Source of the DNA: a virus
Length of the DNA stretch: 64,000 nt
Virus record (IMG/VR): IMGVR_UViG_3300036820_000008
Span: 1 to 64,000 of that record
Reading direction: 5' to 3' (one strand)
The position numbers and the translations under genes are program-made. Shown here piece by piece: positions 1-64,000 of the stretch; within the stretch, counting starts at the first letter, position 1, and every line of letters begins with the position of its first letter. A model generated the notes under the pieces. The model worked only from the letters and a program-made list of their open reading frames with translations. It did no database searches and was not told where the DNA came from.

Positions 1-3000
1 TCTCTATCACGCGCGGGCGTCCGGACGAAACCCAGACGGTTACCGGTAACCCACAGCAGCAGACCATGACGCTGAACAATAGGAATGGAACATTCTCTCC
101 CAACAACACGAACAGCCCATTCTATCCCTACATCAACAGGAACACTCAGCTCCGCACCTCAATAGTCGGTGCTGCTGGCCTCATGAACGCCAGCTCGTAT
201 ACCGGCTACCGATTCTGCGGAGAGGTGAGTGAGTGGCCTCCTGCCTGGGACAATACTGGCACGGACGTATACGTCCAGATAACGGTATCAGGACCGCTTA
301 GGCGCTATGTGCGCGGCGCGGCGCTCGGGTCTCCTATGCGTCGATACTACACAGGATTGACCGGAGATTATGCGCCACTCGCGTACTGGCCATGCGAGGA
401 CCTGACGGCGGCCACAGAGATAGCCAATGGTCTTAATAGCGGAAACGCTATGTTCGTCAATGGTAGCCCAGAATTTGCATCAAACGTAGCGTTCCTTGGG
501 TCAGATCCTATACCACAGCCACTTAGTTCGATGTGGCATGGCCTTACTGGTGCAGCAACGTCTCCGTCTGGTTCTGGATCCCTATTCGAATTCACCCCTG
601 GGACATACACCTGGACCGCCCCTAACGGTGTTACTACTGTGCAGGCCATTCCTTCAGGTGGAGGCGGCGGTGGCGGAGACCTGAGCACCACTCGTGGTGG
701 CGGAGGCGGAGGAGGTGGCGGCTGTGCATTCAATGGCGGCGTCGCCGTAACTCCTGGGAAGACATACACGTACATAGTTCCACCGGGTGGATCTGCCGGA
801 TTCAATGGCGGCAATGGATCGGCGGGCGGGGACGCTACATTCACAGGAGACTCTTCTACAGTAACCGGATCAGGCGGCAAGGGCGGTAACAGCGGCGCTA
901 ACGGTGGCACCGGAGGGGCAGGAGGGTCCGCCAATACCGGAGGCCCCGGCAACGCTTTTGGCGGCGGTAGCGGTGGCAATGGGCAGCTATCGTCCAACTC
1001 TTCAGTCAGCGGGTCTTTGCAGGGAGGGTCCGGCCCAACAGGAACTGGCACAGGCCAGCCAACTACGGCAGTCCAAAAGCAAGTCACTATGGCAGATGGC
1101 GTAACTACTGTTGCCGTTAAGTCCGGTGGTGGCGGCGGAGGCGGGGGCGGAACTGGCCCTGATGTTGGGGCTGGTGGTGGAGGAGCGGGGGCATATTCTG
1201 CCGGCAATATTGATGTCACTGGCGGTAGCACATATACATTCAACGCCGGTAATGGTGGTGGCGGTGGAGAAATTGGGTTCAAGGGCAACTATGGCGGTAA
1301 CTCCTTCGTTAACGGAGACACCAGTAGCGTCCTGGCCACCGGCGGTATTGGTGGTGGTGCTGCTGGAGGTGGCGGTGGCGGTGGCACGCCAAACGCGGGC
1401 ACTGGGCATACCGGCGGTCGTGGCGGAGATGGCGCTGAATCCACCACAACCTATGGCGGTGGTGGCGGAGGCGGAGGATCCGGAGCTGGACCCAACTCTA
1501 ACGGCGGAGCCGGTACTGACGCCAGTGGCCGTTCTATGGGCGACGGCAATGGCAATGGTGGCAATGGTGGATGGGGCCAGATTAGATCTGGAACGGGTAC
1601 CGGCACAGGCCAGTCTAATCCACAGACAGGCGGGGCAGGATATAACGGAAATGGCGCTGGTATTGGCGGGGGTGGTGGCGGCGGAGCTGGTGCCCTCGGT
1701 GTCCTTGGCACAACACCGAGCGGAAAGTTCGGTGCTGGCGGAGGCGCTGGCTGGATAGCCTGGACTTACACGATACCTAACTCTCCCTCGGGCGGCGGTG
1801 GTGGCGGAGGGGCTGGCCCATCAGGAGCCGGAGGTGCCGGGCAGAACACTGGTGCAGGCGGCAACGCTGGATCCGGAACTGGTGTCGCTGGATCGATGGG
1901 CGGTGGTGTCGGAGGCACCGTGGGCGCTGGCCTACCGGCAGTCGCGGGCGGCGGCGGAGCTGGCGGTCTTCCTGACATAGGCAATGGCGTCCAGTCATCA
2001 CAGAATGGCGCACCAGGACAGGTCCAGCTCTCCTGGGATGGCGGGGCTATATCTCCTGTCGCTGCAAACATCATCAGGTTCGCGCTTGACATCGACCCTG
2101 ATGGCGAGACGAATGATGTTGAGCTTATGTCCATCGTCGGCTATGGCACAATATCGACCATGGAGCTGATATACCTAACCGGTGGTCACCTGGAGCTGAT
2201 AGGCTATAACGATGCTGCGGTACAGCAGTTTACCTCTGGCAGCATAGCATTCAATGCAGATGGCGTTCCACTGTACATGTCTATATCGCTGACGGCCGAC
2301 GGGAACAATGCCGACTGGGTGCTCACCGGAATGAATGCCCTTACCGGATCCATCGTGGCTACGGCTACCGGTACGGTTGATGGCGTGATCGTTGGCAATG
2401 TCTCCGATATTTACATCAACCCGGCATCGGCGACCCTAGCCGACAACACGGCCATAGGACAGATAACCGTCCAGCAGTACGCAGACTCCCTCGAAAACAT
2501 ATTCACCGTCGTGGACGGATATAACGGTGAGACCGTAGCAGCGCGGCTTATCCGACTCTGCGCCGAAGAGGAGATTGGATGCGAGATCGTTGGGAACGCC
2601 GGATACGATGTCACGGTATCTCCGGATGCTCCTGCTGCATGGTGGAAGCTAGCTGACGGAAGCGGCTCGACAGCGATTGACTCTAGCGGCGGTGGGTCAA
2701 CGGGTACTGCCGCTAATGTAACATTCGGCAATACAAACGAGGCAGTGGCCGGAGACACGAGCGCCGCGTTCAATGGCAGCACATCGACGATAACGACATC
2801 GTACAATCCTTCCGGCCTCACGGCGATGAGCGTAGAGGCCTGGGTAAATCTGAACAATCTATCACAGACCGGGAATCCGCGCGTCATATGCAATAGCCAC
2901 TCCGATGTAGACAATCTCGGATTCGAGCTGTTCCTCAATGGCGGCAATGTGCCTTGCGCGGTGTTCGGCAACGGCACCGGGCATTCATTCATAACAAACG

Positions 3001-3932
3001 CGGTAGCCGTACCGGCGACCGGATGGACGCACCTCGTGTCTACCTGGGATTCGGCCACCGGCATAACCAGCCTGTACATAAACGGACAGATAGCAACTGC
3101 GGGCTCCCTCGCGGGGATCGTAGCGGCTGGGGCCAACGGTACGTCGATAGGATTCAACGACACCACTGGCAACGACTATGTCAATGGCCTTATCGCTGAG
3201 TGTGCTGTGTACTCATATGCACTGACCCCAGCTCAGGTTCAAGCACATTATACGCAGGCGACTTTGTCTGATGATACCCCGCAGATGGGCCCGCAGATCG
3301 ACGATACATTCGCCAACCTGCTGCAGTACTGCGAGAGTGTTGATCTTGGGCTGTTGTTTGAGACAACAGATCAGCTTGGCATAGGATACCGCACGCGAGT
3401 TTCTATGCTCGGCCAGAACGTCGGGCTACAGATGGACTATTCCCTAAGTCAACTAGCCAATGCACTCACTCCTGTGTCTGACGACCAGTATCTCCGTAAC
3501 GATGTGACTATCACCCGTAATGGCGGAGCTAGTGCTGTATGGCAGGATACATCTGGCCCGTTGTCTCTGCAGGATCCTCCGAATGGCGTTGGCGACTATA
3601 CCTACGCGAACACCGTGTACTGTTACGCCGATGCGCAGCTCCTGCCGATGGCAACATGGATCGGAACCGTTGGCACCGTCGACGATTACCGGTATCCCCA
3701 GATCAATATAGACCTATCTCGTGCTGCTGCGGCCGGACTACTTGGCCAGGCTGGCGGCATGGAGATAGGAGACTTCCTCCAGGTGATAAACACACCTACA
3801 TTTTTGTCGGCCAGCCCAATAGCTCAACTTATGTTCGGGTACACAGAGACCATCAATGCGTTCAAGTGGACCATGAGCATCAACGCGGTGCCAGAGGCTC
3901 CGTATGGAGAGGGAAGCCCTCCCATATGGTGA
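1..3932 (+). CDS. Minor tail protein with polyglycine domain and LamG-like lectin, 5'-truncated
   Basis: The open frame runs into the left edge of the window (first full codon at 3), and the residues before the Met at 66 (SITRGRPDETQT...) continue the usual start of actinophage tail proteins, so the gene begins outside. Numbering from that Met: N-terminal tail domain to about 190; a glycine-rich region about 197-655 holding at least two similar units that begin TWTAPNG- or VAVKSGG-like; a concanavalin A/LamG-like fold about 857-1060; then a tail-type C-terminus. Polyglycine sandwiches and LamG domains in tail proteins serve receptor binding, so this is a likely host-recognition protein at the tail tip. 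Function is inferred from architecture. Confidence 0.85.
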   Translation, partial: SITRGRPDETQTVTGNPQQQTMTLNNRNGTFSPNNTNSPFYPYINRNTQLRTSIVGAAGLMNASSYTGYRFCGEVSEWPPAWDNTGTDVYVQITVSGPLRRYVRGAALGSPMRRYYTGLTGDYAPLAYWPCEDLTAATEIANGLNSGNAMFVNGSPEFASNVAFLGSDPIPQPLSSMWHGLTGAATSPSGSGSLFEFTPGTYTWTAPNGVTTVQAIPSGGGGGGGDLSTTRGGGGGGGGGCAFNGGVAVTPGKTYTYIVPPGGSAGFNGGNGSAGGDATFTGDSSTVTGSGGKGGNSGANGGTGGAGGSANTGGPGNAFGGGSGGNGQLSSNSSVSGSLQGGSGPTGTGTGQPTTAVQKQVTMADGVTTVAVKSGGGGGGGGGTGPDVGAGGGGAGAYSAGNIDVTGGSTYTFNAGNGGGGGEIGFKGNYGGNSFVNGDTSSVLATGGIGGGAAGGGGGGGTPNAGTGHTGGRGGDGAESTTTYGGGGGGGGSGAGPNSNGGAGTDASGRSMGDGNGNGGNGGWGQIRSGTGTGTGQSNPQTGGAGYNGNGAGIGGGGGGGAGALGVLGTTPSGKFGAGGGAGWIAWTYTIPNSPSGGGGGGGAGPSGAGGAGQNTGAGGNAGSGTGVAGSMGGGVGGTVGAGLPAVAGGGGAGGLPDIGNGVQSSQNGAPGQVQLSWDGGAISPVAANIIRFALDIDPDGETNDVELMSIVGYGTISTMELIYLTGGHLELIGYNDAAVQQFTSGSIAFNADGVPLYMSISLTADGNNADWVLTGMNALTGSIVATATGTVDGVIVGNVSDIYINPASATLADNTAIGQITVQQYADSLENIFTVVDGYNGETVAARLIRLCAEEEIGCEIVGNAGYDVTVSPDAPAAWWKLADGSGSTAIDSSGGGSTGTAANVTFGNTNEAVAGDTSAAFNGSTSTITTSYNPSGLTAMSVEAWVNLNNLSQTGNPRVICNSHSDVDNLGFELFLNGGNVPCAVFGNGTGHSFITNAVAVPATGWTHLVSTWDSATGITSLYINGQIATAGSLAGIVAAGANGTSIGFNDTTGNDYVNGLIAECAVYSYALTPAQVQAHYTQATLSDDTPQMGPQIDDTFANLLQYCESVDLGLLFETTDQLGIGYRTRVSMLGQNVGLQMDYSLSQLANALTPVSDDQYLRNDVTITRNGGASAVWQDTSGPLSLQDPPNGVGDYTYANTVYCYADAQLLPMATWIGTVGTVDDYRYPQINIDLSRAAAAGLLGQAGGMEIGDFLQVINTPTFLSASPIAQLMFGYTETINAFKWTMSINAVPEAPYGEGSPPIW

Positions 3933-3961
3933 TATTGTGGATGTTTGAAGGAGGGTGGTAA

Positions 3962-4192
3962 GTGGCATCCCTTATTCCGTACTTTGTGTCAGGCGGAGGG
4001 TTCGCAGGAATAGTCGCATTCTGTTTCGCAATGGGATGGATACATCCTCAATCTGCAATTGATGAGCGTGACAAGAGAATAGAGAAGCTAGAGCATCTTG
4101 TAGACCTGGAGCGGGCTCGAGCTGACACCGGTGCCCTCGCGGTAACGGTCATGAAAGACGTCATGACAGCGCTCCATAAGGAGATCCAGTGA
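3962..4192 (+). CDS. Small membrane protein with coiled-coil tail
   Basis: GTG start preceded by GAAGGAGGG. Of 76 residues, about 5-25 form one hydrophobic segment, followed by a charged helix (DERDKRIEKLEHLVDLERARAD). This resembles small membrane proteins found next to phage lysis genes; a holin accessory or spanin-like role is possible but not shown. It overlaps the next gene by 4 bases (GTGA), so the two are translationally coupled. Confidence 0.7.
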   Translation: MASLIPYFVSGGGFAGIVAFCFAMGWIHPQSAIDERDKRIEKLEHLVDLERARADTGALAVTVMKDVMTALHKEIQ

Positions 4193-4380
4193 GATTCTGG
4201 AAGAGAAGAGCAAGGGTGAAAGGAACGGTCAAGAACGACGACGAGCAACTAGAGGAAGCAAAAAGCAGGCTAGAGCAGGCCCAGAGGGAACTCAGTGAGC
4301 TACTGGCCCTCCACAGAGAGAATCACATAGAGCCGATGATCAGACAGGCGATCCAGAAGAGGGCGCGAGGAGAGAGATGA
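4189..4380 (+). CDS. Small charged coiled-coil protein
   Basis: GTG start inside the GTGA overlap with the upstream stop. The 63 residues are almost all charged and helical (a long EQLEEAKSRLEQAQRELSEL stretch), with a basic N-terminus and no membrane segment. It sits between two membrane protein genes and overlaps both by 4 bases, so it is probably made together with them. No family recognised. Confidence 0.65.
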   Translation: MRFWKRRARVKGTVKNDDEQLEEAKSRLEQAQRELSELLALHRENHIEPMIRQAIQKRARGER

Positions 4381-4805
4381 CACAGCTCCAGTTTCTTCTG
4401 GACACGAGCAGTTGGCTTGTGCCAATCGTGTTCTGGATATCGATCACGATGATCCCGGCCGTGTCTGCCATATGGCCATGGTGGAAAACGTCATGGGGAT
4501 GGAACATCATGTCCATTCCTATGGTGATAGCGGCAACTCTGGTGTCTTCTGGCCTGCACTACACATTCGGCATCGACGCCCAGTCTCTGTGGTTCGATTG
4601 GCTTGTTATAATCGGTCTTACCATAGCTGGCGTGGCCGAGCTGCACAGACTGTTCCTTATCATTAGGGGACAGATATCAGAGCACAGGAAGACAGGAGCA
4701 ATCAGGATAAGTCCTGATGCTACTCCGGGTGCCGACAAGGAAACGAAAGTATTAGATAGGAGATGTAGTGCCTGTAGCAACCCAGATCGGGTACGACGCC
4801 ACTAG
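4377..4805 (+). CDS. Membrane protein with three hydrophobic segments, holin candidate
   Basis: The ATG overlaps the previous stop (ATGA). Hydrophobic segments lie about residues 12-36, 44-62 and 72-98, followed by a soluble basic tail. Length (142) and topology fit phage holins or related lysis-module membrane proteins, and the next gene is a glycosidase-like candidate lysin. The last 38 bases overlap the start of that gene. Holin function is inferred from position only. Confidence 0.65.
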   Translation: MTQLQFLLDTSSWLVPIVFWISITMIPAVSAIWPWWKTSWGWNIMSIPMVIAATLVSSGLHYTFGIDAQSLWFDWLVIIGLTIAGVAELHRLFLIIRGQISEHRKTGAIRISPDATPGADKETKVLDRRCSACSNPDRVRRH

Positions 4806-5529
4806 CGTCAATCTGGACAATGTCCCCAAGGACGGGCGTATACGCGCCCTCTACACAACCGGCAGCAATGGGGTCGCGGCCACACCCGCTCAGTTTGCAG
4901 CGAACCCCGGCTGTCTGCGCATCGATCAGAGCCCGGACAACACGGCTCTAGACGAGACGGCAGACTTTCTCGACTATGAGAAAAGTGCGGCTACCCTAGC
5001 CGACCTTGCCCCCTGGGCTAAGGCTGCAAAGGCGAACTTCAAGAATGGCACGCGCCATGGTCAGCGTAGTCCTGCCATTTACGCCAGCGAGGACAACCTC
5101 ACGGCCGTAGCCAACGCGCTAGTCGCGGGAGGCGTCACATCGGGCGTGGGCCTTATCGTTGCTGGCTGGGGCATTACGCTGGCGCAGGCTGAAGCCAGGG
5201 TCTCCGTGGGCACCGGGCCGTTTCCGATTGTCGGCTGGCAGTACGAGGACGCTGGCTCGTACGATATCGACGTTTTCTCTACACCCTGGCTCATAAACGT
5301 CTCGAAGAAGGTGGCTCCTGTGCCAACGCCCACTCCTACGCCTAGCCCGACGGCCATGGTGTTCACTGCAATTCCCCTCAAGATCTGCGCTGCGTACACA
5401 GACGGCTCCGGCAATCTGTATGTAGTTGGGACCGACTCGTCCGGTGAACTGTGCGAGTCCAAGCGTACCAACCCGGCCGTAGCTGAGTGGACTGCCCCGT
5501 ACAAGATCGCTGGCAAGACAAGCAACTGA
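4768..5529 (+). CDS. Glycoside-hydrolase-like protein, candidate endolysin
   Basis: GTG start after AGGAGATGTA. The N-terminal two thirds of the 253 residues look like a GH25/DUF1906-type TIM barrel: opening IGYDATS, a central acidic LDYEKS, and a closing VGWQYEDAGSYDIDVF, as in lysozyme-like barrels that end W-Q-Y...D-x-D. A short Pro/Thr linker (PTPTPTPSP) leads to a small C-terminal domain that could bind the wall. It is the last gene of the plus-strand tail/lysis block and ends just before a strong terminator. A tail-associated hydrolase is the alternative. Confidence 0.55.
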   Translation: MPVATQIGYDATSVNLDNVPKDGRIRALYTTGSNGVAATPAQFAANPGCLRIDQSPDNTALDETADFLDYEKSAATLADLAPWAKAAKANFKNGTRHGQRSPAIYASEDNLTAVANALVAGGVTSGVGLIVAGWGITLAQAEARVSVGTGPFPIVGWQYEDAGSYDIDVFSTPWLINVSKKVAPVPTPTPTPSPTAMVFTAIPLKICAAYTDGSGNLYVVGTDSSGELCESKRTNPAVAEWTAPYKIAGKTSN

Positions 5530-5544
5530 CACCGGGGCATAGAG

Positions 5545-5580
5545 AAGGCCGGTCACCCGGAAGGGTAGGTGACCGGCCTT
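5545..5580. terminator. Bidirectional terminator
   Basis: Perfect 13-bp stem (AAGGCCGGTCACC pairing with GGTGACCGGCCTT) around a 10-base loop, lying between the convergent stops at 5529 (plus) and 5593 (minus). A-rich and T-rich flanks on the two sides suit termination in both directions. Confidence 0.85.
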
Positions 5581-5592
5581 CAGTCTTGTGGA

Positions 5593-6396
5593 CTAGCAGC
5601 CGTCGTACGGTGCCCAGTCGGAAGTGCCGTCATCCCTTACCGTATTCCAGAAGATCTCGGTCTGGTATGCAGAGTCCGCATTGCCGAACAGTGCCGGATC
5701 GCCGCCGTGAGCAGCCCAGGTTTCCGCGCTGAACTGGTATAGCCCCCAGTGGCCAGAGGCGTTCCATATGTCAGGGTCGCCGCCAGATTCGGCCCGTATC
5801 ACGCATGCCTGGAATGAGGAGCTTACGCTGTATCCGCCGGACGAATGCGGAGCCTGGGTAGGCTGCGACGCTGTGTGCGGCGTAACGCTGGCTGCCATAA
5901 CGATAACCTTGGGAGCCGGGGGAGCGAGATTCTCTGGCGGCGCGGGGATTACACGCGGCATCGCAGGTATCTTCAGCTCCTGCCCGACGTAGATTATGTC
6001 GGCATACTTGATCGTGTTCTTATTGGCCCAGTAGATGACCGGCCATGCCTTGCTGTTATTGTACTCGATGCCCGCGATCTTCGCGAGGCTCTGCCCTGAC
6101 TTCACTCGGTATATGATCGGCAGGTGTACGGTTATTGGCCTGGACACGGCCGAGAGTTTCAGGCGCGCCATCGACATGGCGGATACCTGATCCGCGGTGT
6201 TCGTGACTGCCGTTGAAGATTGCGATGCATGCTGCGTGATCGCTGGTGCGACGATCTGAACCTGGGTCTCGCTAGCCGATGCAGGGCCGCTCATCGACAT
6301 GGCGCTAATAGATCCTACTGCCAGCATTGCCATGGTCGCTACAGATGCAACAGCGACCGAAGCAATCCCGGCAAAGTTCCTGATTCTCCTGCCCAT
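5593..6396 (-). CDS. Secreted LysM protein with lytic transglycosylase/Rpf-like domain
   Basis: Signal peptide: basic GRRIRN, a hydrophobic core to about residue 32, then SASASE-like cleavage region. A LysM peptidoglycan-binding domain spans about 96-143 (YRVKSGQSLAKIAG ... YVGQELKIP). A Pro/Ala linker leads to a C-terminal lysozyme-like fold about 195-267 with E203 in CVIRAESGG and the typical GHWGLYQFSAETW. This is the layout of exported cell-wall lytic proteins. The gene points away from the lysis block, so it may act on the host envelope or on neighbouring cells rather than in programmed lysis. Confidence 0.85.
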   Translation of the reverse strand: MGRRIRNFAGIASVAVASVATMAMLAVGSISAMSMSGPASASETQVQIVAPAITQHASQSSTAVTNTADQVSAMSMARLKLSAVSRPITVHLPIIYRVKSGQSLAKIAGIEYNNSKAWPVIYWANKNTIKYADIIYVGQELKIPAMPRVIPAPPENLAPPAPKVIVMAASVTPHTASQPTQAPHSSGGYSVSSSFQACVIRAESGGDPDIWNASGHWGLYQFSAETWAAHGGDPALFGNADSAYQTEIFWNTVRDDGTSDWAPYDGC

Positions 6397-6699
6397 TCTG
6401 TGTCCATTCTAAGAAGGAACGCGCTGACTCGTTACCGGGGCTGATGCCACTGCAGCGTGTCTTATCGGGAGTGACGCTACGCCTATCGTCGATAGTGCAG
6501 TATATCGTTTCGTTATACCGTTACCTAATCGTTACGATACGGCCGGGTACCGGCCGCCGGTCGCGCTCCGGGGAGCCCTGGAAAACCCTGTGGAGCTCGC
6601 ACGTACGGAGAGCGCGGACGGAACGGGTAAAACGGGTAGGGCGATAGTTACCGATCGGTATTTCGGAGCTCCCGGCTTCGCGTTACCGCTAGGTGACCG
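6397..6699 (-). promoter_or_regulatory. Intergenic leader with promoter for the LysM gene
   Basis: No gene seen in these 303 bases. On the minus strand, the extended -10 ACGGTATAAC (hexamer at 6512-6517) matches the motif seen elsewhere in the window; TATACT follows about 10 bases further on. An 18-base sequence at 6593-6610 (GAGCTCGCACGTACGGAG) recurs exactly at 50204-50221. Confidence 0.5.
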
Positions 6700-6930
6700 T
6701 CACTTACCATCGGCGATCAGGGAATTTGCTACAATCATGTCATTCGGATCTTCTCCGCGAACCTGCGCTAGCGTCCACCTGCCCTGAATCTCCGAAGACG
6801 TGACATCTTTGCATCGGCAGCGCCACAAGATCACAGTAAAGTCTGTGCTGGCCGATGCCATCACGAACACCTTGCGGCTATCGACGCCGATCGCCTCGTA
6901 ATCATGCTCATGCTTACGTCTGAACGTCAT
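6700..6930 (-). CDS. Hypothetical protein
   Basis: 76 residues, ATG overlapping the upstream stop (ATGA). The sequence has a folded-looking centre (FVMASASTDFTVILWRCRC) with a CxC pair that might bind metal. Last gene of the minus-strand block before the leader of the LysM gene. No family recognised. Confidence 0.6.
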   Translation of the reverse strand: MTFRRKHEHDYEAIGVDSRKVFVMASASTDFTVILWRCRCKDVTSSEIQGRWTLAQVRGEDPNDMIVANSLIADGK

Positions 6931-7208
6931 ATATTGTCCCAGGGTGTCTCATGTTCGTGTGTGCCATTGAGTCGCAGCTCGTGTAGCTGATCGTGGAAAT
7001 GCCTTAGGGCCGCCATATGATCCGGAGTCTCGTACTTGACAAACCCTCCGCCAAAACTGTCGCGGTGACGTCTATTCATATGGTGAATAAAATCATCGTC
7101 GTCCATGGCATTGGCATCAACAACTATACGAATTTTACGAGGCGTCTCTCCACCCGTCTCCTGGTGCGCAGAAGTTGCACTCTTCACTACGTATGCCTGC
7201 TTCAACAT
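6927..7208 (-). CDS. Hypothetical acidic/His-rich protein, start uncertain
   Basis: The convincing part is the C-terminal 70 residues (RKIRIVVDANAMDDDDF ... HEHETPWDNI). The ATG at 7208 is used here but gives a 74-base overlap with the small gene 7135-7275; the internal GTG at about 7187 or the ATG before DDDD are alternatives, neither with a good ribosome site. The frame itself stays open further upstream. No family recognised. Confidence 0.5.
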   Translation of the reverse strand: MLKQAYVVKSATSAHQETGGETPRKIRIVVDANAMDDDDFIHHMNRRHRDSFGGGFVKYETPDHMAALRHFHDQLHELRLNGTHEHETPWDNI

Positions 7209-7275
7209 GCTCCTTTGTGTGTTTAGCGTACATTGCCGCTTCATAGCGCTGTTGGAACCAGTAATCGTCATCCAC
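7135..7275 (-). CDS. Small CxxC protein
   Basis: 46 residues from a GTG whose GTGGATGA overlaps the upstream stop. The product (DDDYWFQQRYEAAMYAKHTK ... EECNFCAPGDGW) has normal protein composition and one CxxC pair. Recognised by composition and stop/start coupling; too short for routine ORF calling. Confidence 0.5.
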   Translation of the reverse strand: MDDDYWFQQRYEAAMYAKHTKEHVEAGIRSEECNFCAPGDGWRDAS

Positions 7276-7432
7276 TGGACATCAGCGTCTTCTTCATGAG
7301 AGCCCAGAACTCGTCGGCGTCGCAGTCTATGCATCGCTCGTCAACGTACCACTGGTTTGTTGCTGATTCGTGATAGAGTTCTGCGGCGTCCCTGACCCTT
7401 GCGACGAGTCGATCTGCCTCTTTTTCGTCCAT
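7268..7432 (-). CDS. Small protein with CxxC, overlapping its upstream neighbour
   Basis: 54 residues: ATG preceded by AGGAGACGCTTAC, helical N-terminus (MDEKEADRLVARVRDAAELY) and a C-terminal part with CIDCDADEFW. It overlaps the 3' end of the upstream gene by 106 bases in another frame; the product looks more protein-like than the overlapped tail of the upstream gene. Confidence 0.55.
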   Translation of the reverse strand: MDEKEADRLVARVRDAAELYHESATNQWYVDERCIDCDADEFWALMKKTLMSSG

Positions 7433-7680
7433 GTAAGCGTCTCCTGATCGAATTCTTCGCCGGGGAATAGGTCATGGCATGACGTGTAATGGTAGTTGTA
7501 CCTCCCCATTGGCTCATAAAGCTCCCATGTGTTGTCGTATTTGTGGAACACACCGTGTACGTGATCTGACGTAACAAAACCAAGGTTGTATCCTCCGCCG
7601 CTCCATGCTCTGATCACGTCTAGCCCGGTGATACGGGCGATCTTCCGCGTGTTACGCGGGTTTAGCCTGGACGTACCCAC
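7327..7680 (-). CDS. Hypothetical protein with probable overlap-derived tail
   Basis: Of 117 residues, about 1-82 (ITGLDVIRAWSGGGYNLGFV ... CHDLFPGEEFDQETL) look like a compact domain. The last 35 are Ser/Thr/Gln-rich and lie entirely within the out-of-frame overlap with 7268-7432, so they are likely a by-product of a lost stop. No family recognised. Confidence 0.6.
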   Translation of the reverse strand: MGTSRLNPRNTRKIARITGLDVIRAWSGGGYNLGFVTSDHVHGVFHKYDNTWELYEPMGRYNYHYTSCHDLFPGEEFDQETLTWTKKRQIDSSQGSGTPQNSITNQQQTSGTLTSDA

Positions 7681-8000
7681 TTGTTCCTCTCAGCCTGCAT
7701 TATAAACTCGATCATCTTGTCGACACGCCCTCGCTCGTGGAGCATATCCGATCTCACCAGGTGCATGTCGGGGGCACCCTCGTAGAAACGGACAAGAGCA
7801 GAGGTTAGAGCCTGCCCCTCCTCGCCCACAAGATAAAACGTTGGCCCTTCTATGATACCGGGGTCCGTGATCTCCTTCCAGCTTCTCATGTCACCCTCTA
7901 TCCTGAGAAGCTGCCTGTTGTGATTCTCGAATTTCTGCGAGACATAGACGGCGATTCCGTCCACCATCATGCTGTCTGTTATGTGTACCTGGACCGGCAT
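7662..8000 (-). CDS. Hypothetical protein
   Basis: 112 residues, overlapping the next gene by 19 bases. Contains a mixed alpha/beta sequence (VDGIAVYVSQKFENHNRQLL, then FYLVGEEGQALTSALVRFYE). No motif or family recognised; the tight packing with neighbours supports a real gene. Confidence 0.65.
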   Translation of the reverse strand: MPVQVHITDSMMVDGIAVYVSQKFENHNRQLLRIEGDMRSWKEITDPGIIEGPTFYLVGEEGQALTSALVRFYEGAPDMHLVRSDMLHERGRVDKMIEFIMQAERNKWVRPG

Positions 8001-8002
8001 CT

Positions 8003-8224
8003 TTACGGATGCCTCCTTCTCAGTTTGGCATTTGGGAATATACGGGCACTCTGTCTAGCTCGAGCTGCCCCTTCCAAGTCACCGGCGGCCTCGCGGATAC
8101 GGGCTATGTGGTACCATATTGACTTGGTATCGTATCGGTCACCCCTGAACGGGAATCCGTTCTTGAACACAGGAACACCCTGATACGTCCAGTGATCTAT
8201 CAATACGGCTTCTCCTCTGGCCAT
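8003..8224 (-). CDS. Hypothetical small protein
   Basis: 73 residues with an aromatic N-terminal half (HWTYQGVPVFKNGFPFRGDR) and a basic helix (REAAGDLEGAARARQSARIF). Overlaps the upstream gene by 25 bases. No family recognised. Confidence 0.6.
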   Translation of the reverse strand: MARGEAVLIDHWTYQGVPVFKNGFPFRGDRYDTKSIWYHIARIREAAGDLEGAARARQSARIFPNAKLRRRHP

Positions 8225-8412
8225 CCTAGGCGCTCGCGTATTATGTCAGCTAGAGCTTTCGACACTTCTCTTTGCACATCTTCTCTACTGCTTCCGTCCC
8301 ACTGACGGAAGCCTATCTTCTCTCCGTTCAGATACACCTCCATTCCTGTGTACGAGTCATCCACATCGGACTCAACTTCTACGATAATTGCTTTGTTGTC
8401 GCAATAAGACAT
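8200..8412 (-). CDS. Hypothetical small protein
   Basis: 70 residues, beta-rich N-terminus (AIIVEVESDVDDSYTGMEVY) then a helix (REVSKALADIIRERLGW). ATG at 8412 shares its last base with the stop of the upstream gene. No family recognised. Confidence 0.65.
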   Translation of the reverse strand: MSYCDNKAIIVEVESDVDDSYTGMEVYLNGEKIGFRQWDGSSREDVQREVSKALADIIRERLGWPEEKPY

Positions 8413-8630
8413 TACACCCTCCTTATCGCCTTTCTGCCGCGAACGAATTCCTCAGCGAATGCGATTGGATCCATGCCGCCGCACTCGCAGTCTACCGCCA
8501 TCTGCGCAGCGGTATCGGCCGGAACGTTATCTGCGACCATGATGTCGTAGGCTTTGCCTACAGCTTCGCTGACTTTCAGTTCGTGGGCTATACCGTCAGC
8601 CGTAACGGCGAACCCTATGCGCACCTCCAT
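8412..8630 (-). CDS. Hypothetical small protein
   Basis: Start placed at the ATG before EVRIGFAVTADG (72 residues), because residues upstream of it belong to the frame-shifted 8615-8794 gene. Ends FAEEFVRGRKAIRRV; has a CECGG stretch. No family recognised. The weak ribosome site (CAAGGTT) leaves the start open to doubt. Confidence 0.55.
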   Translation of the reverse strand: MEVRIGFAVTADGIAHELKVSEAVGKAYDIMVADNVPADTAAQMAVDCECGGMDPIAFAEEFVRGRKAIRRV

Positions 8631-8794
8631 AACCTTGGCGACCAAGGCACTATAGCACCGCGTCTCTCGGCGCGGCGAAGCCATAGGTACGACACAGGAT
8701 CATAATGCGCCCACCACTCCTTGAATTCACGCATCTTTCGCGCCTCATATTGGAATGGTGCCATTGCTGCCCTGAATCTATCTATGTCGAACAT
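8615..8794 (-). CDS. Small aromatic/basic protein coupled to the polymerase gene
   Basis: 59 residues; the ATG shares bases with the polymerase stop (TGATG), a classic re-initiation junction. Sequence MFDIDRFRAAMAPFQYEARK then KEWWAHYDPVSYLWLRRAE is helical and rich in Trp/Tyr/Arg. Could be a polymerase accessory by position only. No family recognised. Confidence 0.6.
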   Translation of the reverse strand: MFDIDRFRAAMAPFQYEARKMREFKEWWAHYDPVSYLWLRRAERRGAIVPWSPRLWRCA

Positions 8795-11127
8795 CAGTCG
8801 TCCGGATCTATTATGTAAATCTCGTCTGCCATCACAGGAGTTCCGAATCCAGCGATACGCTGGCCAACACAGATCACTACATCACGGCCAACGGTTATTG
8901 ACTGGATCTTCTTCTTGACACGAGGGAACACAAAACGATTGACTCGGATATACACCTCCTCCTCGGTCGTATCGATACAGCGTAGCGAACAATAGCTGAG
9001 GAGGTCGGGCCGGTATAGACTGGCGAGGATATCTTCAGCCTCTTCACCGGTACGGGAACGACGGTTCTCTACGGCGTCCTGCATGTTGCGCTCCCGTACA
9101 ATCCCCATGTAGACAACGCGCGGTCCCTTGCCGTAGTTCTTCTTGGCATTGGCCCCATACTCCTCCTTGATATGGATTGCCGCTACCTCCGCACCGTTAT
9201 GCGTGGGGGTGGGGACGAAATGTTTGTCGCCAAGGCCAGTCACATTCCACTCCCTACGCATCGATTGATTCTCTTCAACGAACTTGCGTACCCGATCAAG
9301 ACGCTGTTCGGTTATCTTCAGGCCGAATGGATCCGAGGACGTAGCAAAGTCATACATCTTTTCTACGGTCTTAGGGCCAATGCCCCTTATCTCCTGCAAC
9401 TGCTGCCAGCTACGAAACTTACCATTCCGCTCGCGGAACTCGGCTATGTTGTGTGCAGTCTTCTCTCCTATACCCGGTATCTCACGCCAGCCCGCTACAA
9501 GGCCCAGACTAGGGACCGGTCGCCAGCTCGGCCCGCTCGCATTCAGGATCGGAGGCACGATGTTGATTCCGTGACTTAGTGCGTCCCTCATCAGCTTGAA
9601 TCGCTGCTCCGCGTCGTCCGTCTTTGCCAGGTGGGCCGCATAGAATTCTAGAGGGTGGTGAGCCTTGAGCCAGGCACACCATAGCCCCAGAATGCTGTAG
9701 CTTACCGAATGCGCGTATACGAATGCATAGGTCCCCGAAGTGACAAGTCTTTTCCATATCCTGTCCGCTGTGCTTTCGTCAATTCCGTGTAGTCTTGCAG
9801 CACCCTCTACGAATGCCCCCATCGAGACGCCGAACGCGGCCTCGCCCATTTTCTTGCTGATGATACGCCTGATCTCGACGGCGTGCGTCCAGTCGAATCC
9901 CCCGACGTCTCTGACGATCTGGAGGATTTGCTCCTGGTATATGATTTGACCCTTAGTGTGACTAGTGATTTGTGTGACGATAGGGTGGTATCGTTCTGGC
10001 TCTCGACGGCCATGCTTGACATCGCAATACTCCGCAGTCGTTCCGGAGAAAAGAGGACCCGGACGCGAGAGCGCGTTGATATCGGTGACCTCGGAGAAAT
10101 TATCAGGATGTACATCCCTATTGACGAGCCTTGTCGCCCGACCCTCGAACTGAAATATCCCCGTGACGTCCCCATTGCGAAATATTTCCAGTGCCTTATG
10201 GTCATCGTCAGGGATTGCATAAAGATCCTCCAGAGTTAGCCCGGTCATCTCGAGACAGTTGGCTATAACGCCCATCGTGCTTAGGCCCAGCAGGTCCATC
10301 TTAATCATGTTCGCATACTCTACGTCGTACTTGTCGATGCTAAGTACCTGGCGTATCTCCCCGGCGGACTCACGCTCGTATACAGCGCAGATATCTGTGA
10401 GTGGCGTAGGGGTCACTATCAGCCCGGCCGCGTGAACACTCATTCCGCGGACATTGCCCTCGAGGTGCGTTGCCTTCCAGAGCTTGGGGTATGCGTCGAA
10501 TATCTCTCTGGCCGCTGGGAACATATTGACGGTGTCCTCGAGCCCGGAGTCAAAACGTGAGTCTCCACCTGATCGCTCAATAATCAGGTTGCTCACGACC
10601 TCCTTCGCGTAGCTGGGGACATCGTACACCCGTGCTACGTCGGCAAGACTGTTCTTACCTCGGTATCTGACGAAGTTGGCCACCATGCCGACACAGTCAG
10701 ATCCGTACCGATTCGCCATGTAATCGCGGACTTCGTGCCTACGTTCATCAGATATGTCGAGATCGATGTCCGGCAGGTCAGATCTTGTGATGTCCAGAAA
10801 ACGCTCAAAAAGAAGATTCGGGTATCGTACAGGGTCCACCTCCGTGATTCGGAGCAGCCAGGCGACCACGCTAGCGGCTACGCTACCGCGCCCAGGACCG
10901 ACCGGGATGCCTGAGTCCTTCGCCCAGCGTACCATATCGCTAGTGGCCAGGAAGAAGTCTGCAAATCCCTTCCCGATTATCAGGCCGAGCTCATATTTGC
11001 GGCGCGATACGTACCAGTCCTGTTGCTCTTGCGGACGCTGGCTTATCTTGCGATACTTCCATCCAAATCGGCACCACTGCCAAAGAAGGTCTTCAGAAGA
11101 AACCGCAGTCGTCAGGTCCGTTGGCAT
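8794..11127 (-). CDS. dnaE: DNA polymerase III alpha, polymerase part (palm to OB fold), lacking PHP
   Basis: 777 residues of a C-family replicative polymerase. Visible landmarks: IPVGPGRGSVAASVVAW (about 84-100), LPDIDLDISDERR with catalytic aspartates (about 118-130), the fingers motif NALSRPGPLFSG, a helix-hairpin-helix pair (GIGEKTAHNIAEF, IRGIGPKTVEKMY) and a C-terminal OB-like region. A normal DnaE is about 1150 residues and starts with a PHP domain; here the PHP is encoded separately at 11817-12755, three small genes upstream. The ATG follows GGAGAGGGCAT, so the split product should be made independently. Likely the main phage replicase. Confidence 0.93.
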   Translation of the reverse strand: MPTDLTTAVSSEDLLWQWCRFGWKYRKISQRPQEQQDWYVSRRKYELGLIIGKGFADFFLATSDMVRWAKDSGIPVGPGRGSVAASVVAWLLRITEVDPVRYPNLLFERFLDITRSDLPDIDLDISDERRHEVRDYMANRYGSDCVGMVANFVRYRGKNSLADVARVYDVPSYAKEVVSNLIIERSGGDSRFDSGLEDTVNMFPAAREIFDAYPKLWKATHLEGNVRGMSVHAAGLIVTPTPLTDICAVYERESAGEIRQVLSIDKYDVEYANMIKMDLLGLSTMGVIANCLEMTGLTLEDLYAIPDDDHKALEIFRNGDVTGIFQFEGRATRLVNRDVHPDNFSEVTDINALSRPGPLFSGTTAEYCDVKHGRREPERYHPIVTQITSHTKGQIIYQEQILQIVRDVGGFDWTHAVEIRRIISKKMGEAAFGVSMGAFVEGAARLHGIDESTADRIWKRLVTSGTYAFVYAHSVSYSILGLWCAWLKAHHPLEFYAAHLAKTDDAEQRFKLMRDALSHGINIVPPILNASGPSWRPVPSLGLVAGWREIPGIGEKTAHNIAEFRERNGKFRSWQQLQEIRGIGPKTVEKMYDFATSSDPFGLKITEQRLDRVRKFVEENQSMRREWNVTGLGDKHFVPTPTHNGAEVAAIHIKEEYGANAKKNYGKGPRVVYMGIVRERNMQDAVENRRSRTGEEAEDILASLYRPDLLSYCSLRCIDTTEEEVYIRVNRFVFPRVKKKIQSITVGRDVVICVGQRIAGFGTPVMADEIYIIDPDD

Positions 11128-11332
11128 ATGCCCTCTCCATCAGGTCGTCTCGAACGCCGGTAGCCCTACGCTCTAGCTTACCGTACACACCGATGTCGGA
11201 TAGCTGGCGTGATGTTACTGCGATCACCTTGAGAACAACGAGCGCAGTCATATCCATTGTCGGTTTCCCAAGCGGCCAGTTTCGGACTACCTCCCATGCA
11301 GAGTCTAGCTGCGGCTTAAGTACCTCCAGCAT
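11093..11332 (-). CDS. Small helical protein between the PolIII halves
   Basis: Start placed at the ATG of MLEVLKPQLDSAW (79 residues), preceded by GGAGGAG; the frame extends upstream but that part is out-of-frame relative to 11316-11678. Mostly helical, ending VRDDLMERAYANGPDDCGFF, and overlapping the polymerase start by 35 bases. No family recognised. Confidence 0.55.
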   Translation of the reverse strand: MLEVLKPQLDSAWEVVRNWPLGKPTMDMTALVVLKVIAVTSRQLSDIGVYGKLERRATGVRDDLMERAYANGPDDCGFF

Positions 11333-11678
11333 CTCCTCCGCTATCCCCGCCCTGATCTCCCTGTCCGAGGTAACGGTCCCTGGTTTTGGCGACAATGTCT
11401 TTGCTGAAGATGTCTTCATCAAAGGCAATTTCATCATCTCCTTCTGTGGCCAGGCCTCTGATTCTTTCCATGAAATCGTCGAAATTTACCACCCGAACAC
11501 GTATTTCATCGATGGCCATGATTGAGTGACAGTGTTCTCCTGTCTCTACCGTTCCGGCTATTCTGCAAGTCTCGCACAGAAGATCTTCCTGGTCAGCTTG
11601 CTCTGGACAAGGAACATTGAGAAAACAGCATCCTTCGCAATGACATGGCCCTGATTGTGGCCGAAGAAGCTCAGCCAT
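11316..11678 (-). CDS. Cys-rich zinc-type protein between the PolIII halves
   Basis: 120 residues. The N-terminal half has a dense Cys/His set (CHCEGCCFLNVPC ... CETCRIAG ... GEHCH), typical of a zinc cluster. The middle is mixed alpha/beta; the tail is Gly/Asp-rich and overlaps the next gene. ATG overlaps the upstream gene by 8 bases. No family recognised. Confidence 0.6.
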   Translation of the reverse strand: MAELLRPQSGPCHCEGCCFLNVPCPEQADQEDLLCETCRIAGTVETGEHCHSIMAIDEIRVRVVNFDDFMERIRGLATEGDDEIAFDEDIFSKDIVAKTRDRYLGQGDQGGDSGGDAGGT

Positions 11679-11826
11679 GGAACCTTATCCAGTGCTTGTA
11701 GTAGTTCTTCAGGGTACGAAAGCGACTTCCGGAATAACGAGAGTGCACCATTCCGCACGAATCGTTCAGGGGACAGTACAGAAATGTACCGCCACGCTTG
11801 GGCTCGGGTATGGCCGTCATGTCCAT
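11671..11826 (-). CDS. Small C2H2 zinc-finger-like protein
   Basis: 51 residues (start at the first of two ATGs, MDM). The spacing C-x5-C then H-x4-H (YCPLNDSCG ... YYKHWIRFHG) fits a C2H2-type finger, so nucleic-acid binding is plausible. The ATG overlaps the PHP stop. Too short for routine ORF calling; supported by composition and coupling. Confidence 0.6.
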   Translation of the reverse strand: MDMTAIPEPKRGGTFLYCPLNDSCGMVHSRYSGSRFRTLKNYYKHWIRFHG

Positions 11827-12755
11827 GGTTTTAGGTCCTTTTCTTCTATGGGGTACTTGAGGCGTTCTGCCTTCGGCAGCGTAACGTTACACAGACTGGC
11901 TATGTACGCGGTGTTCTCTATTGCCTGCCATGCGTCGGTGCGGCCGAGTCCTGTCTTCATCAGACGAGCTGCGAGCTCTCGGTCTGTCGCTGGCAGCGTC
12001 AGTGGTACGTCGTAGTTCCACTTACGCATAGCGTCATCAACGCTGTCCCCTCCCCGTCGAGCCGTGTGGAGAATGGCCTGCATCTCGGCGTCCTCCATCC
12101 TTGGGTAGTGAACATCATGCGTTACAACTAGAGGTATGTCGAACTCACGGCTTAGCTGCACATATGACTTGTTCATCATACAGCTTCGCTCTAGCTCATA
12201 GAATGGCTGTATCTCTAGATAATATTTCTCCCCAAAGATGTTACTGAACGGCTCGATGACGGCCGACGCCGCCTCAAAGTCAGGAGTGTCGTTATGCTCT
12301 GGCGTGCCTTTTCCTCCAAGCATTGCACAAGCCAGCCTGCTCCCAGAGCATCCAGATAGGACAATGAGACCGTCACTGTTATCACGTAGCGAGGATCCGC
12401 TGACCGTTGGGTGATAGTAATAGTCTCGCCATGACTGAGTGACGATTCGATTGAGATTTCGGTACCCTCCGGTGTCCATGGCGAGGATGGTGAGGTGGTG
12501 TTTGAACTGCGTCCTAGTATCCGGCTCCACAGACCCACAATATGCCTCCAATCCAAAGATCGGCTTGATGCCAGCTTTGATCGCTGCCTTCTCAAGTTGG
12601 AAATGTGAGCTTACATTGCCATGCTCCGTAGCCGCAATTATCTTGTACCCGAGTTCAGCTGCACGCTGTACATGCTTGGTCGGGGTGGCGAATCCATCCC
12701 CGAATGAAAACGTTGTGTGATGGTGCATATTGCAAAACATCGGGGACTTGCTCAA
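11817..12755 (-). CDS. dnaE: Stand-alone PHP domain of DNA polymerase III alpha
   Basis: 312 residues starting at a TTG inside a TTGA overlap. All PHP landmarks are visible: HHHTTFSFGDG (11-21), ATEHGN (42-47), FGLEAYCG (68-74), HHLTILAMD, LSGCSGSRLA and THDVHYP. The full metal-ligand set suggests an active phosphoesterase/proofreading site, unlike the degenerate PHP of E. coli DnaE. It ends at the usual ENTAYIASLCNV junction and the polymerase part resumes at 11127, so the two proteins together make one normal PolIII alpha. Confidence 0.92.
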   Translation of the reverse strand: MSKSPMFCNMHHHTTFSFGDGFATPTKHVQRAAELGYKIIAATEHGNVSSHFQLEKAAIKAGIKPIFGLEAYCGSVEPDTRTQFKHHLTILAMDTGGYRNLNRIVTQSWRDYYYHPTVSGSSLRDNSDGLIVLSGCSGSRLACAMLGGKGTPEHNDTPDFEAASAVIEPFSNIFGEKYYLEIQPFYELERSCMMNKSYVQLSREFDIPLVVTHDVHYPRMEDAEMQAILHTARRGGDSVDDAMRKWNYDVPLTLPATDRELAARLMKTGLGRTDAWQAIENTAYIASLCNVTLPKAERLKYPIEEKDLKPWT

Positions 12756-13039
12756 TGCTTCTCCTGTACGTCATACTTCTTTCTGGCCATTACGTGACCG
12801 GTGCCCCGACAGGTATAGCATTCAACGCGATGTACGCTAACCATGCCAATATGGCTGTGGATAGTAACGATGCCGTCTACGCATCTTTTCTCTGGGCACT
12901 TAACCATTCCGTAGTTGGGGTCTGGAGCGGTCACTAGTGTCCACCTTGACCGGCTGAGCCTACGGGTAGCGACCGTAATCGCGGCTACCGCTACCCCTAC
13001 GACAGTCGCTACCGCGAGGATCGCGTATACGTAACCCAT
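12752..13039 (-). CDS. Membrane-anchored protein with DnaJ-type cysteine pairs
   Basis: Start placed at MGYVYAILAV (95 residues), directly after the upstream stop. One N-terminal membrane segment (about 3-25) is followed by a cytoplasmic part with CPEKRCVDG ... CYTCRGTGHV, which resembles the cysteine pairs of DnaJ zinc domains. No DnaJ J-domain. Role unknown. Confidence 0.6.
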   Translation of the reverse strand: MGYVYAILAVATVVGVAVAAITVATRRLSRSRWTLVTAPDPNYGMVKCPEKRCVDGIVTIHSHIGMVSVHRVECYTCRGTGHVMARKKYDVQEKH

Positions 13040-13041
13040 TC

Positions 13042-13572
13042 TTACTCTTCGGACGTGAGATTGTCTAGATTCGGCGTCTCCCAGTCGCCAAATCCCTCTT
13101 TCTCGGAGCGCAGATAGAACCCGATGAAGTTGATCAGGTCGATAGCGGAGTCGTCGTGCTTCTTCCCCTTGATCCAGGCGCGCTCCCACAAACGCTCGAA
13201 CTTCTTCCTGACGTCCGACAGTGCGCCGAGTCGTCCGGACTTTTTCCAGGTACCTCCGTTCGGGTCGTACCCGCGCTGGCACATGATCGCCAGGCAAGGG
13301 AGGAAGACGTAGGTTAGCTGGTCTATGGCGTCCGGGGTCGGTACGAGTCCGCAATCGTCCATGAATTTCACGGAGGCTTCCATGGCTACCCTGATCTCTG
13401 CACCTGTCACCTGAGTAGATACCATCCTTTTGGACTGCTTCTCCCCTGGTTGTGTTAGATTGTCCTCACCATACCGCTGGCCACCAAGGACATCTGCTGC
13501 ATGCCGTACCGTGCTGTAAGCCCCGGTACCGTACCCTTGGTGCCCCATCTGACGTTGGTCTTGCTCAGACAT
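13042..13572 (-). CDS. Hypothetical protein
   Basis: 176 residues. Gln/Gly-rich N-terminus, then a helical domain (GAEIRVAMEASVKFMDDCGL ... DVRKKFERLWERAWIKG) containing DDSAIDLINFIGFYLR. This last stretch resembles phage DUF1599/nucleotide-related helices (SAxDLxNYA), but the match is partial. Overlaps the methyltransferase-like gene by 8 bases. Confidence 0.6.
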   Translation of the reverse strand: MSEQDQRQMGHQGYGTGAYSTVRHAADVLGGQRYGEDNLTQPGEKQSKRMVSTQVTGAEIRVAMEASVKFMDDCGLVPTPDAIDQLTYVFLPCLAIMCQRGYDPNGGTWKKSGRLGALSDVRKKFERLWERAWIKGKKHDDSAIDLINFIGFYLRSEKEGFGDWETPNLDNLTSEE

Positions 13573-14296
13573 GGACCTTGGTTCCCTTCACAAGCTTAGT
13601 TACGAGTACGGAGTTGCGCTCGGTGAATGCCATGATCATGTTGAACTCTATCTCGAGAGACCACTGGGTATGGCCCTCGACGGCTTTGTGGTCGTAGTGG
13701 CGTGTACTAAAGATACTGCGCCATGTCTCGGTGCCGAACTGGCTGACATGCGTCAGGTCCGAGTGCCACAGCTCAGAATCATAGTGCGGCACTATATTGA
13801 CAAACCAGGCGTCGATGGCCAGGACACGCTGTATCTCCGCGAGGAGCGGGATAACGTTCTTGATGTGGTCTAGCGTGTGGTAACTGGCGATGCCATCGAT
13901 GCTGCCGTCTTCGAATGGCAGCGGCATCGTCTCGGCATCCCATTCCGGAAAGTCTAGGTTCACCCAGTCACGGATGAACTTCTTGCCGGCACCCAGCTGG
14001 ACATACCTTCCTTCTGGCGCACGGTTTGTGTCGCCGAATTCCATCGTCTTGGCCATAGCGATCGCGACGTGATCTTCTAGGCCACCTGGGTGCGGAAAGT
14101 GATACACTACATCTCCCATCGCGAGCAGGCGCGTCATAGCGCCGGGGTACAGGGAACCGCTTACATTGAAACTGAAGTCTGACACCAGGCCCAGTCTCAT
14201 GTCACTCGGCTGCCGCGTGTGGTGCCGTTCTGCATGTTCGTCTGCCCCGGCCGGATCTGGGCCGCACTGTGGGCAGACATATTCTTTGTCGGGCAA
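13565..14296 (-). CDS. SAM-dependent methyltransferase-like protein with N-terminal zinc motif
   Basis: A class I methyltransferase core lies in the middle: VQLGAGKKFIRDWVNLD (glycine loop plus acidic ribose ligand), MPLPFEDGSIDGIASYHTLD and a following helix, as in methyltransferase-11 type enzymes. Starting at the TTG at 14296 adds a CPQC ... HAERHH zinc-like segment of about 30 residues that is in frame and well composed; starting at the ATG at 14200 would drop it. Substrate unknown. It sits among exonuclease, ThyX and FAD genes, so a nucleotide or small molecule target is possible. Confidence 0.65.
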   Translation of the reverse strand: MPDKEYVCPQCGPDPAGADEHAERHHTRQPSDMRLGLVSDFSFNVSGSLYPGAMTRLLAMGDVVYHFPHPGGLEDHVAIAMAKTMEFGDTNRAPEGRYVQLGAGKKFIRDWVNLDFPEWDAETMPLPFEDGSIDGIASYHTLDHIKNVIPLLAEIQRVLAIDAWFVNIVPHYDSELWHSDLTHVSQFGTETWRSIFSTRHYDHKAVEGHTQWSLEIEFNMIMAFTERNSVLVTKLVKGTKVHV

Positions 14297-14298
14297 TG

Positions 14299-14949
14299 CT
14301 ATCCGCCGATCTCGTTGGCACGCTTCATGGTCTGCAACCATGCAATGGCATTGCGCGGGTCGCTCTTTAGTCTGTCCGCATAATGCAGAAGTGCGTGAAG
14401 CAGGCGTCCCTGGCGGAGAGCATCGTCGACGGCTACGTGCGGAACGATATCGTCCAGCTTGACGTTGAACAGCTTGTACAGATCTCCCTCCTCCGGCCTC
14501 TCGTAGTACCCGGACACGGCGAGCAGCCCGTTCGCGTAGCTGCGGATGTCCATGCATGCGAACCCGAGTGGGTTCTTGCCGTAGTAGTTATGCATGTACC
14601 AGTTAATGAAGGTGAAGTCGAAGCCAGCGGGCCACGCTACCGCTACTAGCTTACCGTACGCCGCGAGGTCGATAAGCCATACAGCAAACTGCTCCATTGC
14701 CCTGCTGGCCTCGATCTGGTTCTCATTGACGATACGCCAAGCCTCCGGCTGAGTGCCCCACCAGTCCATGGTGTCGGTGTCCTCGAAGGAACCATCGATC
14801 GGAATGATGTTGCGAGAGAACGACATTCCCCTGCTCACCACAAGATCGTCGGCATTGAATGCTACGGCACCGACAGACAGCATGCTGTTGAGGCCAGGAG
14901 ACGGGCCGTTGGTCTCGATGTCTAGCGAAATGTAAACTTCCTGCCTCAT
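14299..14949 (-). CDS. DnaQ-like 3'-5' exonuclease
   Basis: 216 residues of the DEDDh family: D10 and E12 in LDIETNG, the second motif in PAGFDFTFINWY, and the closing HVAVDDA with its His and Asp. This is the proofreading epsilon-like fold and probably works with the nearby PolIII alpha parts. The start codon overlaps the upstream stop (ATGA). Confidence 0.85.
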   Translation of the reverse strand: MRQEVYISLDIETNGPSPGLNSMLSVGAVAFNADDLVVSRGMSFSRNIIPIDGSFEDTDTMDWWGTQPEAWRIVNENQIEASRAMEQFAVWLIDLAAYGKLVAVAWPAGFDFTFINWYMHNYYGKNPLGFACMDIRSYANGLLAVSGYYERPEEGDLYKLFNVKLDDIVPHVAVDDALRQGRLLHALLHYADRLKSDPRNAIAWLQTMKRANEIGG

Positions 14950-15182
14950 GCTTTCCGCGTCCTTATCTCTTCGATACGGATGACTGACACCTTCGGTCCG
15001 CCTGCTCCGGCGCTATACACATCAGGCTGCATCACAGCGCTCAGCTTCTCCTCAGCTCTTCTTACTGCATCAGCAAATGTTCCCGGGCCATCCAGCTCGA
15101 TGTACACCCTAGCCTCGAGAACAAAGTGATTGATGCGACCGCCAGTTGGCGGTTTGGCCTGCGAAAAGCTATGTTCTTCCAT
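14946..15182 (-). CDS. Hypothetical protein
   Basis: 78 residues with a beta strand (FVLEARVYIELDG) and a helix (FADAVRRAEEKLSAVM), the pattern of small ferredoxin-like folds. Overlaps both neighbours. No family recognised. Confidence 0.6.
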   Translation of the reverse strand: MEEHSFSQAKPPTGGRINHFVLEARVYIELDGPGTFADAVRRAEEKLSAVMQPDVYSAGAGGPKVSVIRIEEIRTRKA

Positions 15183-15306
15183 TCCTGTTATCCTCAGGCC
15201 ACAAGGCCATGTAGCGTTCGGTAGGGTTTGCGATCAGCTCGGCTAGCTTTGCCTCGACGGCACGGCGGCCGTACCTATTCAGGAGATGCCGGAGTTCCTT
15301 GGTCAT
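15169..15306 (-). CDS. Small helical protein
   Basis: Start placed at MTKELRHLLNRYGRRAVEAK (45 residues); the upstream in-frame extension reads poorly. Amphipathic helix followed by a short tail. Overlaps the upstream gene by 32 bases. No family recognised. Confidence 0.5.
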   Translation of the reverse strand: MTKELRHLLNRYGRRAVEAKLAELIANPTERYMALWPEDNRNGRT

Positions 15307-15751
15307 CGTGTGCTGGTTCTGTGTCTTTGAAGCTGGCGCGAACAATCTCGTCGATGGCATCGTCACTCACCTCGTAGCCGGTACCGCTCTGATTGATGCT
15401 GACATCGTTAGGACCCCAGGACTTCAGGTCTGGTTCATCAGCGGGATTATCCCTTACCCACTGTTCCTTGAGGCGCAGATCTTCGGCGGCCATATCCGAC
15501 GTGTAGTAGACTATTGGCTCTTTCTTGGCCTCGGGCTCGGCCGTAGGCACGCCGATTATCTGGATGCCTTCCAGGGATGTGAAGACATCAAGAGCCTCCT
15601 GGGACGTGAACATCTCGACGTACATAATCGGCGGTCCATCCCACGGACAGTCTATGACCACCCTCCTGATGTTGTTCATCTGATCTTTGGTGAATACACC
15701 CCCTTTCACAAGAGCATTCGCGAACGCCCATTGATTCATTTTGGCCATCAT
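15275..15751 (-). CDS. Hypothetical protein
   Basis: 158 residues from the first ATG of an ATGATG after AGGAGGGC. Helical start (MNQWAFANALVKGGVFTKDQ), a beta-alpha centre (PIMYVEMFTSQEALDVFTSL) and an acidic tail. No family recognised. Confidence 0.65.
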   Translation of the reverse strand: MMAKMNQWAFANALVKGGVFTKDQMNNIRRVVIDCPWDGPPIMYVEMFTSQEALDVFTSLEGIQIIGVPTAEPEAKKEPIVYYTSDMAAEDLRLKEQWVRDNPADEPDLKSWGPNDVSINQSGTGYEVSDDAIDEIVRASFKDTEPAHDDQGTPASPE

Positions 15752-16125
15752 GCCCTCCTGAGCATACTTGAAAGGGCGTCCATTCGCCTGGGCGTCCAGC
15801 ATCTGAACCTGAACTTGCTAAGCAGTTCTTCTGTCTCGTCATCGCACAGCATAACGTACGACAGAAGAAGTAGCCATTCTACGTCCACCCAGTTTATTTC
15901 GGAATGGTGAGATCCGCATCCACTGTTTGGCATGCTGGTTCCGAAGCATCCTACCCTGACAAGGGGATACGAGAACGCGCCGACCATTATATCGCAATTC
16001 TCGTGGTCGAGAATCCTATCGTCGCCAGAGCTCCATGCCCTGATGGCGGTCTCGATGACCATGTCAGATCCGATCGTCACCGCCGGATTGTGCGACATGC
16101 AGATAAGTCGGTATTTGCTGCTCAT
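15748..16125 (-). CDS. Hypothetical Cys/His-containing protein
   Basis: 125 residues beginning MSSKYRLICMSHNPAVTIGS; middle part DHENCDIMVGAFSYPLVRVG and a basic C-terminus (SKFRFRCWTPRRM). The pattern of an opening beta strand and GSxxSxH-like segment recurs in several actinophage proteins of unknown role. Overlaps neighbours by 4 bases on both sides. Confidence 0.65.
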   Translation of the reverse strand: MSSKYRLICMSHNPAVTIGSDMVIETAIRAWSSGDDRILDHENCDIMVGAFSYPLVRVGCFGTSMPNSGCGSHHSEINWVDVEWLLLLSYVMLCDDETEELLSKFRFRCWTPRRMDALSSMLRRA

Positions 16126-16586
16126 CCTGATCGTCCGGCCTTTCTGGCTGCTTCGTGCCTCTCAACATACCGAAGGCCGAGGTGCGTGCGCCAGTCGACA
16201 CCACCGCTTCCCTCCGGATAGAATCCCCATTCGCCACGGTCGGGGCCGGTGACGACCAGGGTCCAGAGAGGATGCTTGATCTTAGTGATTATGTGCGCTG
16301 CTTCTAGCGGCATGCCGTTAACAGAGAAGCGGCAGCGATTCCTGACGACCATCCTTCTTCTGTTATATTTGTCCGGCCACACCATCTCTGTGTACGCGCC
16401 ACACAGGACAATTGATGTGAAGAACCACGGGTGATCGTGAGGGTCTGCCTCGTGATCCGGGCGGTGAATGTGATGCAGAAATACCGAGAAGAACGGCGTC
16501 TCTATGAGACGGAGACGATCAAGATACGGATCACCCTCGACCGTTCCTATGTCTATGCCTGTCAGGAATCCCCACCTGTTACTCAA
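16122..16586 (-). CDS. Cupin-like protein
   Basis: 154 residues. HHIHRPDHEADPHDHPWFF followed by a strand and GAYTEMVWPD gives the cupin signature of clustered histidines then a glutamate, here able to bind a metal. A second short motif (MPLEAAHIITKI) fits the other cupin strand set. Similar cupins are common in actinophages; substrate unknown. Confidence 0.7.
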   Translation of the reverse strand: MSNRWGFLTGIDIGTVEGDPYLDRLRLIETPFFSVFLHHIHRPDHEADPHDHPWFFTSIVLCGAYTEMVWPDKYNRRRMVVRNRCRFSVNGMPLEAAHIITKIKHPLWTLVVTGPDRGEWGFYPEGSGGVDWRTHLGLRYVERHEAARKAGRSG

Positions 16587-16945
16587 CGGTACCCCTCAGG
16601 AATTCGAGAACGCATCTTGTCCATCTGCCGATCGATGACTTTCTGGGTTCCCTCCCGGTCTTTTGTGAAATGTTGAATGCACAGAAGACCCGTCATCACA
16701 ATGTCGCCGATCTCCATGAGCATTTCGGATCTGTCGACGGCACTTGAAGGTTTGTTCTGCTCTTTTCTTGGGTTCTGTCCTGTCGAGGATATCAGGAGGG
16801 AGATAGCCTCACCTAGCTCCTCGGCCACCTTGGATACCCTGGCCCAATCTTGGGCCAATGGCTGATCCTTGTACTTCTGGGACACTTCGCCATCGAGCCA
16901 TTTGTCTGCAGCCTCGATGACCTCCCAGTCGATGCTGTCGCTCAC
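16583..16945 (-). CDS. MazG-like nucleotide pyrophosphohydrolase
   Basis: 120 residues, four-helix pattern with KVAEELGEAISLL and later EMLMEIGDIVMTGLL, the EExxE...ExxD metal-binding arrangement of all-alpha NTP pyrophosphatases. It would remove unwanted nucleotides; placed directly after ThyX on the same operon, which supports a role in dNTP pool control or in reversing host (p)ppGpp signals. Confidence 0.7.
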   Translation of the reverse strand: MSDSIDWEVIEAADKWLDGEVSQKYKDQPLAQDWARVSKVAEELGEAISLLISSTGQNPRKEQNKPSSAVDRSEMLMEIGDIVMTGLLCIQHFTKDREGTQKVIDRQMDKMRSRIPEGYR

Positions 16946-17886
16946 ATAGCATCAGGCGCTAGGCGCGCGGCTCCCTCTCGGAGGGCCTCCTGCGGGTCGA
17001 TGTCCACCCATACCTTCGGACCTTCGCCCTTACGATGGTGATCCATAACGCGATCGCGGATGGCGCACCAGCGATCGGTCTCTGCCATGAACTCGCACTT
17101 CCCAGTGCGGTAACAGATTGGGAGGAAGATACTGGTGATCAGCTTCTGCTGCCACTTCTCAGACTCAGGGCCATAATTCTCTATTGCCCCGAGGAATCCA
17201 TACCAGACCATCTTCCATTCGTACTGTGCCTGGGAACACAGTCGCATTCCGGCGTGCTCCGCGAGGTTGCGGAGATTCGTCTTGTAGTGTATGCGCGTCG
17301 TTATGTTCGTGGGTAGCAGGCCACGGGCATCCTCCGCTGGTACCCCTCCGTCCACCATGGCATTGTAAGCCCACGAGTTCTCCTTGACGGCCTTGTCCCA
17401 TACCAGGCGCATCGGGTGGTCTTCCTTGAGGTCCCTGATCGAAGGAGGGTACGCCACCTCTAGCATCGCGTTGTCCTTCACGGCAAAGCGCTGTGACTCC
17501 TGCACGTAAACAGCCGTACGCTGCCGAACGAGTTGATGGGTAAAGGCACGGGTCACGCCCTCGATGAGGAAGTGAAGGTCGATGAACTCCAGCGGTGCCT
17601 GCAAAGCCGTCCTGGTCATGTCAGAGAACCACTTGCGAGCAGTCTCTTCTTCGATCTCGTCTGGGCTCTTTATGATGCGACCCGCATACAGTTCAGCTGC
17701 GGCGGCCATCACTCTCAGAGGATTCGCCGTCATGCTTACGAGATGCACTTGCGGAAGAACCATTTCGCCGCGGTCTGCCGCTTCGTTGTGCTGTGCCTGG
17801 TACATCGCGACGTCCGCGTACCTGACCACGTCTGTGCCGGGGTTGCGGCTGACGTTAACCTTCGATTTCGCGGGCTCGTGATTCAT
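16942..17886 (-). CDS. thyX: Flavin-dependent thymidylate synthase
   Basis: 314 residues. The ThyX motif is present as HQLVRQRTAVYVQESQRF (117-134), matching the family RHR-x7-S pattern with RQR in place of RHR. Further family features: early VSMTANP and C-terminal NMVW/WYGFLGA-like helices. It makes dTMP from dUMP using FAD, NADPH and methylenetetrahydrofolate. Overlaps the MazG-like gene by 4 bases and the HIT gene by 32. Confidence 0.9.
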   Translation of the reverse strand: MNHEPAKSKVNVSRNPGTDVVRYADVAMYQAQHNEAADRGEMVLPQVHLVSMTANPLRVMAAAAELYAGRIIKSPDEIEEETARKWFSDMTRTALQAPLEFIDLHFLIEGVTRAFTHQLVRQRTAVYVQESQRFAVKDNAMLEVAYPPSIRDLKEDHPMRLVWDKAVKENSWAYNAMVDGGVPAEDARGLLPTNITTRIHYKTNLRNLAEHAGMRLCSQAQYEWKMVWYGFLGAIENYGPESEKWQQKLITSIFLPICYRTGKCEFMAETDRWCAIRDRVMDHHRKGEGPKVWVDIDPQEALREGAARLAPDAM

Positions 17887-18235
17887 CGATCCTCTTCTTC
17901 CTGTCTTCTTCGATCTCGTTGTCGGTTGATGGGATGATGTGGACGTACATATGCGGTATCATCCGGGCGGCCTCGCTGCCGACCGTCGTGGTTATGGTGC
18001 AAACAGGAGCAAGTACGGCTGCACGCATCGCGACCAACCTGAACACCTGCGCTGTTATGACTGGATTCATCAGGGCATTCCTGATGTGTATGCGAGGGGC
18101 GACTATTATGTGCCCCGGCTTGATCGCATTGTCAGGGACGAACAGGACCCCGTGCTCGTGGAGCTCGATATACTTCCGGTTAGCGATCAACTGGCATATC
18201 GAGCAGAACTGCTCCGTCGAATCCTGCGATGGCAT
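17855..18235 (-). CDS. HIT-like protein with altered histidine triad
   Basis: 126 residues with the HIT layout: N-terminal FCSICQLIANR, GHIIVAPRIHIRN in the middle and HMYVHIIP (95-102) at the active site. The family triad is H-x-H-x-H; here the central, nucleophilic His is Tyr97, so ordinary nucleotide hydrolase or transferase activity is doubtful. It may bind a nucleotide without cleaving it. Overlaps the FAD-binding gene by 56 bases. Confidence 0.7.
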   Translation of the reverse strand: MPSQDSTEQFCSICQLIANRKYIELHEHGVLFVPDNAIKPGHIIVAPRIHIRNALMNPVITAQVFRLVAMRAAVLAPVCTITTTVGSEAARMIPHMYVHIIPSTDNEIEEDRKKRIDESRAREIEG

Positions 18236-19007
18236 TTATCTTCTTCCTCTCGTCTTTGTGCATGATGCTATCTACGGCATTGTATGTGTCCCAGTAAGCT
18301 GTGTCAACCCACGTCTCGTTCTTCCACTTGCCGAATCGTCCGGTGCGGAGGACGTGAGGGAAACAGTCGCAATCCGTACTGATAGGCTTGCGGATAAGAT
18401 GAGCGCCTCTGGGGGCCTTGCCGACAGGCCATTCCGTCGACCCCACGCCGAATACAAGCGAACTACGAACCCAGTCCGGCTTCTGTCCGGCATTGAATAT
18501 CAGGGTGTTCTCAGGCTGCTCAGGGTATGATACGGCTGTCGTAACCTCGACAGCCTTGTACGCGAATTTGTGCGCTCGCATACAAAGAGACTCCGCATTT
18601 GCGGTACTAACGACTAGATCTGACCTCTCATGCATGGAGGCTAGCTCCGTAGCCCTCACACGACGGTCACAGACCAGATGCTGGTACATGTTCCATAGCT
18701 TGTCGTATGTCTCGCCATGCCTCCATGCGAAGTACTGCGGGACGAGCATGTCGCCGTTGATGCCGATGTTGATGTCGCCGTAAAGCTTGTATCGGTAGTC
18801 GAGGATACTACCACCTATCACCACCTGGTGAATCGTTCCGTCCGGGTGTCCGGTATTGATGCCCGGAATCGGACGCTGCATAAGTAGCGGCCCGCGTTGA
18901 GGAGTTTTTGCCTTTGGCGCATAGATCACGACATCAGCGCCTAGCCCTATGGCCGCATGCGCTGCAGCTAGGCCAGCAGGTCCGCATCCGATCACATCGA
19001 CGATCAC
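18180..19007 (-). CDS. FAD/NAD(P)-binding oxidoreductase-like protein
   Basis: 275 residues. Starts with a Rossmann dinucleotide loop, DVIGCGPAGLAAAHAA (4-19), then a second-strand end VVIYAPK. The rest (HERSDLVVSTANA, IRKPISTDCDCFPHVLRTGR) resembles the C-terminal half of small flavin-dependent monooxygenases but without a clear catalytic motif. Such proteins occur in large actinophages with unknown substrates. Clusters with ThyX, HIT and methyltransferase-like genes. Confidence 0.75.
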   Translation of the reverse strand: MIVDVIGCGPAGLAAAHAAIGLGADVVIYAPKAKTPQRGPLLMQRPIPGINTGHPDGTIHQVVIGGSILDYRYKLYGDINIGINGDMLVPQYFAWRHGETYDKLWNMYQHLVCDRRVRATELASMHERSDLVVSTANAESLCMRAHKFAYKAVEVTTAVSYPEQPENTLIFNAGQKPDWVRSSLVFGVGSTEWPVGKAPRGAHLIRKPISTDCDCFPHVLRTGRFGKWKNETWVDTAYWDTYNAVDSIMHKDERKKINAIAGFDGAVLLDMPVDR

Positions 19008-19011
19008 TTAG

Positions 19012-19359
19012 CTATTCTCCATTGGGGTCGTTGTTTGCTTCAGTTGTCGGGTCTTCTGGCACCTCGGGAATGAATCCCGTGAAGTCAGTGATGTTCGGCG
19101 GTACCTCTATCTTCTGTCCTGTCATCTGCGCGAATGCCGCGTTATGCATATCGGCATGGGCCTGCTGCTGCGCCTGTCGCTCCTTCAGGTACAGCGGATC
19201 CAGCAATGCTTCCTGAACCGCCTCTGACATACGATTGGCGCACATGTCGCTCCAGTCAGACGAAGCGTATGCGAACAAAAATCCCAGCCATGCATGAGCC
19301 GGCAGTTCTATGGACACTTTCTCGTTCAGGTCCATCTTACGAAATTTCAGGTCTTCCAT
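19012..19359 (-). CDS. Hypothetical protein
   Basis: 115 residues: an alpha-helical N-terminal domain (ELPAHAWLGFLFAYASSDWS, EAVQEALLDPLYLKERQAQQ) and an acidic Pro-rich tail. No family recognised. Lies just 5 bases upstream of the FAD-binding gene. Confidence 0.65.
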   Translation of the reverse strand: MEDLKFRKMDLNEKVSIELPAHAWLGFLFAYASSDWSDMCANRMSEAVQEALLDPLYLKERQAQQQAHADMHNAAFAQMTGQKIEVPPNITDFTGFIPEVPEDPTTEANNDPNGE

Positions 19360-19370
19360 TCCATCGCTCC

Positions 19371-19544
19371 TTACATGCGGTCGTAGTGAGTGTCATACCA
19401 TAGGCCGAAAGCGTCCCATGCCTCACCGCTATCCACCCATTCTTGGTACGGTTCCTTGGCCTCAGGGTTCTCGTCGAAGCTAAGCACCAGTACAGGCGTC
19501 TTGTCGCTGTGCGTGATAACCGGCGGCTTCTCGGTGTCGAACAT
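19371..19544 (-). CDS. Small acidic protein
   Basis: 57 residues (MFDTEKPPVITHSDKTPVLV ... WYDTHYDRM), ending 11 bases before the next gene, whose ribosome site (AAGGAGCGATGG) lies in that gap. Well-composed and acidic; no family recognised. Too short for routine ORF calling. Confidence 0.6.
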   Translation of the reverse strand: MFDTEKPPVITHSDKTPVLVLSFDENPEAKEPYQEWVDSGEAWDAFGLWYDTHYDRM

Positions 19545-19551
19545 TTTGTGC

Positions 19552-19896
19552 CTAACCGTTGACGGAAAGATATATCACGAGGAATATGGCAACAACCAAA
19601 AATATGCATAGGACACCAGCCCAGCCATTAGCGGGCGGCTCGCGTACCCCGGCGGCTACGCCAACGGCCATCATCATCTTGCAGTGTTCACATGAAACGT
19701 CTGACGGATTAAGAGTGCTGAAACTGTGCAGGGCCGGAAGACCGCATAGAGTAAACTTCCTGCTTCCTCCAGACCACAAGGCTGACGCTAGTATGCCAGC
19801 AGGGCCAATAGGGCCAGGAACGTTGCTGCTCACGCTAAACATGACGTGGGACGAATCTTTTCCGTCTGTCCCTACTGCATAGTATGGCATGTTCAT
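19552..19896 (-). CDS. Membrane-anchored protein with CxxC
   Basis: 114 residues: a Gly/Ser-rich soluble part with a C-x-x-C (SCEHCKMMM) and a single C-terminal membrane segment (about 92-112), the tail-anchored layout. No family recognised. Confidence 0.6.
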   Translation of the reverse strand: MNMPYYAVGTDGKDSSHVMFSVSSNVPGPIGPAGILASALWSGGSRKFTLCGLPALHSFSTLNPSDVSCEHCKMMMAVGVAAGVREPPANGWAGVLCIFLVVAIFLVIYLSVNG

Positions 19897-19923
19897 TCCT
19901 GCCCTATTGGCTATGGCCTTTTC

Positions 19924-20250
19924 TTACGGCTGACCGTGCTGGGTGGCCTTCTTGCCCTCCTGGGACGCACAGAACTTGTCCCATTCCGGCACGAGCCGGA
20001 TGGCACCAGCCGCGTCGCGCGTAGTGGTGGCGAAACCTGCGCCGTCGTAGCAGATCATACCGATATTCGGCATATTGTCGACATTGAGGATCGTCGACGA
20101 GTAGTTGGGGTATACGTTGGGTGAGTTGTTCAGGTCATCCAGCTGAGGCGTGCCAGATGCGCAGCCTGCGACAATTGCTGCAGCAGCGATGCCGGCGGAA
20201 GCGATGCTCGCCCATCCTGCATCACGTCGGTTGAGAGGACCGATCTTCAC
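19924..20250 (-). CDS. Putative lipoprotein
   Basis: Start placed at a GTG after AGGAGATAACG (108 residues). Signal peptide with a lipobox: basic start (KIGPLNRRD), hydrophobic stretch, then AAIVAGC at the lipidated Cys followed by ASGT. The mature part is about 80 residues, predicted outside the membrane. A surface lipoprotein encoded by a phage often blocks superinfection; this is inference. Confidence 0.7.
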   Translation of the reverse strand: MKIGPLNRRDAGWASIASAGIAAAAIVAGCASGTPQLDDLNNSPNVYPNYSSTILNVDNMPNIGMICYDGAGFATTTRDAAGAIRLVPEWDKFCASQEGKKATQHGQP

Positions 20251-20252
20251 CG

Positions 20253-20459
20253 TTATCTCCTGCTTCCTTTTGTGCGGTGACGCGTTCCGAATTCCCCTGC
20301 TTTGCAGCCGCCTATGAATGCTCCCCATTCGGCTGCCGTGAACTTGAGTGTGCCTTCTTCTGGTTTCTTGCTGTTGCGAACCCAGACTTCACCATTAGTC
20401 TGTAGTTCAACTTCGACGCAGTTGCCGTTGGCAAAGCTCAGGGAGCTCTTTATCCACAT
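20253..20459 (-). CDS. DUF397 domain protein
   Basis: 68 residues that are almost entirely one DUF397 domain: WIKSSLSFANGNCVEVE, VWVRNSKKPEEGTLKFTAAE, WGAFIGGCKAGEF. In Streptomyces these small proteins are partners of WhiJ-type helix-turn-helix regulators. No such regulator is next to it here, so it may act on host regulators. See the findings. Confidence 0.85.
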   Translation of the reverse strand: MWIKSSLSFANGNCVEVELQTNGEVWVRNSKKPEEGTLKFTAAEWGAFIGGCKAGEFGTRHRTKGSRR

Positions 20460-20472
20460 AGCGTCTCCTGGG

Positions 20473-20511
20473 GTCCGGCCTGAGCCCCTGCGGCGGAAGC
20501 TCAGGCCGGAC
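20473..20511 (-). terminator. Terminator-like hairpin upstream of the DUF397 gene
   Basis: Perfect 13-bp stem (GTCCGGCCTGAGC with GCTCAGGCCGGAC) and a 13-base loop between the SSB-like gene stop (20541) and the DUF397 start (20459). Placed to end or process the upstream minus-strand transcript. Confidence 0.7.
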
Positions 20512-20540
20512 GTCTAGTAAGGGGTTGTGCTGCCAGCCGT

Positions 20541-21419
20541 TTAGAAGGGTGGCTCTTCGTCGTACCCGGCCGTGGACCGTCCCTTAACCCTACCGCGCGC
20601 TACCGGCTTAGCGGTAGCCTTTCGGGCGGTCGTCTTAACCGGAGCAGAGCTCGCACGTACGGGCTTAGCGGCCGTCGGCTTAGGGGTAGCGGGCTTCCCG
20701 GCCGCCGACCGCGTACCGGGCCGCTTAGCGGGCTTGACGGGAGGGGCAGGTTCCTCCTCTTCCTCCTCGTCCACGTAGTCCTCTAGGTCCTCCTCCTCAT
20801 CCTCCTCTCCATCTCCCAGATCCTCCTCGCCCTCATCCTCGTCCTCCTCAGAGTCCTCCTCTTCCTCGTCATCCTCCTCGTAGTCGTCATCGTCCTCGTC
20901 CTCCTCGTCTTCATCATCATCCAGTGGCTCGTACTCGAGCCAGGAGTCGACTCCGGTGACCCACTCGCCGTCGCGCCGCTCGCGCTTGGTCACGATCATG
21001 ACTGCGGTGCTGTCCTCGCCGACCACCCAGTCCTTGCCGATCTTCTTGATCGGGGACCCAATGTTGTCGTCGTCATCGCTGACGAATATGATCCTGTTCT
21101 TGATGGCCAGTAGCGTCAGGCCCGTTGCCTGCAGGAATGGGAACCACCGGAACTTGGTGTTGGTCTGGAATGCGATGTTGTCCCAGACACCCAGCCCTTC
21201 ATACTTGCCCGATTCCTCGCTGGCCTCGAAGATCACCTTGAGCATTGAAGCGCCAGCGCCGGACTCTGTCAGCCACGCCTTCTTGATCAGGCCGCGAAGG
21301 ATCGTCCCCTTCGGAGGCTGCTCGCCGGTGTACGGCTTGAACTGAGACTCTTCGTCGAACTCGGCATTCTCGAGCTCATCGATGTCCATCTGCTCATCTG
21401 GTACCTTGAACCTAGGCAA
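20541..21419 (-). CDS. SSB-like protein with acidic and basic C-terminal tail
   Basis: Start at a TTG after AAGGCAGGA (LPRFKVPDEQMD), 292 residues. An N-terminal folded domain (about 10-150) is followed by a long Asp/Glu run, then a Lys/Ala/Pro tail with PGTRSAA, ending GYDEEPPF, which copies the acidic tip bacterial SSBs use to recruit partners. Located beside the Sak4-like ATPase, so it is the likely phage single-strand binding protein. The acidic run and tail resemble those of 29657-30913. Confidence 0.75.
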   Translation of the reverse strand: MPRFKVPDEQMDIDELENAEFDEESQFKPYTGEQPPKGTILRGLIKKAWLTESGAGASMLKVIFEASEESGKYEGLGVWDNIAFQTNTKFRWFPFLQATGLTLLAIKNRIIFVSDDDDNIGSPIKKIGKDWVVGEDSTAVMIVTKRERRDGEWVTGVDSWLEYEPLDDDEDEEDEDDDDYEEDDEEEEDSEEDEDEGEEDLGDGEEDEEEDLEDYVDEEEEEEPAPPVKPAKRPGTRSAAGKPATPKPTAAKPVRASSAPVKTTARKATAKPVARGRVKGRSTAGYDEEPPF

Positions 21420-21433
21420 ACTATCCTGCCTTT

Positions 21434-21718
21434 CTATCCTGTTACGCCAGACACAAAGTCCGGCTCCCATCGGTACAGTACGCTTCGCAGGCAATGGCCG
21501 TTAGCGTCCTGTGGGCCGAGATCGCTCTCGGAGATCTTGATGTACTTCCCGCCATTGTCAACAAGGAAACCGGGTGCTGGCCATGACAGGTCTGATTCAT
21601 GGAAAAGTCTGTCGCCCGGATGTGGGCCACCTTCTGTACGGAGAATGAAGGTCTCGACGTCACGGTCCGACTTCGCTCTCTGCTGCGACATCTCCGAACG
21701 ATCCGAATGCATCGTCAC
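21434..21718 (-). CDS. Hypothetical protein
   Basis: 94 residues from a GTG (VTMHSDRSEMS) or the following ATG. The C-terminal half (LSWPAPGFLVDNGGKYIKIS ... SVLYRWEPDFVSG) looks like a compact beta domain. Located between the SSB-like and ATPase genes. No family recognised. Confidence 0.55.
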   Translation of the reverse strand: MTMHSDRSEMSQQRAKSDRDVETFILRTEGGPHPGDRLFHESDLSWPAPGFLVDNGGKYIKISESDLGPQDANGHCLRSVLYRWEPDFVSGVTG

Positions 21719-21780
21719 GATCTACCCTCCTTATCCACACGAGTTGGAACCTGGCGCTGGTGCATATAGCACCAGATGTT

Positions 21781-22692
21781 TTATGCAGGAGTCTTCGGCC
21801 GCCTCCGCGGACGACGATGCAGTTGTGCAGAGTGCACTTGACGTACTTCGTCTCCGTCTGGTCGCTCGTCGAGGCTTCCCTGAATTCGCTCAATGATGCC
21901 ACGCATAGCTCCGTAATCGCCGTCGACAACGTCCACATAATCGCCAAGACAGTTGAACCTGTCCTTAGCATGGAACGGAGGCTCAGGCTGGGCCAGAGCA
22001 CGCCGCACCCTCTTGCCCTTGCTGCTCGCCTCAGCCGAAACACTGTAATAGAGATTGACGTCAGTCTGGGCGCATACATACTCGGCTATTGCGCCCTTCT
22101 TACCCTGGATGGCGGGGAGCACCCGCTCCTCTCCCTCTTCATCTTCACTCATCATCTGAGTTGCGATCAGGATCGAATTGTATTGCGCGTCGACTATGTG
22201 ATCGACGAACCGCATGAAACCGTTCTGCCACTTCTGGTGATCCTGGATAGCCGGGATGTCCAGGTCACGAGAACCGTTCTTGATGTTGTTCATCCTAAGG
22301 ATCCACCGAATGTACAGCATCTGCATTTTCGGCAGGCTGTCTACAACCATCCAGTCCTCAGGACCAAGCCTATCGTCGGCTACCTTGAGGCCAGCGACAC
22401 AGTGCTCCCAGGTGGGAACCCGAATCAGACCTGCTTTGTGCCCCGCGCGCTTCGCGGCGACAACTCCCTTCTCTGTCGAGAAGAATGTGGCGTTGGGAGC
22501 ACCGCCTGCGAGCACTGTCTTGCCCACGCCGCTCGGTCCGAATAGGAGGATGTTCTTGCTCTCGTCAAAACTTGCGAGGTCCTCGATCTCAACTTCGACC
22601 TCATCAACCTCCATGCTCTCCGGCTCTTCACGCTGAGCCCTCGAGGTTGCGCGAGCACCGCGCCTAGCACCACGTCTTGCAGGAGGAGCCAT
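21781..22692 (-). CDS. Sak4/RecA-like phage recombinase ATPase
   Basis: 303 residues. Basic, disordered N-terminus (MAPPARRGARRG), then Walker A FGPSGVGKT (about 51-59), Walker B WMVVDSL, and the phage RecA-like helix-strand order (FMRFVDHIVDAQYNSILIAT). This matches AAA_24/Sak4 single-strand annealing and recombination ATPases, which are nearly always next to an SSB, as here. Confidence 0.8.
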   Translation of the reverse strand: MAPPARRGARRGARATSRAQREEPESMEVDEVEVEIEDLASFDESKNILLFGPSGVGKTVLAGGAPNATFFSTEKGVVAAKRAGHKAGLIRVPTWEHCVAGLKVADDRLGPEDWMVVDSLPKMQMLYIRWILRMNNIKNGSRDLDIPAIQDHQKWQNGFMRFVDHIVDAQYNSILIATQMMSEDEEGEERVLPAIQGKKGAIAEYVCAQTDVNLYYSVSAEASSKGKRVRRALAQPEPPFHAKDRFNCLGDYVDVVDGDYGAMRGIIERIQGSLDERPDGDEVRQVHSAQLHRRPRRRPKTPA

Positions 22693-22714
22693 TTACTATG
22701 TTCCCTTCGGTCAC

Positions 22715-22735
22715 GCCTAATTATACCGCGAGATA
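22715..22735 (-). promoter_or_regulatory. Extended -10 promoter of the Sak4-like gene
   Basis: Minus strand GCGGTATAATTAGG; TATAAT at 22720-22725, about 28 bases before the ATG at 22692. Shares the CGGTATAAT core with other promoters in the window. The SD GAAGGGAAC lies downstream, so this mRNA is leadered. Confidence 0.65.
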
Positions 22736-22781
22736 GCCGTAATGCAAAATTGACAGAAGCTTCGGTCGAAAGCGGTAATAT

Positions 22782-22970
22782 CTACCCCTTTGGCTCTTCT
22801 ATCGTCCATTGATACTCGTTGTTCTCTATTTCATTAGCCAACTCTGGGTGCATCTGCAGATAGACAAGCAGGTCCTTGGGGCTATCGAATTGGACTTGCC
22901 TCAAGGTCTTTCGATGAGCGATGCTAACCGCAACTGACGCGGGCATGTGTAGCCCTACCTTTATCGACAT
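22782..22970 (-). CDS. Hypothetical small protein
   Basis: 62 residues; the ATG overlaps the nuclease stop (TAATG), so it is translationally coupled. Contains QVQFDSPKDLLVYLQMHPEL. No family recognised. Confidence 0.6.
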   Translation of the reverse strand: MSIKVGLHMPASVAVSIAHRKTLRQVQFDSPKDLLVYLQMHPELANEIENNEYQWTIEEPKG

Positions 22971-23962
22971 TATGCTGCCTTCCGATAACGGTCGTATGGG
23001 TCCTGGTCACCATTGAACTGAGCCCTAGCGATCTGCCTCCATGCGTCACCACCGCGCTCGTGAGCCTTACACATGATGAAGAACTCGCAGAATGTGCAGT
23101 CTTTCATTGTGCTCTTGATGACAGGCATTGTCCCGTCACGCATGGCATTCATCCATGTGACCTCATTGGCCAGACGCTCAAGCTGGGTCCTGCGCTCAGC
23201 TCGGCTGCGTTCAATCGGCTCAGGCCTGACGAATCTTTCCGGCGGCTGACGCTTGCTGACAGATCCATTCTGATTCAGGTAAGCGCCGCTCGCATCCCGC
23301 GGACGTTCATCAGCCCGACTCTTGCGCAGGAAATTATACTGAATTCCGGCGATTTCCTCGCCGTCCTTCAGTGTACCGTCCTTGCGCAGGATAGCCCCGG
23401 CCAGCGCCCAGTAGACGCCGCCCTGATCGTCGAGCTCGAGGTAAGCTGGCTGTATCTGGGAGGCAGTCTTGTGCTCCATCAGATAGATACGGCCGTCCCT
23501 TCTGTCACGGTATACGCCGTCCCACGTGCTCCAGAAGTGAGCGACAGAAATGCCCCTATATTTAACAAGGACTTTGAATGGTCGCTCGATAGCAAGAACG
23601 TCCCAGTGGTCGTCATTGCCGTAATTCTCGACGTATCCTTCCAGCATGGATACACCGAGTTCTCTGGCGTCGTCAAACTTTGCACGCTCACCTTCGGCTC
23701 GTTCGTGATCAGCCGGGGACACGAGTATGTGACGCTGCTCATCGCCAAGCCATTCAAGAAAGGTGTCAGCGGGATGCGGGCCACGTTTCTTCCCCTTCAG
23801 GTACCAGGCAGCTAGTGCCTCGTGGACTCCGATGCCGAACCAAAGTGCGTCTGGCACATCACCCTTTGGCACAAGACCGTCCACGTACCGCCAGTACCAC
23901 TTCTGCGGGCAACGTCGGAAACAGGTACGCTCGCTTGTCGTGACGATGGGCAGCGTCAGCAT
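22970..23962 (-). CDS. Cas4/RecB-like PD-(D/E)XK nuclease with iron-sulphur cysteines
   Basis: 330 residues. N-terminal SERTCFRRCPQKWYWRY (C14 and C18), a central nuclease core ending YLMEHKTA (E and K of the motif) with a following VYWALAGAI helix in place of the usual QxxxY, and a C-terminal CTFCEFFIMC. The Cys spacing C...C-x2-C-x5-C is that of Cas4 and AddB cluster nucleases. Works probably with the neighbouring Sak4-like ATPase in end resection and recombination. There is no CRISPR array or cas1/cas2 nearby. Confidence 0.85.
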   Translation of the reverse strand: MLTLPIVTTSERTCFRRCPQKWYWRYVDGLVPKGDVPDALWFGIGVHEALAAWYLKGKKRGPHPADTFLEWLGDEQRHILVSPADHERAEGERAKFDDARELGVSMLEGYVENYGNDDHWDVLAIERPFKVLVKYRGISVAHFWSTWDGVYRDRRDGRIYLMEHKTASQIQPAYLELDDQGGVYWALAGAILRKDGTLKDGEEIAGIQYNFLRKSRADERPRDASGAYLNQNGSVSKRQPPERFVRPEPIERSRAERRTQLERLANEVTWMNAMRDGTMPVIKSTMKDCTFCEFFIMCKAHERGGDAWRQIARAQFNGDQDPYDRYRKAA

Positions 23963-23967
23963 CTCGA

Positions 23968-24546
23968 CTATACCGCCGCGTGGATGTTGTACACGCTCAC
24001 CACGACATCATCGAGTTTCTTCCATGCTGGAAAGAACTCCCACTCCTGCTGCTTCTTCTCGGTCTTCGTTCCGATCGTGAAATTGACCGGGTATTTCCTC
24101 CCGGCTTTTAGGGTGGTCGGCACGGTAATGAAGTACGTGCTCTTTCCCTGCTTGATGTCCATAAGCCACCCTTTATCGAATGGCGTGAACTCGATTAGGC
24201 TGTTGTAGTCGCCCGGCTTGGTGCCATAGAATATCTGCACCGCTTTCCTGCTCTTGATACGGGCGACCACGGCGTCCGGGTAAGACGCCAGATTGATGCC
24301 GCCGTCGTACGGAAGCCGGTACGAGAACCAGATCTGTGCCCTGTCTCCGCCAAGACACTTCATCAGGATAACCGGAAGGCCAGTAATTATTCCGGTGGCT
24401 GTCATACACCATCCAGGATTCCCGTTCGGGTGAATGAGACCGGTGGTGGTGTATGCCGGAGGCGCTTCATACGGGGCTGCCTGGACAGCGACGGTCGGTG
24501 ACATAAGCGACGCTGCGAGCGCCCCTACAGTTAGGAACGAAAGCAT
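23968..24546 (-). CDS. Secreted ricin-B-like protein 1
   Basis: 192 residues with a signal peptide (MLSFLTVGALAASLMS ... VQAA). The mature part starts with a ricin-like strand set (TTGLIHPNGNPGWCMTATG) and continues with a paralogous core. It shares TG-x-I, PGWC and ARIxSRxA...Q/LxxxTKxxxYxS/TLIEF-like features with 25196-25768, so the two are paralogues. Probable exported carbohydrate-binding protein; target unknown. Confidence 0.65.
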   Translation of the reverse strand: MLSFLTVGALAASLMSPTVAVQAAPYEAPPAYTTTGLIHPNGNPGWCMTATGIITGLPVILMKCLGGDRAQIWFSYRLPYDGGINLASYPDAVVARIKSRKAVQIFYGTKPGDYNSLIEFTPFDKGWLMDIKQGKSTYFITVPTTLKAGRKYPVNFTIGTKTEKKQQEWEFFPAWKKLDDVVVSVYNIHAAV

Positions 24547-24570
24547 TTGATTCTCCGTAACTGGAAGTGC

Positions 24571-24602
24571 CCCGCCCGGGAGGCTATCCCAGGCGAGGCG
24601 GG
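24571..24602 (-). terminator. Hairpin between the secreted protein and 24606-24914
   Basis: Stem CCCGCC/GGCGGG plus an inner GGGA/TCCC pair, in the 59-base gap between two minus-strand genes. Terminator or RNA-processing site. Confidence 0.5.
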
Positions 24603-24605
24603 TGA

Positions 24606-24914
24606 TCAGGATTCGTGGTGCTCGATGGCGCTCAGGCCGTCCTTGAGGCCCTGCGCGAGCCAGGAGCGCAGGCCGGGGTTCTCTTCCTGGAACTTGTCGA
24701 TGAAGGCGATGGCATGCTCCAGCTTGATAACGACTGGCTTGGCGTCAGATTCGGCCTTGCTGACGTCGGTGGCCAAGTTCTCGGCCTCTGCCGTTTCAGG
24801 CTTGGTCTCTTCGTCCGCCCTAGAATCGGCAGTAACGGTAGTCGGCACCGGGTCCGGCCTGCTCGTGTCGTTGGGCTCCGGCGTGACGGGCTTGGTCTCG
24901 TCTGTGTCAGCCAC
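24606..24914 (-). CDS. Small protein with disordered acidic N-terminus
   Basis: 102 residues: Thr/Glu/Pro/Ala-rich first 60, then an amphipathic helix (KLEHAIAFIDKFQEENPGLR). No family recognised. Directly downstream of the tRNA block. Confidence 0.6.
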   Translation of the reverse strand: MADTDETKPVTPEPNDTSRPDPVPTTVTADSRADEETKPETAEAENLATDVSKAESDAKPVVIKLEHAIAFIDKFQEENPGLRSWLAQGLKDGLSAIEHHES

Positions 24915-24946
24915 TTCTGTCTCCTCGTTGGATATGATGGTTAGGT

Positions 24947-24999
24947 GGGGGTAGCGGGCCGGACTTGAACCGGCAACCCACGCCGCTCTCGCTACCCCC
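24947..24999 (-). other. tRNA-like minihelix, 53 nt
   Basis: Perfect 9-bp outer stem (GGGGGTAGC/GCTACCCCC) enclosing a TpsiC-type arm: on the minus strand GCCGG-TTCAAGT-CCGGC, with the invariant TTCAA. D arm and anticodon arm are missing, so this is not a normal tRNA. It lies in the tRNA block, on the same strand as the tRNAs. A degenerate tRNA or a functional tRNA mimic are both possible. Confidence 0.5.
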
Positions 25000-25115
25000 T
25001 TGGGATCCCTGCGGCATCATCACGGGAAGAAGCTCGCAGGCGTCGCCGCTGTGGTGCACGACACGCAAGACACGACACGGACTCTAGGTGCGCCCATCTA
25101 CGAACTCCTTCCCTG

Positions 25116-25189
25116 TGGGGAGACTGGGGCTCGAACCCAGGACCTGAGGATTATGAGTCCCCGGCTCTGACCAGCTGAGCTACCTCCCC
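25116..25189 (-). tRNA. tRNA-Met: tRNA-Met (CAT)
   Basis: 74 nt cloverleaf: acceptor GGGGAGG/TCTCCCC with one G-T pair, D arm GCTCAGCTGGTCAGAGC, anticodon loop CTCATAA on a GGGGA/TCCTC stem, T arm CTGGG-TTCGAGC-CCCAG, discriminator A. CCA is not encoded. The CAT anticodon reads Met, or Ile if the first base is lysidinylated. Confidence 0.9.
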
Positions 25190-25195
25190 GTGTCT

Positions 25196-25768
25196 TCACT
25201 TGCTACCTTCGTCCTCCTTCCATTCCGGGAATATCAGGGCCGTCGTGTAGTTCTTTGTGTTGGACTTAAGCCAGTGGAGGGATGCTGTGTGCCTGGCGAT
25301 GACATGGTTCGGGAACGAAAGCTGATACCCGTGATACCCCGGCAGCCGAACCGCCCAGTGTCCGTCCTTCAGCTCGATGTAGTTCAGGACGAACAAGGTT
25401 TCGCCAGGATTCTTGTCCGGGTCAACTGCGCGAACAAGGTTGAGCGTCCCCTTCTGCCCTATGTCCAGTGGCTCTTCCTTGGCGAGCAGGGCGCATTCCC
25501 CGAAACCCCGAAATCTAGTACAGAAGAATGTCTGGAAGGCATCCTTCGGCACGCACTGAGCAGCGACGAGCGGTGTCCCCTCCTCCACGGTGTGCGGTGC
25601 CGTTATGCACCATCCGGGGTGAACCGACGACCGAATGAATCCGGTAGCATTAACACCCCTTGGGCCAGGCTTGGTCGGTGCGTGTGTAGACTCTGCCGAT
25701 GCAGCAGATGTCGACCCTGTGAGCAAGATAGCGGCCACGACTGCGATTGCTGCTGTCCTTGCCTTCAT
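25196..25768 (-). CDS. Secreted ricin-B-like protein 2
   Basis: 190 residues. Signal peptide (MKARTAAIAVVAAILLTGST ... SAES), then GFIRSSVHPGWCITAPHTVE and a paralogous core ending ALIFPEWKED. Same family as 23968-24546 (TG-x-I, PGWC, A-x-S/D-...IARH) though only moderately similar. Mature region looks beta-trefoil-like, suggesting sugar binding outside the cell. Confidence 0.6.
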   Translation of the reverse strand: MKARTAAIAVVAAILLTGSTSAASAESTHAPTKPGPRGVNATGFIRSSVHPGWCITAPHTVEEGTPLVAAQCVPKDAFQTFFCTRFRGFGECALLAKEEPLDIGQKGTLNLVRAVDPDKNPGETLFVLNYIELKDGHWAVRLPGYHGYQLSFPNHVIARHTASLHWLKSNTKNYTTALIFPEWKEDEGSK

Positions 25769-25793
25769 AGTCCCTTCCTGAATTCGTTAAACA

Positions 25794-25838
25794 GCCGGGC
25801 GCTCGTTTCCCTTGCCAGAGGAAAACGACCCGCCCGGC
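25794..25838 (-). other. Composite hairpin between tRNA block and secreted protein gene
   Basis: Stem GCCGGGCG/CGCCCGGC (8 bp) plus inner CGTTT/AAACG, 45 bases in total, just upstream of the 25196-25768 start. Fits a terminator for the tRNA transcript or a leader structure. Confidence 0.55.
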
Positions 25839-25896
25839 CCCGGACTGGCATCCAGTTGCAGCCACCCAGCTTAGAGGCTCGGCGCTTACCATTGAA

Positions 25897-25980
25897 GGTT
25901 GCTAGCCACTCCCCGATCTCCGCAGTCCCACCCTCTCCCGTTTGCGGGGTCAGCTGCACCAGAGCGGACGGCTAGCAACC
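25897..25980 (-). repeat. 84-base inverted-repeat element
   Basis: Perfect 11-bp arms GGTTGCTAGCC (25897-25907) and GGCTAGCAACC (25970-25980). The 62-base interior has no clear T arm or anticodon arm, so it is not a tRNA, but its size and location among tRNAs suggest another structured RNA. Confidence 0.5.
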
Positions 25981-25983
25981 CGG

Positions 25984-26066
25984 TGGTGGGTGCAGGACTT
26001 GAACCTGCGTAGGCTATGCCGACGGCTTTACAGACCGTTCCCTTTGCGCATCTCGGGCAACCCACC
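25984..26066 (-). tRNA. tRNA-Tyr: tRNA-Tyr (GTA)
   Basis: 83 nt class II tRNA: acceptor GGTGGGT/ACCCACC, anticodon loop CTGTAAA on an ACGGT/GCCGT stem, a long variable arm, T arm GCAGG-TTCAAGT-CCTGC, discriminator A. CCA not encoded. Confidence 0.9.
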
Positions 26067-26123
26067 GGGTCCCTGTCCACCCCGCGAGAGTGGACAGGAT
26101 TCAATTGTTTGTGAAATTGTTGT

Positions 26124-26175
26124 GGCAGGGCGGGGTTCAACCCCAGCCGGAAGCACGGCGTTTGCGCGCCCCACC
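26124..26175 (-). other. tRNA-like minihelix, 52 nt
   Basis: On the minus strand an 8-bp outer stem (GGTGGGGC/GCCCTGCC) that closes only with two G-U wobbles, so the RNA is likely transcribed from this strand. Inner GGGG-TTGAA-CCCC hairpin. Same size and layout as the element at 24947-24999; no anticodon arm. Confidence 0.4.
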
Positions 26176-26215
26176 TTGGAACTGCGGTCGATCGTTGCTG
26201 CAATTGCTTCATCCG

Positions 26216-26289
26216 TAGCGGGGGTCAGATTTGAACTGACGACCTCTGGATTATGAGTCCAGCGAGCTACCAAACTGCTCCACCCCGCC
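26216..26289 (-). tRNA. tRNA-Met: tRNA-Met-type (CAT), initiator-like D arm
   Basis: 74 nt: acceptor GGCGGGG/CCCCGCT with a weak G1-U72 pair, D region TGGAGCAGTTTGGTAGCTCG as in initiator tRNAs, anticodon loop CTCATAA. The anticodon stem is CTGGA/TCCAG, not the GGG/CCC of true initiators. T arm GTCAG-TTCAAAT-CTGAC. An intermediate between initiator and elongator; no CCA encoded. Confidence 0.85.
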
Positions 26290-26471
26290 ATGCTCCTCAG
26301 GGACCCAACCGAGCAAGCTTCTCGACGACCCGACCGTAGTCGAGCACAATATACTATTGCGTCGATACTATCCTGCACGGCAGCTCACCTCCCAGCTGTG
26401 CCCCAACCCTGAGGAACCCCGACCGACCATATCTTACGTCCGCATTGTATCAACGGCCGGTCGGGAGCTTG

Positions 26472-27053
26472 CTAGTCCTGGCTATACGGGAATGCTTCCC
26501 GCTCTGGTGTTACAGGACGGTTGGGCACGTACCCCTCGGGTCGCTCTTCGTCGTTCAGCACTGGTTGCGGGCCGGTCTCGTGTACGTGGGCCATGCCATC
26601 ATGTGCATGGCCAGAACGCTCGCTCAGAATATCAGCGACAGGATCCGTCGTGGAGTAGACTTCCGCCTCGCTAGGGTCCTGTACGTCTGCTGGCACACGG
26701 CGCGGCAGCTTCCCGCTCTCGTGCCTTCCGGCCATCTCTCGCGCGTCCGGGTCCATGGGGGTGTCAACCAGATTGTCGCCGGGTAGCGTGACATTCTGGT
26801 AGTATGGCGGCCTAGGAGCGGCCTCCTCGGCCTTTGTCTCCTGGAACCTTTCCGGATCGTAGTTGTGCCTCGCGCTGTAGTGCTGGGCCTCAACGATGTG
26901 CATCCCGTTGAGCATCTTGTGCGTGACGTGGACGCTGGCTCCAAGCCGATCCTCGTGCCCTCCGATGACGTACTCGCCGTCGGGCAGATCCCCGTTTACC
27001 TGGGGCTCTGACAGGTTCCCGTCCTTGACCCTGAATGCGAACGTGTAGCTCAC
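26472..27053 (-). CDS. Hypothetical structural-type protein
   Basis: 193 residues from a GTG after AAGGAG. Ordered N-terminal half (DGEYVIGGHEDRLGASVHVT) and a Pro/Glu-rich disordered C-terminal half (PREVPADV... PERE). No family recognised. The gene adjoins the tRNA block; nothing identifiable lies in the 182 bases between them. Confidence 0.6.
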   Translation of the reverse strand: MSYTFAFRVKDGNLSEPQVNGDLPDGEYVIGGHEDRLGASVHVTHKMLNGMHIVEAQHYSARHNYDPERFQETKAEEAAPRPPYYQNVTLPGDNLVDTPMDPDAREMAGRHESGKLPRRVPADVQDPSEAEVYSTTDPVADILSERSGHAHDGMAHVHETGPQPVLNDEERPEGYVPNRPVTPEREAFPYSQD

Positions 27054-27061
27054 AACACTCC

Positions 27062-27613
27062 TTACTGGAACTGGTTGTCGGTGATGAACTTGATCCAGTC
27101 CGCTGGCTGCACCAGCGGCTGTGCTACGTTCTTCGGGTACCCCAGAACAGCCCTTGCATATCCGATTACGGCAGCGCTAGAACAGACGACATGCCCGGCC
27201 ACCTCGCCACGCCACGTCTCGGACCACGGATCCGGTATGTGCAGGTCACGGAGTCCGTCGTCGAAGATGGCATCCCAGTCATACCCGACGCCAAGCAGGC
27301 TTTTCATCGTTGCGCACACCTGAGCGCGCTGGGCGTCGGTCTTTGGCTGGTTGCGATTGGTCACGGTGTAAACACTGCCGAGATACCCCGTCGCGTCCTG
27401 CCAGCCAACGCCTCCCGGCCGCCCCTCTATGCACCACCATGTTCCCTTGGCATCCTGGTGGTCTAGAACGGCTATATGGTTTGCCGCGCATGCCTCGTCG
27501 ATAAGTGACGCGCCGATACGTATGAGTTCAGCGCCAGCACCGTCTGTGTGAATGGCCAGGACATCTCCGGCCTTTACGCCCTCTGTATTGAGGTGCCCTA
27601 TAGTCTCGGTCAT
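27062..27613 (-). CDS. Papain-like (YiiX/C92) cysteine peptidase-like protein
   Basis: 183 residues. GDVLAIHTDG opens the fold, CAANHIAVLDHQ places a His in the conserved position, GVGYDWDAIFDDGLR follows, and the Cys lies in HVVCSSAAVIGYARAVLGY. This His-before-Cys order is the permuted NlpC/P60-like YiiX family. Substrate may be cell-wall peptide or amide bonds. Adjacent genes are exported proteins, but no signal peptide is seen here. Confidence 0.65.
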   Translation of the reverse strand: MTETIGHLNTEGVKAGDVLAIHTDGAGAELIRIGASLIDEACAANHIAVLDHQDAKGTWWCIEGRPGGVGWQDATGYLGSVYTVTNRNQPKTDAQRAQVCATMKSLLGVGYDWDAIFDDGLRDLHIPDPWSETWRGEVAGHVVCSSAAVIGYARAVLGYPKNVAQPLVQPADWIKFITDNQFQ

Positions 27614-27670
27614 GTCCGGCCCTTTCGCATTAACGTTTTGTGGGTGGTGGCCCTGGTCCGTAGTCGCTCT

Positions 27671-27772
27671 TCACAGCCTACAACCCCTAAGAAGAGGCTG
27701 CTCGTCACGAGCCCAGCAGTCATAGTTCTCGATCAGATGGTCCCAGGTGTTACCCTGCGACTCGGCCACCAC
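27671..27772 (-). CDS. Possible small ORF in an intergenic region
   Basis: 33 residues from a GTG (AESQGNTWDHLIENYDCWAR); well composed but with no ribosome site. The 265-base gap (27614-27878) holds nothing else recognisable apart from a 9-bp inverted repeat (GTGGTGGCC at 27644-27652, GGCCACCAC at 27764-27772). Confidence 0.3.
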   Translation of the reverse strand: MVAESQGNTWDHLIENYDCWARDEQPLLRGCRL

Positions 27773-27878
27773 TATTCAATTGTTCGGTATGGTCCGGGTC
27801 CCAGCGTTCGCTTTGTCCGCTACGGCTGCATTGGAGATGGCTTAACGCCAGGACCCGGAGTATGCCGTCCGTCGCTAC

Positions 27879-29087
27879 TTAGCCGACGGTGTATGTGATG
27901 GTGATGGTGGATCCTATAACAGCCGGGGAGCCGCCAGCCGGTGTCTGGGCCGTAACGCTGCCCAGGTTGCCCGTACCGGAAGAGCTACCCGCCGCCACCT
28001 TGGGGACGAACCCGGCCGCCGTGATCAGGCTCTCGGCGTAGGCTAGGTCCTTGCGGCCGATCTCGTTGGGGGCCTTGACGGTCCCAACAGGAACGGTGTA
28101 TGTCAGCGACACAGTCGAGCCGGGGACTACCGCTGTGCCGGCCGCCGGGAACTGACTGGTGACCGTGCCCAGGTTGCCGACACCGGAGTTGCCCTTGTCC
28201 GCCGCCACTAGCCCCGCCGAGGTAACAGCGGCATTGGCGGTAGCCAGGTCGTGACGCCCGATCTCGTTGGGCACCGTGGCCGTCTTGGCCGGCATTGTGT
28301 TCACGAGGTTCTGGCCGTCGACGCTGGTCACGTAACCGGTGCCGCCGGGCGTCTGCCCGTCGCCGATGCCGATCCACGCCCAGACCTCTGGATCCTTGGT
28401 TCCGTTGTCCGTGCGATTGTTGAAGAACGCGAGGACCTGCTCCATGGTGAAGCTGTCGGTGTCCTCACCGGCGCAGGGGGTCTCGCTGGTGTTCGGGATG
28501 ACTGCGGTGCTCTGGCCCGACCAGACGCTGTTGAAGTCCGCGCAGTCGTCAGTGTTGTTGATCGCGCCCATGGCGGCCTTGTTGGTGCCGTCGTACGCCA
28601 CCGGAGTGTCACTGGAGCCGTGGTCGAGGAAAACGCTGTCGTTGGTCGGATCGTTGATGAACGGGAACCCCAGGTACGTTCCGGAGCCGTCCGTGCCGAA
28701 GTAGAGGTTGTACCCCTCCAGGTCCACGCCGTTGATGACCGGCGGGACGAACTGCCCATTGGTGTTGTACAGAGAATCGAGCGTTCCCAGCGGCACGACC
28801 ACGCCGACGTCAGCGCCGTCGGTGGTACTCACAGTGAAGTCCACGCCGTCAGCTCCCAGCGTCTGGCTGGCGTCGTGGTAGTCCAGCGGGGCATTGCTGA
28901 ACTCGTTGTGGGCGGACACGAATGCGCTGCTGGCGGCGAACTGGTAGTTGAACGCCTTGACATATGAGGTGTGCGGCGCGGCGACGGCCGCGTTCGCGAG
29001 CGAGGGCAGCGCAACAAGCCCGAGTGCGCATGTGGCAGTGACCACGAGGCCCACCAGCAACGCACGGATCTTACTGAACCTAGACAT
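27879..29087 (-). CDS. Secreted protein with two PASTA domains
   Basis: Start chosen at MSRFSKIR (402 residues), six bases after AGAAGG; the next upstream ATG is too close to it. Signal peptide with LVGLVVTATCALGLVALPS core. A novel-looking N-terminal domain of about 230 residues (cysteines in TDDCADFNSV and ETPCAGED). Then two PASTA-like repeats (VPNEIGRHDLATANAAVTSA and APNEIGRKDLAYAESLITAA, each with GNLGTV/SVT). PASTA domains bind peptidoglycan, so this is an exported wall-bound protein. Confidence 0.75.
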   Translation of the reverse strand: MSRFSKIRALLVGLVVTATCALGLVALPSLANAAVAAPHTSYVKAFNYQFAASSAFVSAHNEFSNAPLDYHDASQTLGADGVDFTVSTTDGADVGVVVPLGTLDSLYNTNGQFVPPVINGVDLEGYNLYFGTDGSGTYLGFPFINDPTNDSVFLDHGSSDTPVAYDGTNKAAMGAINNTDDCADFNSVWSGQSTAVIPNTSETPCAGEDTDSFTMEQVLAFFNNRTDNGTKDPEVWAWIGIGDGQTPGGTGYVTSVDGQNLVNTMPAKTATVPNEIGRHDLATANAAVTSAGLVAADKGNSGVGNLGTVTSQFPAAGTAVVPGSTVSLTYTVPVGTVKAPNEIGRKDLAYAESLITAAGFVPKVAAGSSSGTGNLGSVTAQTPAGGSPAVIGSTITITYTVG

Positions 29088-29116
29088 CTGCATCCTTCTC
29101 GGTTGAAACACTCGCC

Positions 29117-29371
29117 TCAGACGAGGGGAGCGGGAGGATCGGTCCTCCGGCGGGCTGCAGCGAACTTGAGCCAGCGCTGCAGCCTGCCGAGCGGCCGGTT
29201 TCTCCATTCAGAATGCTCCTTGCGGAGCACATACAGTTGGTCGCTGCTCTGAGTCTGCGCTATATCCGCCAGCACGTGTATGCCGTCCATCTGGCTCCTC
29301 TGTTCGGGGTCAGATCGAAAGTCGTATGGCTCAGTTGGCACGCCAGTCATGAGTGTTATGTGCTCTTTCAC
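29117..29371 (-). CDS. Hypothetical small protein
   Basis: 84 residues from a GTG (or ATG at 29350, MTGVPTEPYD). Centre MDGIHVLADIAQTQSSDQLY; basic tail (RLQRWLKFAAARRR). No family recognised. Confidence 0.5.
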   Translation of the reverse strand: MKEHITLMTGVPTEPYDFRSDPEQRSQMDGIHVLADIAQTQSSDQLYVLRKEHSEWRNRPLGRLQRWLKFAAARRRTDPPAPLV

Positions 29372-29656
29372 TTAGGGGTTGTGAAATTGGACCCGGTCCG
29401 CAGGCAACAGCGTTGACTTACGCCGAGTGGCCGCCCCAGAGGAAATTTGGAGTTTCGGCCAGAAGGCTTCTCGTTCTCGCGTCACGTGCGGACCGGGGGT
29501 TTCCGCCCTCCGGGAAGCAGAAGGTGGAGATTTTGTGGTCCCGACCCCACGGCCAGCGCGGAGCCGGGACCTATCGCCCTGCTGGTCGGAGTCCAGCTGA
29601 GCGGCGCTGGCTTTCAGGGTGTCCGCACGACCGCACTCCCCTTAGCCAGCACGTTC
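29372..29656. other. Intergenic region with hairpin
   Basis: 285 bases with no convincing gene. A GC-rich hairpin around 29495-29518 (CCGGGGG ... CCCTCCGG) can terminate the upstream minus-strand transcript of 29657-30913. Confidence 0.4.
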
Positions 29657-30913
29657 CTAGTAGGGAGCGACACCCTTGGTACGGGTGACCTTTCGGCCGC
29701 CGGTCGCAGCCTTGGCGGGCGTAGCCTTGCCCTTGGCGGGGGCAGCCTTGGCAGGCGGGGTTGCAGCAGAACGGGTGCCCGGCGTCTTGGCGGGAGTGGC
29801 GGGCTTCGCGGCAGCCTTGCCCTTGACAGGAGCGGCAGCCTTGACCGGAGCCTTGCCCTTGACGGCCTTGACCGGGGTCTCTGTCTTCGGTGCCTTGGCG
29901 GCCTTGGCCTTGGCGGCGGCGACAGCGGCTGCCTTCTCGTTCTTGCGTGCTTCGCGCCGGTCGATGTTGAACTGCGACCGCTGGAACTCCATGCGCGCGG
30001 TGCCGGCGATGGCAACCAGACGAACCGGGTCCTCAGCGCCGCACTGCTCGATCGAGGAACCGACAGGCTCGAAGATCTCCTGGTTCATCCAGGCGGCGAA
30101 GTCCTCCATCGTGGGGGTGATCGCCTTGGTCGCGTAGGGGGTGTAGTCAACGGCGTCGGAGTCCTCCTCGTCGTCGTCTTCCTCCTCGTCCTCCTCGTCC
30201 TCGTCGTCACCCTCCTCCTCGTCCTCGTCTTCGTCGTCATCGTCGTCGTCTTCGTCGTCCTCAGACTCGTCGTCCTCGTCCTCTTCGGACTCGTCCTCGT
30301 CGTCCAGGTCCTCGTCGTCGACGTCCTCGTCGAGCTCGTCGTCCAGTTCCTCCTCGACCTCCGGCTCCGGCTCGGTGACCTTGGCGGCCTTGGTGGCCCT
30401 GGACTTAGTGGCTCCACGGGGCGGCATAACTTGCTCCTTATGTGCAGGGATAATTCGTACTTCATCGAGAGCCCTACTATACCGGCTCTTAGGGGTCCGC
30501 GCTACCCTAACGGTCCGATCACCTAGAATTTCTTCTCCGATTTTACCTGATCTTTCCGTGTGGTCCTCAACGCGGTACATAACCTTATACTTACCGCGCC
30601 TCAACTTTCTGCAAGTTACCGTGTAGTAACCGTCGGCAACGGACTGCCCTGATATTCCATACTGGTATGCAATCTCCAAAGTACGTCTCGCTGTCTTGGC
30701 CGGATCGCCAGTTCCCAGTCCAACAAGCTCCGGCTCACCATAATTTTTCGCCAGGTAGTCTAGGGTGTCCTGCCCAGTCATTGGTTCTGTCAGGATGTGC
30801 TTCCCCATAATTCTCTCCGCCTCGACATACCATGATCCCCTGATATACGATGATGACACAAATGTAAGGCTTGGACCAAGATACCTTACCTGTCTGGGTT
30901 TGTCTTGTGCCAC
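29657..30913 (-). CDS. Acidic/basic histone-like protein, possible nested second start
   Basis: 418 residues: an N-terminal domain (about 1-155) with repeated beta/basic stretches, then a long Asp/Glu run, a short domain (TMEDFAAWMNQEIFEPVGSS) and a Lys/Ala/Pro tail containing PGTRSAA like the SSB-like protein. Within it, at 30427, the Met of MPPRGATKSR follows a perfect AAGGAG and an internal extended -10 (30476-30481), so a shorter 256-residue product is probably also made. Likely DNA-binding; function inferred. Confidence 0.65.
   Translation of the reverse strand: MAQDKPRQVRYLGPSLTFVSSSYIRGSWYVEAERIMGKHILTEPMTGQDTLDYLAKNYGEPELVGLGTGDPAKTARRTLEIAYQYGISGQSVADGYYTVTCRKLRRGKYKVMYRVEDHTERSGKIGEEILGDRTVRVARTPKSRYSRALDEVRIIPAHKEQVMPPRGATKSRATKAAKVTEPEPEVEEELDDELDEDVDDEDLDDEDESEEDEDDESEDDEDDDDDDEDEDEEEGDDEDEEDEEEDDDEEDSDAVDYTPYATKAITPTMEDFAAWMNQEIFEPVGSSIEQCGAEDPVRLVAIAGTARMEFQRSQFNIDRREARKNEKAAAVAAAKAKAAKAPKTETPVKAVKGKAPVKAAAPVKGKAAAKPATPAKTPGTRSAATPPAKAAPAKGKATPAKAATGGRKVTRTKGVAPY
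30470..30490 (-). promoter_or_regulatory. Internal promoter before nested start at 30427
   Basis: Minus strand GCCGGTATAGTAGGGCTC; TATAGT at 30476-30481, inside the coding region of 29657-30913 and 48 bases before the nested ATG. Same CGGTATA core as the other phage promoters. Confidence 0.5.
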
Positions 30914-32871
30914 CTGGCGGCCTCCAGGGCCATTCTCCTTCTTGCCTTTGGCTTGTTTGCCTCAATGACGGCACGCTGCTCGTCAGCATACGCCGCCATC
31001 CATCCATCAACAGAGTTGCGGCTGAACAGACGGTGCACCATAACCTGATGTATACGGCTGACGCGATGGATGCGGGAGACGAGCTGTGTCTCTTCATCAG
31101 AGGTCCATAGAGGGTCCATGATAACAAGATCACTGCAGCAGGCGTCTAGGGTGATTGCTTCGCCGCCAGTCTTGCTCTGTACGATAAGCACCCTCGCGTC
31201 ATCATCAGGATCATTGAACCTCTCCTTGATTTCGACGCGCCCTCTGTCGCTCGTAGCGCCAGTCAGGCGTAGCACAGGTGTCTTGAACTCCTGCTCTATG
31301 CACACAGACAAGAGATGGACGATCTGCGTGAAGTTGGATGCAACAAGCACCTTCTCGGGATGCCCTTCCCTCTCTAGCAAGAATTGCAGAATCCAATCTA
31401 CCTTGTTCGAAGGAAGGCCCGGAACAAATGTGTTGCCTTCCATGTATCCGTGTGCCGTAGAAAACTGTCGTAGCCTCGTGATCTCCGCGAGCGTCCCGTT
31501 GGCCGTGAGCAGGCCGCCCCTAAGTTTGGCCTCGGCGAGAGCTGCCATGCTATTGTATGATTTGGTCTGTTTGGGGTCCATGTCAAGCCATATGCCGTTC
31601 ATGCCATCGGGATCATTCTCTGGCGGCACCCCTACGTACAGAATTGGAGGCAGGTCAGGGGCGGCCATCTCCTTGGTGCGAGCTAGATAATACGGCCGAA
31701 TGGCTGCATCAAATCCTTCCTGGTTCAGTGGCTTTGGAACCTTAGCTCCTCCTGCCACCACTTTACCGTATCTCCCTTCCTCGACCCCAAAGTGATTGCC
31801 GGCAAAATTCCAGTAAGACCCAAAAACATCAGGACGACACCAGTTGAGGGTGCCCCAGCTCTTGGTCAGCTTGGATCGGAACGGCGTGCCGCTCAGAGCT
31901 ATCGCAAGTCCCTGTGGCCGAAGCTGGTGACGTAGTTTCATAGCACCATAGCGCCCCTGGGTGATGCTTTTGCTACCAACGTTGTACGTAGATGCAAGTA
32001 GATTGTGGGACTCGTCGATGACAATTGCATCCCACTTGCGTTTGAATAGGAATGGCCATTCGTACTCGGGCACAACTCTGTGAGGGTGATCCTGCTTGCA
32101 CTTTCCGTACTGGAGCTTGGCCGTCCACCTTCCGCTGAAGTTGCCATCCTTGCTCCAGTCCTTGTATTCCTTGCACTGCTGGAAACGCTTGGCCCTGATC
32201 ATCTCGTTGTTTATAATGAGCATGCACTGCACCTCAGGCCAGTTCTTACGGAACGCCGCGTATCCGTCCATAGCGTCCTCGCGCTCAGCACGGGAACCCT
32301 GCGCCACAAACACCTGCACGTTCGGTGCCCAGCGCCTCGTCTCCCTTTCCCAGACATTACGGGTGGCTGTGCGCGGACAGCCAACGAGGATGTCTTTACA
32401 GTCAGCCTCTATCAGGGCGGCCAATGTCTGCAGGGTTTTCCCGAGTCCTGGTTCGTCCCCTAGTATACACTGCCCTGCAAGCGCGATGAAGGCTGCGCCA
32501 GCTGGCTGATAACTCCTGTCCATCATAGCGGCGTGAAGAAATGGCGACTCCGACTCAACACGGGGGAGCCGGGCTATCGCGCCGTCGCGTAGCTGTTCAA
32601 GTGCCTCTCCTGCAGCTATGGCGGCACGAGCCCATATCGATAGGGCGGGTTCTACCTGCAGCTCGGACCCGAAAACACGCCGGAATGTTCGGCATGTGTC
32701 CATTGTTAGCGGATAACGCCAGTAGAGGAACATGTCTTTCTCTCTACCCTCTACATGCTCATACACCGGCTTGGAGCCGGGTATCTTTTTTGCCCACTCA
32801 GGTCCCTCCCCTCGAGCGTACGGTATGTCCGCAAGTACGTGATTGCCATCAGTCGTTATTCTTGCGCGCAC
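30886..32871 (-). CDS. SNF2-family helicase/ATPase
   Basis: 661 residues. N-terminal substrate-side domain (1-125), Walker A LGDEPGLGKT (137-146), motif II DESH in VIDESHN, motif III LSGTPFRSK, and C-terminal SNF2 motifs V/VI (LIVQSKTGGEAITL, SRIHRVSR). Typical of phage SNF2 helicases that remodel or displace DNA-bound proteins. Which complex it serves is not shown. Confidence 0.88.
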   Translation of the reverse strand: MRARITTDGNHVLADIPYARGEGPEWAKKIPGSKPVYEHVEGREKDMFLYWRYPLTMDTCRTFRRVFGSELQVEPALSIWARAAIAAGEALEQLRDGAIARLPRVESESPFLHAAMMDRSYQPAGAAFIALAGQCILGDEPGLGKTLQTLAALIEADCKDILVGCPRTATRNVWERETRRWAPNVQVFVAQGSRAEREDAMDGYAAFRKNWPEVQCMLIINNEMIRAKRFQQCKEYKDWSKDGNFSGRWTAKLQYGKCKQDHPHRVVPEYEWPFLFKRKWDAIVIDESHNLLASTYNVGSKSITQGRYGAMKLRHQLRPQGLAIALSGTPFRSKLTKSWGTLNWCRPDVFGSYWNFAGNHFGVEEGRYGKVVAGGAKVPKPLNQEGFDAAIRPYYLARTKEMAAPDLPPILYVGVPPENDPDGMNGIWLDMDPKQTKSYNSMAALAEAKLRGGLLTANGTLAEITRLRQFSTAHGYMEGNTFVPGLPSNKVDWILQFLLEREGHPEKVLVASNFTQIVHLLSVCIEQEFKTPVLRLTGATSDRGRVEIKERFNDPDDDARVLIVQSKTGGEAITLDACCSDLVIMDPLWTSDEETQLVSRIHRVSRIHQVMVHRLFSRNSVDGWMAAYADEQRAVIEANKPKARRRMALEAARWHKTNPDR

Positions 32872-33088
32872 GCTTACGTCCTCTTCTGGGTGTTCCTTCG
32901 CCGAGTGTAGACACGAGAAGCCCTAGTCTATGCCTTGTCCAGTACAACCTATTGTATGCGTTTTCCATCGATTCTTGGCCAGCGGAGAAGTCCGAGTCAA
33001 AACGAACAGCGTGTGCTATTATCCTGATCTCGTCTGCTATAGACTCGGCCTCTGTGGCAGCGACAAGAAGGCGTTCGCGGTAACTCAC
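32849..33088 (-). CDS. Hypothetical small helical protein
   Basis: 79 residues (LLVAATEAESIADEIRIIAH ... RLYWTRHRLGLLVSTLGEGT) with a basic C-terminus. Overlaps the helicase start by 23 bases. No family recognised. Confidence 0.6.
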   Translation of the reverse strand: MSYRERLLVAATEAESIADEIRIIAHAVRFDSDFSAGQESMENAYNRLYWTRHRLGLLVSTLGEGTPRRGRKRARKNND

Positions 33089-33306
33089 TTCATTTTCTCG
33101 ATGCGGGTGATATGGTGGCCCATTCCTTCCGGGCCATACATCATCTCGACGACCGCTTGTTCGCTGGCAGATACGATGCCGGTGTGGTGTTCACCGGTAC
33201 TGTCAGTACACTCGTCCGAGAATGGGCAGCGGCCGACGATCTTGTTCTGTGGGTTATGCTTCGGGTTTCTCGGAAGCTTGATGGTCACCAGGAATACGTT
33301 GCTCAC
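33085..33306 (-). CDS. Small zinc-type protein
   Basis: 73 residues with CPFSDECTDSTGEHHTG, a C-x5-C-x6-HH zinc-like cluster. Overlaps neighbours by 4 bases each. No family recognised. Confidence 0.6.
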   Translation of the reverse strand: MSNVFLVTIKLPRNPKHNPQNKIVGRCPFSDECTDSTGEHHTGIVSASEQAVVEMMYGPEGMGHHITRIEKMK

Positions 33307-33521
33307 TTCGGTTCTTCTTTCTCGGGTATCAGCGTGAAGCCGTCAGGGAATGGTATCTCCATCCTCTTCGGGAAGTACCCGGCTCTCGGATAGTTAACTG
33401 GAAACACTCTTAGGTCCGCCCAGGACCCGTCCTCGGCAACTCTCTGGACTAGGCACCTGAGGCCGTTCCAGTTCCACTTCTGTCCCTTTATCACCGGGTC
33501 ATACTTAGAGGGCATCTTCAC
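33303..33521 (-). CDS. Hypothetical small protein
   Basis: 72 residues, beta-rich (GQKWNWNGLRCLVQRVAEDG, LRVFPVNYPRAGYFPKRMEI). No family recognised. Overlaps neighbours. Confidence 0.6.
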   Translation of the reverse strand: MKMPSKYDPVIKGQKWNWNGLRCLVQRVAEDGSWADLRVFPVNYPRAGYFPKRMEIPFPDGFTLIPEKEEPK

Positions 33522-33768
33522 TCTCCATGCACTTGTGCGGGATAGCTAGCGGAGGCATGCTATTGCATCCATCCTGGCTGCCGGGGTGATGATCTTTGCA
33601 GAACCTGCAATAGCGCAGAAGGATTACGCTGGCGTTTATGGCATTGGCTACCGTAGACAGGCTGTGGATGTCCATGCCCCATGCAGTCTTGCCATTAAGG
33701 TTTTGCATGAGGCTGCCGTTAGGCAGCCAGTATCCGTACCTCGGATTAGGTACTTGCAGAGCCATCAT
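33505..33768 (-). CDS. Small Cys/His-rich protein
   Basis: Start placed at MMALQVPNP (87 residues) after AGAGG six bases before. C-terminal CRFCKDHHPGSQDGC and IPHKCME look like a zinc site. Overlaps the upstream gene by 23 bases. No family recognised. Confidence 0.55.
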   Translation of the reverse strand: MMALQVPNPRYGYWLPNGSLMQNLNGKTAWGMDIHSLSTVANAINASVILLRYCRFCKDHHPGSQDGCNSMPPLAIPHKCMESEDAL

Positions 33769-34102
33769 TTCCATCCTCTTGCTCTGGAGGTGAAACAAAT
33801 GTGACCCCGATGATGTACTCGGCGATGATGCCTGCTGTCGTGCGCATGCCGTGAAGATCCCAGAATCCTCGGCAGGAAGCTGGCTGATAGTTATCGTCCT
33901 TGGGCATGCCAGGTAGCGTGGCGTGGCATGTGAGTAGCGAGCTAGCTCGCAGGTTGCCCTGTACAACCTCGTGCATCCTACGGGTGCCGAGGCTCATTAT
34001 GTCGCCAGGCCGAAAGATGCAAGTTTTGCACTGTTCATTCAGCACCCTGACCATACCAGAGTCCTTGTCTATCACGTCCGACCAGACGTATCTAGCCTGC
34101 AC
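33746..34102 (-). CDS. Phage protein with CxxC-FRPG motif
   Basis: 118 residues. The stretch NEQCKTCIFRPGDIMSLG recurs in many actinophage proteins (CxxCIFRPGNxM) followed by HEVVQGNLR. Fold unknown; the cysteines suggest metal binding. Confidence 0.7.
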   Translation of the reverse strand: MQARYVWSDVIDKDSGMVRVLNEQCKTCIFRPGDIMSLGTRRMHEVVQGNLRASSLLTCHATLPGMPKDDNYQPASCRGFWDLHGMRTTAGIIAEYIIGVTFVSPPEQEDGNDGSAST

Positions 34103-34280
34103 AGTCTTGCTCCTGTATTGCGACAGCCTGATCTACCAAGTCGTCCAGGAAACCGGTAGCCGCCAGAAACATAAGCGACTTTTCGGCCATACGTCCCTGG
34201 TAAACGTACTTACTACCGTCCTCCAGCGTGACGGTGATTATGTCAGGCACGGGTTGCCTGGAAGTAATATGGAGCGACAT
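34092..34280 (-). CDS. Hypothetical small protein
   Basis: 62 residues, beta-hairpin start (IITVTLEDGSKYVYQGRMAE) then a helix. Overlaps the next gene by 11 bases. No family recognised. Confidence 0.6.
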   Translation of the reverse strand: MSLHITSRQPVPDIITVTLEDGSKYVYQGRMAEKSLMFLAATGFLDDLVDQAVAIQEQDCAG

Positions 34281-34443
34281 CTCTGTAGATCACACGGACC
34301 TGAAGATTAGCCTCAGACTTGCCAACGACCTGAATAGCCATCGGATTGTCCGGCAGGATATTACCGTCGATGATTTCATGCCTGAGTATTCTTTCCGAGA
34401 TGTCAGACATGATCATCCTTTTGGTATCAGATAGGCTAGTCAT
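34243..34443 (-). CDS. Hypothetical small protein
   Basis: 66 residues from the ATG overlapping the ParB-like stop (ATGACTAG); an ATG at 34410 (MSDISERILRHE) with AAAAGG six bases upstream is an alternative start. Folded C-terminal part (AIQVVGKSEANLQVRVIYRD). No family recognised. Confidence 0.55.
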   Translation of the reverse strand: MTSLSDTKRMIMSDISERILRHEIIDGNILPDNPMAIQVVGKSEANLQVRVIYRDVAPYYFQATRA

Positions 34444-35290
34444 GGTTACCTGTCGTCCCATTCACGCCAGCGATACCGTTTTCTAGTATTGCTGGCGGCA
34501 GGAACTGAAGGTCCGGGGAGCCTGCGGTCATAAAGTCGACCTTCGTCGCCTTAGCCTCGTCCTGTCTGATGACTGTCTCCCAGCAAGCATGGCAAGCACC
34601 GGCGAACCTACGGCGCGTACCGTGCTCGCGAGCGTCGCACATCGTCTTGGCTTTGCGTGCCAGGGGATGAGATGGATTAAACGCATCCGGCTCCCAGCCT
34701 ATATCGACCGGCTTTTTGCCGGTTTTCTTCCTGTCCTTGGCACGATGGGACTTAACCGCATCGACCGCCTTGTCTACGGAAAGCTTGCCGGACACGACAA
34801 GCCCCCGTGACTGGTCTGACAGTTCGAGCAGGGATAGATATCGGCTGATTGTCGTCTGCGTCACACCTAGTTGCTTCGCTATGTCCGTCTGGGACATACC
34901 GAATTCGTCTCGCATCCTGCCGAATGCATCAGCCTTCTCCAGAGCCGTTAGGTCCAGCTTGTGGATGGAGGTGATTAGTCCGGTGAATAGTGCGCTCTGA
35001 ACCGGATCCTCGTCTTCACGGAGATACCGAATGGAGCATTCGAGGGAGCGGACAACGGTCCTGCCTGCGACCCAGCGACGATAGCCATCGAGGATCATGA
35101 AGTGATCTCCGCCGAATTGCGGTGATGGCGTGACCAGGAGCGGCTGCTCGAGGGCTGGCCTCCCCTGGTCTACCAGGACCTTAATGGAGCGTGCGAGATC
35201 TGACACGTCCCCGGCCTCGTGGCGTGGGTTGTTTGGGTTGGGATGTATCTGGGCTACAGGAATCATCCTGTGCTGATTCATCGTGGCCAT
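34436..35290 (-). CDS. ParB-like DNA-binding regulator
   Basis: Start chosen at MATMNQHRMIP, after AGAGGAGC (284 residues); the upstream in-frame stretch reads poorly. ParB/Srx N-terminal domain with PNPNNPR and LDGYRRW (68-73) then a KorB-type helix-turn-helix about 131-155 (MSQTDIAKQLGVTQTTISRY). A C-terminal CDAREHG...CHACWE zinc-like segment is unusual. Lies among many small genes; could be partition-like or a regulator. Confidence 0.8.
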   Translation of the reverse strand: MATMNQHRMIPVAQIHPNPNNPRHEAGDVSDLARSIKVLVDQGRPALEQPLLVTPSPQFGGDHFMILDGYRRWVAGRTVVRSLECSIRYLREDEDPVQSALFTGLITSIHKLDLTALEKADAFGRMRDEFGMSQTDIAKQLGVTQTTISRYLSLLELSDQSRGLVVSGKLSVDKAVDAVKSHRAKDRKKTGKKPVDIGWEPDAFNPSHPLARKAKTMCDAREHGTRRRFAGACHACWETVIRQDEAKATKVDFMTAGSPDLQFLPPAILENGIAGVNGTTGNHD

Positions 35291-35387
35291 GTCTTGCTCC
35301 TCTGGGGTCGGGGTTGTTTCCCTGTCTGTCGTTTTCTGGAAAACGGGGCGGGGTGTTTTGGAGAAAACCCTACTGTTACGGCCGGAA

Positions 35388-35588
35388 TTACCCGGATTCC
35401 TTGCGAGAGGATGTGTGCTCTTCGCAGTTACCCTGTTTGTCGGTGGGATAGATGTAAAGGACATTAGCCACGACGGACCTTCCGTCCTCGGCCTGATACT
35501 TAACCTTCTTGTTGTTCTGCACAGATCGCAGAAAACCCATAGCCGTACCATCGGACACATCGAGGGCGATCACGAACATCTTGCTCAT
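35388..35588 (-). CDS. Hypothetical small protein
   Basis: 66 residues from an ATG overlapping the upstream stop (ATGA): MSKMFVIALDVSDGTAMGFL, a beta-alpha start, and a Lys-rich middle. No family recognised. The 97 bases to the ParB-like start hold a GTTTTCT/GGAAAAC inverted repeat. Confidence 0.55.
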   Translation of the reverse strand: MSKMFVIALDVSDGTAMGFLRSVQNNKKVKYQAEDGRSVVANVLYIYPTDKQGNCEEHTSSRKESG

Positions 35589-35836
35589 TTGTACCACTCC
35601 GCGTGTTTCCAGATGACCTTGGGGTTACGCACGTAGTCGCTCTGATGGTCGTACCGGTCTAGCATGTTCTTTGCGGCTTCGATCTCGTACACGACGCCGA
35701 ACAGAGTCTCTCCGATCAGGTTGGTGTACTCGACGATCCTTACGACAGGACCGGTGAAGCTGTCCTCGTCTCCAGGGTAGACGCCGCAATTGTTGATCAG
35801 GATGTCTACGTCTGCCCTATTGCTTATTGTAGCCAT
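35585..35836 (-). CDS. Hypothetical small protein
   Basis: 83 residues with VVRIVEYTNLIGETLFGVVY and an acidic N-terminus. No family recognised. Confidence 0.6.
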   Translation of the reverse strand: MATISNRADVDILINNCGVYPGDEDSFTGPVVRIVEYTNLIGETLFGVVYEIEAAKNMLDRYDHQSDYVRNPKVIWKHAEWYK

Positions 35837-35991
35837 CCCTGCTCCACATCAAGATGCTCGTACTGCTTCTCGTACGCCCTCTGCTCTGCCTTACGAAAGT
35901 GCTCCTGCACGGCATTCTTCGCGAATAGGGCTGCGAGACCCAATGCTGAAGCGCCGAGTATTACGACTGATGAGATGACGACGGTTTCCAT
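35824..35991 (-). CDS. Small membrane protein
   Basis: Start placed at METVVISSVVILGASALGLA (55 residues); the longer frame upstream is basic and reads poorly. One N-terminal membrane segment then a charged helix (FRKAEQRAYEKQYEHLDVEQ). Overlaps the upstream gene by 31 bases. No family recognised. Confidence 0.55.
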   Translation of the reverse strand: METVVISSVVILGASALGLAALFAKNAVQEHFRKAEQRAYEKQYEHLDVEQGWLQ

Positions 35992-36284
35992 GCCCTTGGG
36001 TCGCCTCCCTCCTCGTTGTGCAGAGCGATCTTCCTCTGCGGGAGTGGCTGGCATATCGCGCAACGTTCCTTTCCGTGAGCATGCGCTCGGCCGGGCTCCT
36101 TTGTTTTCTTGTTTAGCTTGATTATTCGGCGCAGAAGTTTAATGCTCGTTGCGCCACTGATGTCTCGCTTTTCCTGGTCGTTCCCGTTACGCTTGTGCCT
36201 GGCTCTGCGCGCCTGTGCGCCCGGCTTCACGTCGTCCCGGCCGGTCTGCGCCGTGTAGTTGGCGATTCTTTGCTCCAGAAGCAC
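35961..36284 (-). CDS. Basic zinc-type protein
   Basis: 107 residues, mostly basic (GAQARRARHKRNGNDQEKRD ... KLLRRIIKLNKKTK), with HAHGKERCAIC near the end, a likely zinc knuckle. Overlaps its neighbour by 98 bases. Nucleic-acid binding is plausible. Confidence 0.55.
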   Translation of the reverse strand: MLLEQRIANYTAQTGRDDVKPGAQARRARHKRNGNDQEKRDISGATSIKLLRRIIKLNKKTKEPGRAHAHGKERCAICQPLPQRKIALHNEEGGDPRAWKPSSSHQS

Positions 36285-36471
36285 TTCTTGTCATCCCAAT
36301 CAGTTCTGTGTTGTACCGTTGCTTCGCTTTGGCCGCAGCCCTGCAAAAGCTGCCGAACTCTGCAGTCGTCATGCCATATGCGAGCCACTCTGGCAGGAAT
36401 ATGCCCAGATCTTGAAGGTCAGAAGTTATGTGTGCCTTCTGTTCCAGGGTGATCTGGCTATCTGAAATCAA
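36187..36471 (-). CDS. Hypothetical protein, start at TTG
   Basis: 94 residues from a TTG eight bases after AAGGAGG (LISDSQITLEQKAHITSDLQ), the best-supported start. The centre MTTAEFGSFCRAAAKAKQRY reads like DNA-binding protein. The last 33 residues overlap 35961-36284 in another frame and look like filler. No family recognised. Confidence 0.5.
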   Translation of the reverse strand: MISDSQITLEQKAHITSDLQDLGIFLPEWLAYGMTTAEFGSFCRAAAKAKQRYNTELIGMTRSASGAKNRQLHGADRPGRREAGRTGAQSQAQA

Positions 36472-36493
36472 TTGCCCAACCTCCTTCCAGAGC

Positions 36494-36547
36494 CCGGCTC
36501 GCACCCTTTGGGACTGCTGCCCGTCGGACAGTAAGAATGCGAGCCGG
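36494..36547 (-). other. Long-armed intergenic hairpin
   Basis: 10-bp arms CCGGCTCGCA / TGCGAGCCGG around a 34-base interior, just after the gene at 36569-36700 on the minus strand. One of several such hairpins between minus-strand genes. Confidence 0.55.
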
Positions 36548-36568
36548 ACGTCTGGCCGGAGGTGCCGG

Positions 36569-36700
36569 CTAGATCAGGTTGAAAAAGGACTGCCTGTTCT
36601 GGAAGACGAGATCCATCTCCCAGTTGTTGCCGGCCTGGTCAGGGCCGTTCTGCCAGCATTGCATGCCGTGGGTCCCGACGTACTGGCCCTTGCGATCCAT
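36569..36700 (-). CDS. Small basic/aromatic protein
   Basis: 43 residues (MDRKGQYVGTHGMQCWQNGP ... FQNRQSFFNLI) after AAGGAGATGAAT. Complete between clear stop and start; contains one Cys. No family recognised. Too short for routine ORF calling. Confidence 0.6.
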   Translation of the reverse strand: MDRKGQYVGTHGMQCWQNGPDQAGNNWEMDLVFQNRQSFFNLI

Positions 36701-36840
36701 ATTCATCTCCTTGCATCACCAGCGCTGTTGTTGAGCTGGTCTGCGGTCTATTTCCGTATTCAGTTGTATTCAGATCACTCCGCGTAGCTCGCTTCTATGC
36801 GCCGAGCCTACGCGGACTTGCCGGCCGCGCCGAGGTGCAT

Positions 36841-36876
36841 TCACATGTTCACGTTGAAGTAGTAGAACCCAATCAA
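36841..36876 (-). CDS. 11-codon micro-ORF behind a near-perfect SD
   Basis: TTG start (LIGFYYFNVNM) eight bases after AGGAGG of AGGAGGTGATT at 36880-36890, which copies the anti-SD complement almost completely. A GTG three codons earlier sits inside the SD. The product is mostly aromatic. A leader peptide or a decoy site is possible. Nothing else coding is seen in 36701-36989 apart from this and the hairpin 36912-36975. Confidence 0.35.
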   Translation of the reverse strand: MIGFYYFNVNM

Positions 36877-36911
36877 TTGAATCACCTCCTCTTGCTGTAG
36901 TTAAGTTTGGA

Positions 36912-36975
36912 TCCGGCCCGTGCTTGGGGGTATTGGCGCCATCTACCTAGCCGAGTTGACGCAGCACGGGCCGGA
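36912..36975 (-). other. Long-armed intergenic hairpin
   Basis: Perfect 12-bp arms TCCGGCCCGTGC / GCACGGGCCGGA enclosing 40 bases, directly after the stop of 36990-37148 on the minus strand. Same style as 36494-36547. Confidence 0.6.
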
Positions 36976-36989
36976 AGTTTGCAGAGACT

Positions 36990-37148
36990 TTAACTGGCGC
37001 TGTCCCAGTATGCGGAGTCGCTTCCATCATGCCAGACCATCTCGCACAGCTCAAGCAGCGCGGGTTCGCCTACCGGACCGAGTAGGTCGGCGACTCGCTG
37101 GTACTGTGCCTTTGCCTCTTCTGGCAGCAGGAACTTGTTGAACGCCAT
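36990..37148 (-). CDS. Hypothetical small protein
   Basis: 52 residues from MAFNKFLLPEEAKAQYQRVA; ribosome site GAGAGG before it. Helical. Overlaps 37051-37842 by 98 bases in another frame. No family recognised. Confidence 0.5.
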   Translation of the reverse strand: MAFNKFLLPEEAKAQYQRVADLLGPVGEPALLELCEMVWHDGSDSAYWDSAS

Positions 37149-37842
37149 CGCTTTCCTCTCCGGCTTCCGCCTGTATGCGATCCCATAGCTCACCCTTGCC
37201 AACCTTACCGGCGCAGGTTCGCCCCATCTTCAACACGCGGCTCGCGTACTTGGTCAGGTGAATGTTACATTTGTAGCAGTTGCCGACTTCTTTGCCATAC
37301 AGCTCACCGGCGGCCTCGGGTCCTGCTTCTGATATGGCCAGTATGGCTGACCTAGCTTGCATGCCACGGACATTCTCGTCCGCGTGGCCCCCGATGACGC
37401 GCTTGACGAAAGTGTGTCCGGCCCACTTGCCTCTGTCAGGGTGATCGATTCGGAAGAAGTCAAAGTCATTGTTCCCGGTAATCGATTTGACGGCATAGTA
37501 CCCTTCCGGGATGCCGTACCCCATGGCGTGGTATCCGACAGGAAGATTGCCATTGCCGGTCACCATATCGCTGGCTGCTTCAGCGGTAGGCTCCATGGTA
37601 ACAGATACCCTGATGAGTAGAAGACGAGATATCTCTGCACTAGCCTCAGACAGTGTCATGTTGGCACGCGGAACGTCAGGATCGCTGCCGTCCGGCAGGA
37701 GGGTCATGTCCCTCTCCGCGAGGAGGGTGTTGATCAGATAAAGCTGCGGGTCGGTCATGCTACGCTCAGGTGCTGCCATATAGCAGCGCCTGGCCTCAGC
37801 GACCTTCTTGTGCTTCCCTTTGCAGTTTCCGCATGTGAACAC
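37051..37842 (-). CDS. Zinc-ribbon/DUF6011-like protein
   Basis: GTG start; 263 residues. N-terminal MFTCGNCKGKHKKVAEARRC is the zinc-ribbon start used by many actinophage proteins. C-terminal CYKCNIHLTKYASRVLKMGR TC is DUF6011-like. The last 33 residues are Arg/Ser-rich overlap with the next gene in another frame. Confidence 0.65.
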   Translation of the reverse strand: MFTCGNCKGKHKKVAEARRCYMAAPERSMTDPQLYLINTLLAERDMTLLPDGSDPDVPRANMTLSEASAEISRLLLIRVSVTMEPTAEAASDMVTGNGNLPVGYHAMGYGIPEGYYAVKSITGNNDFDFFRIDHPDRGKWAGHTFVKRVIGGHADENVRGMQARSAILAISEAGPEAAGELYGKEVGNCYKCNIHLTKYASRVLKMGRTCAGKVGKGELWDRIQAEAGEESDGVQQVPAARRGKGTVPASRRPTRSGRRTRAA

Positions 37843-37925
37843 TGGAGGACTCCTACTCTACGCGGGCACTAAGCTAAGCGTACCGCGTTCCCGGCTCGCG
37901 CGCTACCCTAACGGCGAAAACCGCT

Positions 37926-38045
37926 TTACCGGCTAGAACACCCGAACTTGTGATTCGGGTATCGTACATTGCAATACGCGCAACTGCCGTTTATGGCATG
38001 CCAGAGTCTGGTCCAATTCCAAGTTGGCCAGATAGAGATGTATTT
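37926..38045 (-). other. In-frame zinc-ribbon-like extension after a TAA stop
   Basis: After the TAA of 38046-38222 the same frame stays open for 39 codons and encodes WHAINGSCAYCNVRYPNHKF GCSSR, a C-x2-C...H...C zinc-ribbon-like stretch, before a second TAA. No start codon exists in this frame after the first TAA, so it could be reached only by readthrough, or the TAA is a mutation in a longer gene. Confidence 0.35.
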
Positions 38046-38222
38046 TTAGCCTTTCTCGCGGTGCCAGTTTCCTGTTGTGTACCAGCGCTCGAAGTTTTCG
38101 GGGAACTCCTGGTATGCTTTCCTGATCTTGCGCCAGCGACGCTTCCAGGCCCACCTATCGAAGTTGTACACCCACGTAGCGTACAGCATAGCGTAGACCT
38201 CCCTGATGTGCTGCATCATCAT
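38046..38222 (-). CDS. Small aromatic/basic protein
   Basis: 58 residues from the first of three tandem ATGs overlapping the upstream stop (ATGA), downstream of AGGAGAAGG. Contents: YATWVYNFDRWAWKRRWRKI and RKAYQEFPENFERWYTTGNW. May bind nucleic acid. See the in-frame extension at 37926-38045. No family recognised. Confidence 0.55.
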   Translation of the reverse strand: MMMQHIREVYAMLYATWVYNFDRWAWKRRWRKIRKAYQEFPENFERWYTTGNWHREKG

Positions 38223-38416
38223 CCTTCTCCTCTCGTTCTCCATCTGAGATCGTTCAGGGCCAGCGAGAATGGAATGGCGGCATAAACCCATTCGCTGTTT
38301 CCTGCCCTGGCCTGCGAAAGCCTGAGCGACAGGAACCTAGCCGTGTTCACGCCTACGTGCGTAAGCTTGTTTCCCTCGACCAGGTTCCTGTTGTTCTCTG
38401 CCAGGTTCCTGCGCAT
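38219..38416 (-). CDS. Hypothetical small protein
   Basis: 65 residues (RRNLAENNRNLVEGNKLTHV ... AGNSEWVYAAIPFSLALNDL). Overlaps both neighbours. No family recognised. Confidence 0.55.
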   Translation of the reverse strand: MRRNLAENNRNLVEGNKLTHVGVNTARFLSLRLSQARAGNSEWVYAAIPFSLALNDLRWRTRGEG

Positions 38417-38661
38417 CAGAACGAACTCGACCCTTTGGCGATCTTGCGGAATCTGTCGGCGAGTGTTCGCTCTCCCATTGGCCTTGGGACGGGCACTGAC
38501 GTCAATTGTCTTGTCCTAGCGTTGTATCCTGCGTTGGTGACAGCCTTGGCTGCAGTTACTGGTGCGCTCGCCCCTCCGGTGAGCACAAAAGCGAACAAGT
38601 GCCATCCTTTGTGGAGACGCTTGTCCTTGCGTGCGATAGCTACCTGAACGTTGCCGCCCAT
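38416..38661 (-). CDS. Small actinophage membrane-type protein
   Basis: 81 residues. KGWHLFAFVLTGGASAPVTA AKAVTNAGYNARTRQL is a conserved actinophage stretch with one hydrophobic segment (about 19-37). Function unknown; likely membrane-associated. Confidence 0.65.
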   Translation of the reverse strand: MGGNVQVAIARKDKRLHKGWHLFAFVLTGGASAPVTAAKAVTNAGYNARTRQLTSVPVPRPMGERTLADRFRKIAKGSSSF

Positions 38662-38671
38662 CTCTTTCTCC

Positions 38672-38908
38672 CTAGAACGATATCGCCCTTATCCAACCGT
38701 CTTCTCGTATGGTGTAGTATCCTGCTATGCTGACGTACGGTTGTTCGCACATCAGCTCGTGGAAAAGGCATTCTTCCAAATCAATTCCTGATCCACGCTC
38801 ATCGTCTGTATGCGCCATCCAAAACCCGGAATTGGGGTCGATGTACACGACATGAAGCTTGCCGAGGCCAAGATCAGCCTGGATTTTCTTCACCTGATCT
38901 ATTGTCAA
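38672..38908 (-). CDS. Hypothetical protein
   Basis: 78 residues, N-terminal helix (DQVKKIQADLGLGKLHVVYI) and beta-rich remainder. No family recognised. Confidence 0.6.
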   Translation of the reverse strand: MTIDQVKKIQADLGLGKLHVVYIDPNSGFWMAHTDDERGSGIDLEECLFHELMCEQPYVSIAGYYTIREDGWIRAISF

Positions 38909-38929
38909 GTATGGCCTCTTTTAACGCAA

Positions 38930-39166
38930 TCATTCCCCGAGAAACTCCCCGAGGATCCTGTGCACAATCGCTATCTCAGCGCGCGTAAGGTCTGTTATGG
39001 TGAATCCGTGGCTCGGGCCGTGCTTGTAGAATGTTACTCCATATCCCTGTCTTATGCTGTGCGGTTCTGGCTTGATAGTGACGTCGAAGCCATCCGTTAC
39101 CTCTGGCTGTATTACGGGCTTCGGCTTGACTCTGCTCTTGCGAACCGGACGCGTTACCTTTGGCAT
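38930..39166 (-). CDS. Basic small protein
   Basis: Start placed at MPKVTRPVRKSRVKPKPV (78 residues). Basic N-terminal tail and a folded rest (FDVTIKPEPHSIRQGYGVTF ... IVHRILGEFLGE). DNA or RNA binding is plausible. No family recognised. Confidence 0.55.
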   Translation of the reverse strand: MPKVTRPVRKSRVKPKPVIQPEVTDGFDVTIKPEPHSIRQGYGVTFYKHGPSHGFTITDLTRAEIAIVHRILGEFLGE

Positions 39167-39168
39167 GA

Positions 39169-39639
39169 TTACTTCTTGTCCAGTGTTGCATGGTGCCTTA
39201 CCGGACACTCGTCGTTTGCGTGTATCGCCCCGATCAGCGAGTCGAGGCGGTCATAGTACATGTCATCTGTGATCACCTCAGAGTTGAAGTCATTGTCGAT
39301 GCGCTTCCCTGATTCCGTAGATAGCGCGTACTCCTCGCATTCGGTTTCATGCTGGGGAATACGCAGTTTTCTCTCTGCCTTTTTCTTAAGGCCAGCTTCG
39401 ACATCTATGTTAGCCCATTCTGCAATCAGCGCCTTGAGGTTGAAAGCTTCTTGCTGGACATCTTCCGCTGACCTGTATATCTGGAGAAGAGTCTCCTTCT
39501 TCTTGTCTTCGGTTTCATCCATGTAGCTGCCGTAACGCCATGATGTCTGTATATTGCGCAGACCAGACCGGATCTTCCGGATATGGGCTGACATGGCACG
39601 ATCTTTCTCGGTCACATCACGAGATCGTCTGTAGGGCAT
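39169..39639 (-). CDS. Hypothetical helical protein
   Basis: Start placed at MPYRRSRDVTEKDRAMSAH (156 residues) after CGAGGAATA. Long charged helices (DKKKETLLQIYRSAEDVQQE, NIDVEAGLKKKAERKL) suggest coiled coil. Overlaps GIY-YIG by 23 bases. No family recognised. Confidence 0.6.
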   Translation of the reverse strand: MPYRRSRDVTEKDRAMSAHIRKIRSGLRNIQTSWRYGSYMDETEDKKKETLLQIYRSAEDVQQEAFNLKALIAEWANIDVEAGLKKKAERKLRIPQHETECEEYALSTESGKRIDNDFNSEVITDDMYYDRLDSLIGAIHANDECPVRHHATLDKK

Positions 39640-39952
39640 TATTCCTCGCCTGCTCTCTGCATATTGGACATCGACGGCTTGCACCACCCTGGTTCTTAAG
39701 CTGTCTCTCTCGGTTACGGTCTCCGGGTTCAGTCTTGGCTACCGTCCATCCTATTCCTCGCTGCACCGCCACCGAAAGCATTCTTGCTCCTGTGCCTCCT
39801 GCGTGATGGGATAGTCTTGACTCTAGTGACTTTGCCCATCCTGTATAGTGCCTTGCGCGCTGTCGGACATGAATTGGTGAATCTAGGTGCAGCAGGTAAA
39901 CTACGCCCATTTCGCCAGTATTCGGCTCGCCCCGTAGCGCACGATACGTCAC
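39617..39952 (-). CDS. GIY-YIG-like nuclease, GTG start, leaderless
   Basis: 111 residues. VVYLLHLDSPIHVRQRARHY TGW gives the GIY and YIG-like strands, SLESRLSHHAG the catalytic helix, and RNRERQLKNQGGASRRCPIC the C-terminal part. This is the Streptomyces-phage single-domain GIY-YIG type, possibly a homing or recombination nuclease. The GTG lies six bases after a TACGAT -10 (39959-39964), so the mRNA is likely leaderless. Confidence 0.75.
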   Translation of the reverse strand: MTYRALRGEPNTGEMGVVYLLHLDSPIHVRQRARHYTGWAKSLESRLSHHAGGTGARMLSVAVQRGIGWTVAKTEPGDRNRERQLKNQGGASRRCPICREQARNNALQTIS

Positions 39953-39954
39953 GG

Positions 39955-39975
39955 CCCTATCGTACCTTATGCAAC
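39955..39975 (-). promoter_or_regulatory. Promoter of the GIY-YIG gene
   Basis: Minus strand TGCATAAGGTACGATAGGG; -10 TACGAT at 39959-39964, six bases before the GTG at 39952. Matches the 48099 and 49168 motifs at nearly every position. Confidence 0.6.
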
Positions 39976-40132
39976 GGGAATAGCGCTACCCTATCTTACG
40001 AGCATTTTACGTGAAGGGTACTACTAATGTAACACCATACAGCCAGGAATATACCTACACCTTAGCCTCCGGTGCATGGCAACATGGCCATAGTGGCACG
40101 GTATGTCTTTGCGGTACCGTTTACCCATGCAC

Positions 40133-42277
40133 CTATTTGTATAACTCATAATCGCTAACCCCCTGCTTTACGTCCATGACCCAGTTCCAACCCTGGGTTC
40201 CCGGCTTCCCCCGTTCGCGAATGGCGACAGATTTAATACCGAGTGACTTCTTCGCTTTGTTTATGGTACCATGATTGGCAGTCACGCCAGACGCCTTGAT
40301 CTCCCTGATGGCATCAGCAGCATCCCAAACTTCTTGGTGCTCGAACATGGACAGGAGTACCTCTATAATTTCCTCCTGCACTATTGGCGCTGGGCCACGG
40401 CGCGTCTTTACCTCGGAGCCAGCTAGCTCGTCGGCGCTTAGCGTCAGTTCGCCTAGCCATTTGATGCATGGCGCCATATTGCCGTCAGTGTCGGCAACGA
40501 CACTACTATCCTGGATCGTATACGCGAGGGTGTATCCAGGACGACGACTTAGATGGTTGTTCTTTACCTGGGTGATGCCGAACACCCTGCCGTCGCAGTC
40601 GAACTTGGTCGCCTTCTCCTCGGGTACCTCACCGCTGACAAGCTGTATACGTGATACAGCACCGAATGCGATCGAGCCACCTCCACGATGCGCAGCCTTG
40701 AGTGTTGTGTCCTTGTTGTAATGTCTCACGAATACGGCGCTACACCCTACGTCAGAGAGCATAGCGCTTAGCGGCGCTAGCGCCTGGCGGACGCTCGCGT
40801 CGTTGTTGCTGTTCACCTTCTCACCGAGAAATGCAGAGATAGGGTCGACAATAACTAGCTGTATGCGGTAAGCTACGATCCAGTTCCTTAGTTTCTGAAC
40901 ACTCCTGGGGAAGCTTACCAGTTCATCGCCAGAGTAGGCGAGGGCATCCCTTCCCTTTTTCTTTTTCAGGGTCAGAGCCGGTCGGTACACACGACTCATA
41001 TCAGCTCCGGCAGCCTCTAGGCGTCCGGCCGTTACACGATCGCTGTCCTCGGGAGCTAGCAGCAGAACTGATATCGCTCCCTGTGTACTGTCAGAGTCAT
41101 CTGGCATATCTCTGCCGCGCGTCATCCTTGCCCCTACATCTAGGGTAACAAGGGACTTACCGTTACCAGCGTCACCATCAAGGATTGTTATGTCCCCTAC
41201 TGCTATATACCTGCTCCATAGCCAGCTGCTAAGGCCACGATCTATTTCAGAGAATGGGGTAAGGCCCATTGGCACGGCACGAGCTACGCTAGGACCCTCT
41301 AGGATAGACAGCTCTTCATCTGTTGCGTCTGGGATCACCCGTCCGCTGCGATGAAAGAGTGTAAGAAGCTCTCTGTCCGGGTTCCTTCCGCGAACCGGAT
41401 ACCATGGTCGTTTTGCGTCGTACACCGGCATATCAGCAGCGAGTTGCCTCAGCAGCACGAGTATGTCAGGCTTGTCGTAACCCTTGCGCTCGAGCTCGTG
41501 GACGTACCGGAGAAGACTTGACCTCTGTTCCCCTGACTCAGCCTTTATGCACTCAGCTCTGAGCTTGTCTGTAGAAGCTCTGTTCCCGTGAACACCAGTC
41601 TGTCTCGTAGATCGTTGTGACTCTATCGCAGCAAGAATGTACGATGATATTTCCTCTGACGATGGATCGCCGTCAGGTGCCTTTATTGGCTCTATCCACT
41701 TGTAGGTGCCCATTCGTATGCCTTTGTCGGCATATCCTCCGGGAAGAATTCCATTCTCTCCCTCGGCCCCCTTGACTGGCCTTATCGTCGGAGGGATGAA
41801 TACGAACCCACGACCACTACCCTCTGGATTGCCGCCCTTCAGGTCGATGCCCGGCATAAATCCGTTGTGGCTACCTATCCCAAGAGCTGCGATATACAGG
41901 TGCGTGCCGCCACTTGGGGTCTTGGCCATTCCGTATACTTTCGGGGCCGACTCTCCAAGTTCCTCCGACATTCTGTTGAAAGAGAACTTGCCGCCGTTCC
42001 TCGGGTCGATGTCTATGACATCAAACGTTATGCCGCAGACCGCGGCCATCGCGTCCCCCGGCCGATAGCCTGCGATAACATCGTAGTCAGCGGGGTAACG
42101 CTGCCAGCGCGCCCATCTCGTATCGTTCCTGTCAGGGTTTCCATCTTCATCTACTCTTGCCGGGAAAACAGGCATTCCGAATCGAACTAGTCTTCTTGCC
42201 GCGAGGAGCGCAGCGTCACGGCGCTCCTCCGAATCGGCCGAAATCGCGCGGTTTCCGGGACGATCGGCTATAATCAT
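40133..42277 (-). CDS. Primase-polymerase and AAA helicase fusion
   Basis: 714 residues. An archaeo-eukaryotic primase/Prim-pol domain about 20-190 (DVIDIDPRNGG catalytic acidic pair, TPSGGTHLYI SxH strand), then from about 340 a RepA-like/RecA-type helicase with Walker A DGDAGNGKS, a Walker B VIVDPIS, and FVRHYNKDT sensor. Such fusions carry out primer synthesis and unwinding for plasmid and phage replication. Upstream lies a divergent plus-strand operon. Confidence 0.9.
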   Translation of the reverse strand: MIIADRPGNRAISADSEERRDAALLAARRLVRFGMPVFPARVDEDGNPDRNDTRWARWQRYPADYDVIAGYRPGDAMAAVCGITFDVIDIDPRNGGKFSFNRMSEELGESAPKVYGMAKTPSGGTHLYIAALGIGSHNGFMPGIDLKGGNPEGSGRGFVFIPPTIRPVKGAEGENGILPGGYADKGIRMGTYKWIEPIKAPDGDPSSEEISSYILAAIESQRSTRQTGVHGNRASTDKLRAECIKAESGEQRSSLLRYVHELERKGYDKPDILVLLRQLAADMPVYDAKRPWYPVRGRNPDRELLTLFHRSGRVIPDATDEELSILEGPSVARAVPMGLTPFSEIDRGLSSWLWSRYIAVGDITILDGDAGNGKSLVTLDVGARMTRGRDMPDDSDSTQGAISVLLLAPEDSDRVTAGRLEAAGADMSRVYRPALTLKKKKGRDALAYSGDELVSFPRSVQKLRNWIVAYRIQLVIVDPISAFLGEKVNSNNDASVRQALAPLSAMLSDVGCSAVFVRHYNKDTTLKAAHRGGGSIAFGAVSRIQLVSGEVPEEKATKFDCDGRVFGITQVKNNHLSRRPGYTLAYTIQDSSVVADTDGNMAPCIKWLGELTLSADELAGSEVKTRRGPAPIVQEEIIEVLLSMFEHQEVWDAADAIREIKASGVTANHGTINKAKKSLGIKSVAIRERGKPGTQGWNWVMDVKQGVSDYELYK

Positions 42278-42376
42278 AAGTGGGCAGGACCTCCGGGCTC
42301 GGGCTTAGCTAGCGGTAACCTTACCGCTCCGATCGGGGGTCCGCCCGAGAAACCCTAATACGCAGAAAGGGAGCAA
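42278..42376. promoter_or_regulatory. Divergent promoter region between prim-pol and plus-strand island
   Basis: 99-base gap holding GC-rich stretches and a CCCTAATACGCAG on the plus strand that could be a -10. Both flanking genes begin with ribosome sites (AGGTCC and AAAGGGAG). No exact match to the CGGTATAATA motif. Confidence 0.4.
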
Positions 42377-42571
42377 TTGTCTCCGTCGTATTCACCGCCG
42401 TTCTGCGAGATTCATGGTACTGAAATGTACTACGACAATGTGCGTGACGAGATCCGATGCCCCGCTGACCGGCTATGTAACGGACTGTCACTTCCCGAGA
42501 TCCTCATCATGCTGGAGCACACAATCAGCTACGTGACGCTTCCGACACAGACCCTCGCGGGGAGCCTGTGA
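42377..42571 (+). CDS. Small zinc-type protein
   Basis: 64 residues, TTG start after AAAGGGAG. FCEIHGTEMYYDNVRDEIRC PADRLC has a Cys/His cluster. First of four overlapping plus-strand genes. No family recognised. Confidence 0.6.
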   Translation: MSPSYSPPFCEIHGTEMYYDNVRDEIRCPADRLCNGLSLPEILIMLEHTISYVTLPTQTLAGSL

Positions 42572-42735
42572 TTTCCATCGTAGAGGATGTCGTCCCGATA
42601 GTGTTCGCCGTCATATTCCTCCTTCTCATCCTTGCCAATTACGGTGACTCTGCAAAGCGTAGGAAGTGGGAAGACAGCCACCCCGGTATGAGCTGGGAGC
42701 AGTGGAAAGAATTCCAGAAAGGCAATCGCAAGTGA
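42568..42735 (+). CDS. Small membrane protein
   Basis: 55 residues; GTG overlaps the upstream stop (GTGA). Hydrophobic segment about 5-26 (VPIVFAVIFLLLILANYG), then a charged tail (SWEQWKEFQKGNRK). Too short for routine ORF calling. No family recognised. Confidence 0.6.
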   Translation: MISIVEDVVPIVFAVIFLLLILANYGDSAKRRKWEDSHPGMSWEQWKEFQKGNRK

Positions 42736-42893
42736 ATATATACGAACTAGAGAACAGGATAGTAAGGCTGGCAAGGTTCCTGTTCGGGAACAGCATCACA
42801 CCTGCCTGCGGAGGCCTCCTCGTGGGCGTGTTCATGTGTACACTGGCGTCCCTTCTTACATGTCTTACTGTGATGATAGCGGTAACGTCTTGA
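42732..42893 (+). CDS. Small membrane protein
   Basis: 53 residues, GTG in a GTGA overlap. Charged N-terminus (NIYELENRIVRLARFLFG), then a hydrophobic C-terminal segment with several Cys (CGGLLVGVFMCTLASLLTCL). Alternative upstream starts are possible. No family recognised. Confidence 0.55.
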   Translation: MNIYELENRIVRLARFLFGNSITPACGGLLVGVFMCTLASLLTCLTVMIAVTS

Positions 42894-43450
42894 CACCTCC
42901 ACACCTGAACATGATAGCCCTCGACCCCGGAGGGACAACTGGTATCTGTATAGCCCAGGTACCGCGCATGTCTGTTTACGGAAGCAAGCCAGGACGCTGG
43001 CTCCGGCTTGAGTGCCGAGAGGTTACCGGAGACGAGGACGTGCAGGTCGACAGTATCTGCCGTATCATCCGAGAGGTACAGAGTCTCGACTATGGGATCG
43101 GGCCAGCTGTCGTAGGAGAGCAGTTCGACAACGATAGTCCGTTCAACGACGACGACGTATTCTCGCCTGTAAGGATTATGGCCAAGCTCGAGTACGCACG
43201 TCACCTCGGCAAGACGGGTGATTCTAAGATTGTCTACCAGACGCGCGGAATGGCCAAGAGCACAGCTACCGATGATCGTCTGCGAGCCTGGGGTCTGTAC
43301 GAGGAGACCGTAGGAAGCATGCACAAACGAGACGCCACTCGACATCTCATAACCATGCTTCGGAGGGCGCGTAAGTCGGCCAGACTACGCGACCGGCTCT
43401 GGAATTCGATGGACGACGGCATGATGGCGAGGGGGTATACGGTCGTCTAG
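42890..43450 (+). CDS. RuvC-like Holliday junction resolvase
   Basis: 186 residues from a TTG in a TTGA overlap. The RNase-H-like strand NMIALDPGGTTGICI (D12) is the RuvC first acidic motif, PAVVGEQFDNDS the second, and an acidic helix-region near TDDRLRAWG and MDDGMMAR supplies the later ones. A phage-size RuvC/resolvase that would resolve recombination or replication joints. Ends at a strong terminator. Confidence 0.75.
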   Translation: MTPPHLNMIALDPGGTTGICIAQVPRMSVYGSKPGRWLRLECREVTGDEDVQVDSICRIIREVQSLDYGIGPAVVGEQFDNDSPFNDDDVFSPVRIMAKLEYARHLGKTGDSKIVYQTRGMAKSTATDDRLRAWGLYEETVGSMHKRDATRHLITMLRRARKSARLRDRLWNSMDDGMMARGYTVV

Positions 43451-43475
43451 GCTCGCACGTACCGAGCGCGGCTAG

Positions 43476-43501
43476 GGCCGGTAGCCTACGGGCTACCGGC
43501 C
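43476..43501. terminator. Bidirectional terminator
   Basis: 11-bp stem GGCCGGTAGCC/GGCTACCGGCC with a TACG tetraloop, between the convergent RuvC-like gene and the minus-strand gene ending at 43486. It overlaps that gene's last codons. Confidence 0.8.
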
Positions 43502-43752
43502 TCTTCCGTCCCCGTAGGGGAGAGCTCCACATCCGGATTAACGTGCCATCCTATCTGGCACGGGATGCACCACAGCCCTGAATCGCCGGTTGTTCTCGTG
43601 CGACACAGGGGGCATATTCCTTCTGACAGCGCAGCAAGATACATTGCCTCATCCTTCGGGATAAGGATGGTCTCATGCTGAGCGGTTATGTTTTGGCCCG
43701 ACCAGACCCAGTGCGTCTTGTATCCCGAAACTCTACCGTTCAATATCTGCAT
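43486..43752 (-). CDS. Zinc-ribbon protein
   Basis: 88 residues; CPLCRTRTTGDSGLWCIPCQ is a CxxC...CxxC ribbon. N-terminal beta-rich half. No family recognised. Confidence 0.6.
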   Translation of the reverse strand: MQILNGRVSGYKTHWVWSGQNITAQHETILIPKDEAMYLAALSEGICPLCRTRTTGDSGLWCIPCQIGWHVNPDVELSPTGTEEAGSP

Positions 43753-44023
43753 CTTCCCCTGCTCCTCGGATCAGCGGCGCGGATATCTTCATGCTAATGT
43801 ACCAGGTCGACTTTACGTCACCCCGCTTTGTGCCGTAGTCATGCCACTGGACGCCGTCCCATATAGGCGTGCCATCCGTACCTGTGATATGCGCAAAGCC
43901 TTTGAGCGCGCCCTCGGCCTCATGTCCCATTCTGGCCTCGATAATCATGTCTCCGCCTACGAATGTGATGGATTCGATATCACCGGATGCATCGCCAATC
44001 GTCAGTGTGCCTATGCCACTCAT
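43733..44023 (-). CDS. Hypothetical beta-rich protein
   Basis: 96 residues (GTLTIGDASGDIESITFVGG, FAHITGTDGTPIWDGVQWHD). Overlaps both neighbours. No family recognised. Confidence 0.6.
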   Translation of the reverse strand: MSGIGTLTIGDASGDIESITFVGGDMIIEARMGHEAEGALKGFAHITGTDGTPIWDGVQWHDYGTKRGDVKSTWYISMKISAPLIRGAGEDADIER

Positions 44024-44427
44024 ATCTCACCAGCCTCTTTCTTCGCTTTCTCTGTGGCCGTCATTATCTTCCTGCGCCATTCAACCCAGTAAAGCATCCA
44101 TCCGTACATTGGGCCGTACAGAATGAGCACCAATGTACAGCATACCATCACAAGCCATCCAAAGCCGTTGAGCTGGTTGCCATGGACGTGCGTGAATGCC
44201 ATGATGTCACCGACTATAAATCCCATAGTAGATAGTCCGATAAAGAAGTACCGGACGGCATCCTCTGCCCAGGAACAGTCTGCCTCCAGGGTTGAGATCT
44301 GCTTATACCGAAGTGTTCTTTTCTGCAGGCGGGCAATCTTGTCTTTCTTATTCTTCACCATTCTTCTTGCCCTATCGTCTGATATCTCGGCCTTTGATTT
44401 CTTCCTGCTATTGTAATCGAACGGCAT
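44020..44427 (-). CDS. Membrane protein with two segments
   Basis: 135 residues: basic N-terminal helix (NSRKKSKAEISDDRARRMVK), hydrophobic segments about 60-80 and 88-112, and a charged C-terminus. Could be a holin-type or signalling protein; position gives no hint. Confidence 0.6.
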   Translation of the reverse strand: MPFDYNSRKKSKAEISDDRARRMVKNKKDKIARLQKRTLRYKQISTLEADCSWAEDAVRYFFIGLSTMGFIVGDIMAFTHVHGNQLNGFGWLVMVCCTLVLILYGPMYGWMLYWVEWRRKIMTATEKAKKEAGEI

Positions 44428-44478
44428 AATTCCCCTGTGTGATCATCACCTTCGTCATCTGGCTGATCCATCGGTTCC

Positions 44479-44697
44479 TCACATGATGCCCTTGGAATGC
44501 TGCGCCGTATATGCATGGGCATGGTACATACGGCGTACGTGATCAGACGGGCACTTGCTGCTGTTGAAGTGGCAGCCGCACCGAGTGCATATATGGATGG
44601 CTAGCCCGAGCATGTCAGGGGTTGAATAGTCGCACCATTCCTTGCCGATCAGCCTAAGCCAAGGTCGCCGATGAATCCATTCTCTTGTCTTTTGCAT
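44479..44697 (-). CDS. Small zinc-type protein
   Basis: 72 residues; CTRCGCHFNSSKCPSDHVRR and HAHAYTAQHS form a Cys/His-rich centre. Overlaps the upstream gene by 44 bases. No family recognised. Nothing seen in the 51 bases before the next gene. Confidence 0.55.
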   Translation of the reverse strand: MQKTREWIHRRPWLRLIGKEWCDYSTPDMLGLAIHICTRCGCHFNSSKCPSDHVRRMYHAHAYTAQHSKGIM

Positions 44698-44881
44698 TGC
44701 TCGCCCCTCTCGGCGGTGCCAGTATCGCCTCTCCGGACAGTGTTGTGCCTATCCGTGCACCAGGAAGCAGGAACAAGTTGCCGGTTGACTGTCCTCCGGG
44801 ACAGCCACAGCAATTGTCCTTGGCATGCCTACCATGCTCACAGCGATCGAGGTCCTCTAGAAGAGGCTTCATGATGGCCAT
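44654..44881 (-). CDS. Small Cys/His protein
   Basis: Start placed at MAIMKPLLEDLDRCEHGRHA (75 residues) after AGGAAAAGAG. CEHGRHAKDNCCGCPGGQST recurs in several actinophages. The long upstream frame has a Cys cluster but no start support. No family recognised. Confidence 0.55.
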   Translation of the reverse strand: MAIMKPLLEDLDRCEHGRHAKDNCCGCPGGQSTGNLFLLPGARIGTTLSGEAILAPPRGASNAKDKRMDSSATLA

Positions 44882-45156
44882 CTCTTTTCCTGTTCGGGTG
44901 ACGGAACTGAGTGTCCATTTACGAATGGGGCAATTAGATCCTTGTAACCTTTCGGCGGGTCCTCGCGGCCGTCGGATGCTGCTGACCTTGCTATCGCAAG
45001 AGCATCCTCTACACTTAGGCCTCCGATGTCCATGCAATGATCGTAAACGGCATCAAGGGCATTCTGGTACATATCAGAAGCACTTACGCCCTTGTCTGCG
45101 TCTTCCATCATGGACTTCTCGGCAATCGATATTGCCTGCTCTAGGACCGGATGCAT
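44869..45156 (-). CDS. Hypothetical helical protein
   Basis: 95 residues (VLEQAISIAEKSMMEDADKG ... EDALAIARSAASDG), fully helical. No family recognised. Followed by a 41-base spacer. Confidence 0.6.
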   Translation of the reverse strand: MHPVLEQAISIAEKSMMEDADKGVSASDMYQNALDAVYDHCMDIGGLSVEDALAIARSAASDGREDPPKGYKDLIAPFVNGHSVPSPEQEKRWPS

Positions 45157-45197
45157 GATCTTCCCCTGTCTACCCGCGCCTAGGGCTAGGGTACCGG

Positions 45198-45380
45198 CTA
45201 GTCGGTAGTCGCGCTAGTCTCGGTATTCGGCGGCTCCTGGTGGGATACGTACTCGTAGTAGATCGCCATTCCGCCCGGAAGAACAGGATCTACTGGCATC
45301 GTCTTCACGGCAATAGTGATGATGGAGCCAGCCGGTATGTCTTCTGGCATATTGCAAAGAATTCTGCGTACTTTGTTCAC
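45198..45380 (-). CDS. Hypothetical small protein
   Basis: 60 residues from a GTG after AGGAGGGGAATA, the strongest local ribosome site. Sequence NKVRRILCNMPEDIPAGSII then beta strands and a Thr/Glu-rich tail. No family recognised. Confidence 0.55.
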   Translation of the reverse strand: MNKVRRILCNMPEDIPAGSIITIAVKTMPVDPVLPGGMAIYYEYVSHQEPPNTETSATTD

Positions 45381-45390
45381 TATTCCCCTC

Positions 45391-45984
45391 CTAGTGGCTG
45401 CAGAGACATGTTCCGTTGAATGCGCAACAGCAGGCACCTTCGGCACAGCATGGTACGTCCTTGAAGATGCTGGCCACCTCAGGATGGTCATGCATGTCTG
45501 TGCGGTTGCACCATGCACAAAGGCCCCAGATGGCACGGATCATGCGGATCTCTGGGCTGCGCGGGTCGGCCGGAGGCATGCAGAACTGATCGTGCTCGCC
45601 GTAGCCATGGGCCGGGTTGCCGCAGTAAGTGTCTGGCCTCTTGGGCCAGCCAGTTCCCTCGTATTTGCGCGGCTCGCGCTTCATGTCTGTGTCTGATCCG
45701 GGGACAGGGCAGAAGCCGAGCCTCTTGTACCAGTTGCGTAGGCGGTCCTCGTCCATGTTTGGGTTAAGTATGTAGTCTGGCTCGATAGCCAGCATAAGGG
45801 TGACACCCTCTCTATCGGCGTCCTCTAGAACCTGCGCCATGAGCCGAGTAGCCGCACCACGTCCCTGGCGGCGCACTGCGATGCTGGACATGAGCGCCCA
45901 ATTCTTGCTTGGCCAGAGCATCATGTCGATGGTAGCCCATGTCTCAGTCTCGAAGTATATGTGTCTCACCCGGATGTCACGCAT
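45391..45984 (-). CDS. GNAT-like acetyltransferase with metallothionein-like tail
   Basis: Start placed at MRDIRVRHIYFETETWATID (197 residues). GNAT core: SIAVRRQGRGAATRLMAQVL is the acetyl-CoA loop, LMLAIEPD and NWYKRLGFCPV close the fold. The last 45 residues are Cys/His-rich (CAWCNRTDMHDH ... CCAEGACCCAFNGTCLCSH), unusual for GNATs and likely to bind several metal ions. Target unknown. Confidence 0.7.
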   Translation of the reverse strand: MRDIRVRHIYFETETWATIDMMLWPSKNWALMSSIAVRRQGRGAATRLMAQVLEDADREGVTLMLAIEPDYILNPNMDEDRLRNWYKRLGFCPVPGSDTDMKREPRKYEGTGWPKRPDTYCGNPAHGYGEHDQFCMPPADPRSPEIRMIRAIWGLCAWCNRTDMHDHPEVASIFKDVPCCAEGACCCAFNGTCLCSH

Positions 45985-46162
45985 TTCTTCTTGGCCTGGA
46001 GTACGAGAACTTCTCGTCCCCAATGTATATTTGGCGTCTTATCTTGAACCATGAGTGGCATCGGTCGCACATTGCCGACAACATGAGACCTGTTGATACA
46101 TGTCCCCTTACTCTGCATGTTGTGTGTTTGTGCAGGAATGCCCTTACCCTGATTATCCACAT
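45977..46162 (-). CDS. Small zinc-type protein
   Basis: Start placed at MWIIRVRAFLHKHTTCRVRG (61 residues); the upstream in-frame stretch reads poorly. CDRCHSWFKIRRQI is a C-x2-C-H cluster. Overlaps the GNAT gene by 8 bases. Confidence 0.5.
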   Translation of the reverse strand: MWIIRVRAFLHKHTTCRVRGHVSTGLMLSAMCDRCHSWFKIRRQIYIGDEKFSYSRPRRNA

Positions 46163-46300
46163 GATAATTATGCCATTTCTCTGTCGCCCTGGAGCTCGCC
46201 CGTAACGAGCGCTAGCCCTAGCGTAGCCGGTACGCGGTAGACCGGCTAGCGGCTCCGTACGGGCGATCTCCACCGGCTCGCCGGTACCGGCTACCGCTCC

Positions 46301-46489
46301 TTACTGCGGCTCGCGGGTGGGCGGGTTCGCCCTACGCTCCCGGATCCGATCTCTGTAGTATGCGGCCTCTCTGTGCACCAGACCGGTCAGTTCCTCTACG
46401 ACACGGCCGTTGACGAACACAGCCCAGCTCTGGCTGTCATCGCCATTGTACTTGCGAATCGTGATCTTGTCAGCTTTCGCCATTGCCAT
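46301..46489 (-). CDS. Hypothetical small protein
   Basis: 62 residues from MAMAKADKITIRKYNGDDSQ. Beta-rich start, basic C-terminus (YRDRIRERRANPPTREPQ). Overlaps 46470-46640. The 138 bases after it (46163-46300) hold GC-rich repeats (TACCGGCTA-type) but no gene. Confidence 0.5.
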   Translation of the reverse strand: MAMAKADKITIRKYNGDDSQSWAVFVNGRVVEELTGLVHREAAYYRDRIRERRANPPTREPQ

Positions 46490-46640
46490 TCTCATTCCGA
46501 TTGCAAGAGTCGCCTGTTTTGGCGATGGCATGTACCGGACACTTCTCCCGATAGTTCGGGCATGCCATGAAGGCGCAGTGCGTGCCTTCCTCGATAGCTC
46601 CGACCGGACCGATCTTGCTGTGGTCACATCCTCTGTTCAC
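46470..46640 (-). CDS. Small zinc-type protein
   Basis: 56 residues from a GTG after ATAGGAGGAAAT, a very strong ribosome site. CAFMACPNYREKCPVHA forms a Cys/His centre. No family recognised. Confidence 0.55.
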   Translation of the reverse strand: MNRGCDHSKIGPVGAIEEGTHCAFMACPNYREKCPVHAIAKTGDSCNRNENGNGES

Positions 46641-46648
46641 ATTTCCTC

Positions 46649-46822
46649 CTATATGGTCAGCAGGATCTCGTTCGGTTCGCAGAGTCCGCTCTCCGTGTTT
46701 ACGGTCCCGCTCCATATGTTGATGCAGTCGCATCCCTGCAGCACAACAACCTTGCCTCTGTCCAGCTTACGCAGAGCCTCGATCAGGTCTGCCACTGTGT
46801 TCTTCTCTTCATCTTCCGGCAT
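46649..46822 (-). CDS. Hypothetical small protein
   Basis: 57 residues (MPEDEEKNTVADLIEALRKL ... NEILLTI) after AGGAGCATGC. Helix then beta strands with two Cys pairs (GCDCINIW). Complete but too short for routine ORF calling. Confidence 0.6.
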   Translation of the reverse strand: MPEDEEKNTVADLIEALRKLDRGKVVVLQGCDCINIWSGTVNTESGLCEPNEILLTI

Positions 46823-46830
46823 GCATGCTC

Positions 46831-48054
46831 CTAGTCGAAGAATGTATCGTACTCGTCAGGCTCGGGCAGCTCTTCCTCTGCCTCATCGAACAGTTCCTCC
46901 TGCGCCCGGACTGTCTCCATCACGTCGCATACATGCCACCCCTTGTGGGTGCTACGATCCGGGAACGTCAGGACGCTGCTCTTGCCGAGACCCATTGCCA
47001 TCAGTTTCGCGATCTTGTAATCGGTCAGCTTCGGGTACATCTTCTCGTCCACGGTACGCAGGTGATCGAGCAGCGTCCGGCTCGTGAGATAGACCGGCTC
47101 AGGCTCGGCCGGTAGCGACCTCAGATATGCCCCGGCGTCCCGTACGATTTTCTGCTCGGGGAGCAGGACAGCCTTGTTGGCCGAGTCGAGCGCCAGAGCC
47201 TCGAATGCCCGCTTCCACCTCGCTGGCCACTCACCGCCCGCTGCCTTGGCGATGGACCACATTGGCCCCCATATCTGGGCCTTGCGGGATGTGAGCCTCG
47301 GGTGGATGCCGCGCAGCTGCTTGTTGTACTTCTTCAGGTCCTCGATGTTCGACCGGACCCAGGCATGCAGGCAGTCCTGAAGCTCCCGAGCCTCAGCCTC
47401 AACATCCTCGTCCAGGATGTCCTCGAGCACTACGCCCTCTGGCTTGGGGCGCATCTCCCCGATAACGCACCGGGACCTGAGATCATCTGGGGCTGCCTTG
47501 CGGAGTCCCGCGAAGAAGGCTACTCCGTAGCAGCTGATGTCCTGGGCCGTTCCGTTGCTCAGGCTCAGCGTTCCCTTCACTGAGTATCCGTCGCATGCTA
47601 TCTGGTATATCGGGTTGGTCTGGCCTCGCAGCCCGTTCTCGCCGAACACCTTGCTGATCTCATGGAAGCACAGGGTCACCGGACCCTCGATGTACTTGGC
47701 CCTGAGAGCAAACGAGGTCGGATTGGATGACCAGCCATTCAGACTTAGGTCCTCCGCGAAGTAAAGGACCGTTGACTTGCCGCACTCCTTGAATGGACTT
47801 GTGATCAGAAAGCGCGGTACCGTCCGGCTCGCGTCTAGCGCGTGGCTGACTGCTGCGCCCATGATCACCGCATCCTTCAGCTCTCGGGATGCGTAGATCG
47901 TTCTGTCGGCCAGTTCGCTGATCCTGTCCAGCGGCTGCGGCACATTCTTCTTTACTCGCTCTTTCCGTGGCCCTGGGGTCATCGGCTCTCTTGTCGCCGC
48001 GTACTCAGACGCGACCCCGACCGCCATAGCGGCTAGCCTAACTGCTGATGCCAT
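46831..48054 (-). CDS. DUF3631-like phage ATPase
   Basis: 407 residues. A nucleotide-binding loop is FLITSPFKECGKST, a P-loop variant, with a downstream FHEISKVFGENG and the DUF3631-type end (YLRSLPAEPEPVYLTSRTLL). This family couples helicase-like domains to primase or replication genes in actinobacteria and phages. Function in this phage is inferred. Confidence 0.7.
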   Translation of the reverse strand: MASAVRLAAMAVGVASEYAATREPMTPGPRKERVKKNVPQPLDRISELADRTIYASRELKDAVIMGAAVSHALDASRTVPRFLITSPFKECGKSTVLYFAEDLSLNGWSSNPTSFALRAKYIEGPVTLCFHEISKVFGENGLRGQTNPIYQIACDGYSVKGTLSLSNGTAQDISCYGVAFFAGLRKAAPDDLRSRCVIGEMRPKPEGVVLEDILDEDVEAEARELQDCLHAWVRSNIEDLKKYNKQLRGIHPRLTSRKAQIWGPMWSIAKAAGGEWPARWKRAFEALALDSANKAVLLPEQKIVRDAGAYLRSLPAEPEPVYLTSRTLLDHLRTVDEKMYPKLTDYKIAKLMAMGLGKSSVLTFPDRSTHKGWHVCDVMETVRAQEELFDEAEEELPEPDEYDTFFD

Positions 48055-48084
48055 GATCTGTACCTTACCCCTCCGACGGGTCGT

Positions 48085-48115
48085 ACCTTACCCCTAGTCT
48101 ACCGTATGCACCCGG
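48085..48115 (-). promoter_or_regulatory. Promoter motif upstream of the DUF3631-like gene
   Basis: Minus strand GTGCATACGGTAGACTAGGG; its first 13 bases recur exactly at 49168-49180. A -10 TAGACT lies about 38 bases before the ATG at 48054. The shared block is likely a phage promoter. Confidence 0.55.
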
Positions 48116-48122
48116 TAGCTCG

Positions 48123-49127
48123 CTACCGTAGCGCGTCCGGGGTCTTGCTGCCGACCCCGGTGCTGAGGTCTGCGGTGTTAGCGTGCCGGACTCCAACGCC
48201 ATACGCCTGCTCGTTGAACGAGAATGTTGGTGCCTTCCGCCTGCGAGCAGGCTTGCTGTTCTTGGGGTCTTCCTCTGGCACCTCCAGGAACATCTCGGGG
48301 TTGTCATCGCGGAATAGCGCGTCCAGATCATCGACCCTCGAGGCTAGGAGGATCTCGGTTCCTGCCTGTCGGTTGCTCTCGACCTGGCGGAGACGCTGCG
48401 TAAGCCGGGACGTGTACCCATACGCGGCGCTCTTGCGATAGGTGGCCGTTCCCCCGGCAGAGATCTTGGTCGGCTGCTCGCCCCGCTCCTTCGTCGCCTG
48501 GTAGTAAGCGCGCTTGTAGATGCCGCCGACGTGGAACTTGGTCTTGTCGTTCCCCTCGCTGTCCCGCCACATCTCGGTGCCCTCTCGCAGGCCAACCTTC
48601 GACCACCCGTACATGCGAGCGATCTCCAGCCAGTTGTACCCTGCGTTGTGGAGGCGATAGCAGTTCTCGCTCAGTGAGCTGTTCCTGTCGATGCGCGGGA
48701 TCAGCACACCGAGCATGTGCAGGCGGATGGTTGTGTACAGCAGCTCGAAGTAGCGCGCGTCCGACTCGAAGCCGTACACCTTTGCCACCCACACGCCATC
48801 CCTCCAAGCGGTGTACAGGAGAGCGCGGCACCGGCAGTGCCTGGCCACCATGTCGCACAGCGACCCGAAGTAGCCGATAATGTCAGAGTCGCCGCCGATC
48901 TCGACCGTTATGATGATTGGCCTCGTGCGCTGCTCGGCTGGCCGGGAGGCCTCGGCCTGAGTCTCGTCGACTGCGTGCTTGAGCATCAGCGCGTCGGCCA
49001 TCTCGCGATACGATGTGGCCACCTTGGGGTCGGTGTTCGGGTCCTCGGCTACTGCGATCAGCTTGCGGACCTTGCTGAGGACACTGTCGAGTGACATCTC
49101 TCGCCTGTTGTTATCCTGATCGGACAT
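48123..49127 (-). CDS. DUF2786-like protein
   Basis: 334 residues, ATG after AGGAGCAGGAA. N-terminal SLDSVLSKVRKLIAVAEDPN and YREMADALMLKHAVDE match DUF2786-type N-terminal domains. The remainder holds a beta-rich centre and a basic tail (KPARRRKAPTFSF). Function unknown; sometimes near replication genes. Confidence 0.65.
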   Translation of the reverse strand: MSDQDNNRREMSLDSVLSKVRKLIAVAEDPNTDPKVATSYREMADALMLKHAVDETQAEASRPAEQRTRPIIITVEIGGDSDIIGYFGSLCDMVARHCRCRALLYTAWRDGVWVAKVYGFESDARYFELLYTTIRLHMLGVLIPRIDRNSSLSENCYRLHNAGYNWLEIARMYGWSKVGLREGTEMWRDSEGNDKTKFHVGGIYKRAYYQATKERGEQPTKISAGGTATYRKSAAYGYTSRLTQRLRQVESNRQAGTEILLASRVDDLDALFRDDNPEMFLEVPEEDPKNSKPARRRKAPTFSFNEQAYGVGVRHANTADLSTGVGSKTPDALR

Positions 49128-49154
49128 TTCCTGCTCCTCTGTCGTGTGCGGGGC

Positions 49155-49190
49155 TATACCCCTATCCTACCGTATGCACGCCACTAGGGC
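49155..49190 (-). promoter_or_regulatory. Promoter motif upstream of the DUF2786-like gene
   Basis: Minus strand GTGCATACGGTAGGATAGGG, with a TAGGAT -10 and the CATACGG block shared with 48099. Distance to the ATG at 49127 is about 34 bases, so the mRNA has a leader with SD. Confidence 0.55.
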
Positions 49191-49266
49191 TAGGGGTCGG
49201 CGGGGTCCGGGTGGACGCGCTATAGGGTCGGCGTCCACCCGGTAGTCTCGGTATTCGCGGTAGTCG

Positions 49267-49677
49267 TCAGGATTCGGCTGCCTTTGTCTTATCGGGGCAC
49301 CGGCTGCACGGGGCAGACGGCATTCCAGACAGGCGGCCGCATCCTTCGCATCTTTCTGGCTCCTGTGTCCAGGGCCAGATGTCCTCCTTGAGGCCTCTGT
49401 AGAGGAGGCGGGCCATCTCGGTCTCGGTTGTGCGATAGCCTCCTATGCTTGCCTGCCGGAATAGCTCAGCGCAGGCCTCTTGCTCGCTTCCGGTACGTGC
49501 ATGGCTCTGCAGGATGGACAGGAGCTTGTAAGCCATGCTGTGGTGCTCAGCGTTGGCCAGCGGTGCGCTGTTCGGCATTTTGCGGAGGGGAATCCCCTGC
49601 CTCATGTTTCTGGCAAGCTGCTCATGTCCGCCTACCTCGCGGAAGCGACGCCTGTCCTCCTCGCTCATGGCCGCCAC
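49267..49677 (-). CDS. Helical protein with CxxC ending
   Basis: 136 residues: helical body (GHEQLARNMRQGIPLRKMPN ... ETEMARLLYRGLKED) and a C-terminal CEGCGRLSGMPSAPCSRCPD zinc-like site. No family recognised. Confidence 0.6.
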   Translation of the reverse strand: MAAMSEEDRRRFREVGGHEQLARNMRQGIPLRKMPNSAPLANAEHHSMAYKLLSILQSHARTGSEQEACAELFRQASIGGYRTTETEMARLLYRGLKEDIWPWTQEPERCEGCGRLSGMPSAPCSRCPDKTKAAES

Positions 49678-50099
49678 TGCCTCCTTGCCCTGTCATATGC
49701 CTGCGGGGTTACTGGAGGCCAGACCGAAATCGCTGGAGGATCTCCCTCCGTGACATACGTCTCTCCGTGCTGGGAGCAGCTGGCCGGGTCGCCAGTCTGC
49801 ATGGGGCGTGGTGAGTCAAGCTCGTGCCCGCAGCTCATGGGGTAGACGTAGTTGTCCTCGGCCTGGCCGGGGCCGGGTCGAGCTGTGGTATCTCCCTCGT
49901 CCTCTTCTTTGTTATTGTAGAAGATCTGGGCGACTCCTCTTCCGAGGAACTCCTCCATCTCAACCATCGTCAGCGGGTTGGTGTACATCGGGAGGCGCTG
50001 GATGACCCTGCGCCAGTTACCGTCGTTGTCCCAGCGCTCGATCTCAGTGCCGTCCCGCAGGACGATCCTGAATGCGCCCTCTGTTAGTCTATTGTCCAT
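49665..50099 (-). CDS. Hypothetical protein
   Basis: 144 residues: beta-rich N-terminus (TEGAFRIVLRDGTEIERWDN), a middle acidic part and CGHELDSPRPMQTGDPASCS. Overlaps the downstream gene by 13 bases. No family recognised. Confidence 0.6.
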   Translation of the reverse strand: MDNRLTEGAFRIVLRDGTEIERWDNDGNWRRVIQRLPMYTNPLTMVEMEEFLGRGVAQIFYNNKEEDEGDTTARPGPGQAEDNYVYPMSCGHELDSPRPMQTGDPASCSQHGETYVTEGDPPAISVWPPVTPQAYDRARRQWRP

Positions 50100-50394
50100 C
50101 GTCTTTGCCTCTCGGTTTGCTCGGGTAGCTATTAGCCTACTCCACTTGGAGTGCTAGCCGCTAGGGCTTAGCGGTAGCGCGTAGCACTCCCGTAAAGCGG
50201 GCAGAGCTCGCACGTACGGAGATTAGAATCGGGGTTAGGTAGCCCGGTAGGGTCGGGCTTCCGTAGGGCCTTAGCTCGGAGCTACGGGCCGTTTATGGGA
50301 GTGCTGAATTTTGCCCCCTAAAGCCGGGAGAGCCCGGCACCTGACATGGGTGCCGGGCTTCTCGGTGTGGACGGGTGGACGGGCGGTGTGCGGG
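50100..50394. other. Intergenic region with 18-base repeat
   Basis: 295 bases with no gene. Holds TAGCGGT/GCTAGCC-type short repeats typical of spacers in this genome and at 50204-50221 the 18-base GAGCTCGCACGTACGGAG also found at 6593-6610. A GCCGGGAG...CCCGGCACC-like hairpin at 50326-50360 sits before the gene end at 50395. Confidence 0.45.
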
Positions 50395-51399
50395 TCACTC
50401 GTCCGTGGTGTCCTGTGTGGTGTCTTCGCTCGCGGTGTCCTGTGTGGCGTCGGTGGGGGTGTCGTCGGTTGCCTCCGCGTCCGTGGGGGCCTCCGTGAGG
50501 CCTGCGGCAGTTTCGGACTCGGTGAGCCAGTCACTTCTCTGCGGCCGGGGGAGGTGCTTCAGCCACTCGTCACGGTCGGCCGGGAAGTGGTGGATCCACT
50601 GGGCCGCGCACTGCCGGGCCTCAGCGAGCCCGCCGATGCCGGCCAGGATGCCGTTGGGGTCGGAGCCGGTAGGGTCGGCCGGGTTATCGAGGCTGTGGAT
50701 TGCCGCACCGATGGCCTCGACGAGAACGAGTGCGAGGTCACGCTTGGCCTGCCGGGATGCGGACTTGCCAGTGCCTTTGCCCGATCCTGTGCCCTTGGCC
50801 GTGGCCCAGACTCCACCGAGTTTGGCGACGCAGGTGTGGATGTGGACCGCGCCGGTGTATCCGTTCTCGGCCAGCCAGGCGTCGCTGGGGTCGGGGTCGG
50901 TCATCTCCGTGCTGGGGTCCGCTGGGTCGGCCTTGGGGTGCACGGGCTGGGGAGGGGTGCCGCTGGGGTCGTCCTCCTGGGTCCAGGACTCGCGGATCTG
51001 GTCATCCCACAGCTGGCAGATGAGGTCGTGCGGATCCTCCACCAGTGCGGAGCCGGGACGCTCGTAGTCGGACTTCCGCGTGTCACGCTTGAGTATGGGG
51101 CACTTGGGGGTTTCCTCGTCGCCGGTGACGTGAACCTGGAAGTCTCCGTCCTTGAGAACGAAGCTGAGCAGGTCGCGCGGGTCCTCCACTTCGTGGGCCG
51201 GGATCTTGGCCGGGGAGAGCTTGCCGTTCTTGCGGGAGACCCGGATCTTCAGATCCTTGGCCGTGAGCCCGCACTCCGGGCAGCCAGGAAGGCTCGAGGT
51301 TGCTGCTGTGTTCGTCCTTGGGTCCGTGGAGTCACCTTCTGTCTGGGGGATGTAGACCCAGGCCTGGTTCTCACCGGCGCACTCAATGATGGTTGACAT
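50395..51399 (-). CDS. Protein with zinc-like N-terminus and shared C-terminal domain
   Basis: 334 residues. GCPECGLTAK near the start; mostly Asp/Glu/Pro-rich middle; the C-terminal region contains QWIHHFPADRDEWLKHLPRP, which recurs in 57868-58302 (QWVHHFPADRKTWKNFLPVP). No family recognised. Minus-strand TATAGT at 51539-51544 lies upstream. Confidence 0.65.
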   Translation of the reverse strand: MSTIIECAGENQAWVYIPQTEGDSTDPRTNTAATSSLPGCPECGLTAKDLKIRVSRKNGKLSPAKIPAHEVEDPRDLLSFVLKDGDFQVHVTGDEETPKCPILKRDTRKSDYERPGSALVEDPHDLICQLWDDQIRESWTQEDDPSGTPPQPVHPKADPADPSTEMTDPDPSDAWLAENGYTGAVHIHTCVAKLGGVWATAKGTGSGKGTGKSASRQAKRDLALVLVEAIGAAIHSLDNPADPTGSDPNGILAGIGGLAEARQCAAQWIHHFPADRDEWLKHLPRPQRSDWLTESETAAGLTEAPTDAEATDDTPTDATQDTASEDTTQDTTDE

Positions 51400-51716
51400 G
51401 ACTGCCTGCTTTCCTCTGGGGTTGCTGTTTGTTTGCTTTCGGTTGGTTTTCCGGGGGTTTGCTTTTGTTCTTTCGGTTCCTGCTGGTTTCTCGTCAGCCC
51501 GGCGGCTCTTACCTCGTCCCGGGCGGGACGCTAGTCAAACTATACCCTGTGATCGGCCGGTATGGGTAGGGTAGGGGGAGGATTCTTAGGCTCTATTTTC
51601 GACTACTTTGAGTTAGCATACCATGCGGTCTGCCTACGTGCAGTAACGGGTGGCTCCTGGCTGGGGTGTGCCGGTGTGTGCCGGTGTGTGCCGGTGTGTG
51701 CCGGTGCTGGGGTATC
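51400..51716. other. Intergenic spacer with tandem repeat
   Basis: No gene in these 317 bases. Contents: a TATAGT minus-strand -10 (51539-51544) and a 10-base unit (TGTGCCGGTG) repeated four times at 51667-51706, a slipped-strand microsatellite. Confidence 0.6.
51667..51706. repeat. Tandem 10-bp repeat, four copies
   Basis: Unit TGTGCCGGTG, four exact copies, ending GCTGGGG just before the gene at 51717. Probably a polymerase-slippage product. Confidence 0.7.
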
Positions 51717-52310
51717 CTACTGCTCGTACTGGATGTAGTCACGCTTGTGATCGCTCCATCCATCGCGGAGTGTGATCTCGTCCGGCGGGATACAGGTGTG
51801 GCAGAACTTTGTGTGTCGTATGTAGCCGTGTTCCTTTAGCCACTTCTTCGTGGGGACGAGCCAGTATCCTGGGTAGTCTGGATCTGTATGGTCTATGCGC
51901 CATCCCCTGGGTCCTGGCTCGCTCCTGTTTATCTCGCTCCTGTTTCTTTTGTTGCCATTTCTGCTCGCCCTTCTCTCCTCCTCGGCCCATGCGAGCTTGA
52001 TGCTTTCCTGCCAGACCTGGACTATTGCGTCCTTGCGCGTGAATGCCCAGAGGAGATGAATGAATGGCTCTGCCTCTGTTCTCTTGGGCCGACCTGCTCG
52101 GGCATAGTCTCGTTTGATGCCAGGACATCCGGGTAGGTGGATCTTGTATGTGTTCTCGTCGTAGTCTGTGTAGATCATCTGGAGCTCGGGGTATGGGGCT
52201 ATTCGCTGGGCTGGTAGCTCTCCGTTCATTATTGCTATCTCACGGAGGGTGGGGATCATGTTGGCGGTTGATCCGACCTTTTGCTTGAATTCTCTTGATC
52301 CTCTAGGCAT
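51717..52310 (-). CDS. Hypothetical basic protein, leaderless
   Basis: 197 residues. The N-terminal half includes REIAIMNGELPAQRIAPYPE; the middle has a basic stretch (EEERRASRNGNKRNRSE); the end has a CHTC pair. The ATG lies seven bases after a minus-strand TATAAT (52318-52323), so the mRNA is probably leaderless. No family recognised. Confidence 0.6.
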   Translation of the reverse strand: MPRGSREFKQKVGSTANMIPTLREIAIMNGELPAQRIAPYPELQMIYTDYDENTYKIHLPGCPGIKRDYARAGRPKRTEAEPFIHLLWAFTRKDAIVQVWQESIKLAWAEEERRASRNGNKRNRSEINRSEPGPRGWRIDHTDPDYPGYWLVPTKKWLKEHGYIRHTKFCHTCIPPDEITLRDGWSDHKRDYIQYEQ

Positions 52311-52315
52311 AGGCG

Positions 52316-52330
52316 GTATTATACCTCGTC
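52316..52330 (-). promoter_or_regulatory. Leaderless promoter of 51717-52310
   Basis: GAGGTATAATACCGCC on the minus strand; TATAAT at 52318-52323, start codon seven bases downstream. Same as promoters at 53104, 54083 and 60379. Confidence 0.7.
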
Positions 52331-52582
52331 CCGTCCGGGGTCTCGTGCAACGTCTTGTGCATGTTGCGTCCTGCGTTCCCCTCCCTGCCTTCCCCGCTCT
52401 CGCGCGCGTAGGCGCGCGTATATCCCTACCCTAGGGAATTCTACGACTTCTAAACCGTTACAGTAACTTCTCACCTCCTGCAGGAGCGGGTGCTGTGTGG
52501 GGATTGGATGGGGATTGAGCGGGGGTGGAGAGGGGGCTAAATTTCCGTCCGGGCTTGTGGGAGTGTTGATGGGTCCCTTATC

Positions 52583-52599
52583 ATATATTGAGAATATAT
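52583..52599. repeat. AT-rich inverted repeat
   Basis: Perfect ATATATT-GAG-AATATAT hairpin. Much lower GC than the surroundings; a candidate melting or protein-binding site. Confidence 0.5.
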
Positions 52600-52698
52600 A
52601 GTAGGTACGTAAGAAGCTATTGAAGCTAGCGGGTATAGGGTATAGTAACTCACCCGTGCAGTCGTTTTCTGGCACGCAACAGCCGGAAAATTTCCGAA

Positions 52699-52740
52699 GG
52701 GGTATTCAGGGGTATTCAGGGGGTATTTCAGTGGTATTTA
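52699..52740. repeat. GTATTCA repeat array
   Basis: Four tandem units of about 10-12 bases: GGGGTATTCA twice, then GGGGGTATTTCA and GTGGTATTTA. The GTATTCAG core also occurs at 36750-36770 and near 53495-53520. An iteron-like or operator array is possible. Confidence 0.5.
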
Positions 52741-52792
52741 CTGTTATTTCACGTGCTTCGAGGCAGTATAAGCCGTCTTTCGGCTGTTTCGA

Positions 52793-52828
52793 GGTCGTTT
52801 CCAGCCATAATTAACCGTGGAAACGACC
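52793..52828. repeat. 11-bp inverted repeat
   Basis: GGTCGTTTCCA and TGGAAACGACC with a 14-base AT-rich interior (GCCATAATTAACCG). No U-run follows, so operator rather than terminator. Confidence 0.55.
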
Positions 52829-53045
52829 CCTGCACACATGAAAAGTGCATGATTTCAGCGATTTTCGGACGGCTGCACCGCCCACATCGCCGCAGCGTAC
52901 GGGTAGAAATCGTAGGTAGTTTTCGGCCTTTTCGGGAGAAAGCTGTAATCAGTGCCGCAAACCATGTGTGCGCATCTAAATTCGCCCATTTTCAGCACTA
53001 AATCGCCATCTCGAGGGCATAATCTGTCTCAGCAGCAGGCGAGAT

Positions 53046-53075
53046 CGTTAGCGGCGCTAAATAAGAGCCATATGC
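53046..53075 (-). repeat. 30-base control repeat, copy 1 (inverted)
   Basis: On the minus strand: GCATA, four bases, CTCTTATTTAGC then GCCGCTAACG. Shares the halves GCATA and GC-rich GCTAACG block with copies at 53379 and 54148. The core TTAGCGGCGCTAA is near-palindromic. Confidence 0.55.
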
Positions 53076-53097
53076 ATCGGAATCATGGCTGTATTGC

Positions 53098-53115
53098 ATA
53101 CGGTATAATAGGGAC
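53098..53115 (+). promoter_or_regulatory. Promoter of 53126-53338
   Basis: TGCATACGGTATAATAGGG on the plus strand; TATAAT at 53104-53109. The first ATG (53116) lies six bases downstream, but the coding ATG is at 53126 (see findings). Confidence 0.7.
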
Positions 53116-53125
53116 ATGAGCGCCT

Positions 53126-53338
53126 ATGTCAACTTCGATTTTGTACGGCAAACATCACGAGAAACTGGTTTGCCTCAGGATCCAGGCAATTGTACGGCCT
53201 CCAGAAGAGGCTGCCGAATGGCTCCTCGGCGAATTTTATCCTGGTGCAGAGCTCATCAGGGTGAAGCGTGTGGCTGCTGGCGGCAAGCCAGTCAAGATGA
53301 AAGGGCTGCAGAACAGGCCGATTCGCAGACGATCGTAG
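53126..53338 (+). CDS. Small basic protein, paralogue of 53840-54076
   Basis: 70 residues. LYGKHHEKL then AIVRPPEEAAEWLLGEFYPG and AELIRVKRVAAG align with the leaderless gene at 54076. The leaderless ATG at 53116 is in a different frame; the paralogue alignment suggests a one-base shift near codon 8, so the gene is either re-initiated at 53126 or damaged. No family recognised. Confidence 0.55.
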   Translation: MSTSILYGKHHEKLVCLRIQAIVRPPEEAAEWLLGEFYPGAELIRVKRVAAGGKPVKMKGLQNRPIRRRS

Positions 53339-53378
53339 GGGCTCGGGATGTCCGTCCACCGGGTTCTCAGAAACGAAT

Positions 53379-53408
53379 GCATAACGTTCTTAATTAGCGG
53401 CGCTAACG
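53379..53408 (+). repeat. 30-base control repeat, copy 2
   Basis: GCATAACGTTCTTAATTAGC then GGCGCTAACG. Lies between two convergent gene groups (ends 53338 plus and 53511 minus). Confidence 0.6.
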
Positions 53409-53510
53409 GCTGTACCAGAGAATGGAACGACGAGCCTGCTAACGATATCGCCGCAGGCCCGCCGCCGTTTTCGGTTTTTCGGGGTTGTCTATTCAGGTGC
53501 TATTTTTGGC

Positions 53511-53636
53511 CTATTCAGGCTCCTCGCCCATGTCCTCGAGCTGAGCGTAGGCCTCCTCGAGGTCGTCTGCGAGGCCAAAGTCGACGAGTGCCTGGGCCTT
53601 GTCGTCGAATGATAGATCCTTGCCGAGATCGGACAT
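53511..53636 (-). CDS. Small acidic helical protein
   Basis: 41 residues (MSDLGKDLSFDDKAQALVDF GLADDLEEAYAQLED), fully helical. Last of the three-gene leaderless unit 53511-54076. Too short for routine ORF calling; no family recognised. Confidence 0.6.
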   Translation of the reverse strand: MSDLGKDLSFDDKAQALVDFGLADDLEEAYAQLEDMGEEPE

Positions 53637-53642
53637 TTTGCC

Positions 53643-53843
53643 CTACTTTCTTGTTATCTCTAGTGCGATTTTCTCTCTGGTGTGGAGATGCCACTCGTCT
53701 CGAATGGCATCAATGGCGTGATTCTCGTCCAGATTCGTCAGTGCGAACCGGAGAATCTTGTCCAGTCCCTCCTCGTTCAGGAGACCATTGGACGTGATGC
53801 CCTGTAGGTTGTCGATGAGTGCGTCGACCTCATTCTCGGTCAC
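53643..53843 (-). CDS. Small helical protein
   Basis: 66 residues (MTENEVDALIDNLQGITSNG ... TREKIALEITRK), overlapping its neighbour by 4 bases. No family recognised. Confidence 0.6.
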   Translation of the reverse strand: MTENEVDALIDNLQGITSNGLLNEEGLDKILRFALTNLDENHAIDAIRDEWHLHTREKIALEITRK

Positions 53844-54076
53844 CGCTTTGCCCTCCTTACGGGCTTGGCGTCCAGCTTGCGCGCGTCCACCTTGCCGATC
53901 TTCTTTGTGGGGCTGTATGCCGCGCGCTTCGTCAGTAGGAACTCCGCGGAGGGGTACCGCTCGTGTAGGATGTAGGCTGCGACCTCGGGGGTGGGGGTTG
54001 CCACTGCCCGCATGTTAACGATCACAGGTCCACGCTTAGTCTTGCCGTGTATCTCGTAGTCTGCAAGCGCGCTCAT
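53840..54076 (-). CDS. Small basic protein, leaderless
   Basis: 78 residues: MSALADYEIHGKTKRGPVIV NMRAVATPTPEVAAY ... FLLTKRAAYSPTKK and a basic tail. The ATG follows TATAAT (54083-54088) by six bases with no ribosome site, so translation is leaderless. Paralogous to 53126-53338. No family recognised. Confidence 0.65.
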   Translation of the reverse strand: MSALADYEIHGKTKRGPVIVNMRAVATPTPEVAAYILHERYPSAEFLLTKRAAYSPTKKIGKVDARKLDAKPVRRAKR

Positions 54077-54095
54077 AGCTCTATTATACCTCCTG
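54077..54095 (-). promoter_or_regulatory. Leaderless promoter of 53840-54076
   Basis: Minus strand GGAGGTATAATAGAGCTATG; TATAAT at 54083-54088, ATG six bases after. Confidence 0.7.
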
Positions 54096-54147
54096 CACGA
54101 GCGTATGGATAGCTTATATAAGTTCGTTATGCAGTATCCGGGTGTAT

Positions 54148-54177
54148 GCATAAGAGCCTTAATTACCGGCGCTAACG
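54148..54177 (+). repeat. 30-base control repeat, copy 3
   Basis: GCATAAGAGCCTTAATTACC then GGCGCTAACG, 71 bases upstream of the 54076 start. Matches copy 2 except in the variable middle and one base of the palindrome. Confidence 0.6.
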
Positions 54178-54250
54178 AAGTGCATGCCACTGAGAGCATA
54201 TCGTTCCTCGCCGAACGAGCCTCGCGGAGACGCACCACCTCGTGTGGCTG

Positions 54251-54481
54251 TCAGGCCTGGCACTCGCTTATTTCGTGCATCAGACGGGTGCCGTCGATGA
54301 CCGCTTGGTACCACTCTTCGGTACCCCATGTCAGGCCTGCTGTGTCAAGTCGACCGTCGGAGGTGGTCAGGAAGTATGCCTCGCAGGCAGCGTTGGTGTA
54401 AGGTGATCCATACCACTCGGCCGCTGGGCATTCTTCCGGAATGTGCTCTACTGGGCTTGGGCACTCTGAGCATCCTGCCAT
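54251..54481 (-). CDS. Cys-rich small protein
   Basis: 76 residues starting MAGCSECPSPVEHIPEECPA, two Cys pairs suggesting zinc binding; helical rest. No family recognised. Confidence 0.6.
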   Translation of the reverse strand: MAGCSECPSPVEHIPEECPAAEWYGSPYTNAACEAYFLTTSDGRLDTAGLTWGTEEWYQAVIDGTRLMHEISECQA

Positions 54482-54490
54482 GGCTATCTC

Positions 54491-54790
54491 CTAGTCGTTG
54501 AATATGATGACGCGCCAGTCCAGCTTGGTGTCCACTGGCTTGAGGACCCACCACTGGGTGTCATTATCGTTGTCGACTTCGACGCTGTCCAGGACACATA
54601 CAACCTGGTCTTTGCCGTCGTACTGAGACTCCATTGTGAAGCCCTCGTCGCAGGCATCGTCGTACACGCGGCCGAACTGGAAGCCAGCTCGCAGACCAAG
54701 GTCGGATGCCTCGGCGACGTATGATTTGTCCTTCTTGCTCCACGTGAATTTCTTGGAGCTCAGGATGGGCTGTGGCCTGAGTACTGTCAT
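54491..54790 (-). CDS. Hypothetical acidic protein
   Basis: Start placed at MTVLRPQPILSSKKFTWSKK (99 residues). Beta-rich middle ending VDTKLDWRVIIFND. No family recognised. Confidence 0.6.
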   Translation of the reverse strand: MTVLRPQPILSSKKFTWSKKDKSYVAEASDLGLRAGFQFGRVYDDACDEGFTMESQYDGKDQVVCVLDSVEVDNDNDTQWWVLKPVDTKLDWRVIIFND

Positions 54791-54791
54791 G

Positions 54792-54938
54792 TCACACCAT
54801 CGGGATTCCGCGTCGGCGCTGCTGCTCGTAGTCAGCCTCCTGGACTGTGCCGGGAGTGAACTGCTCCGGATTGGCCGCGATGTACTCGAGACTGGCGTCC
54901 GACATGTCGTATATCTCACGATATGTTTTGCTCTGCAT
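54792..54938 (-). CDS. Hypothetical small protein
   Basis: 48 residues (MQSKTYREIYDMSDASLEYI ... RRRGIPMV) whose ATG overlaps the upstream stop (TAATG). Too short for routine ORF calling; well composed. Confidence 0.6.
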   Translation of the reverse strand: MQSKTYREIYDMSDASLEYIAANPEQFTPGTVQEADYEQQRRRGIPMV

Positions 54939-55174
54939 TACTGTGCCTTCCTGATCATCTTGACGTACATCCGGTATACGTACTCGCTGTCGTCGAACTC
55001 GAATGACGTATCTGTGTCGGTGCCGACTACGATTGTGGTGTCTATGTCCTCGAATATCGGATGGCCCTGAATCGTCTGTGCAATGGCCCTAGCCTGCGGC
55101 GATGTGGGGTCCACGAATTCCACCTTGCCATCGAGAATGTCCTCGAGGTAGATGTCCTTGCCGGTGTCTTCCAT
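54938..55174 (-). CDS. Hypothetical small protein
   Basis: Start placed at MEDTGKDIYLEDILDGKVEF (78 residues). Acidic with VVGTDTDTSFEFDDSEYVYR. No family recognised. Confidence 0.6.
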   Translation of the reverse strand: MEDTGKDIYLEDILDGKVEFVDPTSPQARAIAQTIQGHPIFEDIDTTIVVGTDTDTSFEFDDSEYVYRMYVKMIRKAQ

Positions 55175-55196
55175 TGTGCTCCTTTTTATTTGGCTG

Positions 55197-55421
55197 TTAT
55201 TCTGGAATCGGGTAGCTGGCATCCAGCTGCTCTTTGGACGCTCCTAGCGCCCAGTATGCTGCGCGAGCCCTCAGAACGCGCTGTAGGTATTCGTCTGGCG
55301 GAATCTGTCGGTTCATGGCCTCCTTGATCCTTGTGACAGTAGCATCGTCCAGATGCTCGCCATCAGGAATGGAGAAAACATATAGGTGATCGCCATCGGG
55401 GGTGTCGGATTGGCTAGGCAT
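55197..55421 (-). CDS. Hypothetical small protein
   Basis: Start placed at MPSQSDTPDGDHLYVFSIPD (74 residues) after AGAGGAGAACA. Helical C-terminus (QRVLRARAAYWALGASKE). No family recognised. Confidence 0.6.
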   Translation of the reverse strand: MPSQSDTPDGDHLYVFSIPDGEHLDDATVTRIKEAMNRQIPPDEYLQRVLRARAAYWALGASKEQLDASYPIPE

Positions 55422-55501
55422 TGTTCTCCTCTGGGATTGTCCGCTTCCTGTGGACACCATCCTCGCCGGTACTCAGCAACCGGCGGGATGGAATCAACAG
55501 G

Positions 55502-55813
55502 TCAGCCGTGTAGCTGGCTAAGGGTTCTGTCGTAGATCGGGGACATATCCTCGGCACAGTCCTGGGTGCGGATAGCCTCGGCCAGGCTGTGAAGGAGGGC
55601 TGCGACTGTTTCTCGATCGATGCCTTCGCCGAGAGCCATCTTGGCGGCGACGGTAGTGTTGTAGCTGAACATGTCCATGGCGAGGTGTACGTCGCAATCG
55701 TGATCTTCGTTGACACCCATCCACAGAGCGCAGTGGTGACACCACCTGCTTTCGCCGTTGATCTGATGTGGGACGTTCATGACGTCGACGGTATTGTTCT
55801 TGCCGTTTGACAT
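55502..55813 (-). CDS. Hypothetical protein with Cys/His cluster
   Basis: Start placed at MSNGKNNTVDVMNVPHQING (103 residues). CHHCALWMGVNEDHDCDVH is a likely zinc site; C-terminal helix (MALGEGIDRETVAALLHSLA). Shares a base with the upstream gene stop. Confidence 0.6.
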   Translation of the reverse strand: MSNGKNNTVDVMNVPHQINGESRWCHHCALWMGVNEDHDCDVHLAMDMFSYNTTVAAKMALGEGIDRETVAALLHSLAEAIRTQDCAEDMSPIYDRTLSQLHG

Positions 55814-56163
55814 TATCGGTTCCTCGCAGCCTCGGAGTCGGCCATGTCGCTGTCGTAAGTATCCTCGGCTCGAACACATGTGCCAGGCACGGGGTTGGGC
55901 CCCATCGTGACGGCGTCGGACAGCCGACAGATGCGCTCTATGGTGGCGTCGTCTTCGGCGTACTCGACATTCATGATCTCGGATCCGTTGAGCTGGACGC
56001 CTGTCTCGCCATACGTGATTACGACAGCTACGTCGGATGGCTGACAGCGATAATTGTGGACGAGCTCTCTGGTGACCAGGACGGTCGTCGTGATCTGATC
56101 AGCATCAAAGCTGATCAGAGTGACCATCACCGGCTCGTTCAGGAGCCATGCTGGAATGGACAT
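55813..56163 (-). CDS. Hypothetical acidic protein
   Basis: Start placed at MSIPAWLLNEPVMVTLISFD (116 residues) after AGGGAGAATGAA. Beta-rich, acidic C-terminus. No family recognised. Confidence 0.6.
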   Translation of the reverse strand: MSIPAWLLNEPVMVTLISFDADQITTTVLVTRELVHNYRCQPSDVAVVITYGETGVQLNGSEIMNVEYAEDDATIERICRLSDAVTMGPNPVPGTCVRAEDTYDSDMADSEAARNR

Positions 56164-56180
56164 TTCATTCTCCCTCTGAG

Positions 56181-56250
56181 CTACTATCGTGGTAGCTCCC
56201 CCGGTCGTCCCGCAGGGAAGTCGGGACGGCCAGAGCAGCTCGCCGCTAGA
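56181..56250 (-). other. Structured spacer family, copy A
   Basis: Inner stem CGTCCCG/CGGGACG flanked by a GGTAGCTCCCCC block and a CAGAGCAGCTCG block. Outer CTAC/GTAG pairs. Homologous to 57240-57308 with the inner stem changed on both sides (see findings). Overlaps the end of 56246-56566 by 5 bases. Confidence 0.55.
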
Positions 56251-56566
56251 GATCTCCGCAGGGTCCGTCCTGAAGGCCAGGGGTCTCGTCCTCGTCTTCG
56301 TACGGACAGGAGATGTACTGTTCCCAGAGCTCACGCTCTCCGTCGATCTCCATCTCATCGAACATTGAGACGAATGGCATGAAGTCATCGCCGACATCGA
56401 CGAACTGGCCATTGAGCCACATCTTGCCGTCTGGGAAGAAGGTGATGAGCATCACGTCCCTGCCATTCTCAGGGAATCGCAGTGCTAGGTACTGTCCATC
56501 GCCGATCCTGCTCAGGGCAATCTTCTCGGTGATTACCCAGTCGTACTCGGGGGTCGGGAATTCCAT
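56246..56566 (-). CDS. Hypothetical protein
   Basis: 106 residues: beta-rich N-terminus (EYDWVITEKIALSRIGDGQY) and an acidic helical C-terminus. Minus-strand GTAGGGTAGACTAG upstream near 56600-56620 may hold its promoter. No family recognised. Confidence 0.6.
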   Translation of the reverse strand: MEFPTPEYDWVITEKIALSRIGDGQYLALRFPENGRDVMLITFFPDGKMWLNGQFVDVGDDFMPFVSMFDEMEIDGERELWEQYISCPYEDEDETPGLQDGPCGDL

Positions 56567-56682
56567 CTTGTTGGTTTCCTTTCGGAGCGCCGGTACTGCT
56601 ACTAGTCTACCCTACCGGGCAGCCTGCCCGCTACCCCTAGCCGACGGCAATATCGGCGTTGGGGTATCAGGCTAGTCAACCG

Positions 56683-56904
56683 CTAGCTTGGCGGCTCGAT
56701 CTCATCGGTGATCGTGAAGCGCAGCTCCCCGATGAGGAACTCCTCTTCAGCCTCGACCGTGAATGGCCCGAACTGCTTCTTCTCGTATCCGTACACGGGA
56801 AGGGCAGATAGGGCCGTGAACATGTCCTGGCCCTCAGGGCCGCTGTAATTGTTGACCAGGAACATGGCCGTCTGCGTGGACGTCAGGTTGTCGAACTTGG
56901 GCAT
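56683..56904 (-). CDS. Hypothetical small protein
   Basis: 73 residues (NLTSTQTAMFLVNNYSGPEG ... EFLIGELRFTITDEIEPPS). ATG overlaps the next gene by one base. No family recognised. Confidence 0.6.
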   Translation of the reverse strand: MPKFDNLTSTQTAMFLVNNYSGPEGQDMFTALSALPVYGYEKKQFGPFTVEAEEEFLIGELRFTITDEIEPPS

Positions 56905-57164
56905 CAGCCGAACTCCCCGTCGTTGATCGTCGAGCGGGCTCGGATCAGCCCGTTGTAGGAGTCATGCCCGTACTGTTCGGCAGTGCACTTCTGGGCGATG
57001 ACGTAGTAGCCGAAGTTCTGCGCCTGCTCGGCGGTGAACAGCGTCCACTCGGTGCCGACCACCGTGAATGGCTCCGGCTTGATGGGGTGTTTCTCTCGCC
57101 AGCGGTCGATGTCGGCGAGATAGCTGTCGAACTCTTCAGGGGTCATGTCCCCGATGTTCGGCAT
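56904..57164 (-). CDS. Hypothetical small protein
   Basis: 86 residues (MPNIGDMTPEEFDSYLADID ... NGLIRARSTINDGEFG). The ATG overlaps the 18-residue micropeptide stop (TGATG). No family recognised. Confidence 0.6.
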   Translation of the reverse strand: MPNIGDMTPEEFDSYLADIDRWREKHPIKPEPFTVVGTEWTLFTAEQAQNFGYYVIAQKCTAEQYGHDSYNGLIRARSTINDGEFG

Positions 57165-57220
57165 CAGAAGATCACGATGATCAGGATGATGATCACGGCG
57201 ACCCAGAACAGCTTCTTCAT
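57164..57220 (-). CDS. 18-residue hydrophobic micropeptide
   Basis: MKKLFWVAVIIILIIVIF, essentially one membrane segment with a basic start, after AGAGGAGAGGAAG. Coupled by TGATG to 56904-57164. Membrane micropeptide of unknown role. Confidence 0.55.
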   Translation of the reverse strand: MKKLFWVAVIIILIIVIF

Positions 57221-57239
57221 GAGGCTTCCTCTCCTCTGG

Positions 57240-57308
57240 CTACCTACCTTGGTAGCTCCCCCGAGCCATCCGTATAGGCACGGATGGCCAGGGCAGCTCG
57301 CAGCTAGG
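57240..57308 (-). other. Structured spacer family, copy B
   Basis: Inner stem CCATCCGT/ACGGATGG flanked by GGTAGCTCCCCCG and CAGGGCAGCTCG. Matches copy A at 56181-56250 outside the inner stem; the stem itself has compensating base changes. Confidence 0.6.
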
Positions 57309-57310
57309 AA

Positions 57311-57673
57311 CTACAGGAACCTGATCGGGATGTAATTGTCGCATGCCTGACAGTATGCTGTCGGATTGTCACCGGCGAACACGCCGGGGTGCTCGCATTC
57401 GCTACTGGCTCTGGGTGCTGGGCTGTTGACGTGGAGGGCGTCGTACGCGACCCTGAGAGCCGTCATGGCATCCTGCAGCCGGTCGAACGGAAGAGACACC
57501 ACGCTCTCGTTGAAGCGCACATACCAGCGCTTGGATTTGGGGTTGCTGATGATGTCCCACTTGGCGTCCGCCTTCAGCACGTAGTGCCGGCTGGCGAACC
57601 TGCGGGTCATGTCGTACGGCAGGTGACTGTCCAGGCGAAAGTACCTGCCGTACGGCGGGATTGCTCCGGTCAT
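57311..57673 (-). CDS. Hypothetical protein with Cys/His tail
   Basis: 120 residues. N-terminal mixed fold (GRYFRLDSHLPYDMTRRFAS ... RLQDAMTALRVAYDAL); C-terminal CEHPGVFAGDNPTAYCQACD zinc-like site. Ends two bases before copy B. Confidence 0.6.
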   Translation of the reverse strand: MTGAIPPYGRYFRLDSHLPYDMTRRFASRHYVLKADAKWDIISNPKSKRWYVRFNESVVSLPFDRLQDAMTALRVAYDALHVNSPAPRASSECEHPGVFAGDNPTAYCQACDNYIPIRFL

Positions 57674-57676
57674 GGC

Positions 57677-57760
57677 TCAGTAGCCCCAGCCCATGGCCAG
57701 CATGGCCACGCACAGCATGATGGTCCAGATCGTGCCTACGATGATGCTCTTGGTGCTCAT
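57677..57760 (-). CDS. 27-residue hydrophobic micropeptide
   Basis: MSTKSIIVGTIWTIMLCVAM LAMGWGY after AGAGAGGGTACGTC, one membrane segment. Two such micropeptides lie 0.5 kb apart (the other is 57164-57220). Confidence 0.5.
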   Translation of the reverse strand: MSTKSIIVGTIWTIMLCVAMLAMGWGY

Positions 57761-57793
57761 TTGACGTACCCTCTCTCGGAACGGCATCCCAAC

Positions 57794-57850
57794 GGGCTGC
57801 CTCCCCGGCATCCGCGCCTCGGCGTGAGGCGCGGCTACCAGGGGGACGGA
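57794..57850 (-). other. Structured spacer family, copy C
   Basis: Inner perfect 9-bp stem CCGCGCCTC/GAGGCGCGG (57812-57834) with CTGCCTCCCCGG on one side and CTACCAGGGGG on the other. Weaker similarity to copies A and B; sits in the spacer before 57677-57760. Confidence 0.4.
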
Positions 57851-57867
57851 CCGGCGTGACCTAGCGC

Positions 57868-58302
57868 CTAGGCGGTCTCGGCCTCGGTGTTCCAGCCAGC
57901 GCGCTGCGGCACGGGCAGGAAGTTCTTCCACGTCTTGCGATCGGCGGGGAAGTGGTGCACCCACTGGGCGACGATCTGGTCACGCTCTTCGGTCGTACCG
58001 ACAGCGTTGGCCGGGTGGTCGGCGGGGAGCGCCTTGAGGGCGGAGCCCATGGCCTCGATCATCGCCGTGGCCAGGGCAGCCTTGGCCGCGCGCTTAACGG
58101 CGGGCGACGGCTTGGTCAGTTCGGCGGTAAGGGCGGCCATCTTGGCCTCGTACTTGGCCGTGATCTCGGCCGTCACGCGGGCCTCGATCTCAGCCGGGGT
58201 CTCCCGCTTGCTGTTCTTGGCCGGGCTGGGAACGGCCGCCAGCTTGACGGGCGCGCCCTCAGTGCTCTCGGTACCGGCCGGGGTGGGGTTGGTCTCAGGC
58301 AT
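57868..58302 (-). CDS. Helical protein with shared HHFPADR domain
   Basis: Start placed at MPETNPTPAGTESTEG (144 residues) after AGAGGAAGAAGAA. Pro/Thr N-terminus, coiled central part (EIEARVTAEITAKYEAKMAA), and a C-terminal QWVHHFPADRKTWKNFLPVP that matches 50395-51399. Function unknown. Confidence 0.6.
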   Translation of the reverse strand: MPETNPTPAGTESTEGAPVKLAAVPSPAKNSKRETPAEIEARVTAEITAKYEAKMAALTAELTKPSPAVKRAAKAALATAMIEAMGSALKALPADHPANAVGTTEERDQIVAQWVHHFPADRKTWKNFLPVPQRAGWNTEAETA

Positions 58303-58955
58303 TTTCTTCTTCTTCCTCTGGGTTAGGTCCCTATCTGGGGCCTCTAACGTCCTAGCCGGGTAGATTACCGCAGCCCGCCTAGGGCGAAAGAGGTCATAGG
58401 GTAGCGCCGCCACAACAGCGCTAGCTATGGCCTTACAATTGGTTGGGGTCCTAGTCGTTGGTCTAGGCGTCCCCCGGCGTCAGTAGCCTTACTAGAGTCC
58501 TCTCCCTAGCGGTTCTACAATCCGGCCCGTCAGCACGGGCGTCGTTATTAGGTAGGCGTCGGTCGCTCTGATTTCTCAGTGGGAGTCATGTCTCCTAGCC
58601 GCACGTGCCGCTTTCTACAGCAGCCTTTACGCGCTAGGGGCTCGGACCAAACCGCCCAGTTCTTAAGTTTTGGAGTAGGATCGGCGCGCGTCACGCACGC
58701 CCCCGCGCACCCCGCGCGGCCCCGGCCTTACCCTTTTTCCTTTTTCGCTTACAGCTTAAGCTTACCGTACCGGGGTGGTAAAACCTAGGAAATGCAGTAA
58801 CGGAATGGTAACGTTACACTGTAACTTTAGGTAGTGCACGACTACCTGCAGTAGCGCCCTGCCCTGGGGTTAACGTGCGCGTTAACTAACAGCGCTAGTA
58901 TTATGGTAACCAAGGCGTCTGGAAGAACAGCGCTAGCGCTTAAAGTGTCCTAGAA

Positions 58956-59047
58956 ATACTGGAGAACGATTTTACACTTTCCAGCAAAGTGCACTCCGAA
59001 TTCATATACTGGAGAACAATTTTACAGTTTTGGAAGGACTGCACTCC
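58956..59047 (+). repeat. Two 42-bp direct repeats, 8 bases apart
   Basis: Each copy begins ATACTGGAGAAC, then ATTTTACA and ends TGCACTCC. The 13-base middle differs, but the first (CACTTTCCAGCAAAGTG) and the second (CAGTTTTGGAAGGACTG) both form hairpins, so only the fold is kept. Confidence 0.6.
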
Positions 59048-59192
59048 ATCGCTATCACTTTTGCAGAATTTCCAGCCGCTTGTCAGGGCAATTCCTGGAA
59101 TAGCGCGGACAATGGAAATGTGTTTCCAGGGGAGTGTAGGAAGATAGCCGCCCAAGAGAGGAGGGAGTGGAGGGGAGAATGGCGCAAGAGAG

Positions 59193-59222
59193 GGCCGGGC
59201 TCCCCGATGAGGAAGCCCGGCC
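59193..59222 (-). terminator. Terminator of the secreted protein gene
   Basis: 9-bp stem GGCCGGGCT/AGCCCGGCC with a 12-base loop, 39 bases after the stop of 59261-59806 on the minus strand. Confidence 0.7.
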
Positions 59223-59260
59223 CGAGAGATGCGGCAGGCGATAAGAGGAGCGATAAAGGA

Positions 59261-59806
59261 CTAGGAGTCGGTCCGATTCCACTTCTGGTACGAGGCAGGC
59301 ACAGAGCCAGTTTTCAGCCCGATCACCCAGGCTCCATTGAACTGGCCGCCGTAGTCATCCGTCATTACTTCGCAGAGATCTCCGCCAGAGGCCTCATTGC
59401 AGATGAAGCCGCCAGTTCCGCCGTACATAAGCCACTGCTGGTCGCTATCGCCATCGCACGGGGCCATGTCGAGGTGAATGTTGTCGTCACCGCCTGAGTC
59501 GTCGACGCATTTGCCGGACGCCTCAGAGACGATCGTTCCCCAGTTGCCGATGCCCCCGGACATCGCCCATTCCTGGGAGCTCTGTCCTCCACAGCCCTGT
59601 AGATCGAGGTCTCCGGCATTGTTCTGTATACAGTACGCGGGGTTCGCGTTCAGCGCGAGGTGATGGTATGTTACGGCAGAGGCACTGGAGACGCCAGCCG
59701 AGCTAGTTCCGGCGGAGACGCCGAGTCCAGCCAGGAGGACGCCAACAGCGAGCAGTACGGTCAGGCCAAAGAATCTTCCGCGAGATCTGAGTCTCTTGAA
59801 TCCCAT
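59261..59806 (-). CDS. Secreted ricin-B-like protein 3
   Basis: Start placed at MGFKRLRSRGRFFGLTVL (181 residues). Signal peptide with basic start and hydrophobic core, then repeated ricin-type blocks (YCIQNNAGDLDLQGCGGQSS QEWAM, CVDDSGGDDNIHLDMAPCDG with DSDQQWLM, FICNEASGGDLCEVMTDDY). The QxW pattern is clearer than in the two paralogue-like proteins near the tRNAs. Probable exported carbohydrate-binding protein. Confidence 0.75.
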   Translation of the reverse strand: MGFKRLRSRGRFFGLTVLLAVGVLLAGLGVSAGTSSAGVSSASAVTYHHLALNANPAYCIQNNAGDLDLQGCGGQSSQEWAMSGGIGNWGTIVSEASGKCVDDSGGDDNIHLDMAPCDGDSDQQWLMYGGTGGFICNEASGGDLCEVMTDDYGGQFNGAWVIGLKTGSVPASYQKWNRTDS

Positions 59807-59854
59807 GCTACGTGAATTCCTTTCTAGAGAGGACATGGAAGAGATGCACGGGAT

Positions 59855-59880
59855 AGTATACCGTACGCTATAATACCGAT
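59855..59880 (+). promoter_or_regulatory. Promoter of the 59904 operon
   Basis: TACCGTACGCTATAATACCG on the plus strand; TATAAT at 59869-59874. A GGGAGAGG site lies before the ATG at 59904, so this mRNA is leadered. The minus-strand gene 59261-59806 starts on the other side. Confidence 0.65.
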
Positions 59881-59903
59881 CACGACCGAGTCAGGGAGAG
59901 GAC

Positions 59904-60383
59904 ATGGAAGAGATGCAGGGAGAAGACCCGAGGCCATACAGGACCTTCAGCGAGGTGCTGGAGGAGACGGTGGCCCAGATCGACAGGAGCTTTCCGGCGG
60001 CGGCAAGTTTTCCCGAAACCGTGCAGTGGGCGGCCAATGATGTGGCGAAGGTTGTGTGGAGCGAGCAGTGCTCCTATGACCACGACTCCGTTAGGGAGGC
60101 GGAGGACCCGCTATACCCTGGCAGGATATGTGTAGAGTGGAGAAGAGACCAGGGATATCTGGGCGATTACGGCATGGACAAGGTGGAGGTGAGGGAGCTT
60201 ATCGTTCAGCTGAATAATGCGCTGGGCGATGACGCCTTCCTCCTCGCGGAGGTGAAGGGGCCGGTGGATCCGGCTGGCGTGATGGCAAGGTCCAGGATGG
60301 CAAGGGATCGTGCGAGGATCACGCGAATAGCAGATGACGGGAAGCTCGAGAACGCTACCGGCCCGGACCCGGACACGGTATAA
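59904..60383 (+). CDS. Hypothetical protein, first of a tandem pair
   Basis: 159 residues. RTFSEVLEETVAQIDRSFPA and CSYDHDSV align with RSYEQVFSDVGERIRADFPA and CAYNHDTV of the next gene, so the two are tandem paralogues. A helical sequence with an acidic start. No family recognised. Confidence 0.65.
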   Translation: MEEMQGEDPRPYRTFSEVLEETVAQIDRSFPAAASFPETVQWAANDVAKVVWSEQCSYDHDSVREAEDPLYPGRICVEWRRDQGYLGDYGMDKVEVRELIVQLNNALGDDAFLLAEVKGPVDPAGVMARSRMARDRARITRIADDGKLENATGPDPDTV

Positions 60384-60390
60384 TACCGCT
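60375..60390 (+). promoter_or_regulatory. Leaderless promoter of 60391-61269
   Basis: ACACGGTATAATACCGCTAT on the plus strand; TATAAT at 60379-60384 and ATG six bases later, inside the end of the upstream gene. Confidence 0.7.
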
Positions 60391-61269
60391 ATGACCGAGA
60401 CATCAGGGGATAAGGCAGAGCGCAGGTCCGGCGAGTACGGCGAGTACGGCGAGTACCGTTCATATGAGCAGGTGTTCAGCGATGTTGGTGAGCGGATTAG
60501 GGCGGACTTCCCGGCGACCGCGGCTTTCCCAGAGATCATGGAGCGCCTACGGGTCGAGATGGCGAACGCTGAGTGGAAGATGCAGTGTGCATACAACCAC
60601 GATACGGTAACCCCCGACAGCTGTAAGGACGGCATCCTGGCCATTTACTGGTATGAGGCGCAGAACAACGGCAAGGGGAGTACGGGTGCCAGAAAGGATG
60701 GCCAGCGGGATAGACCGGATATTCCTATCACAAGAGATGGCGCACCGATCGGACGTGACTTTATTGTCACCACGATCACCCGCAAGGAGGCGCGAGAGCT
60801 GGCCCACCAGATCCTCTATGCGATAGGGGATCCCGTCCCTCTTCGTGTCAGCGATACCGGCGACGTGTATACGGCAGGCATGGTGACAGCAAGCCAGACA
60901 GGCATGGTGTCGCCAGATCCGTCTGGCTTGCTGTATTCGTTCTCCGATCCTCCGGTTAAGATCGTTGACGCTCCGTCTGGCATGCGGCCGGGGTATCAGG
61001 GCGATATCGAGGTCGACACCAGACAGAAATTGTCTAGGGCCGAGGCAGAGGATCTCCTGGCTAGTGCTGAGGCCGATGATTCGGGCGGCGGCATATGCCG
61101 TGGGGCGGGCCTGTCTGGGGCCGAGAAGGACGCAGATGCAGGTCAGCATAGCATGTCTCTGTCAGAGTCCGTCCAGGCCCGGGTTACTCGAGACAGAGAG
61201 GATCGCGCCACCCTCGCACAGCGTCGTCAGCTGGCCCGTATCGAGGGCCGTCCAGAGCCGAGGTACTGA
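60391..61269 (+). CDS. Hypothetical protein, second of a tandem pair, leaderless
   Basis: 292 residues. N-terminus MTETSGDKAERRSGEYGEYG; then the repeat unit shared with the previous gene and a longer C-terminal extension (TRDREDRATLAQRRQLARIE). Preceded by its own -10 at six bases. Function unknown. Confidence 0.65.
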   Translation: MTETSGDKAERRSGEYGEYGEYRSYEQVFSDVGERIRADFPATAAFPEIMERLRVEMANAEWKMQCAYNHDTVTPDSCKDGILAIYWYEAQNNGKGSTGARKDGQRDRPDIPITRDGAPIGRDFIVTTITRKEARELAHQILYAIGDPVPLRVSDTGDVYTAGMVTASQTGMVSPDPSGLLYSFSDPPVKIVDAPSGMRPGYQGDIEVDTRQKLSRAEAEDLLASAEADDSGGGICRGAGLSGAEKDADAGQHSMSLSESVQARVTRDREDRATLAQRRQLARIEGRPEPRY

Positions 61270-61271
61270 CG

Positions 61272-61502
61272 ATGCCATTCATTCCTGATGAGTATGACGG
61301 TACGGGCGGCAAGGACGCCTCAGAGGAGCCGGTGCCTGCTCTGATACAAAATGCCGCTGAGGCGCACGAGCTATTCACGGCTTATGCCCATGTCGGATTC
61401 ACGCGCGACGAGGCGCTCAAGATCGTCATTGCGATTACGCTCGAGAACATGCGGTTCAACCTCAACAGGCGAGCGGCCGAGCAGGAGCGGGGCAACGACT
61501 GA
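61272..61502 (+). CDS. Small helical protein
   Basis: 76 residues (IPDEYDGTGGKDASEEPVPA ... AITLENMRFNLNRRAAEQER). Ends in a helical basic tail. Overlaps the next gene by one base. No family recognised. Confidence 0.6.
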   Translation: MPFIPDEYDGTGGKDASEEPVPALIQNAAEAHELFTAYAHVGFTRDEALKIVIAITLENMRFNLNRRAAEQERGND

Positions 61503-61726
61503 TGGCTGAGGTAAGGGTGACACCAGCGATCGCCGAAGGGCTGTCGATAGTCTTCGATGACGATCACATCAAGGGCATCGAGATGTCACGCGGGATCATC
61601 CGGGACAGCGTAACAGACAATCCTGAGTTCGACGGCACGTTTCGACTAGTCCTCCGTTTTGCTGCGGAGCAGGCTCCGCACTGGGCTGATAGCAATGGCA
61701 GGCAGATCGAAACGAGCCAGGACTAG
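61502..61726 (+). CDS. Hypothetical small protein
   Basis: 74 residues (EVRVTPAIAEGLSIVFDDDH ... TFRLVLRFAAEQAPHWADSN). Shares its first base with the upstream stop. No family recognised. Confidence 0.6.
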   Translation: MAEVRVTPAIAEGLSIVFDDDHIKGIEMSRGIIRDSVTDNPEFDGTFRLVLRFAAEQAPHWADSNGRQIETSQD

Positions 61727-61744
61727 ACTGCAGAGGCGGATGGT

Positions 61745-62944
61745 ATGGAGCAGATAAACAAGAAGCTGTTTAACTGGGCTTCTATTCTCGAGGATGGTGC
61801 CCGGGAACAGACGATCCGAACAGCAAGCATGCCGTTCATACACCCGCATGTGGCCGTCATGGCCGATGCTCACTGGGGCAGAGGAGCAACCGTAGGGTCG
61901 GTTATTCCGACGGTCGGGGCGATCATTCCAGCGGCCGTGGGAGTAGATATCGGGTGCGGGATGATAGCGCACAGGACATCGCTGACGGCCGAAGATCTGG
62001 CCGATCCTGTGATTCGCCGCAGGATCCGCGAGGAGATCGAGCGCTGTATCCCGCTGTCTATGGGGATGTACAATCAGAGCCTCTGGGATCACAAGACAGA
62101 GCGTCGCGTCCAGGAGCTCGAGTCGATATCTGGGGCGGCGGATGCGAATGAGATCGCAGATTGGACCATGCAGATTGGATCTCTCGGGTCAGGTAACCAC
62201 TTCATCGAGATCAGCATCGACGAAGAGGACCGTATCTGGCTGTTTCTGCACTCAGGTTCCAGGGGCGTCGGCAACAAGCTGGCGATGAGGCACATCAAGA
62301 TCGCCCAGGAGTTCTGCGAACGGTACTGGATTGATCTTCCTGATCCCGACCTTGCGTATCTGGTCGAGGGGACGCCTGAGTTCGACAACTATCTGAGGTG
62401 TCTCACCTGGGCGCAGCATTTCGCTCTGCTCAATCGGGAGGAGATGATGCACAGGGTAGAGGAATCTGTCTATCACGTCACCGGCAGGAACTGGTTCGTC
62501 GACGAGCGCGTCAACTGCCACCACAACTACACCGAGCAGATGAGCGGCGAGCTGATCGCCAAGTGGAAGTACCCCAAGGGGCGTAAGGGGCACATATGGC
62601 TCTCCCGTAAGGGTGCCATCGATGCCACCGAAGGCAGGCCGGGGCTGATTCCTGGATCGATGGGGACGCGCTCGTATGTCGTCGAGGGCAAGGGGAACCT
62701 GCTCTCGCTCAACTCGTCTCCGCACGGGGCGGGGCGTGAGTACAGCCGTTCTGCGGCCAAGAAGACGTTCACACGCGCGCAGCTCGACGAGGCGATGATC
62801 GGCATCGAGTGGCGGCATAGCGATGCCTTCCTGGACGAGATTCCACAGGCATACAAGGACATCGACGTAGTGATGAATGATGCATCGGATCTAGTCCGCA
62901 TCAGGCACACTTTGCGTCAGATCATCAATGTCAAAGGAGACTGA
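61745..62944 (+). CDS. rtcB: RNA-splicing ligase RtcB
   Basis: 399 residues with RtcB signatures: GRGATVGSVIPTVGAIIPAA VGVDIGCGM (C71 metal ligand), LGSGNHFIEI, HSGSRGVGN, NCHHNYTE and the terminal IPQAYKDIDVVM. The enzyme joins 2',3'-cyclic phosphate and 5'-OH RNA ends with Mn2+/GTP. In a phage with tRNAs it most likely repairs tRNA cut by host anticodon nucleases. Follows AGAGGCGGATGGT. Confidence 0.9.
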   Translation: MEQINKKLFNWASILEDGAREQTIRTASMPFIHPHVAVMADAHWGRGATVGSVIPTVGAIIPAAVGVDIGCGMIAHRTSLTAEDLADPVIRRRIREEIERCIPLSMGMYNQSLWDHKTERRVQELESISGAADANEIADWTMQIGSLGSGNHFIEISIDEEDRIWLFLHSGSRGVGNKLAMRHIKIAQEFCERYWIDLPDPDLAYLVEGTPEFDNYLRCLTWAQHFALLNREEMMHRVEESVYHVTGRNWFVDERVNCHHNYTEQMSGELIAKWKYPKGRKGHIWLSRKGAIDATEGRPGLIPGSMGTRSYVVEGKGNLLSLNSSPHGAGREYSRSAAKKTFTRAQLDEAMIGIEWRHSDAFLDEIPQAYKDIDVVMNDASDLVRIRHTLRQIINVKGD

Positions 62945-62945
62945 T

Positions 62946-63137
62946 ATGACCAGCAAAGAGGCGACGGAGTTTCTCGTCGAGCACGGGGAGTCTTTCACCT
63001 GGGCGCTGGCCGTCGTCAGCGACGCCCGGTTCGACGGCACCGCCAACCTGCTCAAGTGGGACATCGCGTACGACGATGAGAAACAGTTCACGATAACCCC
63101 ACGCGAATACGCCGTGAGAGATGGTGCCAGAGAATGA
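62946..63137 (+). CDS. Hypothetical small protein
   Basis: Start placed at MTSKEATEFLVEHGESFTWA (63 residues) after AAAGGAGACTGAT. Mixed alpha/beta. No family recognised. Confidence 0.6.
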   Translation: MTSKEATEFLVEHGESFTWALAVVSDARFDGTANLLKWDIAYDDEKQFTITPREYAVRDGARE

Positions 63138-63643
63138 ACATTCAACCACAGCCATATGTAGATCCGGAGCTATTCATTACGCAGCGGTTCGCGGAGGAAG
63201 AGTATCTCATCAATCGATGCGGTGGCCTGCTCGACTCCGGAACGATATACGAGCTTGTAGATGATCTGCGCCACTTCCTATGGCGTGGCAAGCCGATATC
63301 CGAAGATAGCATCCTGTACATTTCGCATTTCCGGCCGCATCGTATGGCGCTTGAATATGAGGCCAAGAAGGCGCTGATGCGTCGTCACGAGATGCGTCTG
63401 GTCGATCGTAATCCGGCGAAGCGAATGTGCTCTCACTGTACGATTCTGCACGATGCTCATGGCGATGGCGGGTGGGAGCCGTGGCCCTGCGAAGACATTC
63501 GGATCATGATGTCCGTATGGTCTGATCACCCCGACTATCGCAAGATGATGATGTCGGTCGGCGCTATTCGTGCAGAGGACCCCGTGAGGCCAGAGAATCC
63601 TGCCCAGAGTCGTATGAAATGGAACGGGAGCGGAGTAACGTGA
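63134..63643 (+). CDS. DUF6221-like protein
   Basis: 169 residues. Family features: N-terminal acidic-basic helix (RFAEEEYLINRCGG), YISHFRPHRMALEYEAKKAL, CSHCTILHD and GWEPWPCEDIRIMMSVWSDH PDYR. Actinobacterial DUF6221; function unknown. Overlaps the previous and next genes by 4 bases. Confidence 0.7.
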   Translation: MNIQPQPYVDPELFITQRFAEEEYLINRCGGLLDSGTIYELVDDLRHFLWRGKPISEDSILYISHFRPHRMALEYEAKKALMRRHEMRLVDRNPAKRMCSHCTILHDAHGDGGWEPWPCEDIRIMMSVWSDHPDYRKMMMSVGAIRAEDPVRPENPAQSRMKWNGSGVT

Positions 63644-63918
63644 GTCTACGGGGCTTCATGTTCGAGCCTGTCTGTGTTGTGCACGGCCCGATGAGATTCA
63701 AGATCGAGGGCTGCTGGTTTTTGTGCAATGGGTGGGATGGATCCCCCTGCTGTGCGCTGTCGTCTGAACAGGTAGCAGATAACCCGGCCGCCTATGCCAG
63801 AGTCAGGCCTTCTGCGGATAGTCACCGGTCTATTCACGGTTACGTTATGGCGATACCAGAAGAATCACCTGCAGGACTTTCCGCTGATATGTACACGGAG
63901 GGTTCTGCGCACCCATAA
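63640..63918 (+). CDS. Cys-rich hypothetical protein
   Basis: GTG in a GTGA overlap; 92 residues (VSLRGFMFEPVCVVHGPMRF then CWFLCNGWDGSPCC). Cysteine pattern suggests metal binding. No family recognised. Confidence 0.55.
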   Translation: MSLRGFMFEPVCVVHGPMRFKIEGCWFLCNGWDGSPCCALSSEQVADNPAAYARVRPSADSHRSIHGYVMAIPEESPAGLSADMYTEGSAHP

Positions 63919-64000
63919 CTTTCAGCTAATTACCGCTATTTACCTGCGGAAATAATTCTGGCCTTATACCTTGCACGCCCTTTCGGCTGACCGCTTAGCT
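63919..64000. other. Window end
   Basis: 82 bases after the last stop; no gene seen. A TATTTACC/AAATA-type inverted repeat (63935-63955) may be part of a spacer element. Confidence 0.3.

Follow-up and report, generated by a model that had tools for sequence, protein, structure and literature searches.

A DnaE-type DNA polymerase encoded as two neighbouring genes in related phages, with a conserved PHP tail and varying small genes at the junction

Bacterial Pol III alpha carries its PHP domain in the same chain as the polymerase, at least in the proteins covered by the literature that we examined. The window analysed here, a stretch of 64,000 nucleotides from a virus record of 94,579 bases, encodes PHP and polymerase on its minus strand as separate and intact genes, i.e. 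an ORF of 312 aa for PHP (positions 11817-12755) and one of 777 aa for a C-family (DnaE-type) polymerase without PHP (8794-11127), with about 690 bases and three small overlapping ORFs lying between them. The locus raises the question of whether this is a broken dnaE or, as an earlier note made from the sequence alone had proposed, a working replicase in two proteins, perhaps with the small ones as partners.

Two intact genes cut at the PHP/palm boundary

Each of the two genes has a start signal of its own, as had been claimed: the TTG with which the PHP gene opens shares bases with the stop codon before it (TTGA) and is preceded by AGGAG, and the polymerase gene opens with an ATG preceded by GGAGAGG. 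In alignments to E. coli DnaE, PHP residues 4-297 correspond to positions 3-275 and polymerase residues 9-574 to positions 286-862; the cut therefore falls at the PHP/palm boundary and the second protein indeed begins at the palm. The earlier statement that PHP ends exactly with its fold has to be amended, the protein carrying a short extra tail (EEKDLKPWT) that is conserved in split relatives. The one-chain DnaE architecture is not found in the window, where PHP is an ORF of its own 690 bases upstream of the polymerase gene, and membership of the C family holds by homology.

The stand-alone PHP protein matches the Pfam PHP family (E=1.9e-33) and keeps all nine metal ligands (HHDHEHCDH: H11, H13, D20, H45, E70, H87, C136, D214 and H216), the full set that the first reading of the sequence had reported. 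This is the HHDHEH[C/H]DH pattern taken as the criterion for an active PHP in PMC12926913, and a nine-ligand PHP is the zinc exonuclease that serves as the proofreader in M. tuberculosis DnaE1 (PMC5636811). The set is also complete in 28 out of 28 fused relatives scored and in 36 out of 38 other split rows, the two exceptions (loci L015 and L082) being frame-broken at the first motif. An AlphaFold model of the chain (pLDDT 93.6, pTM 0.89) finds its best PDB matches in the PHP domains of Taq and E. coli Pol III alpha. The window PHP is thereby predicted to be a zinc-dependent 3'-5' exonuclease as well as a structural subunit.

The polymerase chain is matched by Pfam in the order DNA_pol3_alpha (residues 27-281, 5.9e-67), finger (287-429, 8.9e-37) and helix-hairpin-helix (HhH, 549-594), and phrog_11165 spans it end to end (E=1.9e-260). 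Palm, thumb, fingers, HhH and a C-terminal OB-like domain can be assigned, the last from weak OB-fold matches in structure comparison; the tau-binding C-terminal region was not seen in this protein. Its single-chain AlphaFold model (pLDDT 89.9) has M. tuberculosis DnaE1 as best PDB match, so that both chains fold confidently each on its own. A missing catalytic Asp had been named as an argument against a working enzyme; D122, D124 and D278 are all there, and in all 69 aligned polymerase rows. The pN/pS ratios between the window and the related locus L006 are low for PHP (0.20) and for the polymerase (0.12), which indicates purifying selection on both chains.

Split and fused loci among related phages

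Searches with tblastn detected homologues of the polymerase in 1322 phage records and of PHP in 897, all below 60% identity. From cultured-phage regions and environmental viral contigs we assembled 95 related loci, a few near-copies included, whose state was assigned by profile searches: 54 are split and 41 fused. The gene order that the earlier note had proposed to look for in related phages is thus present in the window and 53 other loci, with the PHP and polymerase genes close together on the same strand and cut at the PHP/palm boundary. Among cultured phages the split layout occurs in Krampusvirus (Hiddenleaf, Hager), Wollypog, Terapin, Onyinye, Ajin and Send513, and the fused one in Troll4, P3.1, Yara, Dryad, Rumi, LuckyLeo, NadineRae, Darwin, Pleakley, Predator and others. 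The split layout is common, and probably old, among related phages of actinobacteria.

The polymerase tree demands at least nine changes between the two states, and a single change, with all split rows held together, was rejected (p-AU 2e-35). The window falls in a clade of 32 rows (SH-aLRT 99), 30 of them split and two without an assigned state. PHP and polymerase distances correlate with r=0.88 among the split phages and r=0.78 among the fused ones, which indicates that the pair is inherited as a unit, and in every split locus PHP lies beside the polymerase gene, either overlapping it or within about 1.25 kb. The putative working bipartite replicase of the earlier note, as opposed to a broken gene, is well supported by the intact active sites, the selection on both chains, the split conserved across the 32-locus clade and the parallel divergence of the two proteins.

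A different reading of the same loci is that PHP has left the replicase to act alone, as a nuclease or a phosphatase, and that the polymerase can do without it. We consider this unlikely, although two observations speak for it. Firstly, six of the 54 split loci have a broken PHP frame next to an intact polymerase gene, against none of the 41 fused loci (one-sided p=0.03). Each of these breaks lies at one of two active-site motifs, in two three-codon clusters, an arrangement that six random breaks did not reproduce in any of 200,000 draws. The net shifts differ (+1, +1, an in-frame stop, +1, -1 and -1), which makes a single recoding mechanism less likely than either end-joining scars left where a nuclease cuts or the plain loss of PHP. 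Judged from these frames, some split phages may be able to do without an active PHP; in the window PHP both motifs are undamaged. Secondly, the window encodes upstream of PHP a separate DEDDh-type 3'-5' exonuclease of 216 aa (14299-14949, minus strand), which matches phrog_192 'DNA polymerase exonuclease subunit' (1.1e-18) and the Pfam Rv2179c-like family (4.1e-11) and which, among the fetched loci, recurs only in L006 and L012. It could possibly act as a second proofreader, or proofread in place of PHP. Against a PHP that works alone stand its constant position beside the polymerase gene, the divergence of the two proteins in step and the fact that its nearest folds are the PHP domains of Pol III alpha and not free PHP enzymes.

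The PHP tail and the small genes at the junction

The tail of the window PHP is encoded at 11817-11846 on the minus strand. All 54 split loci have a Trp close to the C-terminus of PHP and 40 of them a Pro-Trp, typically as DLxPW and mostly conforming to D-x-x-P-W, whereas the tail is absent from fused relatives, only 3 out of 40 fused linkers containing any Trp. The same codons have a second use. In the window the start codon of the next gene (11824-11826, minus strand) overlaps the Pro-Trp codons of PHP (CCATGGACATGA), and in 47 of the 54 split loci the next ORF of at least 40 aa opens at an ATG or GTG overlapping the tail Trp codon; in L009, L010, L078, L082 and L107 this ORF is the polymerase itself. 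We accordingly dropped the idea of the tail as a purely protein-level feature, this overlap making a constraint on the nucleic acid an equal candidate. The arrangement suggests translational coupling of PHP and the following gene. In the seven remaining loci no such ORF arises from the overlap and yet the Trp is kept; these represent few independent lineages and include Krampusvirus and Ajin, in which PHP continues for some 40 residues beyond, and they favour a role of the Trp in the protein. The tail may hence serve for docking, for coupling or for both. Its presence in distant split lineages would suggest one old split followed by several refusions rather than many fissions, the root and parsimony not deciding between the two.

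The gap of the window is occupied by three genes, also on the minus strand, none of which matches any Pfam or PHROG family. The first (11671-11826, 51 aa) resembles a C2H2 finger by eye, with two Cys and a C-terminal H-x4-H, and has one homologue (L015:4509-4685), located there upstream of PHP. The second (11316-11678) encodes a Cys-rich protein of 120 aa (CxCxxCC..C..CxxC), whose sole homologue, in L006, shares 32% identity with it; with a pN/pS of 0.49 against that locus it is fast-evolving. The third (11093-11332) encodes a helical protein of 79 aa, for which a start at ATG 11332 is more likely than one at 11437, since the similarity to its homologues begins at the former; its pN/pS between the window and L006 is 0.36. 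Four homologues of it were identified, directly before the polymerase gene in L006, L011 and L015 and after it in L012, with no convincing match in cultured phages. The earlier description of three zinc-type genes goes too far: the second is Cys-rich and the first has its two Cys and H-x4-H, but the third shows no zinc motif, and family assignments lend the description no support in any of the three.

The contents of the gap vary widely among close relatives, from nothing to many different ORFs, which indicates that the small genes are not fixed partners and speaks against the small partner proteins that had been envisaged. PHP and polymerase genes overlap with no gene between them in L009, L010 and L082, a membrane-like peptide of 48 aa lies there in L007 and L014, and Pfam identifies endonucleases in L003 (NUMOD4 and HNH_3), L011 (NUMOD3) and L093 (Endonuclease_7, i.e. 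Endonuclease VII), further relatives having other ORFs. No homing endonuclease was recognised by Pfam or PHROG in the gap of the window. A MazG-like label given by eye to passenger ORFs of L008, L012, L015 and L055 was abandoned, there being no Pfam match in the three that were scanned (L008, L012 and L055).

It could still be argued that the three small proteins are obligate partners, bridging both halves or binding zinc for them. They share the place and the operon, the helical gene directly precedes the polymerase gene in three relatives, and zinc-like ORFs are enriched in the gap (9 of 48 against 43 of 852, p=0.001), in counts that come from a crude gene caller and include some endonucleases. 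Nonetheless, this appears very improbable in view of the three loci with overlapping PHP and polymerase genes, the lack of the finger and Cys-rich genes in most close relatives, the location of the helical gene elsewhere in L012 and the faster evolution of the Cys-rich and helical proteins. As far as the comparison of loci goes, the three small genes of the window are best described as exchangeable passengers and not as fixed subunits. It is tempting, if still rather speculative, to extend this into a general picture in which the separation of PHP and polymerase is a recurrent, selected state, the Trp tail (DxxPW) docks the proofreader in trans while its codons start the following gene, and the junction offers a standing entry point for passengers and mobile endonucleases.

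A probable polymerase in two chains and its known counterparts

The explanation that we prefer, with a probability of about 0.78, is that of a phage DnaE-type polymerase made as two polypeptides that reassemble in trans and have no need of the junction passengers. The PHP chain would supply the zinc 3'-5' exonuclease and the structural support given by the N-terminal domain in one-piece DnaE, and the second chain the palm, thumb, fingers, HhH and OB domains. One operon would encode both chains, with starts that overlap and are probably coupled, and we infer that they dock via the surface joining PHP and polymerase in one-piece DnaE, perhaps with the help of the conserved PHP tail. Small passenger genes, among them homing endonucleases in relatives, would come and go at the junction without the enzyme depending on them. 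Mutations in the PHP domain of E. coli Pol III, which acts there as a structural element, lower the stability and activity of the enzyme (PMC3666897), so that the covalent link would be dispensable only if docking persists. As a direct precedent, the halves of the split family B polymerase 43A/43B of Aeromonas phage 25 co-purify and are active, and the Aeh1 nrdA gene in pieces is another (PMC2988022).

A degrading or mis-assembled dnaE, in which the split is a mutation and PHP is turning into a pseudogene, could appeal to the 41 fused loci and to the broken PHPs of some split relatives. It is nevertheless hardly credible, since both window genes are intact with their own start signals and low pN/pS, and the split is common to the whole clade and to six cultured phage lineages. 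The frameshift or stop that the earlier note would have taken as evidence against its proposal was not found in the window, and such events or an assembly artefact are ruled out as the origin of the split by the same layout in 54 loci. Joining of the halves after translation by a split intein, or their production by programmed frameshifting, can practically be dismissed: no intein family was matched in PHP, polymerase or small ORFs (Pfam), 690 bases with three other ORFs part the genes, and PHP ends in its short conserved tail, the ends at the break carrying no extra domain such as the intein halves of cyanobacterial split-intein DnaE.

Phages that switch between one chain and two form a natural experiment that could tell whether PHP serves the polymerase by proofreading or by supporting it, and how a replicase copes with being divided between two domains. 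The conserved PHP tail is a concrete candidate for docking. M. tuberculosis DnaE1, which has the same nine-ligand metal site as the window PHP and the best fold match to its polymerase, is one polypeptide and not two. The one-piece DnaE proteins of Troll4, Yara, Rumi, P3.1 and Predator are likewise homologous to the window in both parts, but are encoded by a single ORF, in which the linker has no DLxPW tail. ThyX or oxidoreductase genes lie nearby in most of these phages, a further similarity to the window.

Replication enzymes in two proteins have been described before. The T4-like genes in pieces (Aeh1 nrdA split by mobE, and 43A/43B of phages 25 and 44RR; PMC2988022) also form two neighbouring genes whose products reassemble, with homing endonucleases at the junction, but concern a family B polymerase or a ribonucleotide reductase (RNR), whereas the window encodes a C-family enzyme and homing endonucleases were recognised only in its relatives L003, L011 and L093. 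The split minimal Pol III alpha of jumbo phages (PMC7824862) is a C-family polymerase in two proteins as well; there, the break runs through the catalytic core and the genes lie far apart, in contrast to the PHP/palm cut and close genes of the window. Nearest to our case is the two-gene 'DnaE-like DNA polymerase III' of Krampusvirus, Wollypogvirus, Terapinvirus, Onyinyevirus, Papyrusvirus and Microbacterium phage Ajin, with separate neighbouring PHP and polymerase genes and zero to two genes between them; these are different phages, with about 39-49% polymerase identity to the window and different passenger genes. Split DnaE is thus already annotated in GenBank for several actinobacteriophage genera, and a single sentence published in 2020 points it out for cluster EF (PMC7302621). 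In the literature that we searched, which covers few subscription journals, we came across no systematic treatment of where split DnaE occurs, of the tail or of the passenger junction. The split itself was known, and what our analysis adds is its breadth and recurrence, the Trp tail and the passenger junction.

Interruptions of the stand-alone PHP gene

In four of the split phages, which encode PHP and the C-family polymerase (Pol) as two genes, the stand-alone PHP is interrupted at one common codon, directly 3' of the metal-binding T-E/D-H-G motif, a break seen in no fused relative with a one-piece DnaE. Seven bases are added in the loci L011 (~780-940) and L068 (1290-1440) and four in L100 (4860-5010); the remaining case, a single phage recovered from four samples (L078, L079, L080, L142, L143, L145 and L146), carries six, with an in-frame TGA flanked by two GGT codons. 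Past the break the PHP reading frame is still open and conserved, and in three of the four cases the insertion brings the ATG of CATGG into frame with the remaining PHP. Another break site lies immediately past the L-H-H-H-S motif, apparently with two added bases, in two separate lineages (L015, ~5905-5940; L082, ~5100). The PHP of L042/L051 (ORF 2900-4156) has ~44 additional residues within the domain, near profile position 75.

Endonuclease genes in the PHP-Pol gap

In three of the split relatives, the gap that separates PHP from Pol holds a homing-type endonuclease gene (L003:7120-7650, L011:1629-2102 and L093:5558-5923).

Neighbouring replication genes

Beyond PHP and Pol, the replication module of the window comprises five more genes between 16942 and 42277, all on the minus strand: ThyX (16942-17886), a Sak4-like protein (21781-22692), a PD-(D/E)XK exonuclease (22970-23962), a SNF2-type helicase (30886-32871) and a primase-polymerase with ATPase (40133-42277). 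A DEDDh-type exonuclease is encoded 5' of the PHP gene (14299-14949, minus strand), with homologues, among the fetched loci, in L006 and L012 only; the window phage may thus have two proofreaders, this exonuclease being the second.
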